Shown: in pieces, positions 1-54,453 of the stretch
How the letters are laid out: the number at the start of each line of letters is the position of its first letter
Numbering within the stretch: the stretch's first letter is position 1
Assembly: GCF_003575965.1 (NCBI RefSeq)
Contig: NZ_QWJJ01000021.1
Location: 1-54,453 of the forward strand
Direction of reading: 5' to 3'
DNA from: Pseudooceanicola sediminis
Lineage (GTDB): Bacteria > Pseudomonadota > Alphaproteobacteria > Rhodobacterales > Rhodobacteraceae
DNA: 54,453 nucleotides
Program-made: the position numbers and the translations under genes
Notes under the pieces: model-generated
What the model was told of the DNA's origin: nothing
Seen by the model: only the letters and a program-made list of their open reading frames with translations
Databases searched by the model: none

Positions 1-209
1 CGATCGAGGAATGCGAACGCCGCGACCGCAAGGGCCTCTACAAGCTGGCGCGCGAAGGCAAGATCAAGGAGTTCACCGGGATCTCGGACCCCTACGATGT
101 CCCCGAAACCCCCGAACTGCGCCTGGAAACCGAGAGCGTCGACGTCGACAACTGCGCCCACCAGGTCCTGCTCAAGCTCGAAAGCATGGGCCTCATCAAC
201 GGCAACTGA
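1..209 (+). CDS. cysC: Adenylylsulfate kinase, C-terminal part (5' end outside window)
   Basis: An open frame runs from the left edge to a TGA at 207-209. It encodes about 68 residues that match the end of APS kinase: CERRDRKGLYKLAREG, then IKEFTGISDPYDVPE-TPEL. In the family this segment follows the P-loop and helps bind APS. The enzyme phosphorylates adenylylsulfate to PAPS, the sulfate donor of sulfotransferases. The window cuts the gene, so I cannot tell a free CysC from a CysN-CysC fusion. Two sulfotransferase genes lie further right (14172 and 23740), so a role in sulfating the polysaccharide is a reasonable inference. A perfect hairpin follows the stop codon. Confidence 0.82.
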   Translation, partial: IEECERRDRKGLYKLAREGKIKEFTGISDPYDVPETPELRLETESVDVDNCAHQVLLKLESMGLINGN

Positions 210-272
210 CCCCCTCAACGGGACCAGCCCGGCGCACCAGGCCGGTCGCACGCGCGCAAACGTCAAAACCAG

Positions 273-303
273 AACCGCCCCGGAGACATCCTCCGGGGCG
301 GTT
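273..303 (+). terminator. Hairpin terminator after cysC
   Basis: A perfect 13-bp stem (273-285 with 291-303, loop ACATC) is followed by TGTTT. It lies 64 bp behind the cysC stop. Its end directly abuts the first parS-like palindrome at 304. The parB stop is at 363 on the other strand, so the hairpin may serve both converging genes. Confidence 0.7.
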
Positions 304-321
304 TGTTTCGCGCGCGAAACA
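304..321. promoter_or_regulatory. parS-like site 1 (3' of parB)
   Basis: The 18-bp perfect palindrome TGTTTCGCGCGCGAAACA lies 41 bp beyond the parB stop. Its 16-bp core GTTTCGCGCGCGAAAC fits the GTTN4GCN4AAC pattern known for parS of repABC plasmids and resembles chromosomal parS. Three copies around parB make a ParB-binding centromere the best reading. Confidence 0.78.
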
Positions 322-362
322 TTTCAGGCAGCCGTCCCTGCCCGTTGATCGCCGAGGCGGGG

Positions 363-1520
363 TCAGTCGCGGTCTTCGCGCCGGCGCAGCCAGGTTTCAA
401 GCTCGACCAGAAAGCGCATGTCGACGCCGGGACCGGCCAGATGCACCTCGCCCGTGTCAGCATCGAAACGCGTCTTTACGTCGCCAACCCGAACCTCGCG
501 GCGCGGCTGTTTCGGCGCATCGGGTTGCGGCGCGGGGGGCGTCACCGCAACGGGTTCGATGGGCTGGCGTGCTGCCGTGGGGCTGGCACTCTCCGCCCCC
601 ACGGCGCCCTGAGACAGGGCATCGGCAAGGTGCGCCTGTTCGGCCTCGGGGGAGTCGGGCGGCCGCGCCACCAGATCGGTGCGCAGGCGGCCACGCAGAT
701 CGGGACGTTCGCCCAGGTGCTTTGCCAGGTCCAGCCCCAGACGTTCGCCAATCGCTGTCGGAAAGCGCAACACGCCATCCAGCGCCTCGACCAGGGTGGT
801 AAAGCTCTTGATCTTGGACCGTTTCGCGCGCGAAACATTTTCAAACAGGCTGTTCAGCGCGGTCTTGAGATCGGGATAGACGCCCTGCTCGACCGATTTC
901 ACGGCAATCCGGGCGCGTTCATAATAGCTGAGTCCGACGCGGATCTCGTTTTCCTCGACCATCGCGACATAGGCTTCGGCGGCGTTTTTCGGGGCCCGCA
1001 CAAGCGCCAGAACCTGTCCGAAGCGAGCATCCTCGCGGGACAGACGCTCCAACGCGGCAATCCGACGCCACCCTGAAATCAGCCCATAGCGCGGGCGGCT
1101 GGCCTCTCCCCTGTCGACCACCTCGATCGGGGTTTGCTGGCCACGTTTGCGCAAGGAGTCGACAAGCGTCGTCAGGTCTGCCTCGTCCGCCATCAGGCGG
1201 TCCCGCACAAGATGGGCGAGGTCGATATCCCCCAGTTTCAGCGACTGGACCAGTCGTCCTTCGCTGCGGGCCTGGCGCATCGCCTCGGTCAGCTCCGACA
1301 GGGCGGCCGCGGCCGATGCCTCGCCCGCGACCTGGGCAATCGGCGGACGAGAGGGCGAGGCAGGGCGATTGCGGGTGCGCGCGATCCCCAGAGGATAGCC
1401 CTTGGTTTCGAGGTCGTCAGGCATCGGCTCCGGGCGCGGCGCCTCGGTGTCGGGTGTTGCCGGGGTATCGGTGCCCAGGAAATCAGGGTTCGCGGGGGTC
1501 AGGCGTTTGCGTTTGGCCAT
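363..1520 (-). CDS. parB: ParB-family partition protein
   Basis: This 385-residue protein binds the plasmid centromere in ParA-ParB segregation. The ATG at 1520 follows a strong AAGGAGG. Residues 1-70 are proline-rich and probably disordered. The nuclease-like ParB core follows, with GLISGWRRIAAL corresponding to the conserved arginine patch. A helix-turn-helix region (VSRAKRSKIKSF) begins near residue 230. The C-terminal part is a variable linker plus a short end that probably dimerises. The gene lies 168 bp behind parA on the same strand, the usual parAB order. One parS-like palindrome lies inside the gene (821-836) and one on each side. The function is confident from the motifs and the neighbouring ParA. 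Confidence 0.93.
   Translation of the reverse strand: MAKRKRLTPANPDFLGTDTPATPDTEAPRPEPMPDDLETKGYPLGIARTRNRPASPSRPPIAQVAGEASAAAALSELTEAMRQARSEGRLVQSLKLGDIDLAHLVRDRLMADEADLTTLVDSLRKRGQQTPIEVVDRGEASRPRYGLISGWRRIAALERLSREDARFGQVLALVRAPKNAAEAYVAMVEENEIRVGLSYYERARIAVKSVEQGVYPDLKTALNSLFENVSRAKRSKIKSFTTLVEALDGVLRFPTAIGERLGLDLAKHLGERPDLRGRLRTDLVARPPDSPEAEQAHLADALSQGAVGAESASPTAARQPIEPVAVTPPAPQPDAPKQPRREVRVGDVKTRFDADTGEVHLAGPGVDMRFLVELETWLRRREDRD
821..836. promoter_or_regulatory. parS-like site 2, inside the parB coding sequence
   Basis: GTTTCGCGCGCGAAAC is a perfect 16-bp palindrome identical to the core of the copies at 304 and 1617. It lies within parB in the stretch encoding ...NVSRAKRSK..., the predicted helix-turn-helix. 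Outer bases differ (C on the left), so only the 16-bp core is kept. Confidence 0.72.
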
Positions 1521-1616
1521 GCGGGGCCTCCTTGGTCAGGGTCGTCCCGCAGGGTCGGGCAACAGGGTTAACAGGATATGGCGGCAGCGTGCGCCGGCTA
1601 CAGGAACCGTGGCATT

Positions 1617-1634
1617 TGTTTCGCGCGCGAAACA
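1617..1634. promoter_or_regulatory. parS-like site 3 (parA-parB spacer)
   Basis: The same 18-bp perfect palindrome as at 304-321 lies in the 167-bp gap between the parA stop and the parB start. It is about 97 bp upstream of the parB start codon, so ParB binding here could also affect parB transcription. Confidence 0.78.
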
Positions 1635-1687
1635 TTTTGCCGGGTGAGCGGGGCGAGCAAAGCGGGCAGGCGCGTCATGCCGGAACG

Positions 1688-3076
1688 TCATTGCGCAGGC
1701 TCCTGCATGGCTGCGGCCTCGATCTCGTCCCGGCGCCAGGTGCCCAGAAGCAGGCGTTTGAAAGCCGCATAGGTTTCATCGAAGGTGGCGCGACCACGGG
1801 CATAGGTTTCACGGTTGAAGTCGCGATAATCGGCCTCGTAGATGCCATTCACCCGCTCACCCGCCTGTCCGATCAGGGCAGTGAAATCCTGCCGCTCGGG
1901 GGTCAGGGTCCGCCCGAGGTAGGCCTGCATCAGCGCCGCCAGCTCGCCCTGCTGGGCGCCGTCGTAGCGGGTGATGACAGCACGCACCGCGTCCCATTCA
2001 AAGGCCAGTTCGGGCCGCCCGAGCGCGCGTGCGGCGATATTCTCGCCCTCCTCTATGCTGGCGAAGGTCGAATGCAGCATGTCGAAGAAACGCCCCGTGG
2101 AATCGAATTCGAGGAACGAAGCCCCCACCGGCACCAGCAGGATATCCGCCGCCGCCAGACCGTTGATCGTGAGATAGCCCAGGGCAGGGGGGGTATCGAG
2201 AAAGATCACGTCGTAATCGTCCAGCACACCGTCCTGTTCCAGCACTTCGGTCAGCGCATCCCAGAGCTTCCAGGTGCGGGCCTGCATCCGCCATACCGGG
2301 ATCTGGAATTCGGACCAGTAGAGGTTCAGCTGGGCACCGATCAGGTCGATATTGGGCCAGTGGGTTTTCTGGATCAGGTCCGGGGCCTTGACCGAAAGCG
2401 CTTCGTTCAGGGTGTCCTCCATCGGCAGGGGCGGATCGCCGCGTTCGATGCGGCGCTGGTTCTCGGTGCGCAGATGGGTGGCATAATGACGGGCCAGCAG
2501 GGGAAAGACGGTCTGCCATTCATCCTCGACCTGACCACCGAAGATCGAGGTCATGGACCCCTGGGAATCCAGATCGATCACCAGCACCTTGTAGCCATCA
2601 AGGGCGGCCGACATTGCCAGATGCGCAGCAGTCGACGTCTTGCCGACGCCCCCCTTGAAGTTCGCCACGGCGACCATCTTGGCAGGCAGACCTTCGGGGC
2701 GGTAGGGTTTGTATTCCTTCGCCTTCGATCCTTCGGCGGCGAAATGGGTGCGCAGGCGCAGCACCTCGTCGAGGGTGAACCATTTCGAGCCGCCCTCGGT
2801 TTCAGACTGGCCCTGAGGCAGATCCGGGTTGGCCTTCAGCACCCGGCGGAAATGCGGGGTGGCCACGGGGATCAGGTAGCGGGTAATCTCCCAGGTGGAG
2901 AACAGGCGCAGTGATTTGCGCCCCTGATCGTTCATCCCGCGCGAAGCGAGATCCGCCCGCCCGCGGGTGCAGGCCCGGGCCAGATCGCTGAAGCGTTCGG
3001 TCGAAAAGGGCGCATCGAGATCGCGCAGGGCGCGGTCCGGGTCGATGTTGAAATAGGGCGGGTGCTCGTCTTTCAT
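1688..3076 (-). CDS. parA: ParA-family partition ATPase
   Basis: This protein of about 462 residues is a Walker-type ATPase that positions plasmid copies with ParB. The deviant Walker A motif FKGGVGKTSTA is at about residues 140-150. LVIDLDSQGSM is the Walker A' segment, and DVIFLDTPPALGYLTING the Walker B region. The roughly 135 residues before the ATPase core include a MerR-like segment (WFTLDEVLRLR), as in type Ia ParA proteins that repress their own operon. A GTG at 3079 precedes the ATG at 3076; I chose the ATG because GAGG sits 5 bases before it and only 2 before the GTG. An inverted repeat at 3095-3119 is a candidate operator. Confidence 0.94.
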   Translation of the reverse strand: MKDEHPPYFNIDPDRALRDLDAPFSTERFSDLARACTRGRADLASRGMNDQGRKSLRLFSTWEITRYLIPVATPHFRRVLKANPDLPQGQSETEGGSKWFTLDEVLRLRTHFAAEGSKAKEYKPYRPEGLPAKMVAVANFKGGVGKTSTAAHLAMSAALDGYKVLVIDLDSQGSMTSIFGGQVEDEWQTVFPLLARHYATHLRTENQRRIERGDPPLPMEDTLNEALSVKAPDLIQKTHWPNIDLIGAQLNLYWSEFQIPVWRMQARTWKLWDALTEVLEQDGVLDDYDVIFLDTPPALGYLTINGLAAADILLVPVGASFLEFDSTGRFFDMLHSTFASIEEGENIAARALGRPELAFEWDAVRAVITRYDGAQQGELAALMQAYLGRTLTPERQDFTALIGQAGERVNGIYEADYRDFNRETYARGRATFDETYAAFKRLLLGTWRRDEIEAAAMQEPAQ

Positions 3077-3094
3077 CACTGCCTCATGTGCTGT

Positions 3095-3119
3095 GTTTTC
3101 ACCAAGATATCACGAAAAC
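3095..3119. promoter_or_regulatory. Inverted repeat upstream of parA, possible operator
   Basis: GTTTTC and GAAAAC arms are separated by 13 bp, starting 18 bp upstream of the parA start codon. ParA proteins with an N-terminal DNA-binding region often repress their own promoter, so this is a plausible site. A second small inverted repeat, TTTTC-TAG-GAAAA, lies at 3155-3167. Confidence 0.4.
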
Positions 3120-3199
3120 GCGCATATGGAACAACTCCCGGCATCTGATTCCTTTTTTCTAGGAAAATCCGGGGCTTCCAGAGGGGGAAATGGTCAGTC

Positions 3200-3385
3200 A
3201 GGAGGCGGGGTGATTTTTTTGTATGTGTTATATTCGTGTTATTTAGAGTGTTACGCCCTTTGGGTGAACAGCTTAGCATATTGATTTCATTTTTAATTTT
3301 CCCCCTTCAATCGGATCGGGCGATTCCAAACCCACGATAAGGCGACTCTGAACCCCCGTTGAAGCGACTCCGAAGCCACGTTGCG
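3200..3385. other. Putative replication origin: AT-rich stretch plus three 22-bp iterons
   Basis: The gap between divergent parA and repA contains an AT-rich tract (about 3205-3306) followed by three tandem 22-bp repeats starting at 3320, 3342 and 3364. Aligned consensus is GCGACTCCGAACCCACGTTG plus two variable bases, with a few mismatches per copy. Iterons beside an AT-rich region and next to the initiator gene are the standard layout of Rep-controlled origins. I saw no clear DnaA box. Confidence 0.65.
3320..3385 (+). repeat. Three tandem 22-bp direct repeats (iteron-like)
   Basis: The copies begin GCGATTCC, GCGACTCT and GCGACTCC and keep an exact 22-bp spacing, two helical turns. That spacing suits cooperative initiator binding on one DNA face. 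They end about 160 bp before the repA start chosen here. Confidence 0.7.
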
Positions 3386-3548
3386 AAGACTGGACCGGGC
3401 GCGCGGGCAGGATTAGGGTGGGTGTCAATGAAACCACGAAAAGGCCGGAGGTCCCGCGACAGGCATGGGGGGCGATCCGGACCGGGTTCAGGGTGTTGTC
3501 CGAAGGGGCGGCAGCCGAGGCGAAACGGGCAGCAGGACGGGCACAGGC

Positions 3549-4601
3549 ATGGCCGCAGCGATGAGCATGGGGGGCAGGACTCCCGGTGGAGCAGGGCAGG
3601 GTACCCTCTTGCCTGACCGCTATCCGCAGGTCGATTTCTTTATCTGCGATATCCTGGATGCCATCCCCAAGGATGACATGGCGACGATGGAGCATCCGGT
3701 GTTCAGCCTCTCGACGCGGCCGGACAGGCGCATCCTGTCCTATGAACATCGTGGCACCCAGATCGAGGTGACGCCGAGCGTCAAGGGCCTGGCGACGATC
3801 CACGACAAGGACATCCTGATCTTTTGCATCAGCCAGCTGATGGCGGCGATCAACGCCGGGCGTGCGGTCGGCCGCACCCTGACGCTGCGGGCGCATGATC
3901 TGCTGGTGGCGACCAATCGCGAAACCAGCGGTGATGCCTATCGTCGTCTGCGCGAGGCCTTCGAGCGTCTGGCGGGGACCCGCATCACCACCAATATCGT
4001 GACCGGCGACAAGGAAATCACCAGCGGCTTCGGCCTGATCGAGAGCTGGGAGATCGTGCGCAAGAGCCGGGGGGGGCGGATGATGAGCGTGTCGATCACG
4101 CTGAGCGATTGGCTGTTTCGGGCGGTGATGTCGAAATCGGTGCTGACGCTGAGCCGGGATTATTTCCGTCTGCGCAAACCGCTGGAGCGGCGGATCTACG
4201 AACTGGCGCGCAAGCATTGCGGACGTCAGGACAGCTGGCGCGTCTCGGTCGAGGTGCTGCTGAACAAGTCCGGCAGCGCCAGCCCGCGCCGGGTGTTCCG
4301 AAAGATGATCCGCGACATGATCGAAACCGACCATCTGCCTGATTACGAGATCGCCGAGGAACCGGGCGACATCATCCGCTTTTCCTCGCGCAACCGTCTG
4401 ACCGAAACGACAGGCCCCGAGGCGCCACCGCTGTCGGTCGCCGCGATGGCGCAGGCGCGCAGCCTGCTGCCCGGCGCGGACGTCTATGCGCTGGAGGCGG
4501 AATGGCGCGGCTTCTGGGCGGCGTCTGGCCGGCCAAGGCTGCGCTCGGCCGACGCCGCCTTTCTGGGCTTTGTGAAGAAGAAGGCTGCATCCGGGGCGTG
4601 A
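3549..4601 (+). CDS. repA: Plasmid replication initiator, RPA family (RepA-type)
   Basis: This protein of about 350 residues should bind the iterons and open the origin. The conserved core starts at YPQVDFFICDILDAIPKDDM and continues with MEHPVFSLSTRPD, GLATIHDKDILIFCISQL, LLVATNRETSGDAYRRLREA and YFRLRKPLERRIYELARKHC. These are hallmarks of the 'replication initiator protein A' family found on alphaproteobacterial plasmids. The start is uncertain: the frame is open upstream to 3465. I chose the ATG at 3549, with AGGA 11 bases before it, because homology begins only about 27 residues later. ATGs at 3561 and 3567 are also possible. The gene is divergent from parAB. Confidence 0.9.
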   Translation: MAAAMSMGGRTPGGAGQGTLLPDRYPQVDFFICDILDAIPKDDMATMEHPVFSLSTRPDRRILSYEHRGTQIEVTPSVKGLATIHDKDILIFCISQLMAAINAGRAVGRTLTLRAHDLLVATNRETSGDAYRRLREAFERLAGTRITTNIVTGDKEITSGFGLIESWEIVRKSRGGRMMSVSITLSDWLFRAVMSKSVLTLSRDYFRLRKPLERRIYELARKHCGRQDSWRVSVEVLLNKSGSASPRRVFRKMIRDMIETDHLPDYEIAEEPGDIIRFSSRNRLTETTGPEAPPLSVAAMAQARSLLPGADVYALEAEWRGFWAASGRPRLRSADAAFLGFVKKKAASGA

Positions 4602-4767
4602 TGGCGGCCTGCCTTGCGGCAGGGGACGGCTTGCCCCTCAAGAGGCATTGCCAGTTCCGCCTTACGGGTGTTTGCCTTTGCAGGTTCGCAAACGCGGCGA
4701 ACGGCGTGCGCCTTTGCCCTGGGAACACCAGACATTTTTACCGACCAGATATTTCACGGGATCACAT

Positions 4768-5772
4768 ATGAGCATTCAGCAACAGGCCTCAGGGTCACGC
4801 ACGTCAGGCCAGGCCCAGGGCGGGCGCATCGTCTGGCTGGATATCGGCCGGGCGATCGGCATCGTCCTCGTCGTTTACGGACATGTGGTGCGGGGGCTGT
4901 TCAGCTCCCATATCCTGGCGGACCCGGTCTGGCGTCAGGTCGATTTCGCGATCTATACCTTTCACATGCCGCTGTTCTTCTTTCTCAGCGGGATGAACGT
5001 GCGCCCCTCGCGCGAGAAGCCGGGGTTCTTTGCCCGCCGCGCCCGCGCCATCGTGCTGCCCTATCTGGTGTTTTCCCTGTTGCAGGGCGCGGTGCAGGTG
5101 GTGCTGGCCGGCAGCACCAATGGCAACAAGGGATGGGCCGACCTGCTGCTGATCCCGATTTTCCCGATCTCGCCCTTCTGGTTCCTCTACGTGCTGCTGA
5201 TCTATGTCGGCGTGGTGTCTGTCTGGCGGCCGGGGTGGCCGATGATGGCTGTGGCGGCCGTGCTGCTGCTGCTGTCACCGCTGGCGCGGGATATGGACGG
5301 CTGGATCCTGTTTCAGATCCTGTACTTCTTTGCCTTCTACGTGGCCGGGGTGCTGTGGCAGCCGCCGCGCCTTGCTGCGGGGCCGCGGGCGCTGGTCGGG
5401 TTGGGCTGTCTGATTGTCTGGGCCGGGGGGGCTGGTCTGGCCTTGTTCGCCGGTGTGCCGGTCGATGGCTATTATGCGCTGGTGATGTTGCCTGTGACGC
5501 TGGCAGGAATCGGCATGGTCATCATGCTGGCGCAGATGCTTGAGGGGGTCGGGGGCTGGTTGTCCTATATCGGTCAGAACGTGATCGCGATCTACGTGAT
5601 GCATATCCTGGCCGCCGCCGGAACACGCATCATCCTGTCGGGGTTCGGCATTTCTTCGCCTGCGCTCCTTGTTGTCCTGGGCACGATGGCCGGGGTCGTA
5701 CTGCCACTGATCGCGCTGGTCGTGATGCAGCGGCTGAAAATCGCGCGCTTCGCCGGCCTGCCCCAGCGATAG
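4768..5772 (+). CDS. Membrane acyltransferase (acyltransferase 3 family)
   Basis: This 334-residue integral membrane protein probably transfers an acyl group, often acetyl, to a sugar of the surface polysaccharide. GRIVWLDIGRAIGIVLVVYGHV carries the early His typical of the family, and IYTFHMPLFFFLSGM matches the second conserved block. About ten hydrophobic helices follow to the end. The ATG at 4768 has ACGGGA upstream; the frame is open further left, but that stretch has no recognisable homology. It is the first plus-strand gene after repA and precedes manC, so it marks the left border of the polysaccharide region. Donor and acceptor cannot be read from the sequence. A second family member lies at 20157. 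Confidence 0.85.
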   Translation: MSIQQQASGSRTSGQAQGGRIVWLDIGRAIGIVLVVYGHVVRGLFSSHILADPVWRQVDFAIYTFHMPLFFFLSGMNVRPSREKPGFFARRARAIVLPYLVFSLLQGAVQVVLAGSTNGNKGWADLLLIPIFPISPFWFLYVLLIYVGVVSVWRPGWPMMAVAAVLLLLSPLARDMDGWILFQILYFFAFYVAGVLWQPPRLAAGPRALVGLGCLIVWAGGAGLALFAGVPVDGYYALVMLPVTLAGIGMVIMLAQMLEGVGGWLSYIGQNVIAIYVMHILAAAGTRIILSGFGISSPALLVVLGTMAGVVLPLIALVVMQRLKIARFAGLPQR

Positions 5773-6028
5773 GGCCACTTGTCCGGGCGTCGTGGCCAGA
5801 GGCCCGTTCCTGCGCCTTTGCCGGGGATTTGCGCTGTGCGCGGCGGTGCGATCCGCCGCTGGGGATGTGAATTTTTTGTATCGCCAGATCGGGCTTTGCC
5901 TCATTGTGCCGCGCCGCAGCACAGAATGTCCGGCGCGATCCCGGTGACCCGCTTGCGAGGGGTTGAGCCTTGGGCGAAGCCTGCTAACAGTGACGGCATA
6001 AGAATTTTTACGCATAGGTTTCGATACG

Positions 6029-7465
6029 ATGCCATTCACCCAAATTACCCCGGTCCTTCTTTGTGGCGGCTCCGGTACCCGGCTTTGGCCACTTTCCCGC
6101 AAGAGCTACCCGAAACAATTCGTTCCCCTGGTCGGAGAAGAGACGCTGTTTCAGGCGTCTGCAAAACGGCTGTCGGGCACAACCGAAACGCTGTCCTTTG
6201 GCGCGCCGATGGTGCTGACCAATGCCGATTTCCGTTTCATCGTCACCGAGCAGCTGGCCGGTGCCGGTATCGATCCGGGCGCGATTCTGATCGAGCCGGA
6301 AGGGCGCAACACGGCGCCCGCGATCCTGGCCGCGGCCCTGCGCCAGGCTGAAACGGACCCCGAAGCGATCATGCTGGTGGCCCCCTCGGATCACGTCGTG
6401 CCCGATGCGGCGGCCTTTCACGCCGCCGTGGCCCTGGGGCTGGAGGCGGTCGCCGCCGGTGACATGGTCACCTTCGGAATCACCCCGACACATGCCGAAA
6501 CCGCCTATGGCTATCTGGAGCTGTCGGAAAAATCCGACGGCCAGCCGGTCAAGCTGTCGCGCTTTGTGGAAAAACCCGACGCGGCGCGCGCGGCCGAAAT
6601 GCTGGCGGCTGGTACCTTCCTGTGGAACGCCGGGATCTTCCTGTTCCGCGCCAAGGACATGATCGCGGCCTTCGAGGCTCTGGCACCGGGTCTGCTGGCC
6701 CCGGTCAAGGCATCATTGGCCGAGGCCAAGACCGATCTCGGTTTCCTGCGCCTGTCCCCCGAACACTGGGGCGGTGCCGAAGACATCTCGATCGATTACG
6801 CGGTCATGGAAAAGGCGCCGAACCTGTCGGTCGTGCCCTTTGCCGAGGCCTGGTCGGACCTGGGCGGCTGGGATGCCGTCTGGCGCGAAACCGGCCCCGA
6901 CGAAAACGGCGTCGCCACCAGTGGCGAGGCCACGGCGATCGATTGTTCCAACACCTTGCTGCGGTCCGAGAGCGAACGCCTGGAAGTCGTCGGCATCGGG
7001 CTTGAGAACATCATGGTCATCGCGATGAACGACGCGGTTCTGGTGGCCGACATGACCCGTGCGCAGGACGTCAAGCTGGCGGTCTCGGCGCTCAAGGCCA
7101 AGGGCGCGGCGCAGGCCACGCATTTCCCGAAAGATCACCGCCCTTGGGGCTGGTTCGAGAGCCTTGTCGTGGGCGGGCGTTTCCAGGTGAAGCGCATCAT
7201 GGTCCATCCCGGTGCGGCGCTGAGCCTGCAATCGCATTTCCACCGGTCCGAACACTGGATCGTGGTGGAGGGTACCGCCCGCGTGACCATCGACGATGAG
7301 GTCAAACTGGTCACGGAAAACCAGTCGGTCTACCTGCCGCTTGGCTGTGTGCACCGCATGGAGAACCCCGGCAAGGTGCCGATGGTCCTGATCGAGGTCC
7401 AGACCGGCGCCTATGTCGGCGAGGATGACATCGTTCGTTACGAAGACGTCTATGCCCGAAGCTGA
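6029..7465 (+). CDS. manC: Mannose-1-phosphate guanylyltransferase / mannose-6-phosphate isomerase
   Basis: The 478-residue length is typical of the bifunctional type II enzyme. The N-terminal half makes GDP-mannose from mannose 1-phosphate and GTP: LLCGGSGTRLWPLSRKSYPKQF is the nucleotide-binding signature and FVEKPD the second one. The C-terminal cupin half carries the isomerase, with RPWGWFESL, KRIMVHPGAALSLQSHFHR and EHWIVVEGTA holding the metal-binding residues. No phosphomannomutase gene is in the window, so that step must be supplied elsewhere. The gene follows a 256-bp gap that probably holds its promoter, and a GC-rich hairpin separates it from ugd. Confidence 0.95.
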   Translation: MPFTQITPVLLCGGSGTRLWPLSRKSYPKQFVPLVGEETLFQASAKRLSGTTETLSFGAPMVLTNADFRFIVTEQLAGAGIDPGAILIEPEGRNTAPAILAAALRQAETDPEAIMLVAPSDHVVPDAAAFHAAVALGLEAVAAGDMVTFGITPTHAETAYGYLELSEKSDGQPVKLSRFVEKPDAARAAEMLAAGTFLWNAGIFLFRAKDMIAAFEALAPGLLAPVKASLAEAKTDLGFLRLSPEHWGGAEDISIDYAVMEKAPNLSVVPFAEAWSDLGGWDAVWRETGPDENGVATSGEATAIDCSNTLLRSESERLEVVGIGLENIMVIAMNDAVLVADMTRAQDVKLAVSALKAKGAAQATHFPKDHRPWGWFESLVVGGRFQVKRIMVHPGAALSLQSHFHRSEHWIVVEGTARVTIDDEVKLVTENQSVYLPLGCVHRMENPGKVPMVLIEVQTGAYVGEDDIVRYEDVYARS

Positions 7466-7476
7466 GATCGGAGCCT

Positions 7477-7497
7477 GCCCCGGCACAACGCCGGGGC
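7477..7497 (+). other. GC-rich hairpin between manC and ugd
   Basis: A perfect 8-bp stem (GCCCCGGC with GCCGGGGC, loop ACAAC) has no T-tract behind it. It is therefore more likely an RNA-stability or pausing element than a full terminator. Confidence 0.45.
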
Positions 7498-7531
7498 GTG
7501 ATCCATCGGCATCGGTTGCGAGGAAGACACA

Positions 7532-8698
7532 ATGAAAATAGCCGTCGCGGGAATCGGATACGTCGGTCTCTCGAATGCGGTTCTGCTGGCCCAGCACCAC
7601 GACGTCGTGGCGCTGGACCTGTCGGAACATCGGGTGGCGCTGGTCAATGCCGGCAAGAGCCCGATCGTGGACGCCGAGATCGAACATTATCTGGCCGAAA
7701 AGACCCTGAACCTGACCGCCACGACGGATCAGGTGCAGGCCTTTCAGGGGGCCGATTACGTCATCGTGTCGACCCCGACGAATTACGACGCGGTCACCAA
7801 CCATTTTGACACCAGTTCCGTCGAATCCGTGATCCGGGCGGTCAACCGGATCAACCCGGCCGCCACGATCGTCATCAAGTCGACGATCCCGGTGGGCTAC
7901 ACCGCCTCGCTGCGCGAGACGATGGGCTGCGACAATGTCATCTTCAGCCCGGAATTCCTGCGCGAGGGCAAGGCGCTCTATGACAACCTGCACCCCAGCC
8001 GGATCGTGGTGGGTGAGCGGTCGGCGCGCGCCGAGACCTTTGCGGCGCTGTTGCAGGAAGGGGCGCTGAAACAGGATATCCCGGTTATCTTCACCGGGTC
8101 CTCCGAGGCGGAGGCGATCAAGCTGTTCGCCAATACCTACCTTGCCATGCGCGTGGCCTATTTCAACGAACTCGACAGCTATGCGATGAGCAACGGGCTG
8201 AACAGCCGCGATGTCATCGAAGGGATCGGCCATGACCCCCGGATCGGCAGCCATTACAACAACCCCTCCTTCGGATATGGCGGGTATTGCCTGCCCAAGG
8301 ATACCAAGCAGCTGCTGGCCAATTACACCGAGGTGCCGCAGAACCTGATCCGCGCCATCGTCGATGCCAACCGCACCCGCAAGGATTTCATGGCCGAGCG
8401 GATCATCGCGCTGAAACCGAAGATCGTCGGTGTGCACCGGCTGGTGATGAAGACCGGCTCGGACAATTTCCGCGACAGTTCGATCCAGGGCATCATGAAG
8501 CGCATCAAGGCCAAGGGGATCGAGGTCATCGTCTACGAACCCGCGCTGGCCGAGGAGACCTTCTTCAATTCCCGTGTCGTGCGCGACCTGGCGGCGTTCA
8601 AGGCGGAATCGGATGTGATCCTGGCCAACCGGATGACGGCTGAGCTGAGCGACGTGGCCGACAAGATCTTTACCCGCGACCTGTTCGGCGCGGATTGA
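7532..8698 (+). CDS. ugd: UDP-glucose 6-dehydrogenase, short form
   Basis: This 388-residue enzyme oxidises UDP-glucose to UDP-glucuronate with two NAD+. The Rossmann motif [20 protein letters not shown] is at the N-terminus. [31 protein letters not shown] and [21 protein letters not shown] follow. The catalytic Cys is in [15 protein letters not shown]. The length equals that of the enterobacterial capsule/colanic acid enzyme rather than the longer TuaD type. GAGGAAG lies before the ATG. The gene implies a uronic acid, hence negative charge, in the polymer. A GDP-mannose dehydrogenase is less likely from the motif set and length. Confidence 0.92.
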
Positions 8699-8710
8699 TC
8701 AGGCTGGACG

Positions 8711-8734
8711 GCCCCGCGGATTTGCCTGCGGGGC
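8711..8734 (+). other. GC-rich hairpin between ugd and glycosyltransferase gene
   Basis: A 7-bp stem (GCCCCGC with GCGGGGC) spans a 10-base loop and has no T-tract. It resembles the hairpin after manC in type and position. Confidence 0.4.
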
Positions 8735-8782
8735 GATGACCCAAGTATTCTATTGGCGGGCCCCGGCCCGAAGAGGATTTCC

Positions 8783-9961
8783 ATGACCGAGATCGCTGGC
8801 GAATTGGGTTCCGAAGCATCGGGTGCGCCGCGCCCGCAACTGGATGTCGGGATCGTGCATGACTGGATGCCCGGTCTGGCCGGGGGCGAGCGGGTGGTGC
8901 AGCAGATGGCAGCCACCTTTCCCAACAGCAAGATATACACGCTGTTCGATTTCCTGAGCGCGGCCGAGCGGGCCGAGGTCTCTGGCGGTGCACCGATCGA
9001 GGTCAGCCGGCTGAACACCTGGCCCGGCGTGCAGAAATACTATCGCTACCTGCTGCTGCAATGCACCCGCGCGATCGAGGAATTCAACGTGACCCATCAC
9101 GAGGTGGTGCTGAGCTCCTCGGCGGCGCTGGCCAAGGGGGTCATCACCTCGCCCGAGCAGCCCCATATCGCCTATATTCACAGCCCGGCCCGCTATGCCT
9201 GGGATCTGACGCACGAATATATCGATGAGCTGGGGGGCTTTGCCGCCGGGCTGAAGAAACGCGCCGCGCGCGAGATGATGCACCGGTTCCGCAAATGGGA
9301 CATGCGCACCGTGGCGCAGGTCGATCACTACGTCGCGAATTCCGAGTTCATCCGCAAGCGGATCTGGAAAACCTGGCGGCGCGAGGCCCAGGTCATCTAT
9401 CCCCCCGTGGACACCTCGGCCTTCGACCTCGGGACCGGCCCGCGCGAGGAGTTCTATTTCACCGCATCACGCATGGTGCCCTACAAGCGGATCCCGATGA
9501 TCGTCGCGGCCTTCAACGCCCGCCCGCATCTGAAACTGGTCGTCTCTGGCGATGGCCCGGAAATGGACAAGGTGCGCGCATTGGCCGGGGCGAATATCGA
9601 ATTGCTGGGCCATGTGCCTTTCGAGACCCTGCGCGAAAAGATGCAGAAGGCCCGTGCCTTCGTCTTTGCCGCCAAGGAAGATTTCGGCATCGTCCCGGTC
9701 GAGGCACAGGCCTGCGGCTGTCCGGTGATCGCGCTTGGCCATGGCGGGACCGCGGAAACGGTGCGCAACCTTGGCATGGATGATCCGACGGGCGTCTGGT
9801 TCGACCGCCAGACAGCCGAGGATCTGGGTGCAGCGGTCGACCGTTTCGAGGCCGAGCTTTCGGCCTTCAATGCCGAGGCCTGCCGCAACAATGCCCTCAG
9901 CTTTGGCGTGGCGCGGTTCCGCCGGGAGCTGGAGGACTGCGTGCGCGCGCAATTGGCCTGA
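8783..9961 (+). CDS. Glycosyltransferase family 4
   Basis: This 392-residue GT-B enzyme probably adds a sugar, perhaps mannose from GDP-mannose, to the lipid-linked repeat unit at the inner membrane. The N-terminal domain starts VGIVHDWMPGLAGGERVVQQ and contains IAYIHSPARYAWDLTHEYID. The C-terminal donor domain has FYFTASRMVPYKR and the E-x7-E type motif EDFGIVPVEAQACGCPVIA. The ATG at 8783 has AAGAGGA upstream; the frame extends slightly left without a better ribosome site. The pair with manC and ugd suggests one transcript. Its end is 18 bp from the converging spike-like genes. Substrate is an inference only. Confidence 0.88.
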   Translation: MTEIAGELGSEASGAPRPQLDVGIVHDWMPGLAGGERVVQQMAATFPNSKIYTLFDFLSAAERAEVSGGAPIEVSRLNTWPGVQKYYRYLLLQCTRAIEEFNVTHHEVVLSSSAALAKGVITSPEQPHIAYIHSPARYAWDLTHEYIDELGGFAAGLKKRAAREMMHRFRKWDMRTVAQVDHYVANSEFIRKRIWKTWRREAQVIYPPVDTSAFDLGTGPREEFYFTASRMVPYKRIPMIVAAFNARPHLKLVVSGDGPEMDKVRALAGANIELLGHVPFETLREKMQKARAFVFAAKEDFGIVPVEAQACGCPVIALGHGGTAETVRNLGMDDPTGVWFDRQTAEDLGAAVDRFEAELSAFNAEACRNNALSFGVARFRRELEDCVRAQLA

Positions 9962-9979
9962 ACGCGCAGACGTGGATGC

Positions 9980-10891
9980 CTAGCCCAGAACCCCGTCCGA
10001 GAAGACCTCGATCCGGCGCAGCTGGGCCTTGCCGAGGGGGGGCCACCAGCCCGGCGTGATCCCCTGGTCAGGCAGCACCCCGACAGACATGTCGCCATAG
10101 GTCAGACGTACATCATATGTCCCCGACAGAGTTTCGAGTGCGGCGATATCGGCGGCACGTGTGGCGGGCGCACCGCTGGTATGGATAGGGGAACTGGCGT
10201 TGCTGCCCTGTTCGACCTGAAGCCCCCAGAGGTGAATCGTGCCTGCGGCGGCCGGCATGGAATCTACCCGGTGCGGGTAAACCCGGATCTCGGTGCAGCC
10301 CGCAGGGACGGTGAAGACATGCGCGATGCGGGTCCAGCCATTGCCATGGATGTCCGTTTCATAGGCGGTGGTCGGGGTGGCGCTTGTGATGAAGCTCAGG
10401 GCCGTCTGGTTGTAGACCGCAAGGCGGTTCTCGCTCGCGGTGCCGAACTTGCGATAGTAGCTGAAGGTCAGCGTCTCGCCCGGGGTGGCGGGGATCAGGG
10501 CATAGAGGAAACCGTCGCTGCCCGAGACCATGGAGGCGTTCGTCGTGCCATCGGGCGAGGTCTCGGCCGAGGCCGAGATGGTCAGGCCGTTCGGAGATTG
10601 CCAGACAGCGGCCTGGGTCAGGTCATGGCTGTAGGGCAGTCGGTTGCTGGCGGCAGCTTCGATCAGCAGGCCCAGAATGACCGGAGAGAGAGGATCGCGG
10701 GCCAGGCGGGCGGTATCGGCACCGACCGTGGCAAACAGACCGGTGGCCCCGATCTGTGGCGCAGGCCCGGCCCGGGTCAGCGACAGCCCGGCGGGCAGGC
10801 TGCCGGTGGTGCAATCGAAGCTGGCCAGGGCGCGCGCTGCGGGTCGCCCCCCGGCCAGCGTTGCGATGGAATGATCGAGACCGATCATCAT
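9980..10891 (-). CDS. Phage/GTA head-spike fiber-like protein
   Basis: This 303-residue protein lacks a signal peptide. The middle part (GLLIEAAASNRLPYSHDLTQAAVWQ, then SASAETSPDGTTNASMVSGSDG) has the layout of a jelly-roll carbohydrate-binding domain common in phage head-spike and tail-fiber proteins. It ends with ...GTIHLWGLQVEQGSNASSPI, a typical closing strand. The small gene upstream overlaps it by ATGA and matches the spike-base family of the Rhodobacter capsulatus gene transfer agent; there the spike proteins bind the polysaccharide capsule. The pair sits antisense inside the polysaccharide operon. Binding of the polymer made here is an inference. A free lectin-like protein is the main alternative. 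Confidence 0.62.
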   Translation of the reverse strand: MMIGLDHSIATLAGGRPAARALASFDCTTGSLPAGLSLTRAGPAPQIGATGLFATVGADTARLARDPLSPVILGLLIEAAASNRLPYSHDLTQAAVWQSPNGLTISASAETSPDGTTNASMVSGSDGFLYALIPATPGETLTFSYYRKFGTASENRLAVYNQTALSFITSATPTTAYETDIHGNGWTRIAHVFTVPAGCTEIRVYPHRVDSMPAAAGTIHLWGLQVEQGSNASSPIHTSGAPATRAADIAALETLSGTYDVRLTYGDMSVGVLPDQGITPGWWPPLGKAQLRRIEVFSDGVLG

Positions 10892-11154
10892 GTCACCATG
10901 AAGGCATGGATACCCGAGGCGGTCGTGCCACTGGCCTGGACCTGGCGCACACCGACCGGCAGAATGGAAAAATCACCAACCTTGACCGACCGCAGCTCTC
11001 CCTTGACGGACATGAAGGCGATCGTTCCAGCGGTTTCGACAAAGAGAGCGACGGCGACCTGCGCCAGATCCGTGTCATCGGCAGGCGTCACCGGGACAAG
11101 ATCCTGGCTGGGTCCGTTGAGGGCCTGGGCGCGGCTTTCAAAGGGATTTCTCAC
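10888..11154 (-). CDS. Spike base protein, RCAP_Rcc01079-like
   Basis: This 88-residue protein begins RNPFESRAQALNGPSQDLVPVTPADDTDL and ends SVKVGDFSILPVGVRQVQASGTTASGIHAFMV. Both blocks match the small spike-base proteins known from the head of the Rhodobacter gene transfer agent and related phages. The GTG start at 11154 has a strong GAGGAGAG upstream. The stop overlaps the start of the spike-fiber-like gene (ATGA), so the two are translationally coupled. No other capsid or tail gene is nearby, so this is not a prophage remnant with structural genes. A helper role for a virion encoded elsewhere, or re-use in the cell envelope, are both possible. Confidence 0.66.
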   Translation of the reverse strand: MRNPFESRAQALNGPSQDLVPVTPADDTDLAQVAVALFVETAGTIAFMSVKGELRSVKVGDFSILPVGVRQVQASGTTASGIHAFMVT

Positions 11155-11533
11155 TTAACTCTCCTCTACATGGTCCGGGGGGCAAATCTGCACGGCCCGT
11201 GCGACGTTGCATTGCAGGAGGTTCTAGAAGTGAATGCTTAACCGTATCTTCTGCCACCGTGCGCCGCACCTGCGACGGCAGGGGCTGCAGGGGCGGGCCG
11301 GGCGACTGCTCAACTTACCGCCATGCGCAAGATCCCGCGACATTCGCCCTGATTTTTCGCCGGCTTCATCTCGACATGGCGGAGCGTGGGGAATAAGCCT
11401 TGAAGGTAATTGAACAGCTATACTTTACTCAGACGCATTGGCGTCATGGGGACATGAGATGATACTTCAGGCGCATCCATCCGATTTCCGCGCCGCCCGG
11501 ACCCGAATTTTCAGAAACCCGAGATAATATCAA
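11155..11533. promoter_or_regulatory. Divergent intergenic region between spike pair and pyruvyl transferase gene
   Basis: This 379-bp spacer separates divergent genes and must hold promoters for both. A palindrome GACGC-ATTG-GCGTC lies at 11432-11445, about 90 bp before the pyruvyl transferase start. No credible gene was found in it. Confidence 0.45.
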
Positions 11534-12841
11534 ATGAAACGCATAGTTAGTGCCTTGCTCCCCCCAGCATTGCGGAACCGTATTCATGCCTACAGGGCCA
11601 GGAAAAACTGGGACGAGGTGCTGAACAACTGGGCGCAGGCCGCCGCGCAGGGCAAGGCCGCCACCCTGTCGCAAAAGCGCGGACGGATCCTGATTTTCCC
11701 CAGTGATCTGGACGCCATCACAGGCGCCCTGGGCGACGATGCGATGATCACCGCCACCGTGGACATGTTCCGCACCGTGCATCCCGATCTGGCCGTCGAC
11801 ATGTTCTGCAGCGCGGGCGCCAGCGAGATCGTGCGCGCCAAGGGGTTCACTCCGGTGATCCTGCCCCCGATGAAAGATTTTCCCCAGGCCATGGCGGACC
11901 GTTTCAAGGGCGCGCCCTATGACGCGATGATCGCCCTGGGGGCGGATATCATGGATGGCTATTACAGTGTCACCTCGACCGCCCGCATCCTGATCGCCGC
12001 CGACCTCGCCGTGCGCAACGGCATTCCCGCGACGATCCTGGGCTGCAGCTTCAACGACAAGCCCGCCCCTGCGCTGGCCGCGGTCTATGGACGGCTCGAC
12101 AAACGGGTCGATCTGAACATGCGGGACGAGATTTCCTTTGACCGGGTCAGGGCCTTCGCCCCCGTCACACCCCGTCTCGTGGCCGATTCCGCCTTTACCC
12201 TGGCCCCCGGCCATGCCGACCCCGAGGCCGTGGCCTGGGTCGAAGCGCAGCGCGCGGCGCAGCGCAGCGTGGTCGGCGTGAATGTGCACCCGATGCTGAT
12301 CAAGGGCGCGACCGAGGCGGACGTGGAAAAGATCGTCGCCGCCTCCGTGACCGCGCTGCGGGATGTTTCCGGCAGGCAGCCGGTGTCCTGGCTGATGCTG
12401 CCGCATGATTATCGCGGTTCGGATGGTGATGCGACCTGCCTGCGCCCGATCTTCGACCGCCTGAAGGCTGCGGGCCTGACCAACCTGCACTACCTGGATG
12501 GCGAACACCGTGCGGCCGACCTGAAGGCTGTGGCGGGGCATCTGGACGGGGTGATCACGGGGCGGATGCACCTGGCGATTGCCGCACTTGGGAAAGGCGT
12601 GCCGGTGCTGAGCCTGACCTATCAGGACAAGTTCGAAGGGCTCTACCGCCATTTCGGCCTGCCGCGCTCGCTGCTGCTGCCTCCGGCGATTTTCGACACA
12701 CCCGACGCGCTGGCCAGCAACATGGAAGACTTTGTGACCGCGCTGCCGGACCTGACCGGGATCGTTGCCGAGGCAAAGCCCAAGGTGCTTGATCTGGCCC
12801 GGGAAAACTACACGCGCTATACTGCGCAGGAAACCGTCTGA
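11534..12841 (+). CDS. Polysaccharide pyruvyl transferase family protein
   Basis: This 435-residue protein matches the family that places ketal-linked pyruvate from phosphoenolpyruvate on polymer sugars, adding negative charge. ALGADIMDGYYS lies early. GVNVHPMLIKGATEAD and WLMLPHDYRGSDGD mark the two-domain fold, and GVITGRMHLAIAALGKGVPVLSLTYQDKFEGLYRHFG is the strongly conserved C-terminal signature. Residues 1-50 are a basic extension. Only a weak ribosome site precedes the ATG. It starts a plus-strand run continuing with a glycosyltransferase, sulfotransferase, FrhB-like protein and flippase. Some family members use other substrates, so the acceptor is unknown. Confidence 0.85.
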   Translation: MKRIVSALLPPALRNRIHAYRARKNWDEVLNNWAQAAAQGKAATLSQKRGRILIFPSDLDAITGALGDDAMITATVDMFRTVHPDLAVDMFCSAGASEIVRAKGFTPVILPPMKDFPQAMADRFKGAPYDAMIALGADIMDGYYSVTSTARILIAADLAVRNGIPATILGCSFNDKPAPALAAVYGRLDKRVDLNMRDEISFDRVRAFAPVTPRLVADSAFTLAPGHADPEAVAWVEAQRAAQRSVVGVNVHPMLIKGATEADVEKIVAASVTALRDVSGRQPVSWLMLPHDYRGSDGDATCLRPIFDRLKAAGLTNLHYLDGEHRAADLKAVAGHLDGVITGRMHLAIAALGKGVPVLSLTYQDKFEGLYRHFGLPRSLLLPPAIFDTPDALASNMEDFVTALPDLTGIVAEAKPKVLDLARENYTRYTAQETV

Positions 12842-12869
12842 CGATGTGCTGCAGAGACGGATGCCCCGC

Positions 12870-14099
12870 ATGAAAATCGTCCTCGTCACCAGCGTTCCCG
12901 CCTTTCCGACCACGGCCGGCAACCGCAGCCGGATTCGGGAACTGGCCCGGGCCATCACCGACCTGGGGCATGAGCTGACCTTCGTGTCGCTGCCCTCCGA
13001 ACTGGACCAGGGCGATCCTGCAGCCCATGCGGCGGCCTTCGGTGCGGATAATTACGTGCAGATCGACAATGGCGGTGCCTTTGGCCACAAGCTCTATCGC
13101 GCCCGCCGCAAGGTGCGCCTCGGGGTGCGCAAGGCGCTGCGCCTGATGGGCTTCGAGACCGGGCATTATTCCGCGCTTGATCAGACCTGGAGCGATCGCT
13201 GGCAGGCCCGCCTGAAAGAGGTCGGGCGGGATGCCGATGCCGTGATCGTCGAATATGTCTTCAACTCCCGCGTCTTCGAGGCCTTTCCGAAAGCCGCACG
13301 GCGGCTGCTGGATACCCATGACGCCTTTGGCGACCGACATAAATCCTACCTCGCCCAGGGCATGAAGATCGGTTACTGGATCTCGCTGCGCCCCGAGGAT
13401 GAAAACGCCGGGTTCCGGCGGGCCGATGCGATCCTGGCCATTCAGGAAGAAGAGGCCGAGCGCTTTAGAAAGCAGCTCGCATCGGACGGGCAGGGCGGTT
13501 CCCAGGGGAATGGGCGCGGGAATGGACCCGAGATCGACATCGTCAGCCATTTCCTGAACCTCGGGGATGCCATCGAGGACTTCAGCAATGGCCACACGGC
13601 AATGTTCCTGGCCTCCAACAACCCCTCCAACCGCCAGGCCATCCGCGATTTCATCGACAACGTCCTGCCGTTGGTGGTGCAAGAGATCCCTGATTTCGAT
13701 CTGGCGCTGGTCGGGTCGATCTGCAGCCAGGTCCCGGACATGGCAAACGTGACCAAGCTGGGGCGGGTCGATGACCTCAAGGATGCTTTCCAGCGCTCGC
13801 CGCTGTCGGTGAACCCGATGCTGGTTGGCACCGGCATCAACATCAAGCTACTGGATGCAATGGCCGCAGGTGTGCCGACAATCTCGACAGAGACCGGGGT
13901 GCGCGGCCTGCCCGAGAGCTATCGCAAGGGCGTCGTCATTGTCGGCGATCGCGATTATGCGGCCTTTGCCGCCGAGATCGTGCGCTTTGCCCGCGACGAG
14001 GCATTGCGCCGGGAAATGGGCGCCGCCGCCTATGCCGAGGCCGAGCGTTGGAACGCAGAGCAGGCCAGTGCCCTCAGCCGGTGCCTTTCGGGCGCCTGA
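12870..14099 (+). CDS. Glycosyltransferase family 4
   Basis: The product has about 409 residues and a GT-B fold. It opens MKIVLVTSVPAFPTTAGNRSR, with the glycine-containing acceptor loop, and RLLDTHDAFGDRHK lies in the first domain. LVGTGINIKLLDAMAAGVPTIS in the second domain is the donor-binding region typical of family 4. The ATG at 12870 gives the canonical start; ATG 12861 in the same frame is possible. The gene begins 28 bp after the pyruvyl transferase stop and is probably co-transcribed with it. It should act on the repeat unit at the cytoplasmic membrane. The linkage cannot be predicted. Confidence 0.85.
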   Translation: MKIVLVTSVPAFPTTAGNRSRIRELARAITDLGHELTFVSLPSELDQGDPAAHAAAFGADNYVQIDNGGAFGHKLYRARRKVRLGVRKALRLMGFETGHYSALDQTWSDRWQARLKEVGRDADAVIVEYVFNSRVFEAFPKAARRLLDTHDAFGDRHKSYLAQGMKIGYWISLRPEDENAGFRRADAILAIQEEEAERFRKQLASDGQGGSQGNGRGNGPEIDIVSHFLNLGDAIEDFSNGHTAMFLASNNPSNRQAIRDFIDNVLPLVVQEIPDFDLALVGSICSQVPDMANVTKLGRVDDLKDAFQRSPLSVNPMLVGTGINIKLLDAMAAGVPTISTETGVRGLPESYRKGVVIVGDRDYAAFAAEIVRFARDEALRREMGAAAYAEAERWNAEQASALSRCLSGA

Positions 14100-14110
14100 G
14101 ATCAGGGTGC

Positions 14111-14130
14111 CCGGCGATCGACATCGCCGG
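14111..14130 (+). other. Perfect hairpin between glycosyltransferase and Stf0 genes
   Basis: CCGGCGAT-CGAC-ATCGCCGG forms an 8-bp stem with a 4-base loop and no T-tract. It is another GC-rich hairpin in an intergenic gap of this operon. Confidence 0.45.
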
Positions 14131-14171
14131 ACATGATACGGATGACATCACGAATACAGGGGGTGAAGGGT

Positions 14172-14969
14172 ATGCAAACGACCTCGACACATGCCTACGA
14201 AGACCAGTTTTCGCCTGAGTACGACATCGCTGATGCCCCCGCCCCCGAGCGGACGATCATCATCGCCTCGACACCGCGTTCGGGCAGTCACATGCTGGGC
14301 CACGCGATGACGGCGACCGATGCCATGGGGCGCCCGTTTGAATATTCGCCGCCGCAGAACGCCGAGGAATGGCAGCGCCGCCTGGGTCAGCCCGACATGA
14401 AATCGGCCCTGCGCGAAATCATGAAGCGGCGCACGACCCGGAACGGCGTCTTTGCGGCCAAACTTCACTATGAACACCTGTCCCTCTTCGGGGGCCTGCA
14501 GGCGGCGCTGGATTTTTTCCCGAATCCCGTGGTGGTGCGTGTGGTGCGCGCCGATCTGCTGCGTCAGGCAATCTCTCTCTGCGTGGCACGTCAGACCGGC
14601 GTCTGGATCAGCTCGATGACGGGCAACGGCAAGACCCCCGTCTATGATTACGAGGCGATCCGGGCCGAGGTCGAACGGGTGGCCCTGCACAATGCCCTCT
14701 GGGACAGCGAGCTGGCTGCGGCCGGTGTGCCCGCCCTGACGGTGGAATTCGAAGCGTCGCGCACGGATACGGCGAATGTGCTGCGGCGGATCGCGGATTT
14801 CGCGGGGATCGACCTCGCCGAGGCCGCCATTCCCGACCAGCCGCGCACCCGCAAGCAATCCGGCGGTCTGGCCGAGAAATGGATCGAGGCCTACCGCGAG
14901 GATCTGAACCGGACAAAGGGCCGTTCTGGGGTGCGGATCATGCGCAACGTCCTGCACAAGCTGAAGTAG
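14172..14969 (+). CDS. Stf0-type sulfotransferase
   Basis: This protein of about 265 residues should move sulfate from PAPS to a sugar. RTIIIASTPRSGSHMLGHAM is the 5'-phosphosulfate loop. VVVRVVRADLLRQAISLCVARQT corresponds to the 3'-phosphate region, and the end resembles the mycobacterial trehalose sulfotransferase Stf0 family. I chose ATG 14172, preceded by AGGGGG, over ATG 14133. The gene lies inside the polysaccharide operon between a glycosyltransferase and an FrhB-like gene. Together with the adenylylsulfate kinase at the left edge it points to sulfated polymer. A second, unrelated sulfotransferase lies at 23740. The acceptor is unknown. Confidence 0.83.
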   Translation: MQTTSTHAYEDQFSPEYDIADAPAPERTIIIASTPRSGSHMLGHAMTATDAMGRPFEYSPPQNAEEWQRRLGQPDMKSALREIMKRRTTRNGVFAAKLHYEHLSLFGGLQAALDFFPNPVVVRVVRADLLRQAISLCVARQTGVWISSMTGNGKTPVYDYEAIRAEVERVALHNALWDSELAAAGVPALTVEFEASRTDTANVLRRIADFAGIDLAEAAIPDQPRTRKQSGGLAEKWIEAYREDLNRTKGRSGVRIMRNVLHKLK

Positions 14970-15028
14970 GCCCACCCGGGCCTCCGGGCCGGGACACCCA
15001 AGTTGGCAAGTTGGAAAGCGAGTTGAGC

Positions 15029-16420
15029 GTGGATATCAAGGATGTCGTTTCAGGTGGGTTCTGTGTGGGCTGTGGCGGTTGCGCTGCCGTGGCCAGCCAG
15101 AGCATCAAGATGCAGCGCAGCGATGAACAGACCTACCTGCCGCAGCTTGCCGATGCCGCGCCCGAGGTGCTGGAGGCGGCAAACCGGGTCTGTCCGTTCT
15201 CGGATGCCTCGCGGGACGAAACGGACCTCGCCCAGGATCTCTACGAGGGGCGCGTGGATCACCGGGCAGAGAGCGCGGGTTATTACCAGACGCTTCATGC
15301 AGGCCATATCAACGACGATGCGCAGGTTCTGGGCAGCAGTTCCGGCGGGCTGACCAGCTGGTTCCTGCTGCGGCTGCTGGAACAGGGCCGCATCGATGGG
15401 GTGATCCATGTCGGCAGCACCGGTACGCAGCAACCGCTCTATGATTTCACGGTCTCCGAGAGCGCGGACGAGGTGCTGGGCCGGCGCAAATCCCAGTATT
15501 ACGCCGTGCAGTTTTCCGACGTCATCGCCCGGATCCGGGGCAATGGTCGCCGCTACGCCTTTGTCGGTGTTCCCTGTTTCGTGAAATCGATGCGGGCATT
15601 GGCCAATGAGGATGCAGTGCTAAAGTCACAGCTGGTCTGGCATGTCGGGCTGGTCTGCGGCCACATGAAAAGCGGCGCGTTTTCACAAGCGATGGCCGAT
15701 CAGCTGGGCGTCCCGCCCCAGCAGGTTGGTGCGGTGGATTTCCGCGTGAAAGACCCCGAAGCCCCGGCAAACGCCTATTCCTTCGGCGTGCGCGCAGCGG
15801 GGCAGGAGGCCTGGAAAACCCGGATGTCGCGCACCCTGTTGGGGGGGAACTGGGGGCATGCGCTGTTCCAGCTGAAGGCCTGCGATTATTGCGACGACAT
15901 CTTTGCCGAAACGGCGGACATCTGTTTTGGGGATGCCTGGTTGCCCCGCTTCGAGGCGAACTGGCGCGGTACCAACGTCGTGCTCTGCCGCACGACCGAG
16001 GCGGCGGAAATCTTTGCCGAAGCGCAAGACGACATCACGCTCGAGACCATCGACCTCGCCGATCTGGAAAAGACCCAGGCCGGCAATTTCCGCCATCGTC
16101 GCGAAGGCCTGTCCTACCGGCTGGAACTGGATGTCGCAGCTGGTCGGATGGTGCCGAAAAAGCGCGTCGCTCCGGGGCAGTTTACCCTGCCGGCAGACCG
16201 CAAGAAGATCGTCGAGATCCGGCGCGACATGGCGGCGCGCAGCCATACCGCCTGGCTGGAGGCCCGCAAGAGCGGAGACATGCCTGCCTTTTACCGCGAG
16301 ATGCAGGGCTATGCCGACCGAATGCAGGCGATTTATCGCCGCGCCGAAAAAGGCGGCCTGAAGAACCTGGTGAAGCGTGTGATACGCAAACTCGTCCGCA
16401 CCCTACGCCCTGCTGCATAG
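15029..16420 (+). CDS. FrhB/FdhB-like iron-sulfur protein of polysaccharide clusters
   Basis: The product of about 463 residues has the N- and C-terminal domains named after the F420 hydrogenase/dehydrogenase beta subunit. CVGCGGCAAV near the N-terminus and CDYCDDIFAETADICFGDAW in the middle are the cysteine motifs for Fe-S clusters. FVGVPCFVKSMRAL and HVGLVCGH match the C-terminal domain. Relatives recur in exopolysaccharide clusters beside pyruvyl transferases, but their reaction is not established. The likely start is the GTG at 15029, giving MDIKDVVSGGFC; TTG codons at 15011 and 15023 are alternatives. The basic last 30 residues may bind the membrane. F420 use is not implied. Confidence 0.8.
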   Translation: MDIKDVVSGGFCVGCGGCAAVASQSIKMQRSDEQTYLPQLADAAPEVLEAANRVCPFSDASRDETDLAQDLYEGRVDHRAESAGYYQTLHAGHINDDAQVLGSSSGGLTSWFLLRLLEQGRIDGVIHVGSTGTQQPLYDFTVSESADEVLGRRKSQYYAVQFSDVIARIRGNGRRYAFVGVPCFVKSMRALANEDAVLKSQLVWHVGLVCGHMKSGAFSQAMADQLGVPPQQVGAVDFRVKDPEAPANAYSFGVRAAGQEAWKTRMSRTLLGGNWGHALFQLKACDYCDDIFAETADICFGDAWLPRFEANWRGTNVVLCRTTEAAEIFAEAQDDITLETIDLADLEKTQAGNFRHRREGLSYRLELDVAAGRMVPKKRVAPGQFTLPADRKKIVEIRRDMAARSHTAWLEARKSGDMPAFYREMQGYADRMQAIYRRAEKGGLKNLVKRVIRKLVRTLRPAA

Positions 16421-16465
16421 GGTTTTAGGTCCCGGTGTCCCCCCTCTGTCATGGAAGCTAGGTAG

Positions 16466-17929
16466 ATGAAGGTAGAAGGCTCGCTGATGAAATATGCCGC
16501 CAGCGGCGTATTCTGGTCGCTGGTGCAAGTCTGGGTGAACCGGATCTTTGCCCTTGGCCTCTGGGCGGTGCTGGCGCGCCTGCTGGATCCGACTGCCTTC
16601 GGGATCGCGGCCACCGGCACATTGCTGTTGCAGGTCACCCCGACCCTGGCCGAGCTGGGATTTGGCCGCTCCATCATGCAGCGCAAGGCGTTGCAGGATT
16701 CCGACATCAACCTGCCCTTCTTCTTTTCTCTGGGCATCTGCCTTCTGGTGACGCTTGTGGTGTCGCTGAACGCGGATTGGATCAGCAGCCAGCTGCACGC
16801 CGAAGACGCCGCGCTCTATATCAGCCTGGTGATCGCCACGTTGCTTCTGAACGTTCCCAGCCTGTTCCAGGAGGCTGTTTACAAGCGCAACATGCAGTTC
16901 AAGTTCCTGGCGATCCGGACCTTCTATGCCAATGTCATCGGTGGTGTCCTGGCGGTCATTGCCGCCCTGCTGGGGGCTGGTGTCTGGAGCTTTCTGGTGC
17001 AGGCCTACGTGACCTGCATCATCAATACCTTCCTGATCTGGCGGCGCCCCCTGTGGACGCCCGGCCTGTCCCTGCACACCCAGTCGTTCCGGGAGATGCT
17101 GAGGTTCGGCTATCCCCTGTCGTTGCAGACCCTGAACGCCTTTGTCGGTACGCGGCTGATCGATTTCATCATCATCGGCAAGTTCGGTCTCGCGGCCTAC
17201 GGGATCTATGCCATTGGCTCGCGCCTCTATACCGTACTGATGCGTATGTTGCAGGGGGCCTTGGGGGATGTCTCGCTTTCGGCGCTGTCGCGCATATCGG
17301 ACGATCGCGACCGCCTTGTCTCGGTCTATCGCAAGACCATGATGATGGGCGGCTACGGCACCTCCACCATCTTCGTTCTGCTGGCCTCCATATCGCCGGA
17401 GACATGCCATGTTCTGTTCGGCAGCCGCTGGGACGGGGTCGATGATATCGCGACGCTGCTGATGCTGATGGGGGCCGTGAACTGCGTTCAATACCTGAAC
17501 GGGCCCTTTCAAGCCTCTCGTGGCAACAGCCATCTGATGCTTGTCACGGGGCTGTCCAAGACCGGCATCTCGATTCTGGCGCTTTTGCTGGTGCCTTCGG
17601 ACAGCATCATCGAACTGACGATCATCTTCGTTCTGGCACAGGTGGCCGCCACGCCGATCTCGTTCTTCTTCGTGACACGAGAGCTGAAGATGGGCATGTG
17701 GGCCGCCTATCGCCTGCTGCTGCCGCCGGCCCTGATCAATGCGGCCTGCTTTGCGATGGTCTGGTTTGCCAGGCCCGAGGTCGCATTGCTGGGATTGCCG
17801 GTCATCCTGCAGGGGGTGCTGCTGGCGCTGTTGTTCGCGGTACTGTTCTTCGTGCTGCTGGTTCTGGTGGATCGCAAAAAGGCCCTGAAGGGGGTCAGGA
17901 TGCTGCGCACGGCGCTGCGCAGCATCTGA
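16466..17929 (+). CDS. Polysaccharide flippase (Wzx-like)
   Basis: This 487-residue protein with about 12 to 14 hydrophobic segments belongs to the polysaccharide transport family that flips lipid-linked repeat units across the inner membrane. It opens KYAASGVFWSLVQVWVNRIFALGLWAVLARLLDP, the conserved first helix pair, followed by FGIAATGTLLLQV and SIMQRKALQDSDIN. A TAGGT precedes ATG 16466; ATG 16487 with GAAGG is a valid alternative. It is the last gene of the plus-strand run and converges with the tailspike-like gene 48 bp away. It pairs functionally with the Wzy-like polymerase at 21235. Confidence 0.88.
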   Translation: MKVEGSLMKYAASGVFWSLVQVWVNRIFALGLWAVLARLLDPTAFGIAATGTLLLQVTPTLAELGFGRSIMQRKALQDSDINLPFFFSLGICLLVTLVVSLNADWISSQLHAEDAALYISLVIATLLLNVPSLFQEAVYKRNMQFKFLAIRTFYANVIGGVLAVIAALLGAGVWSFLVQAYVTCIINTFLIWRRPLWTPGLSLHTQSFREMLRFGYPLSLQTLNAFVGTRLIDFIIIGKFGLAAYGIYAIGSRLYTVLMRMLQGALGDVSLSALSRISDDRDRLVSVYRKTMMMGGYGTSTIFVLLASISPETCHVLFGSRWDGVDDIATLLMLMGAVNCVQYLNGPFQASRGNSHLMLVTGLSKTGISILALLLVPSDSIIELTIIFVLAQVAATPISFFFVTRELKMGMWAAYRLLLPPALINAACFAMVWFARPEVALLGLPVILQGVLLALLFAVLFFVLLVLVDRKKALKGVRMLRTALRSI

Positions 17930-17977
17930 ACAGGTCTCCCCCCGGGGCCTTCCAAAGGGCTTTTCATCAAAGCCTGC

Positions 17978-20002
17978 TCAGGCGGAAAGCGCGGCGGCGA
18001 CCTCTTCAAACGTGGGAGTGTGATATCCCACCGCTATGCCGGTCTGTGTCAGGCTGACCGCCTTGGTAAAGCGCACCTCACCTGTCGCAGGATCGACCCA
18101 TTGCACGCAAAAGGGCTCATCAGGGTCCGCCCCCAGGGTCAGGAACATCCCCTCGGCGATATTGGTGACATCGCTGAACAGGGCTTCTCTGCTGCCGCTG
18201 GTCACATCGGCAGTCACCCCGCTCAGCGAGCCGAAGGTGCCCGTTGCCACGCAGCGCCAGCCCCATGAGCTGCCCTCGACAGAACTGGTGTTGTAGATGA
18301 ATTGCCCGCGCCGCCAGGTCCCCGTTGTCGGAACCGCCCCCCGCCGCGCATCGGATCGCGACTGGAAACCGCTGTCGAAAGGCAGGCCCAACCCGAAGCC
18401 CTTGGAAAAATCGTAACGGTTGCCCTCGATGATCGAGGTGGGCATCACGGAAGCGCCCATCTGCAGTGCAGATGTCGGTGTTCCATCCGCCGCGCCGTTC
18501 CCTTCGAAAACGTTATCCTTCACAATGAAACGATTGCGCAGGGAATTGGGCCTGATCCAGTTGTCAAAGCTGTAAAGGCCATCCTTGTTCACCGTCTCGA
18601 AGGCGTTCTGCTGCACGGTCAGGGCACTTCCCGTCTTCATGTTGTCCACCAGAACACCGTATTCGCCCGCCCCCCGGACAGTATTGTTGACGACCCGGTT
18701 TCCGGTCCCCTCAAGACCGAACAGAGTGATACCGTTTTTCGTGCAATTGCGGATCATGTTGCCCTGGATGGTCAGCGCCTCGACGGTCTTGATGGCCTTG
18801 TCGTAGCTGAGGCAGGTGATCCCGCTGGTACAATCCTCGATGACATTGTCCAGGATATCGATCTTCCGCATCGTCGTGATCGCGGTCCCCTGCGGCATAT
18901 AGAGAGAGATACCGCCACTGCCGCCCGCGCCACCGCAATTCTGCGCCCAGTTGCCCTGGATCAGGATGTTTTCCTGATCATAGCCTTCGGTGCCGCTGCG
19001 ATCCTCATAGACGATATAGCCACCAGGAGAGGGGCAATCCTTGATCCGGTTGCCGATCATCTGGCCACCTCGGAAATTGCCGTAGAACTTCATCCCGCCC
19101 GTGCAGGTGTGGCAGAAATTCCCGATATACAGAATGTCGACGTTCTGCCGGTCACTGCCCGGATTGTAGCTGCCGGTCGAGATCGGGTCGTCGCTGATGT
19201 TGTGAATGGTGCAGCCGATGACCTTGCCGCGCTGCACCCGTGTCAGGTGAATGCCATCGGTGCCGGAATAATGCTCTATCCCGTCGCCTTTGCTGCTGTG
19301 CACCTTGCAGTTCTGGATCACCACGTCGCTGGCATCCATCACGTTGATCGCAAAGCCGATATTGCCCTCGGTTTCGATTTTTTCGATGGTCGCCCCGGCG
19401 CAGTACTGAAGGTGCAAGGTCTTGGCCCCGATGGCGCCGGAATAGCTCTCGACACCCGGCCGGCGGATGGAAAAGTCGATCAGCTGAACCGTCTTGTAGG
19501 CGTCATCTGTCCCGCCGAGGTAAAAGCCATAGCCCGTGTGGTCCAGCTCGAACACCGTCTGCCCGATCCCGGCACCACGCAGCGTGAGGGACTTGCCGGG
19601 CGAATAGATCGATGATGTCAGCCTGTAGGTGCCCGCAGGACAGTAGAGGCGCGTCGATACGTTCAGGGCAAGGTTGAGAGAGGCCGTGTCATCGGTCACC
19701 CCATCCGCTTTCACATCGAAGGCAAAGGCGTTGTATTCCGGCGAAGCCGGGCCGAAGAGCGGCAGAACATACAACTTAACCCCCCCGACCGTGGTCAGAT
19801 GGTGATCTGTCGCATCGATCGCCGCCTCTTCGTAGGTGAAGCTTCCGAAGTAGTGCCGGGTTCCCTGACCATAGCCCGGATAGGAGGTCGCCAGAAGTTC
19901 CGAGATCGAGGAAATCTGGTTCGGCGGCTGCTTCCAATAGATCTTCTGCGGAAGGTCTTCCGCGGGCACATTCAGTGACTTCGAATAGATTATCGGGGCC
20001 AT
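17978..20002 (-). CDS. Tailspike-like right-handed beta-helix protein
   Basis: This protein of about 674 residues has no signal peptide. The segment NAFAFDVKADGVTDDTASLNLALN is the pectate-lyase-3-like entry of phage tailspikes. The following 400 residues alternate short strands with Asn/Gly turns (IQNCKVHSSKGDGIEHYSG, LDNVIEDCTSGITC), a parallel beta-helix. The C-terminal part PTTGTWRRGQFIYNTSSVEG resembles phage spike ends. I chose ATG 20002 over the upstream frame because MAPIIYSK starts the homologous-looking part. It is the last gene of the minus-strand polysaccharide block. A depolymerase or polymer-binding role is likely; export route and catalytic residues are not evident. Confidence 0.72.
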   Translation of the reverse strand: MAPIIYSKSLNVPAEDLPQKIYWKQPPNQISSISELLATSYPGYGQGTRHYFGSFTYEEAAIDATDHHLTTVGGVKLYVLPLFGPASPEYNAFAFDVKADGVTDDTASLNLALNVSTRLYCPAGTYRLTSSIYSPGKSLTLRGAGIGQTVFELDHTGYGFYLGGTDDAYKTVQLIDFSIRRPGVESYSGAIGAKTLHLQYCAGATIEKIETEGNIGFAINVMDASDVVIQNCKVHSSKGDGIEHYSGTDGIHLTRVQRGKVIGCTIHNISDDPISTGSYNPGSDRQNVDILYIGNFCHTCTGGMKFYGNFRGGQMIGNRIKDCPSPGGYIVYEDRSGTEGYDQENILIQGNWAQNCGGAGGSGGISLYMPQGTAITTMRKIDILDNVIEDCTSGITCLSYDKAIKTVEALTIQGNMIRNCTKNGITLFGLEGTGNRVVNNTVRGAGEYGVLVDNMKTGSALTVQQNAFETVNKDGLYSFDNWIRPNSLRNRFIVKDNVFEGNGAADGTPTSALQMGASVMPTSIIEGNRYDFSKGFGLGLPFDSGFQSRSDARRGAVPTTGTWRRGQFIYNTSSVEGSSWGWRCVATGTFGSLSGVTADVTSGSREALFSDVTNIAEGMFLTLGADPDEPFCVQWVDPATGEVRFTKAVSLTQTGIAVGYHTPTFEEVAAALSA

Positions 20003-20156
20003 GTTGCATCGCTTTCTTCGGAAATGAGAAACATGCCCCCTCCGCCCGCGGGGCCGGGCAGAGGGAAGCAAGCGATGAAACCCTGCTCTATCTTTCTTAA
20101 GTGGGTCCTGCGGGACCGTGACGGTGGATCTGCTCAGCTCGCGACTTCAGGTGCGT

Positions 20157-21275
20157 TCAGGCCGAGACCGAGGCGTGCCCGGTCGGCATGATCTTGTCCC
20201 GCAGCGCCATCATCGGCCGTTCCAGCACCCGCGTCACGACATAGGAGAACAGGATCGACAGGCTGTATTGCAGCACCACCAGGGCCCAGACGGGTATCTT
20301 GCCGTGCAAGCCGATCTCGAGAATCCGCACGACCGGCACGTGCCAGAGATAGAGCGGATAGGAAATCAGGCCGACGAAGGAGAGGGCGAAGCAGAGCCGG
20401 GGCAGGTGGCGTTCGATCCCCGACTGGTGTAGCAGAAGCAGTGCGGATGTCCCGCCCAGGGCGGCCATGGAATAACCGATGATCGCGCCGGCGGGTGTGT
20501 TCTTCGACACCATCGACACAAAGATCACCCCCGCGATCAGCCCCAGCACCTGCAGGACTTTCTGTTGATGCACGCGTTTGAACACATCGGGTTTGAAGAC
20601 GGTCAGATAGGCCAGCAGCGCCCCGGCCGAAATCCCGTCCAGCCGGTAATGCGTCTGCTGCTGGAGCTGGACGAAATCCGCCCCCAGCCAGAACCCGAGA
20701 CCGCGCAGGACGGGGGACAGGACGATGATCCCGACAAAGATCCCCGGCAACAGCGTGACCTGTTTCTTGAATGCGAACAGCACCGTCAGGCCCAGTGCGA
20801 AGATCAGGTAGAAATGTTCCTCGACCGCCAGCGACCATGAATGGGTGGCAACGCTGACATCGGCGTAGTTCTGGATATGCAGCGCGATCTGCCAGAAGAA
20901 CTCCCTCAGTGGGGCCGCCCCGGAAAACGCCATCGCGATAAGAAAGAGATAGAGCACGGGCCAGAGCCGCAGAACCCGGCGCAGGAAGAACCGCCGCAGA
21001 TCCAGTGTGCCCGTCCTGTCGATTTCACGGAAAATCAGCCGCCCGACCAGAAACCCGCTGAGCACGAAGAACAGGTCGACCCCCGCCCAGCCAAAGCGCG
21101 CGCCTGGCCAGAGCAGCAGGTTCAGCCAGGCCATCCCTGTATCGACATGATTGACATGCCAACCGACCGCGAGAAGGATCGCAATCCCGCGCAGAATGGC
21201 CGTCAAAATCAAGGCTGGAACACTGGCCGACGTCTCATGTTCTGGTTTTCCAAGTAACTTTCCATCTCTTGGCAA
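20157..21275 (-). CDS. Acyltransferase 3 family membrane protein (OafA-like)
   Basis: The 372-residue integral membrane protein should acylate sugar residues. ILRGIAILLAVGWHVNHV carries the conserved His. FGWAGVDLFFVLSGFLVGRLIFRE and RRFFLRRVLRLWPVLYLF are the second and third family signatures. SWSLAVEEHFYLIFAL is also canonical for OafA-type enzymes. The frame starts at a TTG (21275) that overlaps the end of the polymerase gene by about 40 bases; a start further inside is possible, because conserved sequence begins only near residue 28. It lies between the polymerase and the tailspike-like gene. The acyl group and sugar are unknown. Confidence 0.87.
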   Translation of the reverse strand: MPRDGKLLGKPEHETSASVPALILTAILRGIAILLAVGWHVNHVDTGMAWLNLLLWPGARFGWAGVDLFFVLSGFLVGRLIFREIDRTGTLDLRRFFLRRVLRLWPVLYLFLIAMAFSGAAPLREFFWQIALHIQNYADVSVATHSWSLAVEEHFYLIFALGLTVLFAFKKQVTLLPGIFVGIIVLSPVLRGLGFWLGADFVQLQQQTHYRLDGISAGALLAYLTVFKPDVFKRVHQQKVLQVLGLIAGVIFVSMVSKNTPAGAIIGYSMAALGGTSALLLLHQSGIERHLPRLCFALSFVGLISYPLYLWHVPVVRILEIGLHGKIPVWALVVLQYSLSILFSYVVTRVLERPMMALRDKIMPTGHASVSA

Positions 21276-22632
21276 GCATCATGACCCAATAAGCGAGAAT
21301 GCCAGTCAAAGCTTGCGGTGCAACGGCGTTAAGCGCACCACGGAAAATGATGATGATAAAGCCCATCAAGATCGCGTAGAGGAAGAAGTTGTGAAACCCC
21401 CGCTCGCTCGACAGGATGGCGCTGCCGTTGGTCTCGACATGGGAAATCCAGAACCCCAGCAGCACGAAAAGGATCAGAACACCGGGCAGGCTGAAGGCCA
21501 GCAGCGCCTCCGAGGGCAGGGGGTTGGCCACGTTGTTGTAGAGATATCCAAGCTCTTCCGAGACGATCACGCCGCTGTGTACTGGTTTCGACGGCCACAA
21601 GGCGCGTGGTACGAAGAACAGGAAGGCGCCCAGCAGGTTCATGCCCCAGCGGATCGGTTCGGTCGCCAGGTACTGCACGGTCGAGGCGATCTGCATGAAA
21701 CCGTCGAATTCGCCCGTCAGCAGCTTTGGCACGATGTCGCGGATCCGGAAGATATTGACGATGTCCTGAAAGCTGGCATCCGGTCGCGCGATCACCTTGG
21801 CCGCGGGAAAGACCACGAACAGGATCGACACCGCCGCAAAGGTCATCAGGAATTTGACCTTGGGCTTCAGGAAATCGATGTAGATGCAGCTTAGCGCGAT
21901 GGCGTTGCCGAACAGCAGAAACCGCGGCAGGGCCGGCGGAAAGTTCAGCATCAGAAAGATCGGCGTATAGAGAATGGCGCTCCAGATCGTGAACCGCTTG
22001 ATCATCATGGAGGGCGCATAGCGCGCCAGGCTGAGAAAGATCACCATGGCCAGCAGGCTCAGCGACCGTCCGATGAACAGGAACTGCGTCTTCAGGCCGC
22101 CGCCCTCGCCGCCGCCCTCGAACCGGGCCCTGAACAGCTGGCCGGGGCCAACCATCACGGCCAGCAGCAGGGCAAAAATGGCAAAACCCACGGCCCAGCG
22201 GGCGTAGAACACGCAAGAATCCAGGTCAAAGTCATTGCCCAGACTGCTTCTGACCCGCAGCTTCTGACGTCGCTGCATCAGGTAGAACCCGGTCCCGGAC
22301 AGGTAGGCGGCCTGCGACAGGGCAATTATGCCATAGGCCAGGGCCAGGTCGGAATAGCTCAGGCTGGCGCCCCAGGGGAAAATCCCGAAAGAGACCTGCA
22401 CAAGGCCCGGATAGGCCAGAAAGAACAGGTAGAAGAACGAGATCAGGTAATCGATTCCGCCGCGCCGCGTGCTCATGATCGAACTGGCCAGAACCAGCCC
22501 GGCGATGACCAGGTAGAATATCGAGACAAATTCGATATAGCTTTCCGACCGCCCGAAAGGCGCGGAAAAGATGACGATCGCCAGCCCGAACCAGGCGGCC
22601 AGCTGGAAGATTTTCATCAACCGGGTGCGCAT
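21235..22632 (-). CDS. Wzy-like polysaccharide polymerase
   Basis: This protein of about 465 residues has roughly 11 hydrophobic segments and a large polar loop, the layout of O-antigen/oligosaccharide repeat-unit polymerases. No catalytic motif is diagnostic in this family. The FRARFEGGGEGGGLKTQFLFIGRS stretch is a glycine-rich loop. LYNNVANPLPSEALLAFSLPG is typical of EpsG/Wzy-like proteins. ATG 22632 lies 10 bp after the preceding stop and has GGAG upstream. The context (flippase at 16466, Wzc at 28737, Wza at 31731) supports a periplasmic polymerase of a Wzy-dependent pathway. Confidence 0.78.
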   Translation of the reverse strand: MRTRLMKIFQLAAWFGLAIVIFSAPFGRSESYIEFVSIFYLVIAGLVLASSIMSTRRGGIDYLISFFYLFFLAYPGLVQVSFGIFPWGASLSYSDLALAYGIIALSQAAYLSGTGFYLMQRRQKLRVRSSLGNDFDLDSCVFYARWAVGFAIFALLLAVMVGPGQLFRARFEGGGEGGGLKTQFLFIGRSLSLLAMVIFLSLARYAPSMMIKRFTIWSAILYTPIFLMLNFPPALPRFLLFGNAIALSCIYIDFLKPKVKFLMTFAAVSILFVVFPAAKVIARPDASFQDIVNIFRIRDIVPKLLTGEFDGFMQIASTVQYLATEPIRWGMNLLGAFLFFVPRALWPSKPVHSGVIVSEELGYLYNNVANPLPSEALLAFSLPGVLILFVLLGFWISHVETNGSAILSSERGFHNFFLYAILMGFIIIIFRGALNAVAPQALTGILAYWVMMLAKRWKVTWKTRT

Positions 22633-22642
22633 AGGCTTTAGA

Positions 22643-23743
22643 TCACTCCTGCCGCAGAGAGGATGGCGTGTCGCGATCCGCACTATCTGCCGAACCGGAA
22701 ACCCTTTGATAGAAGCTCACCGTATCCAAGGCAATGCGATCCCAGTCGAAGGCAGACAGATCCGGCGCATGACCGGCCTGGCGCATCCGGCGGACCTCGG
22801 CCAGGACCTGTGCCATCTGCGCGCCGTCCAGCGGCGCCCGGATCAGCCGGACCCAATCTGTGCCTGCGGCGGCCTGCAACTCCTGAAACAGCCGGTTGTC
22901 GGAGCACAGCATGGGCCGCCCCGCCGACAGCGCAAAGATCGCCGCGCCTGAATTCAGCACGTCGCTGTAGGGAAACACGACGAGGTCGGCGGCGCGGATG
23001 GCGGCCACCAGCTCGTCTTCGGGCAGAAAGGCCTCGCGGAAGGTGACAAGACCGTCCCACTCCGGGCCAAGGCCCGCCAGCATCTCGGTCAGCCTGGTGT
23101 CGGGAATCGTCCGGCTCATCTCTCCGCAGATCCGCAGCTCGGCACTGCCGCGCGGCATTTCCAGAAAGGCGCGCAGCACTTCGTTGGCATTCTTGTAGCG
23201 TGTCACCGACCCGAAAAACAGGATCCTGGGCAAGCCCGCATCGGGCGTGTCGGCATGGTAAGCGGGAAAGGGGGCGATGACCGGCTTGTAATGGCCGTGC
23301 GGGGCCACCGTGATCGGCTTGCCTGCCAGCGCCGGTTCACTCTCCAGCGCCACTTCGGCCGAGGCCTCGGTCATGAAGATGACGCCATCGATCCGGGCCA
23401 GGAACCAGGGCCAGAAGTACCGCTCCAGCCGGGCGGCGTTGCGCTGCCCGGTGCGGCGCAGATTATGGGCGGTCCAGACGACCCTGGTGCCACGCAGCCC
23501 GGCCACCAGGAACAGCAGCCGCAGGAAGAAATAGCGCGGCCAGAACTTCCAGCCCTTTCCGGCGGCCAGGAACACATCCGGCCAGTGAATATGCAGGATA
23601 TCCGGGGCAGGGCGGGCGAACATGGTCTTGCGCCCGAACTCGATGACCTTGGTGCCTGTTTCGGCCTCCATCGCGTCATAGAGCAGCTTTTGATAGGGAT
23701 TGCGCGCGGCGTTGCGCCGGGCGGGCCAGGCAAGCACCCTCAT
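22643..23743 (-). CDS. Glycosyltransferase (GT-B type)
   Basis: The product has 366 residues. The N-terminal domain includes PDILHIHWPDVFLAAGKGWKFW and RVVWTAHNLRRTG, a usual acceptor-site His segment. ILFFGSVTRYKNANEVLRAF opens the C-terminal donor domain and LNSGAAIFALSAGRPMLCSDN lies near the donor phosphates. It resembles family 4, but the E-x7-E motif is poorly kept, so the family is less certain than for the neighbours. Its ATG overlaps the stop of the upstream sulfotransferase gene (ATGA), implying translational coupling. The role is sugar addition to the repeat unit. Confidence 0.78.
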   Translation of the reverse strand: MRVLAWPARRNAARNPYQKLLYDAMEAETGTKVIEFGRKTMFARPAPDILHIHWPDVFLAAGKGWKFWPRYFFLRLLFLVAGLRGTRVVWTAHNLRRTGQRNAARLERYFWPWFLARIDGVIFMTEASAEVALESEPALAGKPITVAPHGHYKPVIAPFPAYHADTPDAGLPRILFFGSVTRYKNANEVLRAFLEMPRGSAELRICGEMSRTIPDTRLTEMLAGLGPEWDGLVTFREAFLPEDELVAAIRAADLVVFPYSDVLNSGAAIFALSAGRPMLCSDNRLFQELQAAAGTDWVRLIRAPLDGAQMAQVLAEVRRMRQAGHAPDLSAFDWDRIALDTVSFYQRVSGSADSADRDTPSSLRQE

Positions 23744-24495
23744 GCCGGCACGCCGCTCAGCACATGCGCCTGCCAGTCAAAGGCAAAGGGTGCGTTCAGC
23801 GCCGCGTCGATCCCGGGGTGTTCCAGGCCTTTGCGTTTTTCCGTCATCGGTTTGGAATGTCGCACCTTGTCGATGGTGAAATCGGTCCCCAGCGGTGTGG
23901 CGCGCTCAACCCCCATGAACCGGTCGATGGCCAGAACCCCGGCGCGCGCATCCCGCCTTAGATCGCCGTAGGACACCAACAGCACGCCTGCGGGGTCCCG
24001 CGCGGCAAGGTCGGCCCACTTGGCATAATAGGCATCCCATTCGCGCAGATAGGCGCGGTGCAGATCCCCTTCGAAAAACGCCTCTTGCGAAGGAAACCAG
24101 CCGTTTGCCAGCCCCCAGCGAAAGATCCCGTCCAGCCAGTCGCGCGGTTCCCGGAACAGCACGATGTGTTTCTGATCCTCGGGATAGCCGCAGATCCGGT
24201 TGATTTCGGCCACCGATCCGACATGGCGGTCATTGCCATAGCGGCTGTCCATGACGATGCTGCTCTTGTCGTCCTGCCAGCGAAAATGCTTGTGACGCGG
24301 CGCATCACGGGCCGGATCGATGCGATTGATGATCCGGTAATCGGCCTTGCTCAGCACCGCCGAGAGAAAGTTCGTCCCCGAACGCTGGATACCCTGGTGC
24401 ACCACCGGGTAGATCCCCTGATCCTTTTCGCGCAGCCGCGCCCAGCTTTTCCACAGAATGTCATATCCCGCGCGGGCCATGGTCCGAATAGTCAT
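23740..24495 (-). CDS. Sulfotransferase
   Basis: This 251-residue enzyme probably sulfates the polymer or its lipid-linked unit with PAPS. VVHQGIQRSGTNFLSAVLSK is the 5'-phosphosulfate loop and IVLFREPRDWLDGIFRWGL the 3'-phosphate motif. FTIDKVRHSKPM follows near the C-terminal acceptor side. A very strong GGGAGGTGAGG precedes ATG 24495. It sits between two glycosyltransferase genes in one operon. It is not of the Stf0 type found at 14172, so the locus may introduce sulfate at two positions. Confidence 0.82.
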   Translation of the reverse strand: MTIRTMARAGYDILWKSWARLREKDQGIYPVVHQGIQRSGTNFLSAVLSKADYRIINRIDPARDAPRHKHFRWQDDKSSIVMDSRYGNDRHVGSVAEINRICGYPEDQKHIVLFREPRDWLDGIFRWGLANGWFPSQEAFFEGDLHRAYLREWDAYYAKWADLAARDPAGVLLVSYGDLRRDARAGVLAIDRFMGVERATPLGTDFTIDKVRHSKPMTEKRKGLEHPGIDAALNAPFAFDWQAHVLSGVPA

Positions 24496-24558
24496 GTCGC
24501 CTCACCTCCCTGTCGGCACGTCCTTTGTCTGGGTGGCCGCCTGTTGATCCGGGGGACG

Positions 24559-25689
24559 TCAGCGTCCACCGGGCACGTCTGTTTCGGCGGCGCGCAGGAT
24601 CGCGCTGCGCCAGCTCTCGCAGACCTTGTCGATGTGATAGGGCTCGCAGGCCTTGGCCTGGCGGGCGTAAAGCCCCGCCAGCGCCGTGCGGTCGGTTGCC
24701 ATCCCTCGCAGGGCGGCGGCGACCTCGGCGTGGGCATCTTCGGCGAACAGGCCGTCCCCCCCGGGCAGGATCCCGCGCGGGCCGACATGATCCGACGCGA
24801 CGACGGCCAGGCCCGCCGCCAGCGCCTCGACGATGACGATGCCGAACAGTTCTTCCCAGGTGGGGGTGCGCTGCGACAACAGCATCAGCACATCATGATC
24901 GGCCATGATTGCCGCCAGCGCCGCACGGTCATGAACCGGCCCGCGAAAATCGACGCGGGCGCCGGCCGCGGCACTTGCTGCCTCGGCAGCGCCGGCCATG
25001 GCCCCATTGCCGATGATGGTCAGGCTGATCGGCTGTTGCTGGGCCGTGAACGTCTGCATCATGTCCAGCAGGATCCGCAGACCCTTCTTTTCCGACACTT
25101 CACCGACGTAGAGCAGCTTTAGCGGGCCGGTTTCGCGCGGCGCACGCGCGGCCCCCGTTTCAAAGAACACGCTCGGCACGGCATGGGGGATCACCAGTGC
25201 CTGCTGGCCGGTGCCCTCTGTGACCGCATCGGCGACGACAGGGGTCACGGCGATCGTCTGCACGTTGGGGTGCGCCATGAAGGCCACCCAGCGGTCACGC
25301 AGCCAGCGTTTGAAGGCGGCGGGTCTGGGCTGGCGCGGCGTGGCATCAAGCCCCCAGTCATGCCAGGAGGTGTGATAGAGAATGCGATTCCGGCGGGCCA
25401 ATCCGCGATAGATCAGCAGGCGCGGATCCCAGGGCGCAAAGCCCAGCACGATGACCTCGCCCGAGATCCGCGACATGTCCATACGCAGGCGCATGTCAGC
25501 GGCGGCGTTGCGGGTGCGCGCCGCAAAGGGTGTGCGATCCCGCCGCCAGGCGCGCAGCCATTCCTTGAACACGCTGTAGCGATGCGCCCCGGTCAGCACG
25601 ACATCGCCGCGATCTGCCAGCAGGAACAGCGCCGGGAAATACTTGCCCGGATTGGTCTCATGCACGATACGCAGCCGCGGGGATTTCAT
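24559..25689 (-). CDS. Glycosyltransferase family 4
   Basis: This 376-residue GT-B enzyme begins MKSPRLRIVHETNPGKYFPALFLLADRG. ILYHTSWHDWG lies in the acceptor domain. LKLLYVGEVSEKKGLRILLDMM and EELFGIVIVEALAAGLAVVASDH, the E-x7-E region, mark the donor domain. Its ATG overlaps the TGA of the upstream gene (ATGA). The frame is open far upstream but that part is antisense-like overlap with the neighbour. It belongs to the minus-strand polysaccharide operon and probably adds one sugar of the repeat unit. Confidence 0.88.
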   Translation of the reverse strand: MKSPRLRIVHETNPGKYFPALFLLADRGDVVLTGAHRYSVFKEWLRAWRRDRTPFAARTRNAAADMRLRMDMSRISGEVIVLGFAPWDPRLLIYRGLARRNRILYHTSWHDWGLDATPRQPRPAAFKRWLRDRWVAFMAHPNVQTIAVTPVVADAVTEGTGQQALVIPHAVPSVFFETGAARAPRETGPLKLLYVGEVSEKKGLRILLDMMQTFTAQQQPISLTIIGNGAMAGAAEAASAAAGARVDFRGPVHDRAALAAIMADHDVLMLLSQRTPTWEELFGIVIVEALAAGLAVVASDHVGPRGILPGGDGLFAEDAHAEVAAALRGMATDRTALAGLYARQAKACEPYHIDKVCESWRSAILRAAETDVPGGR

Positions 25690-26807
25690 ATGTCTGCTCC
25701 GCAAAGGGCCAGGGTGTCCCGGGCCTGTTCGCCCCAGGAGAAATCGGCCGCGCGCCCCCGCGCCGCCGCGGATTTTTCGGCCCAGAGGGCAGGGTCGTCC
25801 ATCAGCGCGGAAATCGCGGCACTGATGCTGTCCACGTCTTCGCCGTCGCAATAGACGGCGGCGTCGCCGCAGCGCTCCGTCAGGCTGGGAATACGCGAGG
25901 AGACCACCGGGCAGCCAAAGGTCATCGCCTCGATCGGCGGCAGCGGAGAGGCCTCGTAAAACGACGGAAACAGCAGGAAGCGCGCCGATTTGTAGGCGTC
26001 ATAGATGCGCTCGGCGTCGTTCACCTGCCCCCAGAATTCGAACCGGTCGGCCAGGTCGGGGGGAACCGCCAGATCGACGCTCTCGAACGACGCGCCGGAG
26101 GCCCCGATCACGACAAAGCGCATTTCGGGATAGCGGCGCAAGAAGGCGATGGCCGAGCGGAGGATGCCGGGGGCATTCTTGCGCGCAGTGAGCGAGCCGA
26201 CATAAAGGCCATAGGGGCGTGCCTCGGCCCCGGCCGCAGGTTGATCCAGGGCAATGTCGCGCGCCGCATCCGGGATGCCGCCGTTTTGCAGATAGCTCAG
26301 CCGGCCGCTGTCTTTGAGAAAGGGATAATGCGTCTCGATCGAGGCGCGTTCGGCATCCGATACCGTGACCACCTTGTCGCTGAAGCGCAGCACGAAGGGC
26401 ATGATGGCGGAATAGGCGGCCCGGAATTTCCAGCTGTAGGCGGCGGGAAAGTACTTGTAGGACAGGTCATGCACCATCGTCACGGTGCGCCGCCCCGGCT
26501 GTAGCAGCCGGGCAACCGGCGCCGTGTTGCCAAGACACAGCAGCGCCCCCTTGCCGGCATGGCGGGGCAGGTCGATCTGCTCCCAGGCGTGGCCGGACAG
26601 GTGGCCGACCCGCTCGATTGCAATGGACTGCAACGCCAGCGGTCCGATGATCTCGCCCTTGGTGGGCAGCAGCAACCGGATCGGAGGGATCTCGCCCCGC
26701 GTCACCATGCCATCGAATTGCATCAGAAGTTCGCGTGCCACGCGCTGCACACCCGTTACGGATTGCAGCAGGAAGCGGCCATTCAGCACGATCTTGTCAG
26801 TCGTCAC
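25686..26807 (-). CDS. Glycosyltransferase family 4
   Basis: This 373-residue enzyme opens with KIVLNGRFLLQSVTGVQRVARELL, typical of family 4 mannosyl/rhamnosyl transferases. TMVHDLSYKYFPAAYSW and VVTVSDAERASI lie in the first domain. YGLYVGSLTARKNAPGILR and FPSFYEASPLPPIEAMTFGCPVV carry the donor-site E-x7-E. The start is a GTG at 26807 with AGAG upstream. About 200 bp without a gene separate it from the initiating sugar transferase. It is probably an early transferase of the repeat unit, but the sugar is not predictable. Confidence 0.88.
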   Translation of the reverse strand: MTTDKIVLNGRFLLQSVTGVQRVARELLMQFDGMVTRGEIPPIRLLLPTKGEIIGPLALQSIAIERVGHLSGHAWEQIDLPRHAGKGALLCLGNTAPVARLLQPGRRTVTMVHDLSYKYFPAAYSWKFRAAYSAIMPFVLRFSDKVVTVSDAERASIETHYPFLKDSGRLSYLQNGGIPDAARDIALDQPAAGAEARPYGLYVGSLTARKNAPGILRSAIAFLRRYPEMRFVVIGASGASFESVDLAVPPDLADRFEFWGQVNDAERIYDAYKSARFLLFPSFYEASPLPPIEAMTFGCPVVSSRIPSLTERCGDAAVYCDGEDVDSISAAISALMDDPALWAEKSAAARGRAADFSWGEQARDTLALCGADI

Positions 26808-27006
26808 GTGATTGTCGTCTCTCTTGTGGGTGTGAAATATCCGCGCACAGAAGCGAGACGCCCCTTATTCCTGCCCTTGACGACATGAACCCACAACGTG
26901 AATTCACAATGACACGGACAGTCTTTTCAATAACATGGTGCCGCAACCCACCAGCCCGGCGGGGTGCGACAAGAGAAGGGGCCTGCATCACGGCGAATGC
27001 CGTCGA

Positions 27007-27705
27007 TCAGTGCCCGGTCTGGTTGACGACCGCCCCGCCCGTCTTGCACAGGATGACGACATCCTGAACAAACGACGCCGAGGTCAGGTATTCCACGTCC
27101 ATCTGGACACGTTCGTCATAGCTGACCTCGTTGCGACCCGACACCTGCCACAGCCCGGTCAGACCGGGTTTGAGGGACAGGTAGGCGGTGCGCAGCTCGC
27201 CATAGCGGCGGATCTCGTCCCGCACGACCGGACGCGGCCCGACAAAGCTCATCTCGCCCTTCAGCACGTTCCAGATCTGGGGCAGCTCATCCAGGCTGGT
27301 CGCCCGCAGCACCGCACCCAGCTTGGTGATCCGCGGATCGTTCGTCAGTTTCTGGCTTTCACGCCATTCCACCAACGCCTCGGGGTTCTCTGCCAGGTGC
27401 TGTTTCAGCCGCGCCTCGGAATCGATGACCATGGAGCGGATCTTCCAGCACAGGAACGGCTTGCCGTTGCGCCCGACCCGACGGTGCCCGAAGAAACCGG
27501 GACCGCCATCACGGCAGGTAATGGCCCAGAGAACTGCGATGATCGGCAGCAGCAGGGGCAGTAGAAGAAAGGCGAGAACCAGATCGAAGACCCGTTTCCC
27601 GTAGCGAATATAAAACGTCTGGCTTTCCCGGCGAATCGTGGTCCTTCGACCACGAGAGGAAACCGCCGTTGAACCTGCAATATTACCTAAATCAAAAGCT
27701 TTCAC
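27007..27705 (-). CDS. Initiating undecaprenyl-phosphate sugar-1-phosphate transferase (ExoY-like)
   Basis: This protein of about 232 residues starts the repeat unit by moving a sugar phosphate to undecaprenyl phosphate. One hydrophobic segment (VFDLVLAFLLLPLLLPIIAVL) precedes the catalytic domain with FLCWKIRSMV, DELPQIWNVLKGEMSFVGPR and LKPGLTGLWQVSGRNEVSYDERV. The length fits the ExoY-like short form without the PglC/WbaP N-terminal extension. An ATG at 27726 exists, but AAGGGAG stands 7 bases before a GTG at 27705 and nothing comparable precedes the ATG, so I chose the GTG. It heads the minus-strand operon reading toward 18 kb. Galactose or glucose is the usual first sugar. Confidence 0.88.
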   Translation of the reverse strand: MKAFDLGNIAGSTAVSSRGRRTTIRRESQTFYIRYGKRVFDLVLAFLLLPLLLPIIAVLWAITCRDGGPGFFGHRRVGRNGKPFLCWKIRSMVIDSEARLKQHLAENPEALVEWRESQKLTNDPRITKLGAVLRATSLDELPQIWNVLKGEMSFVGPRPVVRDEIRRYGELRTAYLSLKPGLTGLWQVSGRNEVSYDERVQMDVEYLTSASFVQDVVILCKTGGAVVNQTGH

Positions 27706-28018
27706 AGATGAACTCCCTTGCGGCATCTATCAAAACGCATGGATTTCCATAGTTTTCAAAATTTATGTGGCCCGAAACTCTCAGGACTGACCGCTTGTGT
27801 ACAGATCTTATTGTGCATTGGGTAGCCTGTCGAGATGCACACGCAGCAATGCCGCCCGGCAGAAAGGCAGAAAAACAGGGGATAAGGCGCCTCGTTCCAG
27901 GATCGCCAGGGCGCACCCCGGGCCGGATCCGGCTGTCGCCTCTTTCGGAAGAGATCCGATAAGATACTGTTTTAAATGTCCTAAAATATTGTCTGCGGCG
28001 TGTTTTGGGGGCCACATC

Positions 28019-28038
28019 CCCCGGCCAACCGGCCGGGG
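28019..28038. other. GC hairpin CCCCGGCC-AACC-GGCCGGGG
   Basis: A perfect 8-bp stem with a 4-base loop and no T-tract on the plus strand. It could end a short leader or antisense RNA from the exoY side, or be a structural site. Confidence 0.35.
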
Positions 28039-28102
28039 TTCGGTCGGCGTGCAGGGGCACGGACCCCGTCGGCAAATCATTGCTGCGATGCAGAGAACGT
28101 GC

Positions 28103-28138
28103 TGCTTTCGAAAGCAATGACGGCAGCATGTTGCCGTC
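28103..28138. promoter_or_regulatory. Two adjacent inverted repeats, candidate operators
   Basis: A 14-bp perfect palindrome (28103-28116) is followed 2 bp later by a 7+7 inverted repeat with a 6-bp spacer. Two dyads so close together in a divergent promoter region suggest regulator binding. The regulator is unknown and none is encoded nearby. Confidence 0.4.
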
Positions 28139-28736
28139 GCAAAGGGGCAAAAACAGCGGCTTTTGCATCGACCTATCCGGCAGGCGCATTCCACAGTTGC
28201 GCCCAGTGCAGCCCGGATTCGAAAACGGAGCCCGGGCGGATACCATGTTATTAACATAACTATGCTTATGGCGTGTTTGTACAGGGTCGTTCGTGCCCCG
28301 AAAACCCCCTGTCCGAAACCTTGCCGGCCCCCTTCTGCCCCGGCGTCACGCCCGGAGCTGCGCGCGCCATGGCAAATCCCGTGCCAAAAGATCAGGCGTT
28401 GCCTGCGTCCTGCCGCAGCCTCGGCGGGATATCGCCTCAGGGCCGGTCGCAAGATTTGGACAAACCCGCGCAAGCCCCTATTGAATAGCGTCAGGACACG
28501 ACGACACTTTCACACTGGCCCATGCCAACTTTGCGGATGGAGGATTTTGACCGTCCCGCGCATGGGTTTTTCAACAAACTTCGAATGCCACGACACAATA
28601 TTCAATGCCATTCGCGAAGGGACATGGTACTTAGAGTTCACTCCCTGCCTGCGGCCCGAGCGGTCGCGCACCGGCACCTTAACTCAGCAGGCCATCGCAT
28701 CTTTCCGATACAGATAAAACAGTCAGACATCAGTTC

Positions 28737-30902
28737 ATGAACCGTTCCTATACCAACTTCTCTTCCTCGGATCAGCAGAAGGCCCCTGCGGGTGCCACCG
28801 ACGAGGTCATCGACATCAGTGCCCTGCTGGGTACGCTCTGGCGGGGGAAATGGCTGATCGCGCTCGTGACCCTGATCGCGCTGATCATCGGCGGATATTA
28901 TGCCTATGGTGTTGCCACACCGCTCTTTCGGGCGACGGCTGTCGTCATTCTCGATTCCCGCCAGGAAAAGGTGGTCGATTTCGAAAGCGTCGTCGGCGGC
29001 CTGGGGCGCGATGCCACCACCATCAATTCCGAGGTGGAGGTTCTGCAAAGCCGCAACCTGCTGGAGAAGGTGGTCAAGACGCTGGACCTGACCTCGGACC
29101 CCGAATTCAATCCCTCGCTGCGCAGCCCGCCCCTCAAGGCGCAGATCCGCAACTGGATCAAGCGCACCGCCAACCGCCTGTTCACCGGCGAACCGACCCC
29201 CGCCAGCGCCCCGACGGCGACAAGCGAGGCCCTGCGCCAGCAGCGTATCCTGGACAGCACCGTCAACCAGCTGCTGCGCACGCTGACCATCAGCACCGTC
29301 CCCCAGAGTGTCGTCTTCGAGATCACGGTCGAAACCGAAGAGGCACAGAAGTCCGCCAGGATCGCGGATACCCTGGTCGATCAGTACATCATGAACCAGC
29401 TCGACGTGAAATTCGCCGCGACCGAGCAGGCCACCAGCTGGCTGTCCAAGCGTGTCGCCGAATTGCAGACCGAGCTTGAAGGCGCGGAGGCCCGCGTCAA
29501 GAACTTCAACGCCAATACCGAGCTGGTCAGCACCGAAACCCTTATCGGGCTGGAACGCCAGATCAAGGAATTGCGCGTGCGCATCGACAATGCCACGGCG
29601 GAACGCGACCGCTCGGCCACCTCGCTGGCCCGGCTGCAGGCCGCGAAAACCCCACAGGAACAGGCCGAACTGGCCAATGATGCCACGCTGAACCGGATCC
29701 TGCTGCAGATCGATCAGCCCGGCAGCCGCGAAACCTTTCAACAGCGCTACGACCAGCTGGTCGCCCGCGCCCAGGTCGAGGCCGATCGGGCCGAGAACCA
29801 GTTGGCCGCGCTGGAGAAATCCAGCACCGAACTGGCCAGCCAGATCGACCGGCAGAACACCGACCTGATCACCTTGCAGCAGCTGACCCGCGAGGCCGAG
29901 GCCAGCCGGCTGCTGTACGAATATTTCCTGACCCGCCTGAAGGAGACATCGGCCCAGGAAGGCACCCAGCAGGCAGACAGTCGCGTGCTGTCCAATGCGG
30001 TCATTCCGGGGGGGCCCTCGGCGCCGCGCAAATCGCTGGTGCTGATCATGTCGGCCTTCTTCGGCGTGCTGCTGGGCGCCGGGATCGTGCTGCTGCGCGA
30101 GCTGCGCCAGAACACCTTCCGCACCGCCCGCGACCTGGAACAGACCACCGGCCTGTCCGTGATGGGCCAGCTGCCGCTGCTGCCCATGCGCCACCGCAAG
30201 GATGTCATCAAGTACCTGGTCGACAAGCCGACCTCGGCCGCCGCCGAAGCGGTGCGCAACCTGCGCACCTCGGTCCTGCTGTCCAATATCGATCACCCCC
30301 CGCAGGTCATCGCCACCAGTTCCTCGACCCCAGGCGAGGGCAAGACCACCGTGTCGATGGCCCTGGCCCACAACTTCATCGGCCTGGGCAAGAAGGTGCT
30401 GCTGATCGAGGGCGATATCCGCCGCCGCGTCTTCAACCAGTACCTCGATACCGAGGCCGAGGAAGGGCTGGTCGCCGTGCTGACCGGCAAGCGCAAGCTG
30501 GAAGACGTTGTCTTGAAAGACAACAGGGTAGGCGCCGACGTGCTGATCGGGGAACAGACCGCGACGAACGCCGCGGACCTGTTTTCGTCGGAAAGCTTCG
30601 TGCGGTTCCTCAAGGACGCCCGCACCCGGTACGACACGATCATCATCGACACGCCGCCGGTGCTGGTGGTCCCCGATGCCCGCGTGATCGCCCAGCATGT
30701 CGACGCGATGCTGTTCGTCGTGGCCTGGGACCGCACCCAGAAGGGCCAGGTCGAAATCGCGCTGCAGATGTTCGAAAGCGCCAACCAGCCGATTGCCGGG
30801 CTGGTGCTGAACCAGATCAGCCCGAAGGGCATGAAACGCTATGGATATGGCGGCAAATACGGCGCCTATGCCAATTACGGGCGCAAGTATTACGTCGACT
30901 GA
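28737..30902 (+). CDS. Polysaccharide co-polymerase and tyrosine autokinase (Wzc/ExoP-like)
   Basis: This 721-residue inner-membrane protein controls chain length and export. A Wzz domain starts near residue 25, with the first transmembrane helix WLIALVTLIALIIGGYYAYGV. A long periplasmic coiled-coil region (about 190-410) follows, and LVLIMSAFFGVLLGAGIVLL is the second helix. The BY-kinase domain has Walker A STPGEGKTTVS near residue 530, Walker A' LLIEGDIRR and Walker B IIIDTPPVLVV. The tail RYGYGGKYGAYANYGRKYYVD has seven tyrosines, the autophosphorylation cluster. No strong ribosome site is visible. A terminator hairpin follows the gene. It works with Wza (31731) and Wzy (21235). Confidence 0.95.
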   Translation: MNRSYTNFSSSDQQKAPAGATDEVIDISALLGTLWRGKWLIALVTLIALIIGGYYAYGVATPLFRATAVVILDSRQEKVVDFESVVGGLGRDATTINSEVEVLQSRNLLEKVVKTLDLTSDPEFNPSLRSPPLKAQIRNWIKRTANRLFTGEPTPASAPTATSEALRQQRILDSTVNQLLRTLTISTVPQSVVFEITVETEEAQKSARIADTLVDQYIMNQLDVKFAATEQATSWLSKRVAELQTELEGAEARVKNFNANTELVSTETLIGLERQIKELRVRIDNATAERDRSATSLARLQAAKTPQEQAELANDATLNRILLQIDQPGSRETFQQRYDQLVARAQVEADRAENQLAALEKSSTELASQIDRQNTDLITLQQLTREAEASRLLYEYFLTRLKETSAQEGTQQADSRVLSNAVIPGGPSAPRKSLVLIMSAFFGVLLGAGIVLLRELRQNTFRTARDLEQTTGLSVMGQLPLLPMRHRKDVIKYLVDKPTSAAAEAVRNLRTSVLLSNIDHPPQVIATSSSTPGEGKTTVSMALAHNFIGLGKKVLLIEGDIRRRVFNQYLDTEAEEGLVAVLTGKRKLEDVVLKDNRVGADVLIGEQTATNAADLFSSESFVRFLKDARTRYDTIIIDTPPVLVVPDARVIAQHVDAMLFVVAWDRTQKGQVEIALQMFESANQPIAGLVLNQISPKGMKRYGYGGKYGAYANYGRKYYVD

Positions 30903-30933
30903 GACACCCCCTTTCCCAGGCTGAACGAGAACT

Positions 30934-30962
30934 GACAACGGGTCCCGACGGGGCCCGTTGTC
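30934..30962 (+). terminator. Terminator hairpin after the Wzc-like gene
   Basis: A 13-bp stem with one G-T pair (30934-30946 with 30950-30962, 3-base loop) ends in GTTTG. It begins 31 bp after the stop codon. A second small hairpin follows at 30973-30990. Confidence 0.65.
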
Positions 30963-31730
30963 GTTTGCGAGGGGCCGTTCGAAAACGGCCGGGCACGTCG
31001 CTCAGGGCCGGATCGCAGGGCTGGGCTCAGGGCCGGATCGCAGGGCGCGGGGCAGCGTTTGTGAGGGGGGGTATGAGGGGGGTCTGTGCCTGGGCGCGGG
31101 GCGCGCGCGGGGGGTGTGTCGGCATTTCACGGGTGGGGGGCCGCAACCCCTTGTTTTCAATGATTTTCGACGTCGGTATCTGGGCGGTATCCTGTCGGTA
31201 ACTGAACGGGAATTTTTCAGGGGGGAAATCGGAGGGGGAAAGGGCCAGGACGGGCGGCAGGACTGGGGGGGCGCAGGATCGGGCGGCAGGATCGGGGGCG
31301 CAGGATGGGGGGAGAGGCCGGACCGGGGCCAGCCCCGGACCCCGGGGTATTTTCGGCCAGATGACAGGGAGGCCGGCGCGGCGGCGGTGGGGGGGCGTGT
31401 TTTGCGATGTGCGCCTTGGACGGGCGGGAGCGAGGACAGGCGGGCGAGGACTGGGGCGGGGCCGAAGACTCGGGGAAGCAAGGACGGAAACGCCCGGGGG
31501 GAAGAGGCCACAGGCCAGAACGTGAGACCCGAACGTGAGACCCGAATGCGGGACCGGAACGAGGGCCCGGAATGCGCGGGCGGGGAGAGGCGAGCGGCAC
31601 AGGGGGAGAGGGAGGGGGAGAGAGCGCGGCGGCGGAACGTGCAACGGGGCCCCGTTTCGGGGGCCCCGCCTGGGTGACGATGTGGATCAGGACGCCGGAG
31701 GGCGCGCGGCCCGGTGGCGGGCGGCCAGGA
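30963..31730. other. G-rich, gene-free convergent spacer
   Basis: Nearly 770 bp on the plus strand are extremely purine/G-rich with many runs of four to seven G. A 21-bp direct repeat is at 31000-31020 and 31025-31045, and related CAGGATCGGG units lie at about 31250-31305. A strong GGGGCCCC hairpin near 31650-31672 may terminate the Wza-like gene. Open frames across it are low-complexity and not gene-like. Confidence 0.6.
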
Positions 31731-33101
31731 TCAATCCGTCAGGTTGCCGGCGGTATTGGTCACGTTCAGGGTCGGCAGGATCTGGCGGATCGTGCGGTTC
31801 CAACGGGTGACCGGCTGTTCGGCGATGAAGATCACGTCGTTCGGACGCAGTTCGAACTTGGTGGCCAGCAGGAAGTTGGCGGCATTGGCCACGTTCAGCT
31901 TCCACGCCGTCAGGGCGCCGAATTCGCGCGGGTCCGATGCGCCGCGCAGCACGTAGATCTGGCGCACATCGCCCGACAGCGCGGAGATGCCGCCGCCCTG
32001 TTCGTAGAGCGCATCGGCCAGCACGGCGCTGCGTTCATAGGGCAGCGGGTAGCGGCCCGGTGTGCGCACCTCGCCTGTCAGGTAGACGTAATCGCGCTGT
32101 TCGGCCCCCAGGCCGAGGCGCGAGTTGAACAGCGCGCGCTGTTCGTTCAGCGCCGCGCGACGGATGCCGATTTCGGAGTTCAGCTGGCTCAGCGCGCTCT
32201 GGCGGCTGGTCTGCTTGAAGGTGGCCAGGCGGATCTGCTCTTCGAAATAGCCCCGGGCCAGTTCCAGGTCATAGGCGGTATCGACGAAGACCGCATCGCC
32301 ATCCAGCAGGGGAACGCGGCGCAGGCTGTCGCGCGCATACAGCTCGGTCAGCGGGATCTGGTAGAGCGTGCCGTCGCGGTAGATCCGCACCGAAGCGTAA
32401 TCCTGGTCGTTGACGGTGATGCCACCGGCCTGGGCCAGCGCCTCTTCGAGGTAGAGCGGGGTCAGGGTGATCGGCACCACGCGGGGCGAGCCGACGGCGC
32501 CGCCGACCGAGACCTTTTTCGAATTGAAGGCCGAGATTTCGAGGCTGAAGGTCGGATCGATCTGGTTCGACACCAGGCTCTGGAACAATTGCGCCTCGGC
32601 CTCCTCCAGCGTCATGCCGGCGATTTCGACGCGGCCGACGGTGGGGATGGCGATCGCACCGTCATCCTGCACGGTATAGCCCTGGCGGGCATTCTGCGCC
32701 GCCAGCAGGCCGCTGAGCTGTTCGACGGTATTGCCGGGGTTCGGCGTGGCGAGCAGGATCACGTCACCGACGCCGATGCGATAGGGTTCGGGATCGACCG
32801 CGGGGGGCACGCGCAGTTCCATCCCGCCGGGGCGCTGGCGCGAATCGAACACCGGATCGGGGGCCGGGGCCGGCACGCCCAGGCCGGACCCGGTGCCGGC
32901 GATCTGGTTGAACGCCGCCGGCAGGGCGCGCGGGCTGTATTCCGAGCGGTTGGCAAGCAGGACGGTTTCCGCCGTCAGCGGCACCACCCTGACCTTGCTG
33001 TCGCCGGACATGCTGTTGATGGACGAGCTGTGATAGATCACGCCGCAGCCGCCGAGGAAAAGCGTGGCAAAGAGAAATGCGAGGGGGGCTCTGATTTTCA
33101 T
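31731..33101 (-). CDS. Polysaccharide export outer-membrane lipoprotein (Wza-like)
   Basis: The product has 456 residues. The signal peptide ends in a lipobox with Cys 19 (FLFATLFLGGC). The PES domain begins YRIGVGDVILLATPNPGNTVEQL, followed by VQDDGAIAIPTVGRVEIAGMTLEEAEAQL. SLBB-like repeats follow: KVSVGGAVGSPRVVPIT and, near the end, YLTGEVRTPGRYPLPYERSAVLADAL. AGGATCT precedes ATG 33101. The protein should form the outer-membrane polysaccharide channel with the Wzc-like protein, to which it is convergent across the G-rich spacer. The C-terminal helix of Wza is not obvious; RTIRQILPTLNVT may be a short version. Confidence 0.92.
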   Translation of the reverse strand: MKIRAPLAFLFATLFLGGCGVIYHSSSINSMSGDSKVRVVPLTAETVLLANRSEYSPRALPAAFNQIAGTGSGLGVPAPAPDPVFDSRQRPGGMELRVPPAVDPEPYRIGVGDVILLATPNPGNTVEQLSGLLAAQNARQGYTVQDDGAIAIPTVGRVEIAGMTLEEAEAQLFQSLVSNQIDPTFSLEISAFNSKKVSVGGAVGSPRVVPITLTPLYLEEALAQAGGITVNDQDYASVRIYRDGTLYQIPLTELYARDSLRRVPLLDGDAVFVDTAYDLELARGYFEEQIRLATFKQTSRQSALSQLNSEIGIRRAALNEQRALFNSRLGLGAEQRDYVYLTGEVRTPGRYPLPYERSAVLADALYEQGGGISALSGDVRQIYVLRGASDPREFGALTAWKLNVANAANFLLATKFELRPNDVIFIAEQPVTRWNRTIRQILPTLNVTNTAGNLTD

Positions 33102-33239
33102 TACGAGATCCTGGCCTTGAAAAACATCATGTAAACGGGGGTGGACAGGGCGCGCGGGCCGTGGATCGCAGGCAGTGCGCCCCGTCGGGAATGAGCGGAG
33201 TATGAGGTCTGTGTCATGATCTTTCCATCTGCGGGCGCA

Positions 33240-33938
33240 TCAGTCGAGGTTGCGAAAGCGGAGGGCACCGGTGGCCGCGCTGACGTATTGCCTTGAGGTT
33301 TCCACGGAGCGCGCGGGCGCCTCGGCACGGGTCCTGTCCGTGGTCCTGTCTGTCGTCGGGCCAGGGGGGGTGAAGTAGGTATTGGTGAAACTGTCCGAGA
33401 CCCCCGCGCAAGTTTCGCGCAGGCCGGGCCGGGGCTGCAAGACATGAGTGAGATCGCAGACGTAACTGCGCACCTCGATCTGGCCCTCGCCGGTCAGATA
33501 GCTGTGAAACCGTTCGCTGCGGCCATCCTGCCCGTCGGCCAGGCGGGCCCGCAGGTCGGTCACGTCCGCCGCCATCAGGTCGTCGCCCAGGCCACGGGTG
33601 CCGATCAGCACGCCATCGCGAAAGGAAAATCCGCTGCCATCGGGGGCGATCCAGGTCTCGACCCCATCGGCAGAGCGGTCCCGGCGCCGCAGGATCACCT
33701 CCGCTCCGCCGGATTCGCGGCGCGCGCCCATGGCCGGGTGGGCCGGCAGGCGCTGGTAGGCAGGGACCGGGTCGCCAGACACAGGGGCGGCCCGCAGCGC
33801 GTCGGACAGCGTCGCCCGTCCGACGCGCTGCAATTCGCCATCCGACGAACAGCCCGCCAGCAGGGCGCACAGGACCATGCCCGACAGGGCGATGCGGGTC
33901 ACGGCGTGGCCGCCTGCCTGGTGCGGGCCCGGGATCAT
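33240..33938 (-). CDS. YjbF-like lipoprotein
   Basis: This protein of about 232 residues matches the YjbF/GfcB family of exopolysaccharide and group 4 capsule loci. The lipobox is VLCALLAGC. SRVGRATLSDAL-like sequence, DGVETWIAPDGSGFSFRDGVLIGTRGLGDDLM and RSYVCDLTHVLQPRPG are characteristic. The ATG at 33938 overlaps the yjbH-like stop (ATGA) and has GGAG upstream. A GTG at 33902 would give a more standard short signal peptide with Cys at residue 18. The two genes are a translationally coupled pair, as in yjbEFGH, but yjbE and yjbG relatives are absent. The exact function is unknown in any organism I know of. Confidence 0.8.
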   Translation of the reverse strand: MIPGPHQAGGHAVTRIALSGMVLCALLAGCSSDGELQRVGRATLSDALRAAPVSGDPVPAYQRLPAHPAMGARRESGGAEVILRRRDRSADGVETWIAPDGSGFSFRDGVLIGTRGLGDDLMAADVTDLRARLADGQDGRSERFHSYLTGEGQIEVRSYVCDLTHVLQPRPGLRETCAGVSDSFTNTYFTPPGPTTDRTTDRTRAEAPARSVETSRQYVSAATGALRFRNLD

Positions 33939-36034
33939 TTCCAGAAGCTCCCCCAGCTGCGCTGAAGCGTGCCCGCCTGACCGCGGCGGACCTCGTCGTA
34001 GAGCCGGGTCGAGATCTGCACCCGCGCGCCGCCGTCGCCGTTGAAGGGCCGCACGGTCGTGGCGAGATCCCGCGGTGTGGGTTTGCCCAGCAGAAAGTCG
34101 AGCGGCACCGAGACGCGGATGCCCTTGTCGAAATCGCCGCTGCCGAAATCCTCGGCCGAGACATCGGTGAAGGTGACATAGGCGCCGATGCTGATGCCAT
34201 TGGCGAACTGGCGCTCCATCGACAGCGTGGTGCCCCAGTCGCCCGCGAGATAGCGCCCGGCATCGACCTGCCCGAGGTAGCCGTCGCCAAAGTCGTAATA
34301 GGCCGAGAGGTGGCCCGTGGCGACCTCGTAATCGGCAAAGCCGAACAGGTCGTCGGGGTCGCGCTTGGCGACATAGTTCACCTCGGCCCCGAGGGCGAGC
34401 GGCCCGCTGACCGGTTTCCACAGCACCTCGCCCGAGAGGCCGCCGTACATTTCCTCGAGGTAGCCGAGGGTGACGCGGCCATAGAGGTCGGTGCCGGGGC
34501 GGAAGAAGTAGTCGGCCTGCAGGTCGCGGACCTCGAAGTCCATGTCGGATTCATACAGCGTGGCATCGGTGCGCACCGGCGTGATGCGCGAGGAGGTCGG
34601 ATCGGGGTCGCCGCCGTTGCCCTGCACCAGCGGCTGGCGCAGCTGGGTCGAGACCACGAGGCCCGGCAGCACCCGGTAGGCGGCGTCAAGGCGCAGCCCG
34701 CCTTCGGCCAGCAGGTTGTCGGGATCCGAGAAGGTCGGGCCGAGGTAGCCATCCAGGCTGTAGCGCAGCCGGGCCGCGCCGGTGGCGGCGGGCTGCGGAT
34801 AGGGGCGGGCATCGGCGATATCGGCGCGGGCATAGCTTTTCCAGCTGCCCTCGAGGTCATGTTCCAGCTCTTCGAGGTCGGCGCGGCGCAGGGTCACGGC
34901 CGAGGCGGCGACGTCGTGGCGCACCGGGATCAGCACGATGGTGTCGACCGAAGCGGGCAGAACGCCCGTCAGGGCGCGGGCGGCACGCCCCAGGCCCTGG
35001 GCTTCGGACTGGTAGCGTTCGTTGCGGATGTGCAGGCGCACGGTGCTGCCCTGGCGGGAGAAGGAGAGCAGGCGGATGCCCTGCGCGGCCAGGCTGCGGC
35101 GAGCGGCCTCGTTCAGCGGAACAGCCGCCGCATCGCTGTCCCAGCCGAGGGCGGCGGCGCTGCGCGGCACCACGGCGGGGCCCTGCGCGGTCTCGCCCGC
35201 GGCGCCGCGCAGCGGGGATCGCGGCGGGGATTTCGGGTTCAGCGCATAGGTCAGCGAGAGACCGGCGTAATTGCCGTAGAGATAGGCGGCGGTGACATCG
35301 ATGCCGTTGTCGAAACGGTAGGTGGCGGCGAAATTCAGCGGCGAGCTGCGTTCGAACCCGCCCCCGGCGACCTCGGCGTCATAGGCATCCGAGGAATATT
35401 CCAGCCCCAGCACCAGGTGCGGTGTCGCCTGGTATTGCACCGCCCCGAACAGCGCCGCATCGCCGCTGAAATAATCGCTGTCCAGGCGATCCTGCGGGAT
35501 CAGGCCCAGACGGTCGCCGCCAAAGCTGCCCAGGCGGCCCCAGCCGATGCCGCCGGTGGTCTGCAAGCGCCCCATGGTCTTGGTCGCCACCAGGTATTCC
35601 CCGGAATAATAGCTGTCGTCGCCGAGGCCGCGCAGCCCGACCGCCAGCGCCGGCCAGGCCCCGGTTTCCGGCATCAGCTGGTATTGCAGGTCGAAATCGC
35701 GGTCGCGCAGCCGGGCCCCGCCCGCCGAATCCAGTACCGAGTAGCGGAAGCTGCCGCTGAGCCGCGGCGCCATCTGAAAGGTGAAGGTCGTGCGCAGGGT
35801 GTCGTTGAACGCACTGGAGCTCAGCGACATTTCGCCATCCGGCATCGCATGGGCGGTCGGCATGTCCACCACGCCCGGCGTGCCGTAGAACCCCAGCGTG
35901 GGACGCAGCGCAATCGCCCCCACGGTGCCATCCTGGGCCACGGCCCGACCCGGTGCAGACGGCCCGATGCCCCATGTTGCAAGGACGATCGCACAGACAC
36001 TGCCTCGCAGGAAAACCCGCCCACGCCTCGTCAT
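33935..36034 (-). CDS. YjbH-like outer-membrane polysaccharide protein
   Basis: The 699-residue length is almost equal to the E. coli YjbH family. A Sec signal peptide (MTRRGRVFLRGSVCAIVLATWGIG...) precedes TLGFYGTPGVVDMPTAHAMPDGEMSLS, the family's opening motif. The rest alternates short amphipathic strands rich in aromatic residues, a beta-barrel pattern (RTTFTFQMAPRLSGSFRYSV, ISIGAYVTFTDVSAEDF). The last part FGSGDFDKGIRVSVPLDFLLGKP is conserved too. It probably supports polysaccharide transport or anchoring at the outer membrane. It is divergent from the phosphatase gene and overlaps the YjbF-like gene. Confidence 0.88.
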   Translation of the reverse strand: MTRRGRVFLRGSVCAIVLATWGIGPSAPGRAVAQDGTVGAIALRPTLGFYGTPGVVDMPTAHAMPDGEMSLSSSAFNDTLRTTFTFQMAPRLSGSFRYSVLDSAGGARLRDRDFDLQYQLMPETGAWPALAVGLRGLGDDSYYSGEYLVATKTMGRLQTTGGIGWGRLGSFGGDRLGLIPQDRLDSDYFSGDAALFGAVQYQATPHLVLGLEYSSDAYDAEVAGGGFERSSPLNFAATYRFDNGIDVTAAYLYGNYAGLSLTYALNPKSPPRSPLRGAAGETAQGPAVVPRSAAALGWDSDAAAVPLNEAARRSLAAQGIRLLSFSRQGSTVRLHIRNERYQSEAQGLGRAARALTGVLPASVDTIVLIPVRHDVAASAVTLRRADLEELEHDLEGSWKSYARADIADARPYPQPAATGAARLRYSLDGYLGPTFSDPDNLLAEGGLRLDAAYRVLPGLVVSTQLRQPLVQGNGGDPDPTSSRITPVRTDATLYESDMDFEVRDLQADYFFRPGTDLYGRVTLGYLEEMYGGLSGEVLWKPVSGPLALGAEVNYVAKRDPDDLFGFADYEVATGHLSAYYDFGDGYLGQVDAGRYLAGDWGTTLSMERQFANGISIGAYVTFTDVSAEDFGSGDFDKGIRVSVPLDFLLGKPTPRDLATTVRPFNGDGGARVQISTRLYDEVRRGQAGTLQRSWGSFWK

Positions 36035-36167
36035 ACCCAGATCAGCCCCTTGCCCCAGATCACATACGGTTTCCTAACCAGACCCCACGTCGGGGGATAG
36101 CCCCCAAGGGCAGAGAATCCGCATTAACCACGCATGACTTTGTGGCAGAGATGACAGCGACGAATAA

Positions 36168-36971
36168 ATGACCTATTTCCCCTCCATGCGTTTCCTGACC
36201 CGCTTCCGTGCCCCAAAACCCACATTTTCATCTCCGCTTGCGCCGGGTGAGCCGTTTTTTGCCATTGGCGACATTCATGGCTGTGACCACCTGATGCCGG
36301 GGCTGCTGGAGCGGATCGACGAAATCTATGCCCGCCAGCAGGATCAGCATGAGGCCCGGAATGGCGCGCCCTGGTCGGCGCGGCTGGTCTTTGTCGGGGA
36401 TTACGTCGATCGCGGCGATCAGAGCGCGGCCGTGCTGCACCGGTTGCAGGCGTTGCAGCGCGACCATCCCTCGACCCTGTGCCTGATGGGCAACCATGAA
36501 CAGATGCTGCTGCAATTCCTCGACACCCCGGGCGAGTCCGGGCCGCGCTGGATGCGCTATGGCGGCTTGCAGACCATGGCCAGTTTCGGCGTCGCCCCGC
36601 CCGCCGCCACCGCCCCCGCCGACAAGTGGGAGGAGGCGCGCGACCGCTTTCGCACCGCCCTGGGGGCCCCGACAGAGGCCTGGCTGCGCGCCCTGCCCCT
36701 GATCTGGCAGACCGGCAATGTCATCGTGGTACATGCCGGGGCCGACCCCGCCCGGCCCCCGGCCAAGCAGAGCGAGGCCACCCTGCTGTGGGGCCATTCC
36801 GATTTCACCAGCACGCCGCGCACCGACGGCCTGTGGGTGGTGCACGGCCATACCATCGTCGAACAGCCGCGCCCCGAGATGGGCCGCCTGCCCGTCGACA
36901 CCGGCGCCTATGCCACCGGTCGGCTGACCGCGGCGCTGATCAGCCCCGGCAAGGTGGAATTCACCCCCTGA
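36168..36971 (+). CDS. Metallophosphoesterase of the PPP phosphatase type
   Basis: This 267-residue cytoplasmic protein carries the full dinuclear-metal signature: FFAIGDIHGCDHL, VFVGDYVDRGDQS, LMGNHEQML, VVHAGADP and WVVHGHT. This set is typical of bacterial Ser/Thr-type phosphatases and ApaH-like enzymes. ATG 36168 is the first start; ATG 36186 is also possible, since the first 20 residues are not conserved. It lies between yjbH and the RTX glycosidase gene. Its substrate is unknown. A role in reversing phosphorylation in the polysaccharide pathway is only suggested by position. Confidence 0.88.
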   Translation: MTYFPSMRFLTRFRAPKPTFSSPLAPGEPFFAIGDIHGCDHLMPGLLERIDEIYARQQDQHEARNGAPWSARLVFVGDYVDRGDQSAAVLHRLQALQRDHPSTLCLMGNHEQMLLQFLDTPGESGPRWMRYGGLQTMASFGVAPPAATAPADKWEEARDRFRTALGAPTEAWLRALPLIWQTGNVIVVHAGADPARPPAKQSEATLLWGHSDFTSTPRTDGLWVVHGHTIVEQPRPEMGRLPVDTGAYATGRLTAALISPGKVEFTP

Positions 36972-37392
36972 GCCGTGGCGCCACCGGATCGGGGATGGCG
37001 CGCGCCCTGAGCGGGCGCCGGACAGGGCCTGAACACGGGCCTTGCTGACGACCCTGAGATTTCAGCGGACGCGGGCCTTTCTGCGGACAGGGCCTTGCTG
37101 CGGACAGGGCCTTGCTGCGGACAGGGGCCTTGCTGATGGTCGGCCTTGCTGCGGCGGGCGAACGCTGGTGGGCCCCTGCTGGCCGCCGTTCTGCGGGGCG
37201 CTCTCCCCGGCCCGGCTCGCGCGGGCCTTGTGCCCGATCCTGGTCGCGCGGGCCTTCTGCCCGGGCATCCTGTGCAATTTGCGTCAAATTTTAGCGGTAT
37301 TTGACTCAAATTTTATCATAACGCCGGAATTTTGCCGGAATTTTGCCACGCGGTCCGCGCAGCCTGGCGGCATGAAGCCGACGGAGGTCCGC
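36972..37392. other. Spacer with 17-bp tandem repeats and promoter region of the RTX gene
   Basis: No credible gene was found. The 17-bp unit GGGCCTTGCTGCGGACA is repeated in tandem (37073-37123, three near-perfect copies, then two degenerate copies to about 37157). An AT-rich stretch at 37262-37350 has two TCAAATTTTA blocks and the duplicated GCCGGAATTTT, which could be promoter and regulator sites. Confidence 0.55.
37073..37157 (+). repeat. 17-bp tandem repeat array
   Basis: Three units lie at 37073-37089, 37090-37106 and 37107-37123 with a single difference, followed by two degraded copies. The unit is not a multiple of three, and no gene covers it convincingly. Confidence 0.6.
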
Positions 37393-39864
37393 ATGGCGTA
37401 CAAGATCACCCTGGAACCCGGGCAGACAGGCGGCGCGACCGGCGCGGCCACCGTCACCGCACGGCATTTCGGGTCCAACTACCTGGCCACGCGGCAGGCC
37501 CATGGCGAGACGATCGAGGCCGGGGGGGCCTTTGGGGCGGCGGCCGACTGGCTGGACGTGACGCATTATCGCTATCCCGGCGGCACCATCGCCGAGAAGT
37601 ATTTCGACATCACCGACCCCGGCCATTTCGACCCGGGCGCGCAGGATGCGCTGAGCGTGGCGTCCTTTGCCGATGCCGGCGACACCACCCAGCTGACCCG
37701 GCTGGGCCAGTTCATGGCGTTCGCCGCCACCGAGGGCGGCAAGGTCACCGTGGTGGTGCCGATGATCCGGTTCTTCGAAACGGTGAAATCGGGCAGCCCG
37801 GCCGAGGTCGCGGCGCTGGAGGCGGATGTGAAGGCTTTTGTCGCCGCCGCCATGGCGCATCCCGCCGGCCATGTGATCAGCGGGTTCGAGCTGGGCAACG
37901 AGTTCGCCTCGTGGATGGGCGGGCATAACGGCGCGATCCTGGGCAGCACCGCCGATGCCGCCGCGCTGATGCGCAACATGGCGGTCTGGATCAATGAGGC
38001 GCTGGACGAGACCGGGCTGGCACCGGGCGACCAGCCGCAGATCATCGCCCAGACGGCATTCGTGAAATACGGCGAGAAGGGCAACACCCCGCTGCTGCGC
38101 GACCTGTTCGACGAGGACCTGGGGCAGGACTATGCCCATGTCGAGAGCGTGGCCGATTTCTTTGCCGCCATCGAGGGGGTCGCGACCCATGTCTATCCCT
38201 ATCGCCCCTGGCTGGACACCGATGACGGGATCGGCGCGATCACCGGCGACACCGGGCTGATCGGGGACTGGCAGGAGGCCTTTGAGGACTATGCCGAGAC
38301 GCATGGGCTGGAGGCGGTCGAGCTGGACGGCGTGGCCAGCGAATGGAACATCCGCAATGCCGCCTTTTCCAATGGCGATGTCAGCGGCGCGCAGGCCGGG
38401 ATTGCCACCGTGGCGCTGTTTCACCGGCTGGTGGCCGAGGGCGTGGACGAGATGCACGTCTGGCCCGCCCTGCAGAACACCGGCTCGACCCTGATCGACC
38501 AGAAGGACGGCGCGCTGGAGATGCAGTTCACCGGCGCGGCCTTTACCCTGCTGCGCACCCTCGTGCCCGGACATGCGGTCGAACAGGCCCCGACCGCCCA
38601 TGACAGCGATGGCGACGGCATCGACGATGTCTTTGTCTACAGTTTCCGCCAGGGCGGCAGCCTGCACACCTTTGCCAGCGCCGCGCAGGATACCAGCGTC
38701 ACGCTGGATTTCGCGGGCTACGGCATCGCCGCCGAGGATGCCGCGCTGGCCCATGTCGCGCAGCTGAACGCCACCGGCAGCGGCGCCCCGGTGTTCGAGA
38801 TCGGCGACAGCCATCTGCTGGCCCCCGGCGACAACAGCCTGACGCTGAACCTGGCGGCCGGGGCGATGACGCTGATCTCGCTCGATGGGGATCTGGCGGC
38901 CGGGGCGGCGGGGGCCGCCGAGGCAGCACAGTTCAGCTTTGCCATGTCGGCCGGCTATGCCGACCGCCTGCCACATCTGCCCGGCCTCGACCCCGTTGCA
39001 ACCGGCAACGTGATGCAGGGGGACGGCGCCGATGCGCAGTTCCAGGTCTACAAGGGCTTCATCTTCGACGCGGGGGGCGGCGCGGACAGCGTTCTGGGCA
39101 GTTCCGCGGCAGATACCGTGCTGGGGGGCAGCGGCGCGGATCGGCTGGAGATGGGCGCCGGCGACGACGTGTTGCTGGGCGAAAGCGGCGACGATTATCT
39201 GAACGGCGGATCGGGCGACGACTGGCTGTATGGCGGCGCGCATCAGGATGTGCTGCTGGGGGGCGCGGGCAACGACCGGATTCGCGGCGGCGCGGGATTC
39301 GACCTGATCCAGGGCGGTGCGGGGCACGATCTGATCGACGGCGGCGGACAGGCCGACAACCTGTACGGCGGCACCGGCAACGACACGATCCACGGCAGCA
39401 GCGGGCTGGACCGGATGTTCGGCGGATCGGGCGATGACCGGATGTTCGGCGGGACGGGCGATGACCATCTGCGTGGCGAAACCGGATCGGACGCCCTGTT
39501 CGGCGGCCATGGCAACGACACGCTGGAGGGGGGCGGCGGCAATGACCGGATTCGCGGCGGCGCCGGGTTCGACGTGCTGGACGGGGGCGCCGGCAACGAC
39601 ATCCTGATCGGGGCGTTCAATGCCGATGTCTTTGTCTTTGCGGGAGATTTCGGCAGCGACCAGATATGGGACTTCGAGGCGTGCAATGACTTCGAAAAGA
39701 TCGACCTGTCCGGGGTCAGCGGAATCACCGATTTCGACGACCTGTCGCAAAACCACATGCGCCAGATCGACAGCGGCGTTCTGATCGACGCGGGCGAGGG
39801 CAACCGGGTGCTGCTGCGGGGGGTCGAGATCACCGATCTGGATGCGAACGACTTTCTGTTCTGA
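37393..39864 (+). CDS. Secreted RTX protein with a glycoside hydrolase-like domain
   Basis: This protein of about 823 residues has no Sec signal. Residues 1 to about 400 look like a clan A TIM-barrel glycosidase: YRYPGGTIAEKYFDI, GFELGNEFASWMGG with candidate acid/base Glu170, ATHVYPYRPW and GVASEWNIRNAAF with candidate nucleophile Glu317. A beta-rich domain follows to about 540. Residues 565-740 hold many GGxGxD-type RTX repeats (GGSGDDWLYGG, GGAGNDRIRGG), then an Asp-rich tail ending DLDANDFLF. This is a calcium-binding type I secretion substrate; a full type I system starts 1.9 kb downstream. GGAGGT precedes ATG 37393. It may trim the polysaccharide made here. Confidence 0.83.
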   Translation: MAYKITLEPGQTGGATGAATVTARHFGSNYLATRQAHGETIEAGGAFGAAADWLDVTHYRYPGGTIAEKYFDITDPGHFDPGAQDALSVASFADAGDTTQLTRLGQFMAFAATEGGKVTVVVPMIRFFETVKSGSPAEVAALEADVKAFVAAAMAHPAGHVISGFELGNEFASWMGGHNGAILGSTADAAALMRNMAVWINEALDETGLAPGDQPQIIAQTAFVKYGEKGNTPLLRDLFDEDLGQDYAHVESVADFFAAIEGVATHVYPYRPWLDTDDGIGAITGDTGLIGDWQEAFEDYAETHGLEAVELDGVASEWNIRNAAFSNGDVSGAQAGIATVALFHRLVAEGVDEMHVWPALQNTGSTLIDQKDGALEMQFTGAAFTLLRTLVPGHAVEQAPTAHDSDGDGIDDVFVYSFRQGGSLHTFASAAQDTSVTLDFAGYGIAAEDAALAHVAQLNATGSGAPVFEIGDSHLLAPGDNSLTLNLAAGAMTLISLDGDLAAGAAGAAEAAQFSFAMSAGYADRLPHLPGLDPVATGNVMQGDGADAQFQVYKGFIFDAGGGADSVLGSSAADTVLGGSGADRLEMGAGDDVLLGESGDDYLNGGSGDDWLYGGAHQDVLLGGAGNDRIRGGAGFDLIQGGAGHDLIDGGGQADNLYGGTGNDTIHGSSGLDRMFGGSGDDRMFGGTGDDHLRGETGSDALFGGHGNDTLEGGGGNDRIRGGAGFDVLDGGAGNDILIGAFNADVFVFAGDFGSDQIWDFEACNDFEKIDLSGVSGITDFDDLSQNHMRQIDSGVLIDAGEGNRVLLRGVEITDLDANDFLF

Positions 39865-39981
39865 ACCCGTCCGGTCTGGCGCCAGGCCCCGCCTTTGCGG
39901 GATAGGTCTGGCGCATGTGTCTGGCCCGGACGGCGCCCCCCCTGAGGCGCGCCAACCCCCTAACCGGGCCCAAACCAGGCC

Positions 39982-40014
39982 CGGGGCAGGATCGGGGCAG
40001 GATCGGGGCAGGAT
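39982..40014 (+). repeat. Three 11-bp tandem repeats
   Basis: CGGGGCAGGAT is repeated three times without a mismatch. Similar CAGGAT units occur in the G-rich spacer near 31250-31305. Confidence 0.6.
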
Positions 40015-40037
40015 CGGGCGTGTTCTAATCCGGGCCT

Positions 40038-40149
40038 GCATGACTCTGGGCGCGCATGACTCTGGCCCTGCATGACTCTGGCCCTGCACGAGTCTGGCCC
40101 TGCACGAGTCTGGGAGGCATAAATCTGAACGGGCATAACTCTCGACTGG
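40038..40149 (+). repeat. 16-bp tandem repeat array, seven units
   Basis: The unit GCATGACTCTGGCCCT starts at 40038, 40054, 40070, 40086 and 40102. Two weaker units (CATAAATCTGAACGGG and CATAACTCTCGACTGG) follow. Decay toward the right end is visible. Confidence 0.65.
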
Positions 40150-40753
40150 CCCCGCCGATCCCGCGCGGATTTTCGGAAAACATCCAAAATCACGGGATTT
40201 GAGCATGGCGGCATTGCCGCCCTGGCCCTGACAAAGATCAGTCCCGGCTGATTGCTACGTATTAATACAATATTAATGAAAACCCACATAGCCTTTGCAT
40301 TCCCCTCTTGTGCCTCCATTGCACAACACAGGTCAAAGGCGCCGTGTGACATCAGGATTCCCTTTGCAACAGGCCGAGATCGCCTGCCCGATGACCCGCA
40401 CACCCTTGCGGCGCATCAGCCATCGCCCTGCAATGCGGCCAGGGATCGGGGCGCGCGCCGCGCAGGGGACGAAAGTCCCGACAAGACCGCGATACAGTTT
40501 CGGGCAGGATCCATCCCTATTGCGAATAAGACGCACAATTTGCCGATCCCGGCCCGGCGTATTGATGAAAGGCCGCCTTAAGGATATCCAAATCGGGGGG
40601 GATCGGATATTCGAGGCTTGTCACCACAACCGGCCGGACAGCATAAAACCTTTGATGCCCATATCCCTTCTGACGCCGGACTGGCGCATCGGCTGCGAAA
40701 ACCGCAATAAATTGTAAGAGTTCCGATCTCCCAATGGGCAACCAGTTCTGATC

Positions 40754-41713
40754 ATGAACAGCGCAGATCAAACACGCTCTTTCGCAGAGGATTTCTTTGA
40801 GCGGTTCGAGCCGGTTTCGGCGCAGCGCCATGGCACATGGTCCTGGCAGCCCTTCAACTCATACGGGTTCGCCCGCGGCTATGTCAGCGTGCCGATCGTG
40901 CTGGCCGAGCTGAACCCGGTGGCGGGCACCCTGCCCATCCTGTTCGAACAGATCGACAGCGCGCGCGGCCCGCAGGCGGGGTTGCGCCCGGTTGCCCTGC
41001 TGCACCTGGCCGATCCGACCGCGCGGGTGGTTTCGGACAGCGGCGCCTGGCAGGCGTTCTACGTGCCCGGCGCGCTGCGCATCCACCCCTTTGCCTGCGA
41101 CCTGCGCCCCGATAGCACGCCAGACAGCATGCCGGAGACCCTGCACCTGGACCCGCAAAGCGCCTGCCTGTCCCCGACACCGGGCCCCAGGGGCACGGGA
41201 CACGGGCGCCTGTTCGATCTGACCGGCACCCCCACGGAGGCGTTCCACGCCATCCAGAGCTTTTTCGGCCATTACCAGGCCTCTCTGCGCAGCACGCTGG
41301 CGGCCAGCCGGGCGCTGTGGCAGGCCGGGGTGCTGAAACCGGCCCGGATGCAGGATCTGCCCGGCCCCGGGTACTACACCGCGGACCGCGCCGCGCTGTC
41401 CAGGCTGTCGGGGCCGCGGCTGGAGGAGCTGTTTCGCAGCGAGGCCGTGGCGCTGGCCCTGGCGCAGATCCTGTCGTTGCAGAAGATCGCGCAGATGAAG
41501 CAGAGGGCCGGCGTGCCCCAGCCCGGCAGCAGGGCACAGGGCAATACGGCGCAGGGCGATACGGCGCAGGACGGAATGGGCCAGACCGCAGCGCAGGAGG
41601 CAGCACAGGGTTCGGCGCAGATTTCGGGCCACCCCCCTGCCCTGACCCCGTTCCTGGATGCCATGGCGCGCGCCTACGAGACCGACAAAGACGAGATTTT
41701 TTTCAAGACATAG
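40754..41713 (+). CDS. SapC family protein
   Basis: This 319-residue protein matches the SapC family: FNSYGFARGYVSVPIVLAELNPVAGTLPILFEQ, then GAWQAFYVPGALRIHPFACDL. The family was named from an S-layer secretion gene and is often found beside type I secretion genes, but its task is unresolved. No signal peptide is visible. Residues 250-290 are a Gln/Ala/Gly-rich linker (QGNTAQGDTAQDGMGQTAAQ). The stop at 41713 lies 13 bp before the TolC-like gene, so it heads the secretion operon. A role as cytoplasmic helper of substrate delivery is an inference from position. Confidence 0.8.
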   Translation: MNSADQTRSFAEDFFERFEPVSAQRHGTWSWQPFNSYGFARGYVSVPIVLAELNPVAGTLPILFEQIDSARGPQAGLRPVALLHLADPTARVVSDSGAWQAFYVPGALRIHPFACDLRPDSTPDSMPETLHLDPQSACLSPTPGPRGTGHGRLFDLTGTPTEAFHAIQSFFGHYQASLRSTLAASRALWQAGVLKPARMQDLPGPGYYTADRAALSRLSGPRLEELFRSEAVALALAQILSLQKIAQMKQRAGVPQPGSRAQGNTAQGDTAQDGMGQTAAQEAAQGSAQISGHPPALTPFLDAMARAYETDKDEIFFKT

Positions 41714-41726
41714 GGACGCCGCCGAC

Positions 41727-43142
41727 ATGATTTCCACGCGCCTGTGGCCAGCATTCATTCTTATCGCCCTTCCAGCCCTGGCCGGGTGCCAGATGCGCAA
41801 TAGCCCCGCCGATACCCCTGCGGGCCAGGGCATGACGGGCCAGAGCCTGACGGGGCAAGCCATGACCGGCACGCCATCCCCGACGGCCCAACCGGCCACG
41901 GCAACCACGCTGCGTGCGCCGACCGCCCGCCTGTCGACCGCGGTGGCAGGCACGCAATTCGGCCGCATGGTGGCGCAGGCCGTACGCAGCCACCCCGATG
42001 TCGAGGCCGCAGGGGCCAATATCTCGATCGCGCAGGCAGACCTGGAATCCAGCCGGGGCGCACTGCGGCCCGCGGTGTCGATCGGGGCCAGCGCGCAATC
42101 GCGGGTCATCGGCGACCGTGACCGCACCAACAACCAGGCCACGCCCTATCTGCAGGTCAGCCAGCTGATCTATGATGGCGGGGCCTCGGCCAGCCGCAAG
42201 GCCGCGGCGACGGCGAACGTGCAGCAAAGCACCAACGCGCGGCTGGTGACGGCGGCCAATACGGCGCTGGACGCGGTCGACGCCTACCTGAACGTGATCT
42301 CGGCGCGCAAGATCCTGGCCCTGACGCAGGACAACCTGGACGCCCACCAGGACATGGCCGATCTGATCGAGGAACGCCGCAGCGCCGGCGCCGGATCGCA
42401 ATCGGACGTGCTGACCGTGCGGTCGCGTCTGGCCGATGCCGAAACCCTGGTGATCGACGCGCAATCCCAGCTGGAACGCACCGAGGCGCGCTTTGTCCAG
42501 ATGTTCGGAACCAGCCCCGGCGCCCTGGAAACCCCGCCCGTGGCCCCGGCCCTGCCCGCCGATACCGCCGCCGCCGTCGCCACCAGCCCGCGCATCAGCG
42601 CGCTGAATGCCCAGCTGGCCGCCAGCCGGTCGCAATTGCGCCTGGCCGAGGTCAGCCGCCGCCCCCAGGTCGAACTGGACGGCACCGCGCAGCGTGCCGA
42701 CAACGGCGGCAAGGACATCACCTTCGGGCTGAATGTCGAATATGCCTTCGACACCCGCGGCCAGAGCAGCAGCGCCATTCACCGCGCCCGCGCCGAAGTC
42801 ACCCGGCTGGAGGCGCAGAAGGCCGCCCTGGAACGCGATATCCGCCGCTCGATGGACTACGTGAAATCCGAAGCGGCCGCCGGGGTGCAGCGCCTGCGTT
42901 CGTCGCGCGCCGCGGTCGAGGCGAACCGGGCCAACGTCGCCGCCGCACGGGACGAATTCTCGATCGGGCGGCGCAACCTGCTGGACGTGCTGGAGGCGCA
43001 GCGCGACTACGTGCAGGCGCAGAACACCCTCATCACATCGGAACGCACGCAGATCTATACCGGCTATGATGCCCTGGCCCTGACCGGTGATATCGTCGAG
43101 ATCTTCCAGGCCGATTTTTCCAACATGACCCCTCCCAGTTAA
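41727..43142 (+). CDS. TolC-family outer-membrane protein of the type I system
   Basis: The product has 471 residues. The signal sequence ends in a lipobox (LPALAGC, Cys 20), so the protein may be lipidated like NodT-type outer-membrane factors. A Gly/Thr/Gln-rich stretch (GQGMTGQSLTGQAMTG) follows. The two TolC repeats are long helices with short strands: SLTVRSRLADAETLVIDAQSQL-like and RRNLLDVLEAQRDYVQAQNTLI are typical. It should form the exit duct for the ABC/HlyD complex encoded next. AGGGA lies 10 bases before ATG 41727. Confidence 0.88.
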   Translation: MISTRLWPAFILIALPALAGCQMRNSPADTPAGQGMTGQSLTGQAMTGTPSPTAQPATATTLRAPTARLSTAVAGTQFGRMVAQAVRSHPDVEAAGANISIAQADLESSRGALRPAVSIGASAQSRVIGDRDRTNNQATPYLQVSQLIYDGGASASRKAAATANVQQSTNARLVTAANTALDAVDAYLNVISARKILALTQDNLDAHQDMADLIEERRSAGAGSQSDVLTVRSRLADAETLVIDAQSQLERTEARFVQMFGTSPGALETPPVAPALPADTAAAVATSPRISALNAQLAASRSQLRLAEVSRRPQVELDGTAQRADNGGKDITFGLNVEYAFDTRGQSSSAIHRARAEVTRLEAQKAALERDIRRSMDYVKSEAAAGVQRLRSSRAAVEANRANVAAARDEFSIGRRNLLDVLEAQRDYVQAQNTLITSERTQIYTGYDALALTGDIVEIFQADFSNMTPPS

Positions 43143-43180
43143 GTGGCCCGCCCCGCGCGGCCGGAAATGAGTGACCCCAG

Positions 43181-45337
43181 ATGAGTGATATCCACGACAT
43201 CCAGACCGAACGCCCCCGCAGCGCGCGCAAGTTGTCGCCGCTGGAGGCCTGCATGTTGCATGTCACCACCAAGCTGGACCGCCCGATCACCCATGCTGCC
43301 CTGTTCGCCGAAATTTCCGACCCGCAGGGCTTTCTGACGCTGCGCGACGCGCTGCAGGTGGCCGAACGCGCCGGGTTGCAGGCCGCCTTCGGCGCGCGCA
43401 AGCTGAGCGATTTCGACGACAGCCTGACCCCGGCCGTGCTGTTGCTGGCGGGCGATCGTGCCGTGGTGCTGCACAGGGTCGAAAAGACCCGCTGCATCCT
43501 CTATGACCCCGTCGTCGGGGACGGGCTGAGCGAGATGGCGCCCGAGAAGCTGGCCAAGGCCTATACCGGCCATGCCATCCTGATGCGCCCGAACTACCGC
43601 GAGGACCTGACCCGCCAGAGCACCACCGAAGGCCATTGGTTCTGGTCGGCGCTGGCGGCCAGCAAATGGTCTTACATGCAGGTGATCCTGGCGGCGATGC
43701 TGACCAGCGTGCTGGGGCTGTCGACCTCGATCTTTTCCATGGTGGTCTATGACCGCATCCTGCCGAACGAGGCGACGGAATCCCTGATCGCGCTGTCGGT
43801 GGGGATCGGCATCGCGCTGCTGTTCGATTTCGGCATCAAGACGCTGCGGGCCAGTTTCATCGACAGCGCCGGGGCGCGCGCCGACCTGCTGATGGGGCGG
43901 CGGATCTTCGACCAGCTGCTGAACCTGCGGCTGGCCGCGCGATCGGGATCGACCGGGGCGATGGCCAACACCTTGCGCGAATTCGAAAGCCTGCGGGATT
44001 TCTTTACCTCGGCCAGCCTGGTGGCGCTGGTCGATCTGCCCTTTGTCGTGCTGTTCATCTTCGTCATCCACATGATCGGCGGGCCGCTGGCGCTGATCCC
44101 GGCCATCGCGGTGCCGATCGTGCTGGTGGTGGGACTGCTGGTGCAGCCGTTCCTGTGGCGGCTGGCCAAGCAGAGCCATACGGATGGCCAGTCCAAGCAG
44201 AGCGTGCTGGTGGAAACCCTGTCGGGGCTGGAGACGATCAAGGCCTCGGGCGCGTCGCGATTCATGCGGGCCCGCTGGGAGGAGGCGATTTCCAAGCAAT
44301 CCACCCATGGCGCGCAAAGCCGCGCCATCACCCAGTTTGCCCTGAACATCACCGGGCTGACCCAGCAGGCGGCACAGGTGCTGATCATCTTCTACGGGGT
44401 GTTCCTGATTTCCGAAGGTGTGACCAGCATGGGGGCGCTGATCGCCTCGGTCATCCTGACCGGGCGCTGCCTGGGGCCGCTGGCGCAGCTGGCCCAGACC
44501 CTGACCCGGATGAACCAGGCCCGCACCTCGTACCGCAGCCTGAACGCGCTGATGAATTCCGAGAGCGAACGCCCCCATGACCGCAAGTGGATTTCCCGCC
44601 CCGAGATGGAGGGCGAAATCACCTTCGAGGATGTGCGCTTCACCTATCCCAACCAGCTGGTCGAGACGCTGAAGGGCATATCGTTCACCATCAAGCCGGG
44701 CGAAAAGGTGGCGATCCTGGGCCCGATCGGATCGGGCAAGAGCACGGTGGCGCGGATGCTGCTGGGGCTGTACCAGCCGTCATCGGGATCGGTGCGCGTC
44801 GATGGCGTGGACATCCGCCAGATCGATCCCGGCGATCTGCGCCGCAATATCGGCGCCGCCCTGCAGGACCCCTGGCTGATCTCGGGCTCGCTGCGCGACA
44901 ATATCGCCATCGGCGATCTGCGCCCCGATGACGCCGCGATCCTGCGCGCCGCGCGCATCACCGGGGTCGAGGCCTTTGCCGCACGCCATCCGGCGGGCTA
45001 CGACATGCCGCTTGGTGAAAAGGGCGAAGGCCTGTCGGGGGGCCAGAAACAGGCGATCTGCCTGGCCCGTTCCATCGTCGCCTCGCCCGCCATCCTGCTG
45101 CTGGACGAACCCACCAGCGCCATGGACGTGCAGAATGAAAACGAGGTGATCCGCAACCTGGGCACCCACATGAAGAATGCCACCATGGTGATCATCACAC
45201 ACCGCCCCAGCCTGCTGGACCTGGTCGACCGCGTCATCGTGCTGTCCGAGGGCAAGGTGCAGGCGGACGGGCCGAAATCGTTGCTGCAACGCGCCAGCAG
45301 CACCGCGACACCGCCTGCCGTGGGGGTGAAAGCATGA
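43181..45337 (+). CDS. Type I secretion ABC transporter with C39-like domain (LapB/HlyB type)
   Basis: This 718-residue permease-ATPase energises secretion. Residues 15-140 are a C39 peptidase-like domain. The usual catalytic His position reads DRAVVLHRV, so it is probably inactive and only binds substrate. Six transmembrane helices span about 160-440. The ATPase has GPIGSGKST near residue 513, LSGGQKQ at 618 and ILLLDEPTSAMD near 638. The last codons overlap the hlyD start (ATGA). The degenerate C39 domain is a feature of RTX and LapA-type adhesin exporters, which fits the two RTX-like substrates in this window. Confidence 0.94.
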   Translation: MSDIHDIQTERPRSARKLSPLEACMLHVTTKLDRPITHAALFAEISDPQGFLTLRDALQVAERAGLQAAFGARKLSDFDDSLTPAVLLLAGDRAVVLHRVEKTRCILYDPVVGDGLSEMAPEKLAKAYTGHAILMRPNYREDLTRQSTTEGHWFWSALAASKWSYMQVILAAMLTSVLGLSTSIFSMVVYDRILPNEATESLIALSVGIGIALLFDFGIKTLRASFIDSAGARADLLMGRRIFDQLLNLRLAARSGSTGAMANTLREFESLRDFFTSASLVALVDLPFVVLFIFVIHMIGGPLALIPAIAVPIVLVVGLLVQPFLWRLAKQSHTDGQSKQSVLVETLSGLETIKASGASRFMRARWEEAISKQSTHGAQSRAITQFALNITGLTQQAAQVLIIFYGVFLISEGVTSMGALIASVILTGRCLGPLAQLAQTLTRMNQARTSYRSLNALMNSESERPHDRKWISRPEMEGEITFEDVRFTYPNQLVETLKGISFTIKPGEKVAILGPIGSGKSTVARMLLGLYQPSSGSVRVDGVDIRQIDPGDLRRNIGAALQDPWLISGSLRDNIAIGDLRPDDAAILRAARITGVEAFAARHPAGYDMPLGEKGEGLSGGQKQAICLARSIVASPAILLLDEPTSAMDVQNENEVIRNLGTHMKNATMVIITHRPSLLDLVDRVIVLSEGKVQADGPKSLLQRASSTATPPAVGVKA

Positions 45338-46644
45338 GCCAGCACAAGGATTTCCAACGCCTCGCCCGGTCGATGAAGAGCAGCTCTCCGATCCGCAACA
45401 GCCTGCTGCTGGCCACCATCCTGGGGTTCATCGTGGTGGCCGTGGCCTGGGCCGCCACCACCGAGATCGACGATGTGACCCGCGCCGACGGGCGCATCGT
45501 GCCCTCGGGCGACGTGCAGGTGATCGAGGCCTCGGAGAACGGCGTCCTGCAGGATCTTCTGGTCCAGGAGGGCGACATCGTCGAGGCCGGCACCCTGCTG
45601 ATGGAACTGGACGGGGTGCAGCTGACATCGCAGCTGGACCAGGAACAACAGCGCGCCTACGGGTTGATGGCCCGGATTCAGCGGCTGGAGGCCGAGATCA
45701 GCGGCGAGATGCTGGATTTCGACAGCGACCTGGTCGTGCGGGCGCCGGACGTCGTGCACAGCGAAACCGCGCTCTACAAGGGGCGCCGCGACGACCTGGC
45801 GGGCAAGATCACCATCCTGGAAACGCAACGCCAGCAACGCCAGCAGGAATACCAGTCCGGGCTGGTCGACCTGGAGACGGCGAATTCCACCCTGGGCCTG
45901 CTGGAGGAGGAACGCGCCCTGATCGCACCGCTGGTCGAGCGCGGGATCGAACCGCAGACCACCCTGCTGACCCTGCGCCGCGACGAAGCCGACTGGAACG
46001 GGCGCAAGGTGCGGGCCGAGGCCTCGTTGAAGATGTACCAATCCGCGCTGGAGGAAATCGACGACCAGATCGCCTCGCAGCGGCGGACCTATGAATCCGG
46101 GGCGCTGACGGACCTGGCGACGTCGACCGCGGAACTGGCGGCGCTGAAACCGTCGCTGCCGGCGTTGCAACAGCGGGCCCAGCGGGCCCAGATCCGCGCG
46201 CCGATGCGCGGCATCGTCAACCGCATCCACCGCACCACCCTGGGCAGCATGGCGCGCGCCGGCGAGCCGCTGATCGAGATCGTGCCGCTGGACGACAGCC
46301 TGCTGATCGAGGCCTATATCACCCCCGACGACATCGCCTTTCTGTACCCCGGGCAGGCGGTCAAGGTGAAGATCACCGCCTATGACTACGCCCGCTATGG
46401 CAGCCTGGAGGGTGAGATCGTGCGCATCGGGGCCGATACCATCCAGCGGTCGGAACGCAGCGAGGAAGAGGTCTTCGTGGCCGAGATCCGCACCAGCACC
46501 ACCATGCTGGACGGCGCTGGCACGCCGGTGCAGATCCTGCCCGGCATGGTCGCCCAGGTCGATATCCTGGCCGGGCGCAAGAAGGTGCTGGATTACATCA
46601 CCCGCCCGGTGATCAAGGTGAAGGACCAGGCGTTCCGCGAATAG
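45334..46644 (+). CDS. Type I secretion periplasmic adaptor (HlyD family)
   Basis: The product has 436 residues. One transmembrane helix (LLATILGFIVVAVAWAATTE) follows a short cytoplasmic tail. The lipoyl-like halves are GVLQDLLVQEGDIVEAGTLLMELDG and RAPMRGIVNRIHRTTLGSMARAGEP, separated by a long coiled-coil hairpin. The C-terminal beta-barrel includes AYITPDDIAFLYPGQAVKVKITAYDY, a family signature. It links the ABC protein to TolC. The start overlaps the ABC gene stop by 4 bp. A strong terminator follows. Confidence 0.94.
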   Translation: MSQHKDFQRLARSMKSSSPIRNSLLLATILGFIVVAVAWAATTEIDDVTRADGRIVPSGDVQVIEASENGVLQDLLVQEGDIVEAGTLLMELDGVQLTSQLDQEQQRAYGLMARIQRLEAEISGEMLDFDSDLVVRAPDVVHSETALYKGRRDDLAGKITILETQRQQRQQEYQSGLVDLETANSTLGLLEEERALIAPLVERGIEPQTTLLTLRRDEADWNGRKVRAEASLKMYQSALEEIDDQIASQRRTYESGALTDLATSTAELAALKPSLPALQQRAQRAQIRAPMRGIVNRIHRTTLGSMARAGEPLIEIVPLDDSLLIEAYITPDDIAFLYPGQAVKVKITAYDYARYGSLEGEIVRIGADTIQRSERSEEEVFVAEIRTSTTMLDGAGTPVQILPGMVAQVDILAGRKKVLDYITRPVIKVKDQAFRE

Positions 46645-46680
46645 CTCCGCCGGCCCTGCCGGGGGGCGAAGGCAGACATG

Positions 46681-46714
46681 AAAAACCGGCAGGACGCAGG
46701 CCCTGCCGGTTTTT
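46681..46714 (+). terminator. Terminator of the type I secretion operon
   Basis: A 13-bp perfect stem (AAAAACCGGCAGG, 46681-46693, with 46702-46714) has an 8-base loop and ends in TTTTT. It begins 36 bp after the hlyD stop and is directly followed by the 15-bp repeat array. Confidence 0.85.
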
Positions 46715-46716
46715 CT

Positions 46717-46911
46717 GTTCGGATCGGCCAGGTTCAGGCAGGTCAGGTTCAGGCAGGTCAGGTTCGGATCGGCCAGGTTCGGATCGGCCAGGTTCGGATC
46801 GGCCAGGTTCGGATCGGCCAGGTTCGGATCGGCCAGGTTCGGATCGGCCAGGTTCGGATCGGCCAAGTTCGGATCGGCGAAGTTTGGATCGGCCAAGTTC
46901 AGGCAGGTCAG
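46717..46911 (+). repeat. 15-bp tandem repeat array, 13 units of two types
   Basis: Exactly 13 units of 15 bp fill 195 bp. Type A is GTTCGGATCGGCCAG (ten copies, the last three with one to three changes) and type B is GTTCAGGCAGGTCAG (three copies). The order is A B B A A A A A A A A A B. On the minus strand it would read as ADPNL repeats, but the array lies behind a terminator and no real gene covers it. Confidence 0.85.
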
Positions 46912-46982
46912 CCGCGCGGGATCCTGACTGGAGAGGCGAGATTGGGCCTCGGGGGCGGATCAGGCCGCGCGGGACACCGGCC

Positions 46983-47504
46983 TTACTGGCCGAGCATGGC
47001 CTGCATCTGGGCCATCTGGTTGCGCAATGTTGCCGCCTGCGCCGGGGTCAGACCGGCGGGTGGCGAGGCCAGGACACCCTGGATCAGCGCGACGGCCGTC
47101 TGCATCTGCGGCAGCGACAGCGCCCCGACATTGAAGCCCTGAAGGCTGGGAAGAGACACCGCGACGGCCCGCGACGATGCCCCGCCGCCCGTCCTGCTGG
47201 CCCCCGTCCCCAGGGAGGTCGACCCCCCATTGACAGAGGCTGTCACCGTGCCCCCCGGGGTCACGGGCGTGACCGGGCTGACCGTGACAGGGGTCGTTGG
47301 CGGAACCACGACCGGCGTGCTGGGCGTCACGACGACAGGTGTGGTCGGGGGAACCACGACCGGCGTGCTGGGGGGCACGACGACGGGTGTGGTCGGGGGG
47401 ATCACCACGACGATCGCCGGGGGGGAAATCACCGAGACCTGACCGGCCTGCGCCGTCGTGGCCGCAGCCACGGTGATCAATGTTGCCAGAATGGAACTAC
47501 GCAT
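46983..47504 (-). CDS. Small exported Pro/Val/Thr-repeat protein
   Basis: The product has about 173 residues. A Sec signal peptide (MRSSILATLITVAAATTAQA) is followed by repeats of VVVPPTTPVVVPPSTP type to about residue 90, then a Gly/Ser/Thr linker and a conserved-looking helical end (LPQMQTAVALIQGVLASPPAG, QAATLRNQMAQMQAMLG). AGAGGT precedes ATG 47504; a longer frame exists upstream but lacks a signal. It is downstream of the beta-barrel-like and adhesin genes on the same strand. I do not recognise a family. The stiff Pro-rich stalk suggests an envelope-spanning or surface role. Confidence 0.7.
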   Translation of the reverse strand: MRSSILATLITVAAATTAQAGQVSVISPPAIVVVIPPTTPVVVPPSTPVVVPPTTPVVVTPSTPVVVPPTTPVTVSPVTPVTPGGTVTASVNGGSTSLGTGASRTGGGASSRAVAVSLPSLQGFNVGALSLPQMQTAVALIQGVLASPPAGLTPAQAATLRNQMAQMQAMLGQ

Positions 47505-47553
47505 CTTGAAACCTCTTTTCCCATTTACGCCACTCAAGCACCCAGGATGGATC

Positions 47554-48381
47554 TCAGAACAGATCCAGATCGATGATCGCCATGCTCAGGGTCCAGCGAC
47601 CATCCGACCCGTTGTGCGTGACATCTCCGTAACTCAGACCCAGCTGCACATCGTAAGCCTTGAAAATCTTTGTCGTCGTGGTCAGCCCGACGATCGCCTC
47701 GTTGCCCGACCAGGAGGTGCCGACCGACAGCCAGTCGGTCACACCCAGCCCGACGCCGACAAAACCGCCGTCTTCCTCGTCGTCCGTGCCTATGGCGGTG
47801 CTGTAGCCCGCCGACAGCAGCCCCGGCAGGCGCCCGACCGAAAATGTCGTGCTGGCCGCGAGATAATAGCTCTCGTCCCGTGCCGAGGAATCGCCCCAGG
47901 CGCCAAGGTTGCTGGCGCCGATCGCCACCGCCGCGACCTGCCCCGGCAGGATCGAGGACAACTGGCGGGAAAACTTCAGGTGGAGCGATCCTGAATCCGC
48001 GAAATCCGAAGGATCCACACTCTCGAGGCTCAGCAGAACCTCGACCCCCACCGCATCGGCCGCGTTGCCGAACCCCAGGCCGAAGGCGGCGGATCCATCC
48101 GCCTCGTTTGCGCCATTCGTGCCCGCGCCCTCACGTCTGACATCGCTGAGCGCCCCGGCGATGAACCCGGCCCCGTGCGGCAGGGAAAAGCCGCTGGGAA
48201 TGCCGACGGTGCTGGCACTGCCTTTGCTTTCCTGCGGGGTCGAAAGGGTAACGAGGTAGGCCAGGTATTCATCCGACGACAACGTCGGGGTCGCGTCCTG
48301 TGCCATGACTGGCGCAAGGCCAAGCGGAACCGCGGCAAGTCCGGAAACTGCCAGCATTACGCCACGCGTAAGAATCTTCAT
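47554..48381 (-). CDS. Exported protein, possibly outer-membrane beta-barrel
   Basis: The product has about 275 residues with a Sec signal peptide (MKILTRGVMLAVSGLAAVPLGLAPVMAQD). After a polar N-terminal part (LSSDEYLAYLVTLSTPQESKG) the sequence alternates short strands with Gly turns (GVEVLLSLESVDPSDF, FVGVGLGVTDWLSVGTSW) and ends SMAIIDLDLF, a terminal Phe typical of outer-membrane barrels. ATG 48381 has AAGGGACGG upstream. It lies 65 bp behind the adhesin gene, with a hairpin between. No known family was recognised; an adhesin partner or anchor is one possibility. Confidence 0.68.
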   Translation of the reverse strand: MKILTRGVMLAVSGLAAVPLGLAPVMAQDATPTLSSDEYLAYLVTLSTPQESKGSASTVGIPSGFSLPHGAGFIAGALSDVRREGAGTNGANEADGSAAFGLGFGNAADAVGVEVLLSLESVDPSDFADSGSLHLKFSRQLSSILPGQVAAVAIGASNLGAWGDSSARDESYYLAASTTFSVGRLPGLLSAGYSTAIGTDDEEDGGFVGVGLGVTDWLSVGTSWSGNEAIVGLTTTTKIFKAYDVQLGLSYGDVTHNGSDGRWTLSMAIIDLDLF

Positions 48382-48405
48382 CAAGTGGGCCGTCCCTTGG
48401 TCAAT

Positions 48406-48437
48406 GGGCGGCGGTTGCTCCGCCGCCCTTTTTATTT
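48406..48437 (+). terminator. Hairpin with T-tract facing the plus strand
   Basis: GGGCGGCGG-TTGCT-CCGCCGCCC is followed by TTTTTATTTT on the plus strand. Both neighbours run on the minus strand, where the same hairpin is not followed by T residues. It may end antisense transcripts entering the adhesin gene, or act only as an RNA structure in the minus-strand message. Confidence 0.55.
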
Positions 48438-48445
48438 TGGTGTGA

Positions 48446-51400
48446 TCAGACTTCCGGCAGCGCCATGAAGTTGTCGAAGTTGGACTGCGTCATCCCCGCC
48501 AGGTCGGAGAAGCTCAGGTTGTTGAACTCGGCCAGGCCGACGCTTTCGAAGCTGGTGCCCCCTGCCCCGACAGTGACATGACCGAAGATCAGGTCCGTGC
48601 TGGAGAAATCGGCCACCACATAGAACTCATCGCCTTCGTTCAGCCCGGAAAGACCGCTGAGCATACTTGCCAGGGCATCCCCTTCCTGATCCGGGGTCGC
48701 GCTGATCTCGTTCGTGAAGATCAGCAGGCCGCTGTTGGCGTTGACCTCTTCGCTTCCGGTGCTGATCATCTGCATGTATTCGCCGGTGCCGCGCAGCGAC
48801 GCCTGATCGAAGTTGACCAGCGAGACAAAGTCGCCATCCGCCCCATCACCCAGGGTGAAGCCGGTGATCAGGTCTTCCCCATTGGCCTCAGGGTTGGCGT
48901 TGATCAGGATGATATCCTTGCCCCCCTGAGAGATGTCGACGATGTCATCGCCCGCACCGGTATAGATCGCATCCGACCCGGCCGACCCCGACAGCGTCGT
49001 CGCCCCTGCGCCGCCGAGTTGCAGGGCATAGACCGCGTTGTCGGTTTGCAGGTAGAGGCTGGTCGTCTCGAAGATCGCCGTATCGATGTCGTAGCTGGCC
49101 GAGATGTTGTCGAAGAGCGCGCCCAGACCGTTGGTCCAGTCGGCGTAGTCGTTGGCAGATTCCACGACGCTGGCCGCGAAGATCCCGAAACCGTCGAACC
49201 CGTCGAGTTCGCCGATGCTATAGAAAGCGATCGGGTTGCTGCCGCTTTCGGCCAAGAAGTTGAAGTCGTTGCCGTTGAGCACGACGTCCCCCTCGATGCC
49301 ACCCGCCAGCAACACGCCCTTGAAGTTGGTATCGAAGGTCGACGCGGGAAGCTCCATGTCGGACAGCATCGTCAGAAGCTCGGGGTCCGATGTCGTCCAG
49401 GTCAGGATGTTCTGGGTCACAGTGACCCCATCGACCAGCCCCTGAACCACGATCAGGCTGCTCTGGTCACGGCCCGAATAGACCTGGTCCACCGCCGCCG
49501 AAATCGTGTTGGCGGTGATCAGGATGCCTTCTGCCGTGCTGCCTTCGCTGACCGACACGACGATGGCGCCCATGAAGCCGGACTTGCCGTTGGCCTCCAG
49601 CACACCGGTGGGATCGGCGTTGATGAAATCGGCAAAGTTGTTCCCCGAAATCGTGATGTTGGCGAAGGAGTACCCCTCGTTTTCCCCGAAGAGCTGGATG
49701 CCGCCGCTGTTGTACTTGCCATCGTTGGCGGTGATGGTGACGCCGTCGTTGGTCCCCTTCAGCTCGATCCAGAAGTTGCGGCCGAAGAAGTCTTCGGACG
49801 CGCCATAGCCATAGCCGTAGCCATACCCGTAGCCTGAGCCGTCGTAGTAATCGGCGAAGCCGTCAAAGTCTGCGCCCCCGGCATGCAGGCCGTGGTAGAA
49901 GAAGTTGCCGCTGATATCCGTGTCGGTCAGGGACGACAGGTAGAGGTGCCCGGCTGCGGGCCGCCAGAACATGTTGCCCGAGATTTCGGAATCCGCCAGG
50001 CCGCTGAGGTAGAGCGCACCGGCGTTGCCGTTCAGCACGCCACCGATGAGGTTTCCGCTGATTTCCCAGCCCGAGGCCACCGCGGGACCGTTGTAGAGGC
50101 CGCGCGGATCGTCGGAGTTGGCATTGAAGGTCGGGGCCCCGTCTGCCTCATAACCGGTCATGATCGAGTTGGTCAGCGTGAAGTTGTCCAGCGCGCCGGG
50201 GGTTGTCGTCAGCAGATCCTCGGCCCAGCTGAGCGGCGCCGTGTCATTGTCGAGGCTGACACCGTCGATGGTGACATCGCTGGCCGCGATGGTGACGGTA
50301 CCGGTGATGATCGATTCCGGGCCACGTGCCCCAGACCCGCCATCGGGATCGAGACTGTCCGCATCGGTCCAGGCCGCGATACCGGCATTGGCCCCGAGGA
50401 TGGTCAGCGGCTTGTCCAGCACGATGTTTTCGGAGAATTCGCCGGCGGCCAGTTGCAGGACGTCCTCGGCACTGGCTGCGGCAATCGCCTCGGCCAGGCT
50501 GGTGTAGCCCATGTTGGTGGTGGTGTTGATCACCGTCGGGGTCGGCTGCACGGTAAAGCTGAGCGCCGCCGGATCGATCAGTTCGTTGCCCACATCATCC
50601 GTCACGGCCAGGCTGCCGGTGATGACCGACCCTGCCGCGAAGGCGCTGAGATCGAGCGTGTACTGGCCGTTCAGCGCGAATTCGATGGAGGTCGATGTCT
50701 CTCCGCTGGTCAGCGTCAGAATGGCCGTGGCATCGCTGTCCAGGCCCGAGACATCCAGCTCCACCTCGGAATTGTCGGTGAAGTTGAGGGCGGGGCCATC
50801 GGTCCCGGTCAGGATCTCGACAGAGATGTCATCCCCGACATCCGCAGTGGTGTCCAGTTCGACGCTGCTGCTGGCGGTTTCGGTAAAGCCGTTCGCCGTG
50901 ACCGAGACCGTCACCGTCAGTGCACCATCGGGAACGCCCGTCAGGTCCACGGTACCCGAGAAGGACCCGTTCGCCTCGACCGTGGCCGTGCCGCTGGCAA
51001 CGGTTTGATTGCTGGCGTTGGTGATCACGAAGGACACCACCGTGCCTTCGGCGACATTGGTCGTCAGGCCGATGATCGGCGCGGCCGCGGCACCGGCCGC
51101 ATTCACCGGAGAATCCAGCACACCGATCACCGGCTGGCTGTCGACCGGATCGGCAACGCCCGTCACCTTGATGCTGAGCGTCTGGGTGGCGCGGCGGCCA
51201 TCCGCCAGTTCGACCGTGTAGGTAAAGTCATCGGTGACCACGACCCCTTCGGGGATCGGATCGGCGTTGCTGGTGCTGACCTGGTAGATGTAGTCACCGG
51301 CCTTGGTCACGATCAGCGTGCCGTATTGCCCGGTCGCCACCAGGGCGTTCACCGTATTGGGGATCTCGAGCAGCGTCGCGGCGTTGCCGTAGGAGGTGAA

Positions 51401-53656
51401 ATCGGCCAGCTGCACGGCAATGCTTGAGCCACCGCTTTCCAGCTGGATGTCCGAAACCACCATGGCGCTGTCGACGATGCTGTCGCGCACATCCGTGACA
51501 CCGATGGCGATATTGTAGATACCGTCCGCCAGGAAGGTATAGGAGAATTCCTGGAGCGAGCTGGTCACCCACTGGCCCGCCAGCGTGTAATTGACCGGCC
51601 CTTTCAGATCCTGCACGTCGAAGGTGCCATCGGCGCCGGTGCCGCGCAGGACGATCCCTGCACCAATCGCATTGCCCGAACTGTCGACCTGCTGGATCGC
51701 GACATAGCTGTAGTCGTTGTAGGGCAGGTAATCGTAGGACCCGAAGAAATAATCGAAGGTCAGCGTATCGCCGGCCTCGACCGTAAACTGGTTGGTGATG
51801 GCCGACCCACGGGTCGCCGCGCCACCGCCCCGTGCCGCGGGCAGGTCACCGTTCAGGTTGATCGCATCCTCGATCGTGCTGTCCGACACCGTGCGGTTGC
51901 CCGAGATGGACGCCCAATCGGAGGAGCTGATGTAGTAGATGCCCGCCCCTTCCTGGGTGGACAGGGCCGCGATCTTGGTGCCGTTGATCGAATAGATCCC
52001 GGTGGTCGCCGGCAGCAGTTCACCATCGCTGAAGTGATCGTTGGCCAGCAGGTTGCCCTTGACAAAGGTCGGCTGGTTTTCGACCGCCGTGTTGGTATCC
52101 TTTGTCAGGACGACGCCCAGAAGTTCCTTGTTGATCCCCTCGGCCACACCGGAGGAGATACCATCGGTCGCGGCATCCAGCTGGGTGTTGAAATCGGAAG
52201 AGGGGCCGGTTTCCGGCAGGTTGTTGAAGAGCGTTTCGATCTGGGTCGTGCTGGTCTTGATCACCTGCGACACGGCATTGACCGTGGCCGAGGCCTGCGA
52301 CGACAACTGCCCGCCTGTCTGCAGCGCGCTGACAGTGTTGCTGACCGCGCTGGCCGCGCTGCTGCCGCCCGTGATCGCCGTGGAAATCGAGCTGGCCATG
52401 GAGGTGGTGTCGAGGGTCGGGTTCAGGGCCCCGGCAACGGCAACGGCCGACGCCGCCTCGGTCGCCTCGGACAGCGACGTCCCGGCCGGCAGGGTGTTCA
52501 GGACCTTGGTGACATCCTGTGCCGCCTTGGTCGCGATCGCCTGTTTCTGGGCCGCGGTCAGACCGCCGGAGGTGTTCGCCTCGGCCGCGGCAACAGCGGA
52601 GTCGATCACCTTGGTCGCCACGACGGCAGCGGCCGACATTTTCTGCGCGGTCGCGCGCACGGCCGGATCGCTGGAGCTGAGCTGTTCATAGAAGTTGAAG
52701 GTGGTCAGATTGGTTTCGGCCGGGATGTTGAAGGCCGTCTTGATCTGGGCATCGGTCATGCCCGCTGCCTTCAGCGTCGAGATCGGGGAGACGACCTGGC
52801 CGCCTTCCGTGCCGGTATCCTCCGCTTGCAGGATGTTCGAGAACACGTTGCCGGTGGCAATGTCGCGGGTCACGACATCGTCGAACTGCGCCGAGAAGCT
52901 GTCACTCCAGCCATACGAGGTATCATCACTGCCTGCAGGGGACGGAACGATGATGAACTTGGCCCCCGGCTGGGGGGTATAGGTGACGTTGACCGCACCG
53001 TTGGCATCGGTCAGCCCGAGGTATTCGGATTCATCCGGATTGCCGTCGAGGTCGATATCATAGAACACCAGCGCGTTGTGCAGCGGAGCGTCGACGATTT
53101 GCAGCGTCTTGGAGATCGTCGTGCTACCGCCGCCGTCACCACCACCATCACCGCCGCCATCACCGCCGCCGGAGCTCGAACCGCCACCGCCGGCCGCCGC
53201 CGCAAGAATGCCGACACCGCCAGCCGCCAGGGCCAGCGCCTCGGGGGGAACATCCCCCATGCCATAGGCGACTTCGCCGGCGGCCGTCAGTTCGCTGGCG
53301 GCAAGGGCCGACACCATGACACTGCCGTCCGCGGACAGGCTGACCGCGGATTCGCTGACGACGACCTTCTGGCCGTTCGACAGCGTGACCTGGATGGTCC
53401 CGTCGGCCTGCACTTCGTAGCTGACGACATTCTCGACGCTGTCCAGCGCAACCGCCTCGGAAGATGCGCTTTGAGCGTGGCTCATCATCGGCAATAGAAC
53501 CAGCAATCCGGTCAGGCCGAAGATGGTCTTGGCCTTGCGTTCGTTGATTTGACGCATAATCGCCTGGAGCTTACGGCTGCTCACCCCCTCAACCTGAGGT
53601 TGCTTCGACCCCTCGACTGCGGAGGAGGGCGATTTGATCGACTTATGGAGGGTCAT
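48446..53656 (-). CDS. Giant type I-secreted surface adhesin
   Basis: This protein has 1736 residues. Residues 40-62 contain a hydrophobic segment, 70-150 a small beta domain with a TAAG motif at 124-127, and 156-178 a Gly/Ser/Asp linker. An Ala-rich helical part spans about 330-510. At 525-830 lies a VCBS-like domain interrupted by about 200 residues of a lectin-like or choice-of-anchor-type domain. Ig-like domains run to about 1045, then a right-handed beta-helix to about 1490. The C-terminal region has one RTX-like repeat (SGSAGSDAIYTGAGDD) and a secretion-type tail. The N-terminal layout resembles LapA/BapA adhesins, in which TAAG is a LapG cleavage site. The type I system upstream of 46644 is the likely exporter. 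Confidence 0.82.
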   Translation of the reverse strand: MTLHKSIKSPSSAVEGSKQPQVEGVSSRKLQAIMRQINERKAKTIFGLTGLLVLLPMMSHAQSASSEAVALDSVENVVSYEVQADGTIQVTLSNGQKVVVSESAVSLSADGSVMVSALAASELTAAGEVAYGMGDVPPEALALAAGGVGILAAAAGGGGSSSGGGDGGGDGGGDGGGSTTISKTLQIVDAPLHNALVFYDIDLDGNPDESEYLGLTDANGAVNVTYTPQPGAKFIIVPSPAGSDDTSYGWSDSFSAQFDDVVTRDIATGNVFSNILQAEDTGTEGGQVVSPISTLKAAGMTDAQIKTAFNIPAETNLTTFNFYEQLSSSDPAVRATAQKMSAAAVVATKVIDSAVAAAEANTSGGLTAAQKQAIATKAAQDVTKVLNTLPAGTSLSEATEAASAVAVAGALNPTLDTTSMASSISTAITGGSSAASAVSNTVSALQTGGQLSSQASATVNAVSQVIKTSTTQIETLFNNLPETGPSSDFNTQLDAATDGISSGVAEGINKELLGVVLTKDTNTAVENQPTFVKGNLLANDHFSDGELLPATTGIYSINGTKIAALSTQEGAGIYYISSSDWASISGNRTVSDSTIEDAINLNGDLPAARGGGAATRGSAITNQFTVEAGDTLTFDYFFGSYDYLPYNDYSYVAIQQVDSSGNAIGAGIVLRGTGADGTFDVQDLKGPVNYTLAGQWVTSSLQEFSYTFLADGIYNIAIGVTDVRDSIVDSAMVVSDIQLESGGSSIAVQLADFTSYGNAATLLEIPNTVNALVATGQYGTLIVTKAGDYIYQVSTSNADPIPEGVVVTDDFTYTVELADGRRATQTLSIKVTGVADPVDSQPVIGVLDSPVNAAGAAAAPIIGLTTNVAEGTVVSFVITNASNQTVASGTATVEANGSFSGTVDLTGVPDGALTVTVSVTANGFTETASSSVELDTTADVGDDISVEILTGTDGPALNFTDNSEVELDVSGLDSDATAILTLTSGETSTSIEFALNGQYTLDLSAFAAGSVITGSLAVTDDVGNELIDPAALSFTVQPTPTVINTTTNMGYTSLAEAIAAASAEDVLQLAAGEFSENIVLDKPLTILGANAGIAAWTDADSLDPDGGSGARGPESIITGTVTIAASDVTIDGVSLDNDTAPLSWAEDLLTTTPGALDNFTLTNSIMTGYEADGAPTFNANSDDPRGLYNGPAVASGWEISGNLIGGVLNGNAGALYLSGLADSEISGNMFWRPAAGHLYLSSLTDTDISGNFFYHGLHAGGADFDGFADYYDGSGYGYGYGYGYGASEDFFGRNFWIELKGTNDGVTITANDGKYNSGGIQLFGENEGYSFANITISGNNFADFINADPTGVLEANGKSGFMGAIVVSVSEGSTAEGILITANTISAAVDQVYSGRDQSSLIVVQGLVDGVTVTQNILTWTTSDPELLTMLSDMELPASTFDTNFKGVLLAGGIEGDVVLNGNDFNFLAESGSNPIAFYSIGELDGFDGFGIFAASVVESANDYADWTNGLGALFDNISASYDIDTAIFETTSLYLQTDNAVYALQLGGAGATTLSGSAGSDAIYTGAGDDIVDISQGGKDIILINANPEANGEDLITGFTLGDGADGDFVSLVNFDQASLRGTGEYMQMISTGSEEVNANSGLLIFTNEISATPDQEGDALASMLSGLSGLNEGDEFYVVADFSSTDLIFGHVTVGAGGTSFESVGLAEFNNLSFSDLAGMTQSNFDNFMALPEV
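49803..49838 (-). repeat. Tyr-Gly codon repeat inside the adhesin
   Basis: A tandem 6-bp unit (GGCTAT/GGCTAC variants) encodes GYGYGYGYGYG within the beta-helix domain. The period keeps the frame, so copy changes would alter a loop length and not switch the gene off. Confidence 0.6.
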
Positions 53657-54453
53657 AATTTGATCTCAACTGATTAGAATGATAGGGAAAATTGTGGACG
53701 CCAGCGTCTATGAGTTTCGTGTCGTAATTACTGCCCTACCGGGTGATTATTAACAAAGTGACAGCTCCAACACGCGAGTCTTGCACATCTGAACATTACA
53801 ACGATTTACAAAGTCTTAATGCCCTTTTGTCAACAGGATCACGAATTTTACCCCGCCAATTCAGACAAATTTCATGAAAGGGATGCGGCATTGATCATCC
53901 CAACACATAGCAATTATTAACACGAATACGTACTAAGTATCCGGCACCTGCATTAACCGCCCCATCTATCCCACGGGAGTCATTGCAAATGATTCATTGA
54001 ACGTTTCCCAAAGGACAATAAAAGATCGGACGAATGGCAGATCCGGCCGGCGCGTTGCAAATTGGATCTTCCGAATAGGCAACACAGTGCAAACAATTGG
54101 TTTTCAACGCTGTTCAGGCAGCTTTCCGCCGACGACACCGCACAGCTAGGGGCACGCAGGGCTTGCCGGGCACATCTTGGCACAGCATCCCCACCCCGCC
54201 GCGATCAGCGCCTCCGCCCTCCTGCGGGCACGGCAGGTCAGCACCTCCGGGCCGCCCCCGGCGTGCCCCCCCCCCGTGCAATCCCGGTGCAATCCCGGTG
54301 CCCGCCCGGTGCGATCAGGGCCATCCCAGGCTTTCTGCAGGCGCCCCCTGCCCCACGCTTGAATTTTTGTTTCCATCCGGTCTAGGTCGCATCTGAGCCG
54401 CTGGCCGTCCGGGCCTCTTCGGTCATTTTAAGAACAAGGTTTAAGTGATGCCC
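53657..54453. promoter_or_regulatory. Upstream region of the adhesin gene
   Basis: This spacer of about 800 bp is markedly AT-rich from 53690 to about 54060, unlike the rest of the window, and should hold the adhesin promoter. The decamer ATTATTAACA occurs at 53746-53755 and 53913-53922. The right part (54110-54350) is GC-rich with short C-rich repeats and no convincing gene. A possible ribosome site AAGG and ATG at 54448 may begin a plus-strand gene just beyond the window. Confidence 0.5.

Follow-up and report, generated by a model that had tools for sequence, protein, structure and literature searches.

A head-spike gene pair of gene transfer agent type inside the polysaccharide locus of a plasmid-like contig from Pseudooceanicola sediminis

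Introduction

Production of a gene transfer agent (GTA) means the death of the producer cell, and is therefore thought to need kin targeting. Co-regulated polysaccharide receptors could provide such targeting of GTAs, as has been argued (PMC10883770). In Rhodobacter capsulatus, the source of the closest described system (RcGTA), the head-spike genes rcc01079 and rcc01080 (GhsA/GhsB) adjoin, and are co-regulated with, the capsule genes rcc01081-01086, and the spike fibre binds cells whose capsule is encoded beside the fibre gene (PMC10218006). In the RcGTA structure the spike base sits on capsid vertices as a pentamer, within which the fibre's first residues, alternately hydrophobic and small, form a star (PMC7296036). 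The promoters of the spike, tail fibre and lysis genes have been described as containing putative CtrA half-sites, two of the three also putative GafA sites (PMC9638019). Here we examine a spike-type gene pair from P. sediminis and ask how its surroundings and its promoter compare with those of relatives across the family.

Results

A spike gene pair among polysaccharide genes

The window, by which we mean the whole stretch of DNA analysed (54,453 bases), is contig C19 of the assembly in its entirety. It carries two spike-type genes in tandem:

10888..11154, minus strand: head-spike base (GhsA/Rcc01079 family), 88 aa, GTG start (NF048002, PDB 6tb9)
9980..10891, minus strand: head-spike fibre (GhsB/Rcc01080 family), 303 aa, ATG start (NF048003, Rcc01080)

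Both genes are intact and are joined by a 4-base overlap. The base protein matches the NCBIfam spike_base model NF048002 at 95.2 bits (cut-off 28) and, by sequence, the solved structure of Rcc01079 (PDB 6tb9, E 2.5e-7); the fibre protein matches GTA_spike_fiber NF048003 at 121.6 bits (cut-off 36) and the solved structure of Rcc01080 (E 1.5e-11), and a Pfam search gave no match for either. These matches support an assignment of the pair to the GTA-type head spikes. A previous sequence-only reading of this DNA had described two overlapping minus-strand genes at exactly these coordinates, a GTG-started 88-residue protein and a 303-residue fiber-like one, and had proposed the former as a spike base and the latter as a head spike; the profile searches bear this out, placing both in those families rather than in unrelated ones. 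The G+C content of the pair (0.61 and 0.67, against 0.64 for the whole window) is not distinctive.

The fibre was modelled as an all-beta protein with moderate to low confidence (mean pLDDT 65.8, pTM 0.51). By fold the model comes closest to a baseplate/tail fibre protein from a Pseudomonas phage (E 3.7e-5, TM 0.29), and the likeness of this model to carbohydrate-binding modules (E 0.02 and worse) is weak and at most suggestive. For the base, we considered Glu12, a residue that in RcGTA takes part, together with the capsid, in holding a cation, as an indicator of the fitting capsid. It was dropped because the position is variable in the spike-base family: the window's base has Asn there, and Glu occurs in only 15 of 132 aligned bases.

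The contig itself appears plasmid-like, since it encodes an RPA replication initiator, a ParA and a ParB-like protein with a weak ParB_N match (under its cut-off), and much of what surrounds the pair is a polysaccharide locus:

1688..3079, minus strand: plasmid ParA (PF13614; TIGR03453 at 198.9 bits, under its cut-off of 348)
3465..4601, plus strand: plasmid replication initiator, RPA (PF10134, 3e-101)
6029..7465, plus strand: ManC-type guanylyltransferase/isomerase (PF01050, PF00483)
7532..8698, plus strand: nucleotide-sugar dehydrogenase (PF03721, PF00984)
8753..9961, plus strand: GT4 glycosyltransferase, adjoining the fibre gene (PF00534, 1.2e-22)
11534..12841, plus strand: polysaccharide pyruvyl transferase, adjoining the base gene (PF04230, 1.9e-17)
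12765..14099, plus strand: glycosyltransferase group 1 (PF13692)
14133..14969, plus strand: Stf0-type sulfotransferase (PF09037, 2.9e-22)
14879..16420, plus strand: FrhB/FdhB-like protein of the polysaccharide locus (PF04432, 1.3e-27)
27007..27726, minus strand: initiating sugar transferase (PF02397, 9.9e-61)
28737..30902, plus strand: Wzc-like chain-length regulator and autokinase (PF02706, PF13807, PF13614)
31731..33101, minus strand: Wza-like polysaccharide export protein (PF02563, PF22461)
33935..36034, minus strand: YjbH exopolysaccharide protein (PF06082, 5.4e-169)

Sulfotransferases and acyltransferases are also found among the genes of the locus. The pair splits the plus-strand polysaccharide genes, with the GT4 and pyruvyl transferase genes on its two flanks and no adjacent phage structural genes, much as the earlier reading had pictured it when it spoke of a plasmid carrying both polysaccharide genes and spikes. 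Among the window proteins scanned, none matched a phage gene at the significance threshold.

Elsewhere in the window, a right-handed beta-helix/pectate-lyase-like protein is encoded in the polysaccharide locus at 17978-20071 (minus strand); it may act on the polymer as a lyase or epimerase. Positions 37042-46644 (plus strand) encode an RTX-repeat protein, a SapC-family protein and type I secretion components (OEP, ABC transporter, HlyD), and 48446-53656 (minus strand) holds a 1736-aa reading frame with no Pfam match at E 1e-5. An identical stretch is found at the ends of this contig (54406-54444) and of contig C45 (C45:250790-250828), so that a repeat may form the end of the plasmid contig.

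Linkage of spike genes to polysaccharide loci across the family

The spike base model matches 110 of 296 family genomes. Of 129 spike places listed, 120 were taken together with flanks of up to 8.5 kb and compared with 40 places drawn at random from the same contigs; the other nine are the host genome's own two places, which received an examination of their own, and seven matches that were weak, partial or second ones. Polysaccharide markers were 20 protein groups used as iterated profiles. At least two polysaccharide genes lay within 8.5 kb at 66/120 spike places but only 2/40 controls (Fisher p 3e-9), and at least one marker at 75/120 against 4/40, leaving 45/120 spike places with no marker. 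An earlier tblastn pass had given at least two polysaccharide matches at 56/120 spike places and 1/40 controls. The reference proteins came from spike-linked plasmid loci and from the window, and could thus favour spike places in these counts; PF02397, which was not derived from spike loci, is free of this bias, and among the 150 matches listed it occurs within 20 kb of 28/91 spike places in 80 genomes, where 1.8 would be expected. Random placement of spike genes relative to polysaccharide loci, the outcome that would have spoken against the sequence-only reading, is not what these figures show.

At the marker-less spike places we scanned 129 of 135 neighbour proteins (five long proteins and one at an edge were left out). 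Four match nucleotide-sugar epimerases and a few match phage terminases, and no family dominates the 129. On plasmids, tblastn found relatives of the window's base in 10 of 72,556 records; by annotation, eight of these ten base genes lie among polysaccharide genes, one does so partly (rfb genes) and one does not.

The GTA megatron gene is unmatched in 3/110 genomes with a spike base and in 23/186 other genomes (p 0.005), although 6 of the 26 genomes counted as lacking it do so by gaps in the match list. Since the remaining 163 of the 186 genomes without a spike base do match the megatron, spikes are optional in GTA genomes.

Conserved bases and exchanged fibres

At 74/120 spike places the base has a partner gene in tandem (gap between -25 and 45, product of 150 aa or more). 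Hydrophobic residues alternate at the N-terminus (4 or 5 of 5) in 37/74 partners, against 60/485 control genes (p 2e-12); the window fibre scores 4 of 5, which for a single gene does not decide the matter, since those 60 control genes also reach 4 or more. Adding the plasmid pairs and the host's own pairs to the 74 gave 84 base-fibre pairs. Among them, 96% of directed pairs have matching bases and 3% have fibres that match along more than 60% of their length; of the 421 directed pairs whose bases share 60% identity or more, 58 have matching fibres. By these alignments, fibre bodies have been swapped between spike loci while the bases stayed constant. The closest relative of the window fibre among the partners collected is the fibre encoded on contig C45 of the same genome (42% over 218 aa).

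In Limimaricola (L010 10261-11619) the base gene is followed by one annotated as a sialate O-acetylesterase, and in Cereibacter (L013 1430-3334) by one annotated as an SGNH/GDSL hydrolase. With such annotations, some spike bodies may be enzymes.

A composite promoter upstream of spike bases

We compared 131 sequences upstream of spike bases, a set that includes the window, L046 (contig C45) and ten plasmid loci and omits L157. A palindrome around CG-NN-CG is enriched in them, and alignment on this palindrome brought out a composite element: CG-NN-CG, 16 nt, TTAA, 12 nt, A. The window has such an element ahead of the base gene:

11225..11263, minus strand: composite promoter core, CGCACG, 16 nt, TTAA, 12 nt, A (pattern match and score)

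Allowing at most one mismatch, TTAA-N7-TTAA occurs in 19.8% of the 131 spike upstreams and 3.4% of 530 control upstreams, and CGNNCG-N16-TTA[AC] in 26/131 against 4/526. Other spacings from 8 to 27 between CGNNCG and TTA[AC] account for at most 3 spike upstreams each, except for 7 at a spacing of 17. In fivefold cross-validation, 90/131 held-out spike upstreams scored above the 99th percentile of controls, compared with 1/131 in a null run with the same seed, a relevant comparison in that the seed had been picked after viewing all spike upstreams; 74 of the 90 matches start between -140 and -80. The upstream of the window's pair is one of 32 held-out upstreams that outscore every control, with a held-out score of 24.0; its score under the full composite model is 25.6, against a best of 23.0 among 526 control upstreams. 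With the model trained on all sequences, the promoter is present at 56/66 polysaccharide-linked places and 25/44 marker-less places. Of the three spike genomes without a megatron match, two have the promoter (L092, 23.5; L140, 23.3) and the third lacks it (L121, 7.9). Other motif seeds gave weaker signals, and LexA-type and LuxR-type sites showed no clear enrichment upstream of spikes. The composite promoter was found in 0/77 viral spike upstreams, from contigs that are poorer in G+C (48%).

In the 4.44-Mb host genome a strict version of the pattern has 6 matches and a reversed control pattern 17, so it is not over-represented, and it is the place of the matches rather than their number that counts. 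The spike pair, the plasmid ParB-like gene and, at close distance, the GTA portal gene are each preceded by one match, and contig C6 has another; the last two fall in the stretch that C19 and C45 have in common at their ends.

GTA portal and lysis genes with the same kind of promoter sequence

A sequence model (R1) was built from 60 spike promoters, the window's excluded. Among its 12 matches in the host genome at E <= 10, the third and fourth precede the GTA lysis operon (GH108 endolysin and PF11351 GTA_holin_3TM; E 0.0053) and the GTA portal gene (E 0.021), and the fifth, a weak one, the window's own spike pair (E 0.16). The best two lie upstream of the plasmid ParB-like gene (window 1547-1598, minus strand; E 0.0019) and some 0.2 kb ahead of a BrnA-like gene (PF14384) on contig C6 (L316 1501-1552, C6:145841-145892; E 0.0025), which shows that known GTA genes are not alone in having this promoter. 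The first of these may tie plasmid partition to the GTA programme or may have arisen by chance, and the BrnA-antitoxin-like gene is a possible further gene of that programme.

The same model was run on two sets of 20 genomes, spikeless with a megatron and spike-bearing, both hand-picked among the megatron matches listed. The spikeless genomes gave 66 R1 matches at E <= 0.1. Eight of these, in eight genomes, fall 8.38-8.53 kb upstream of the megatron on the same strand (about 0.006 expected), and nine, in nine genomes, fall 0.67-0.72 kb upstream of the GTA holin (about 0.011 expected); the portal or the lysis place is marked in 14/20 genomes. At the same threshold the spike-bearing genomes have a marked spike promoter in 11, a marked portal place in 3 and a marked lysis place in 3, this last count being taken over the 16 of 67 R1 matches on the holin's contig, with one there, far from the holin, omitted. 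Because R1 was trained on spike promoters alone, these positions tie spike, portal and lysis genes together and support a control of the spike pair in common with the GTA portal and lysis genes, as read from promoter sequences.

One further R1 match in the spike-bearing genomes lies near g1. Upstream of g1 the picture is less regular: in the 19 regions available (a twentieth had no terminase match), five have the palindrome between -329 and -353 relative to the start of the terminase gene, with no fixed spacing to the -35 box, and some of these palindromes look like terminators of the upstream gene. The composite model nevertheless scores high in some g1 regions (L215, 30.1; L221, 21.7). The 752 bases upstream of the host's own terminase contain no such palindrome.

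The GTA cluster and the second spike pair of the host

In line with the chromosomal gene transfer agent presumed by the sequence-only reading, the genome has an RcGTA-like cluster, and GTA genes share the type of promoter found before the spike pair. The cluster lies on contig C35 and has a megatron (1870.5 bits) and a distal tail protein by NCBIfam, a capsid protein that matches Rcc01687 at 614.7 bits and a portal gene of PF04860. The host genome has only two spike bases, that of the window and one on C45. The C45 pair has a fibre of its own (NF048003, 134.7 bits) and sits in a row of reading frames, one of 1095 aa, that we read as a prophage tail module; two large frames beside the pair matched no NCBIfam model. 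Its upstream scores -6.0 and is without the composite promoter. Since the second base thus lies in prophage-like frames, no spike set other than the plasmid pair was found outside DNA of that kind.

A second megatron is encoded on C45, about 50 kb from the spike pair. The contig has two prophage-like stretches (L046, L048), one with this megatron and one with its own spike pair, both of which are, in our own reading, prophages.

Discussion

Our comparisons suggest that the two genes supply the chromosomal GTA with head spikes from a plasmid, lodged as they are inside the plasmid's polysaccharide locus, and we would put the probability of this reading at roughly 0.6. The spike family is not GTA-specific: its bases are also encoded by R. 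capsulatus and Paracoccus phages (23 records), by viral contigs (127 relatives, of which 80 were kept) and by the C45 stretch. The pair might accordingly be a captured fragment of a phage receptor-binding module, with no role at present or a role for phage only, and the kinship of its fibre to the prophage-like fibre of the same genome fits such an origin. Against this stand the two intact and overlapping genes, the lack of any significant phage gene among the window proteins scanned, and the promoter, which is common to the GTA portal and lysis genes and is missing from 77 of 77 viral spike upstreams, albeit on G+C-poorer contigs; we consider a phage remnant quite unlikely. The promoter also bears on whether the plasmid spikes decorate the resident C45 prophage instead of the GTA. 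The capsid of that prophage presumably accepts spike bases, given that it has a spike pair of its own with a related fibre, but that pair lacks the composite promoter and the plasmid pair has the one of the GTA genes, which makes such a role improbable. More improbable still is a cell-surface or secreted lectin system that belongs to the polysaccharide locus and forms no part of a virion: the weak fold likeness to carbohydrate-binding modules in a low-confidence model would agree with it, but the base family is that of the capsid-vertex protein of RcGTA (PMC7296036), and the promoter again points to GTA lysis and portal genes.

A different kind of doubt concerns the linkage itself, which could be a by-product if polysaccharide loci are recombination hotspots where GTA spikes happen to settle, so that a fibre would have no specificity for the polymer of its own locus. 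The speed of fibre exchange (matches in 3% of pairs, as opposed to 96% for bases), the 45 of 120 spike places without a marker and the optional nature of spikes in GTA genomes all speak for such a process. The fibre of R. capsulatus, however, binds cells with the capsule that adjoining genes encode (PMC10218006), and on balance we regard a purely incidental linkage as unlikely.

For the preferred reading, a plasmid-borne spike set of the chromosomal GTA, we can offer a rough scheme. Once the GTA programme is switched on, CtrA and a GTA activator, probably GafA, would act at its promoters, and the composite promoter at 11225-11263 (minus strand) would fire along with those of the GTA portal and lysis genes; GafA is a natural candidate for the protein that reads the CG-NN-CG palindrome. 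Pentamers of the base would then occupy the capsid vertices of the GTA particles, and the hydrophobic N-terminus of the fibre would plug into the base. By analogy with R. capsulatus, we infer that the all-beta body of the fibre would grip the polymer made by its own locus on recipient cells.

A further step is more tentative, and we hold it to be possible rather than probable. The plasmid could be a receptor-plus-ligand cassette that re-addresses the chromosomal GTA, bringing both a polymer and, under the GTA switch, the spikes for it, such that DNA would go preferentially to carriers of the same plasmid. Polysaccharide loci across the family might then serve as address cassettes open to exchange, in which the socket stays the same and the plugs vary, and CG-NN-CG might be a so far unmapped GafA operator. 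What lends these proposals their interest is that a plasmid-capable polymer-plus-spike locus wired to the GTA by a definable promoter makes the kin-targeting idea testable gene by gene, and that the composite promoter is a concrete candidate site for the GTA activator.

Compared with known systems, the window pair has most in common with GhsA/GhsB of RcGTA. The sequence-only reading had taken a coupled polymer-plus-spike cassette to be undescribed, which does not hold: the linkage of spike and capsule genes in R. capsulatus is already in print (PMC10218006). For linkage across the family and for the composite promoter, we found no description in the literature searched, which largely lacks subscription papers. 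Rhodobacter phage and viral-contig spike modules use the same protein families as the window pair, but unlike it the viral loci have neither the composite promoter (0/77) nor a polysaccharide marker (0/80, by tblastn only). A further group is formed by the Rhodobacterales plasmids with a spike base, for example Tritonibacter mobilis p4, Marinovum algicola pMaD9 and that of Sulfitobacter sp. W002, one of the ten plasmids being from the Hyphomicrobiales (Acuticoccus); most of them share the polysaccharide surroundings, and they differ in that the genes after the base vary. With RcGTA the window pair shares both the base and fibre families and the adjacent polysaccharide biosynthesis genes. It differs in lying on a plasmid-like contig and in an orientation opposite to that of the neighbouring polysaccharide genes, and its promoter architecture, common to portal and lysis genes, comes from our comparison, whereas the R. 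capsulatus side comes from print. What appears to be new, on the genomes compared here, is that the linkage seen in R. capsulatus recurs across the family and that most spike genes have a composite promoter in common.
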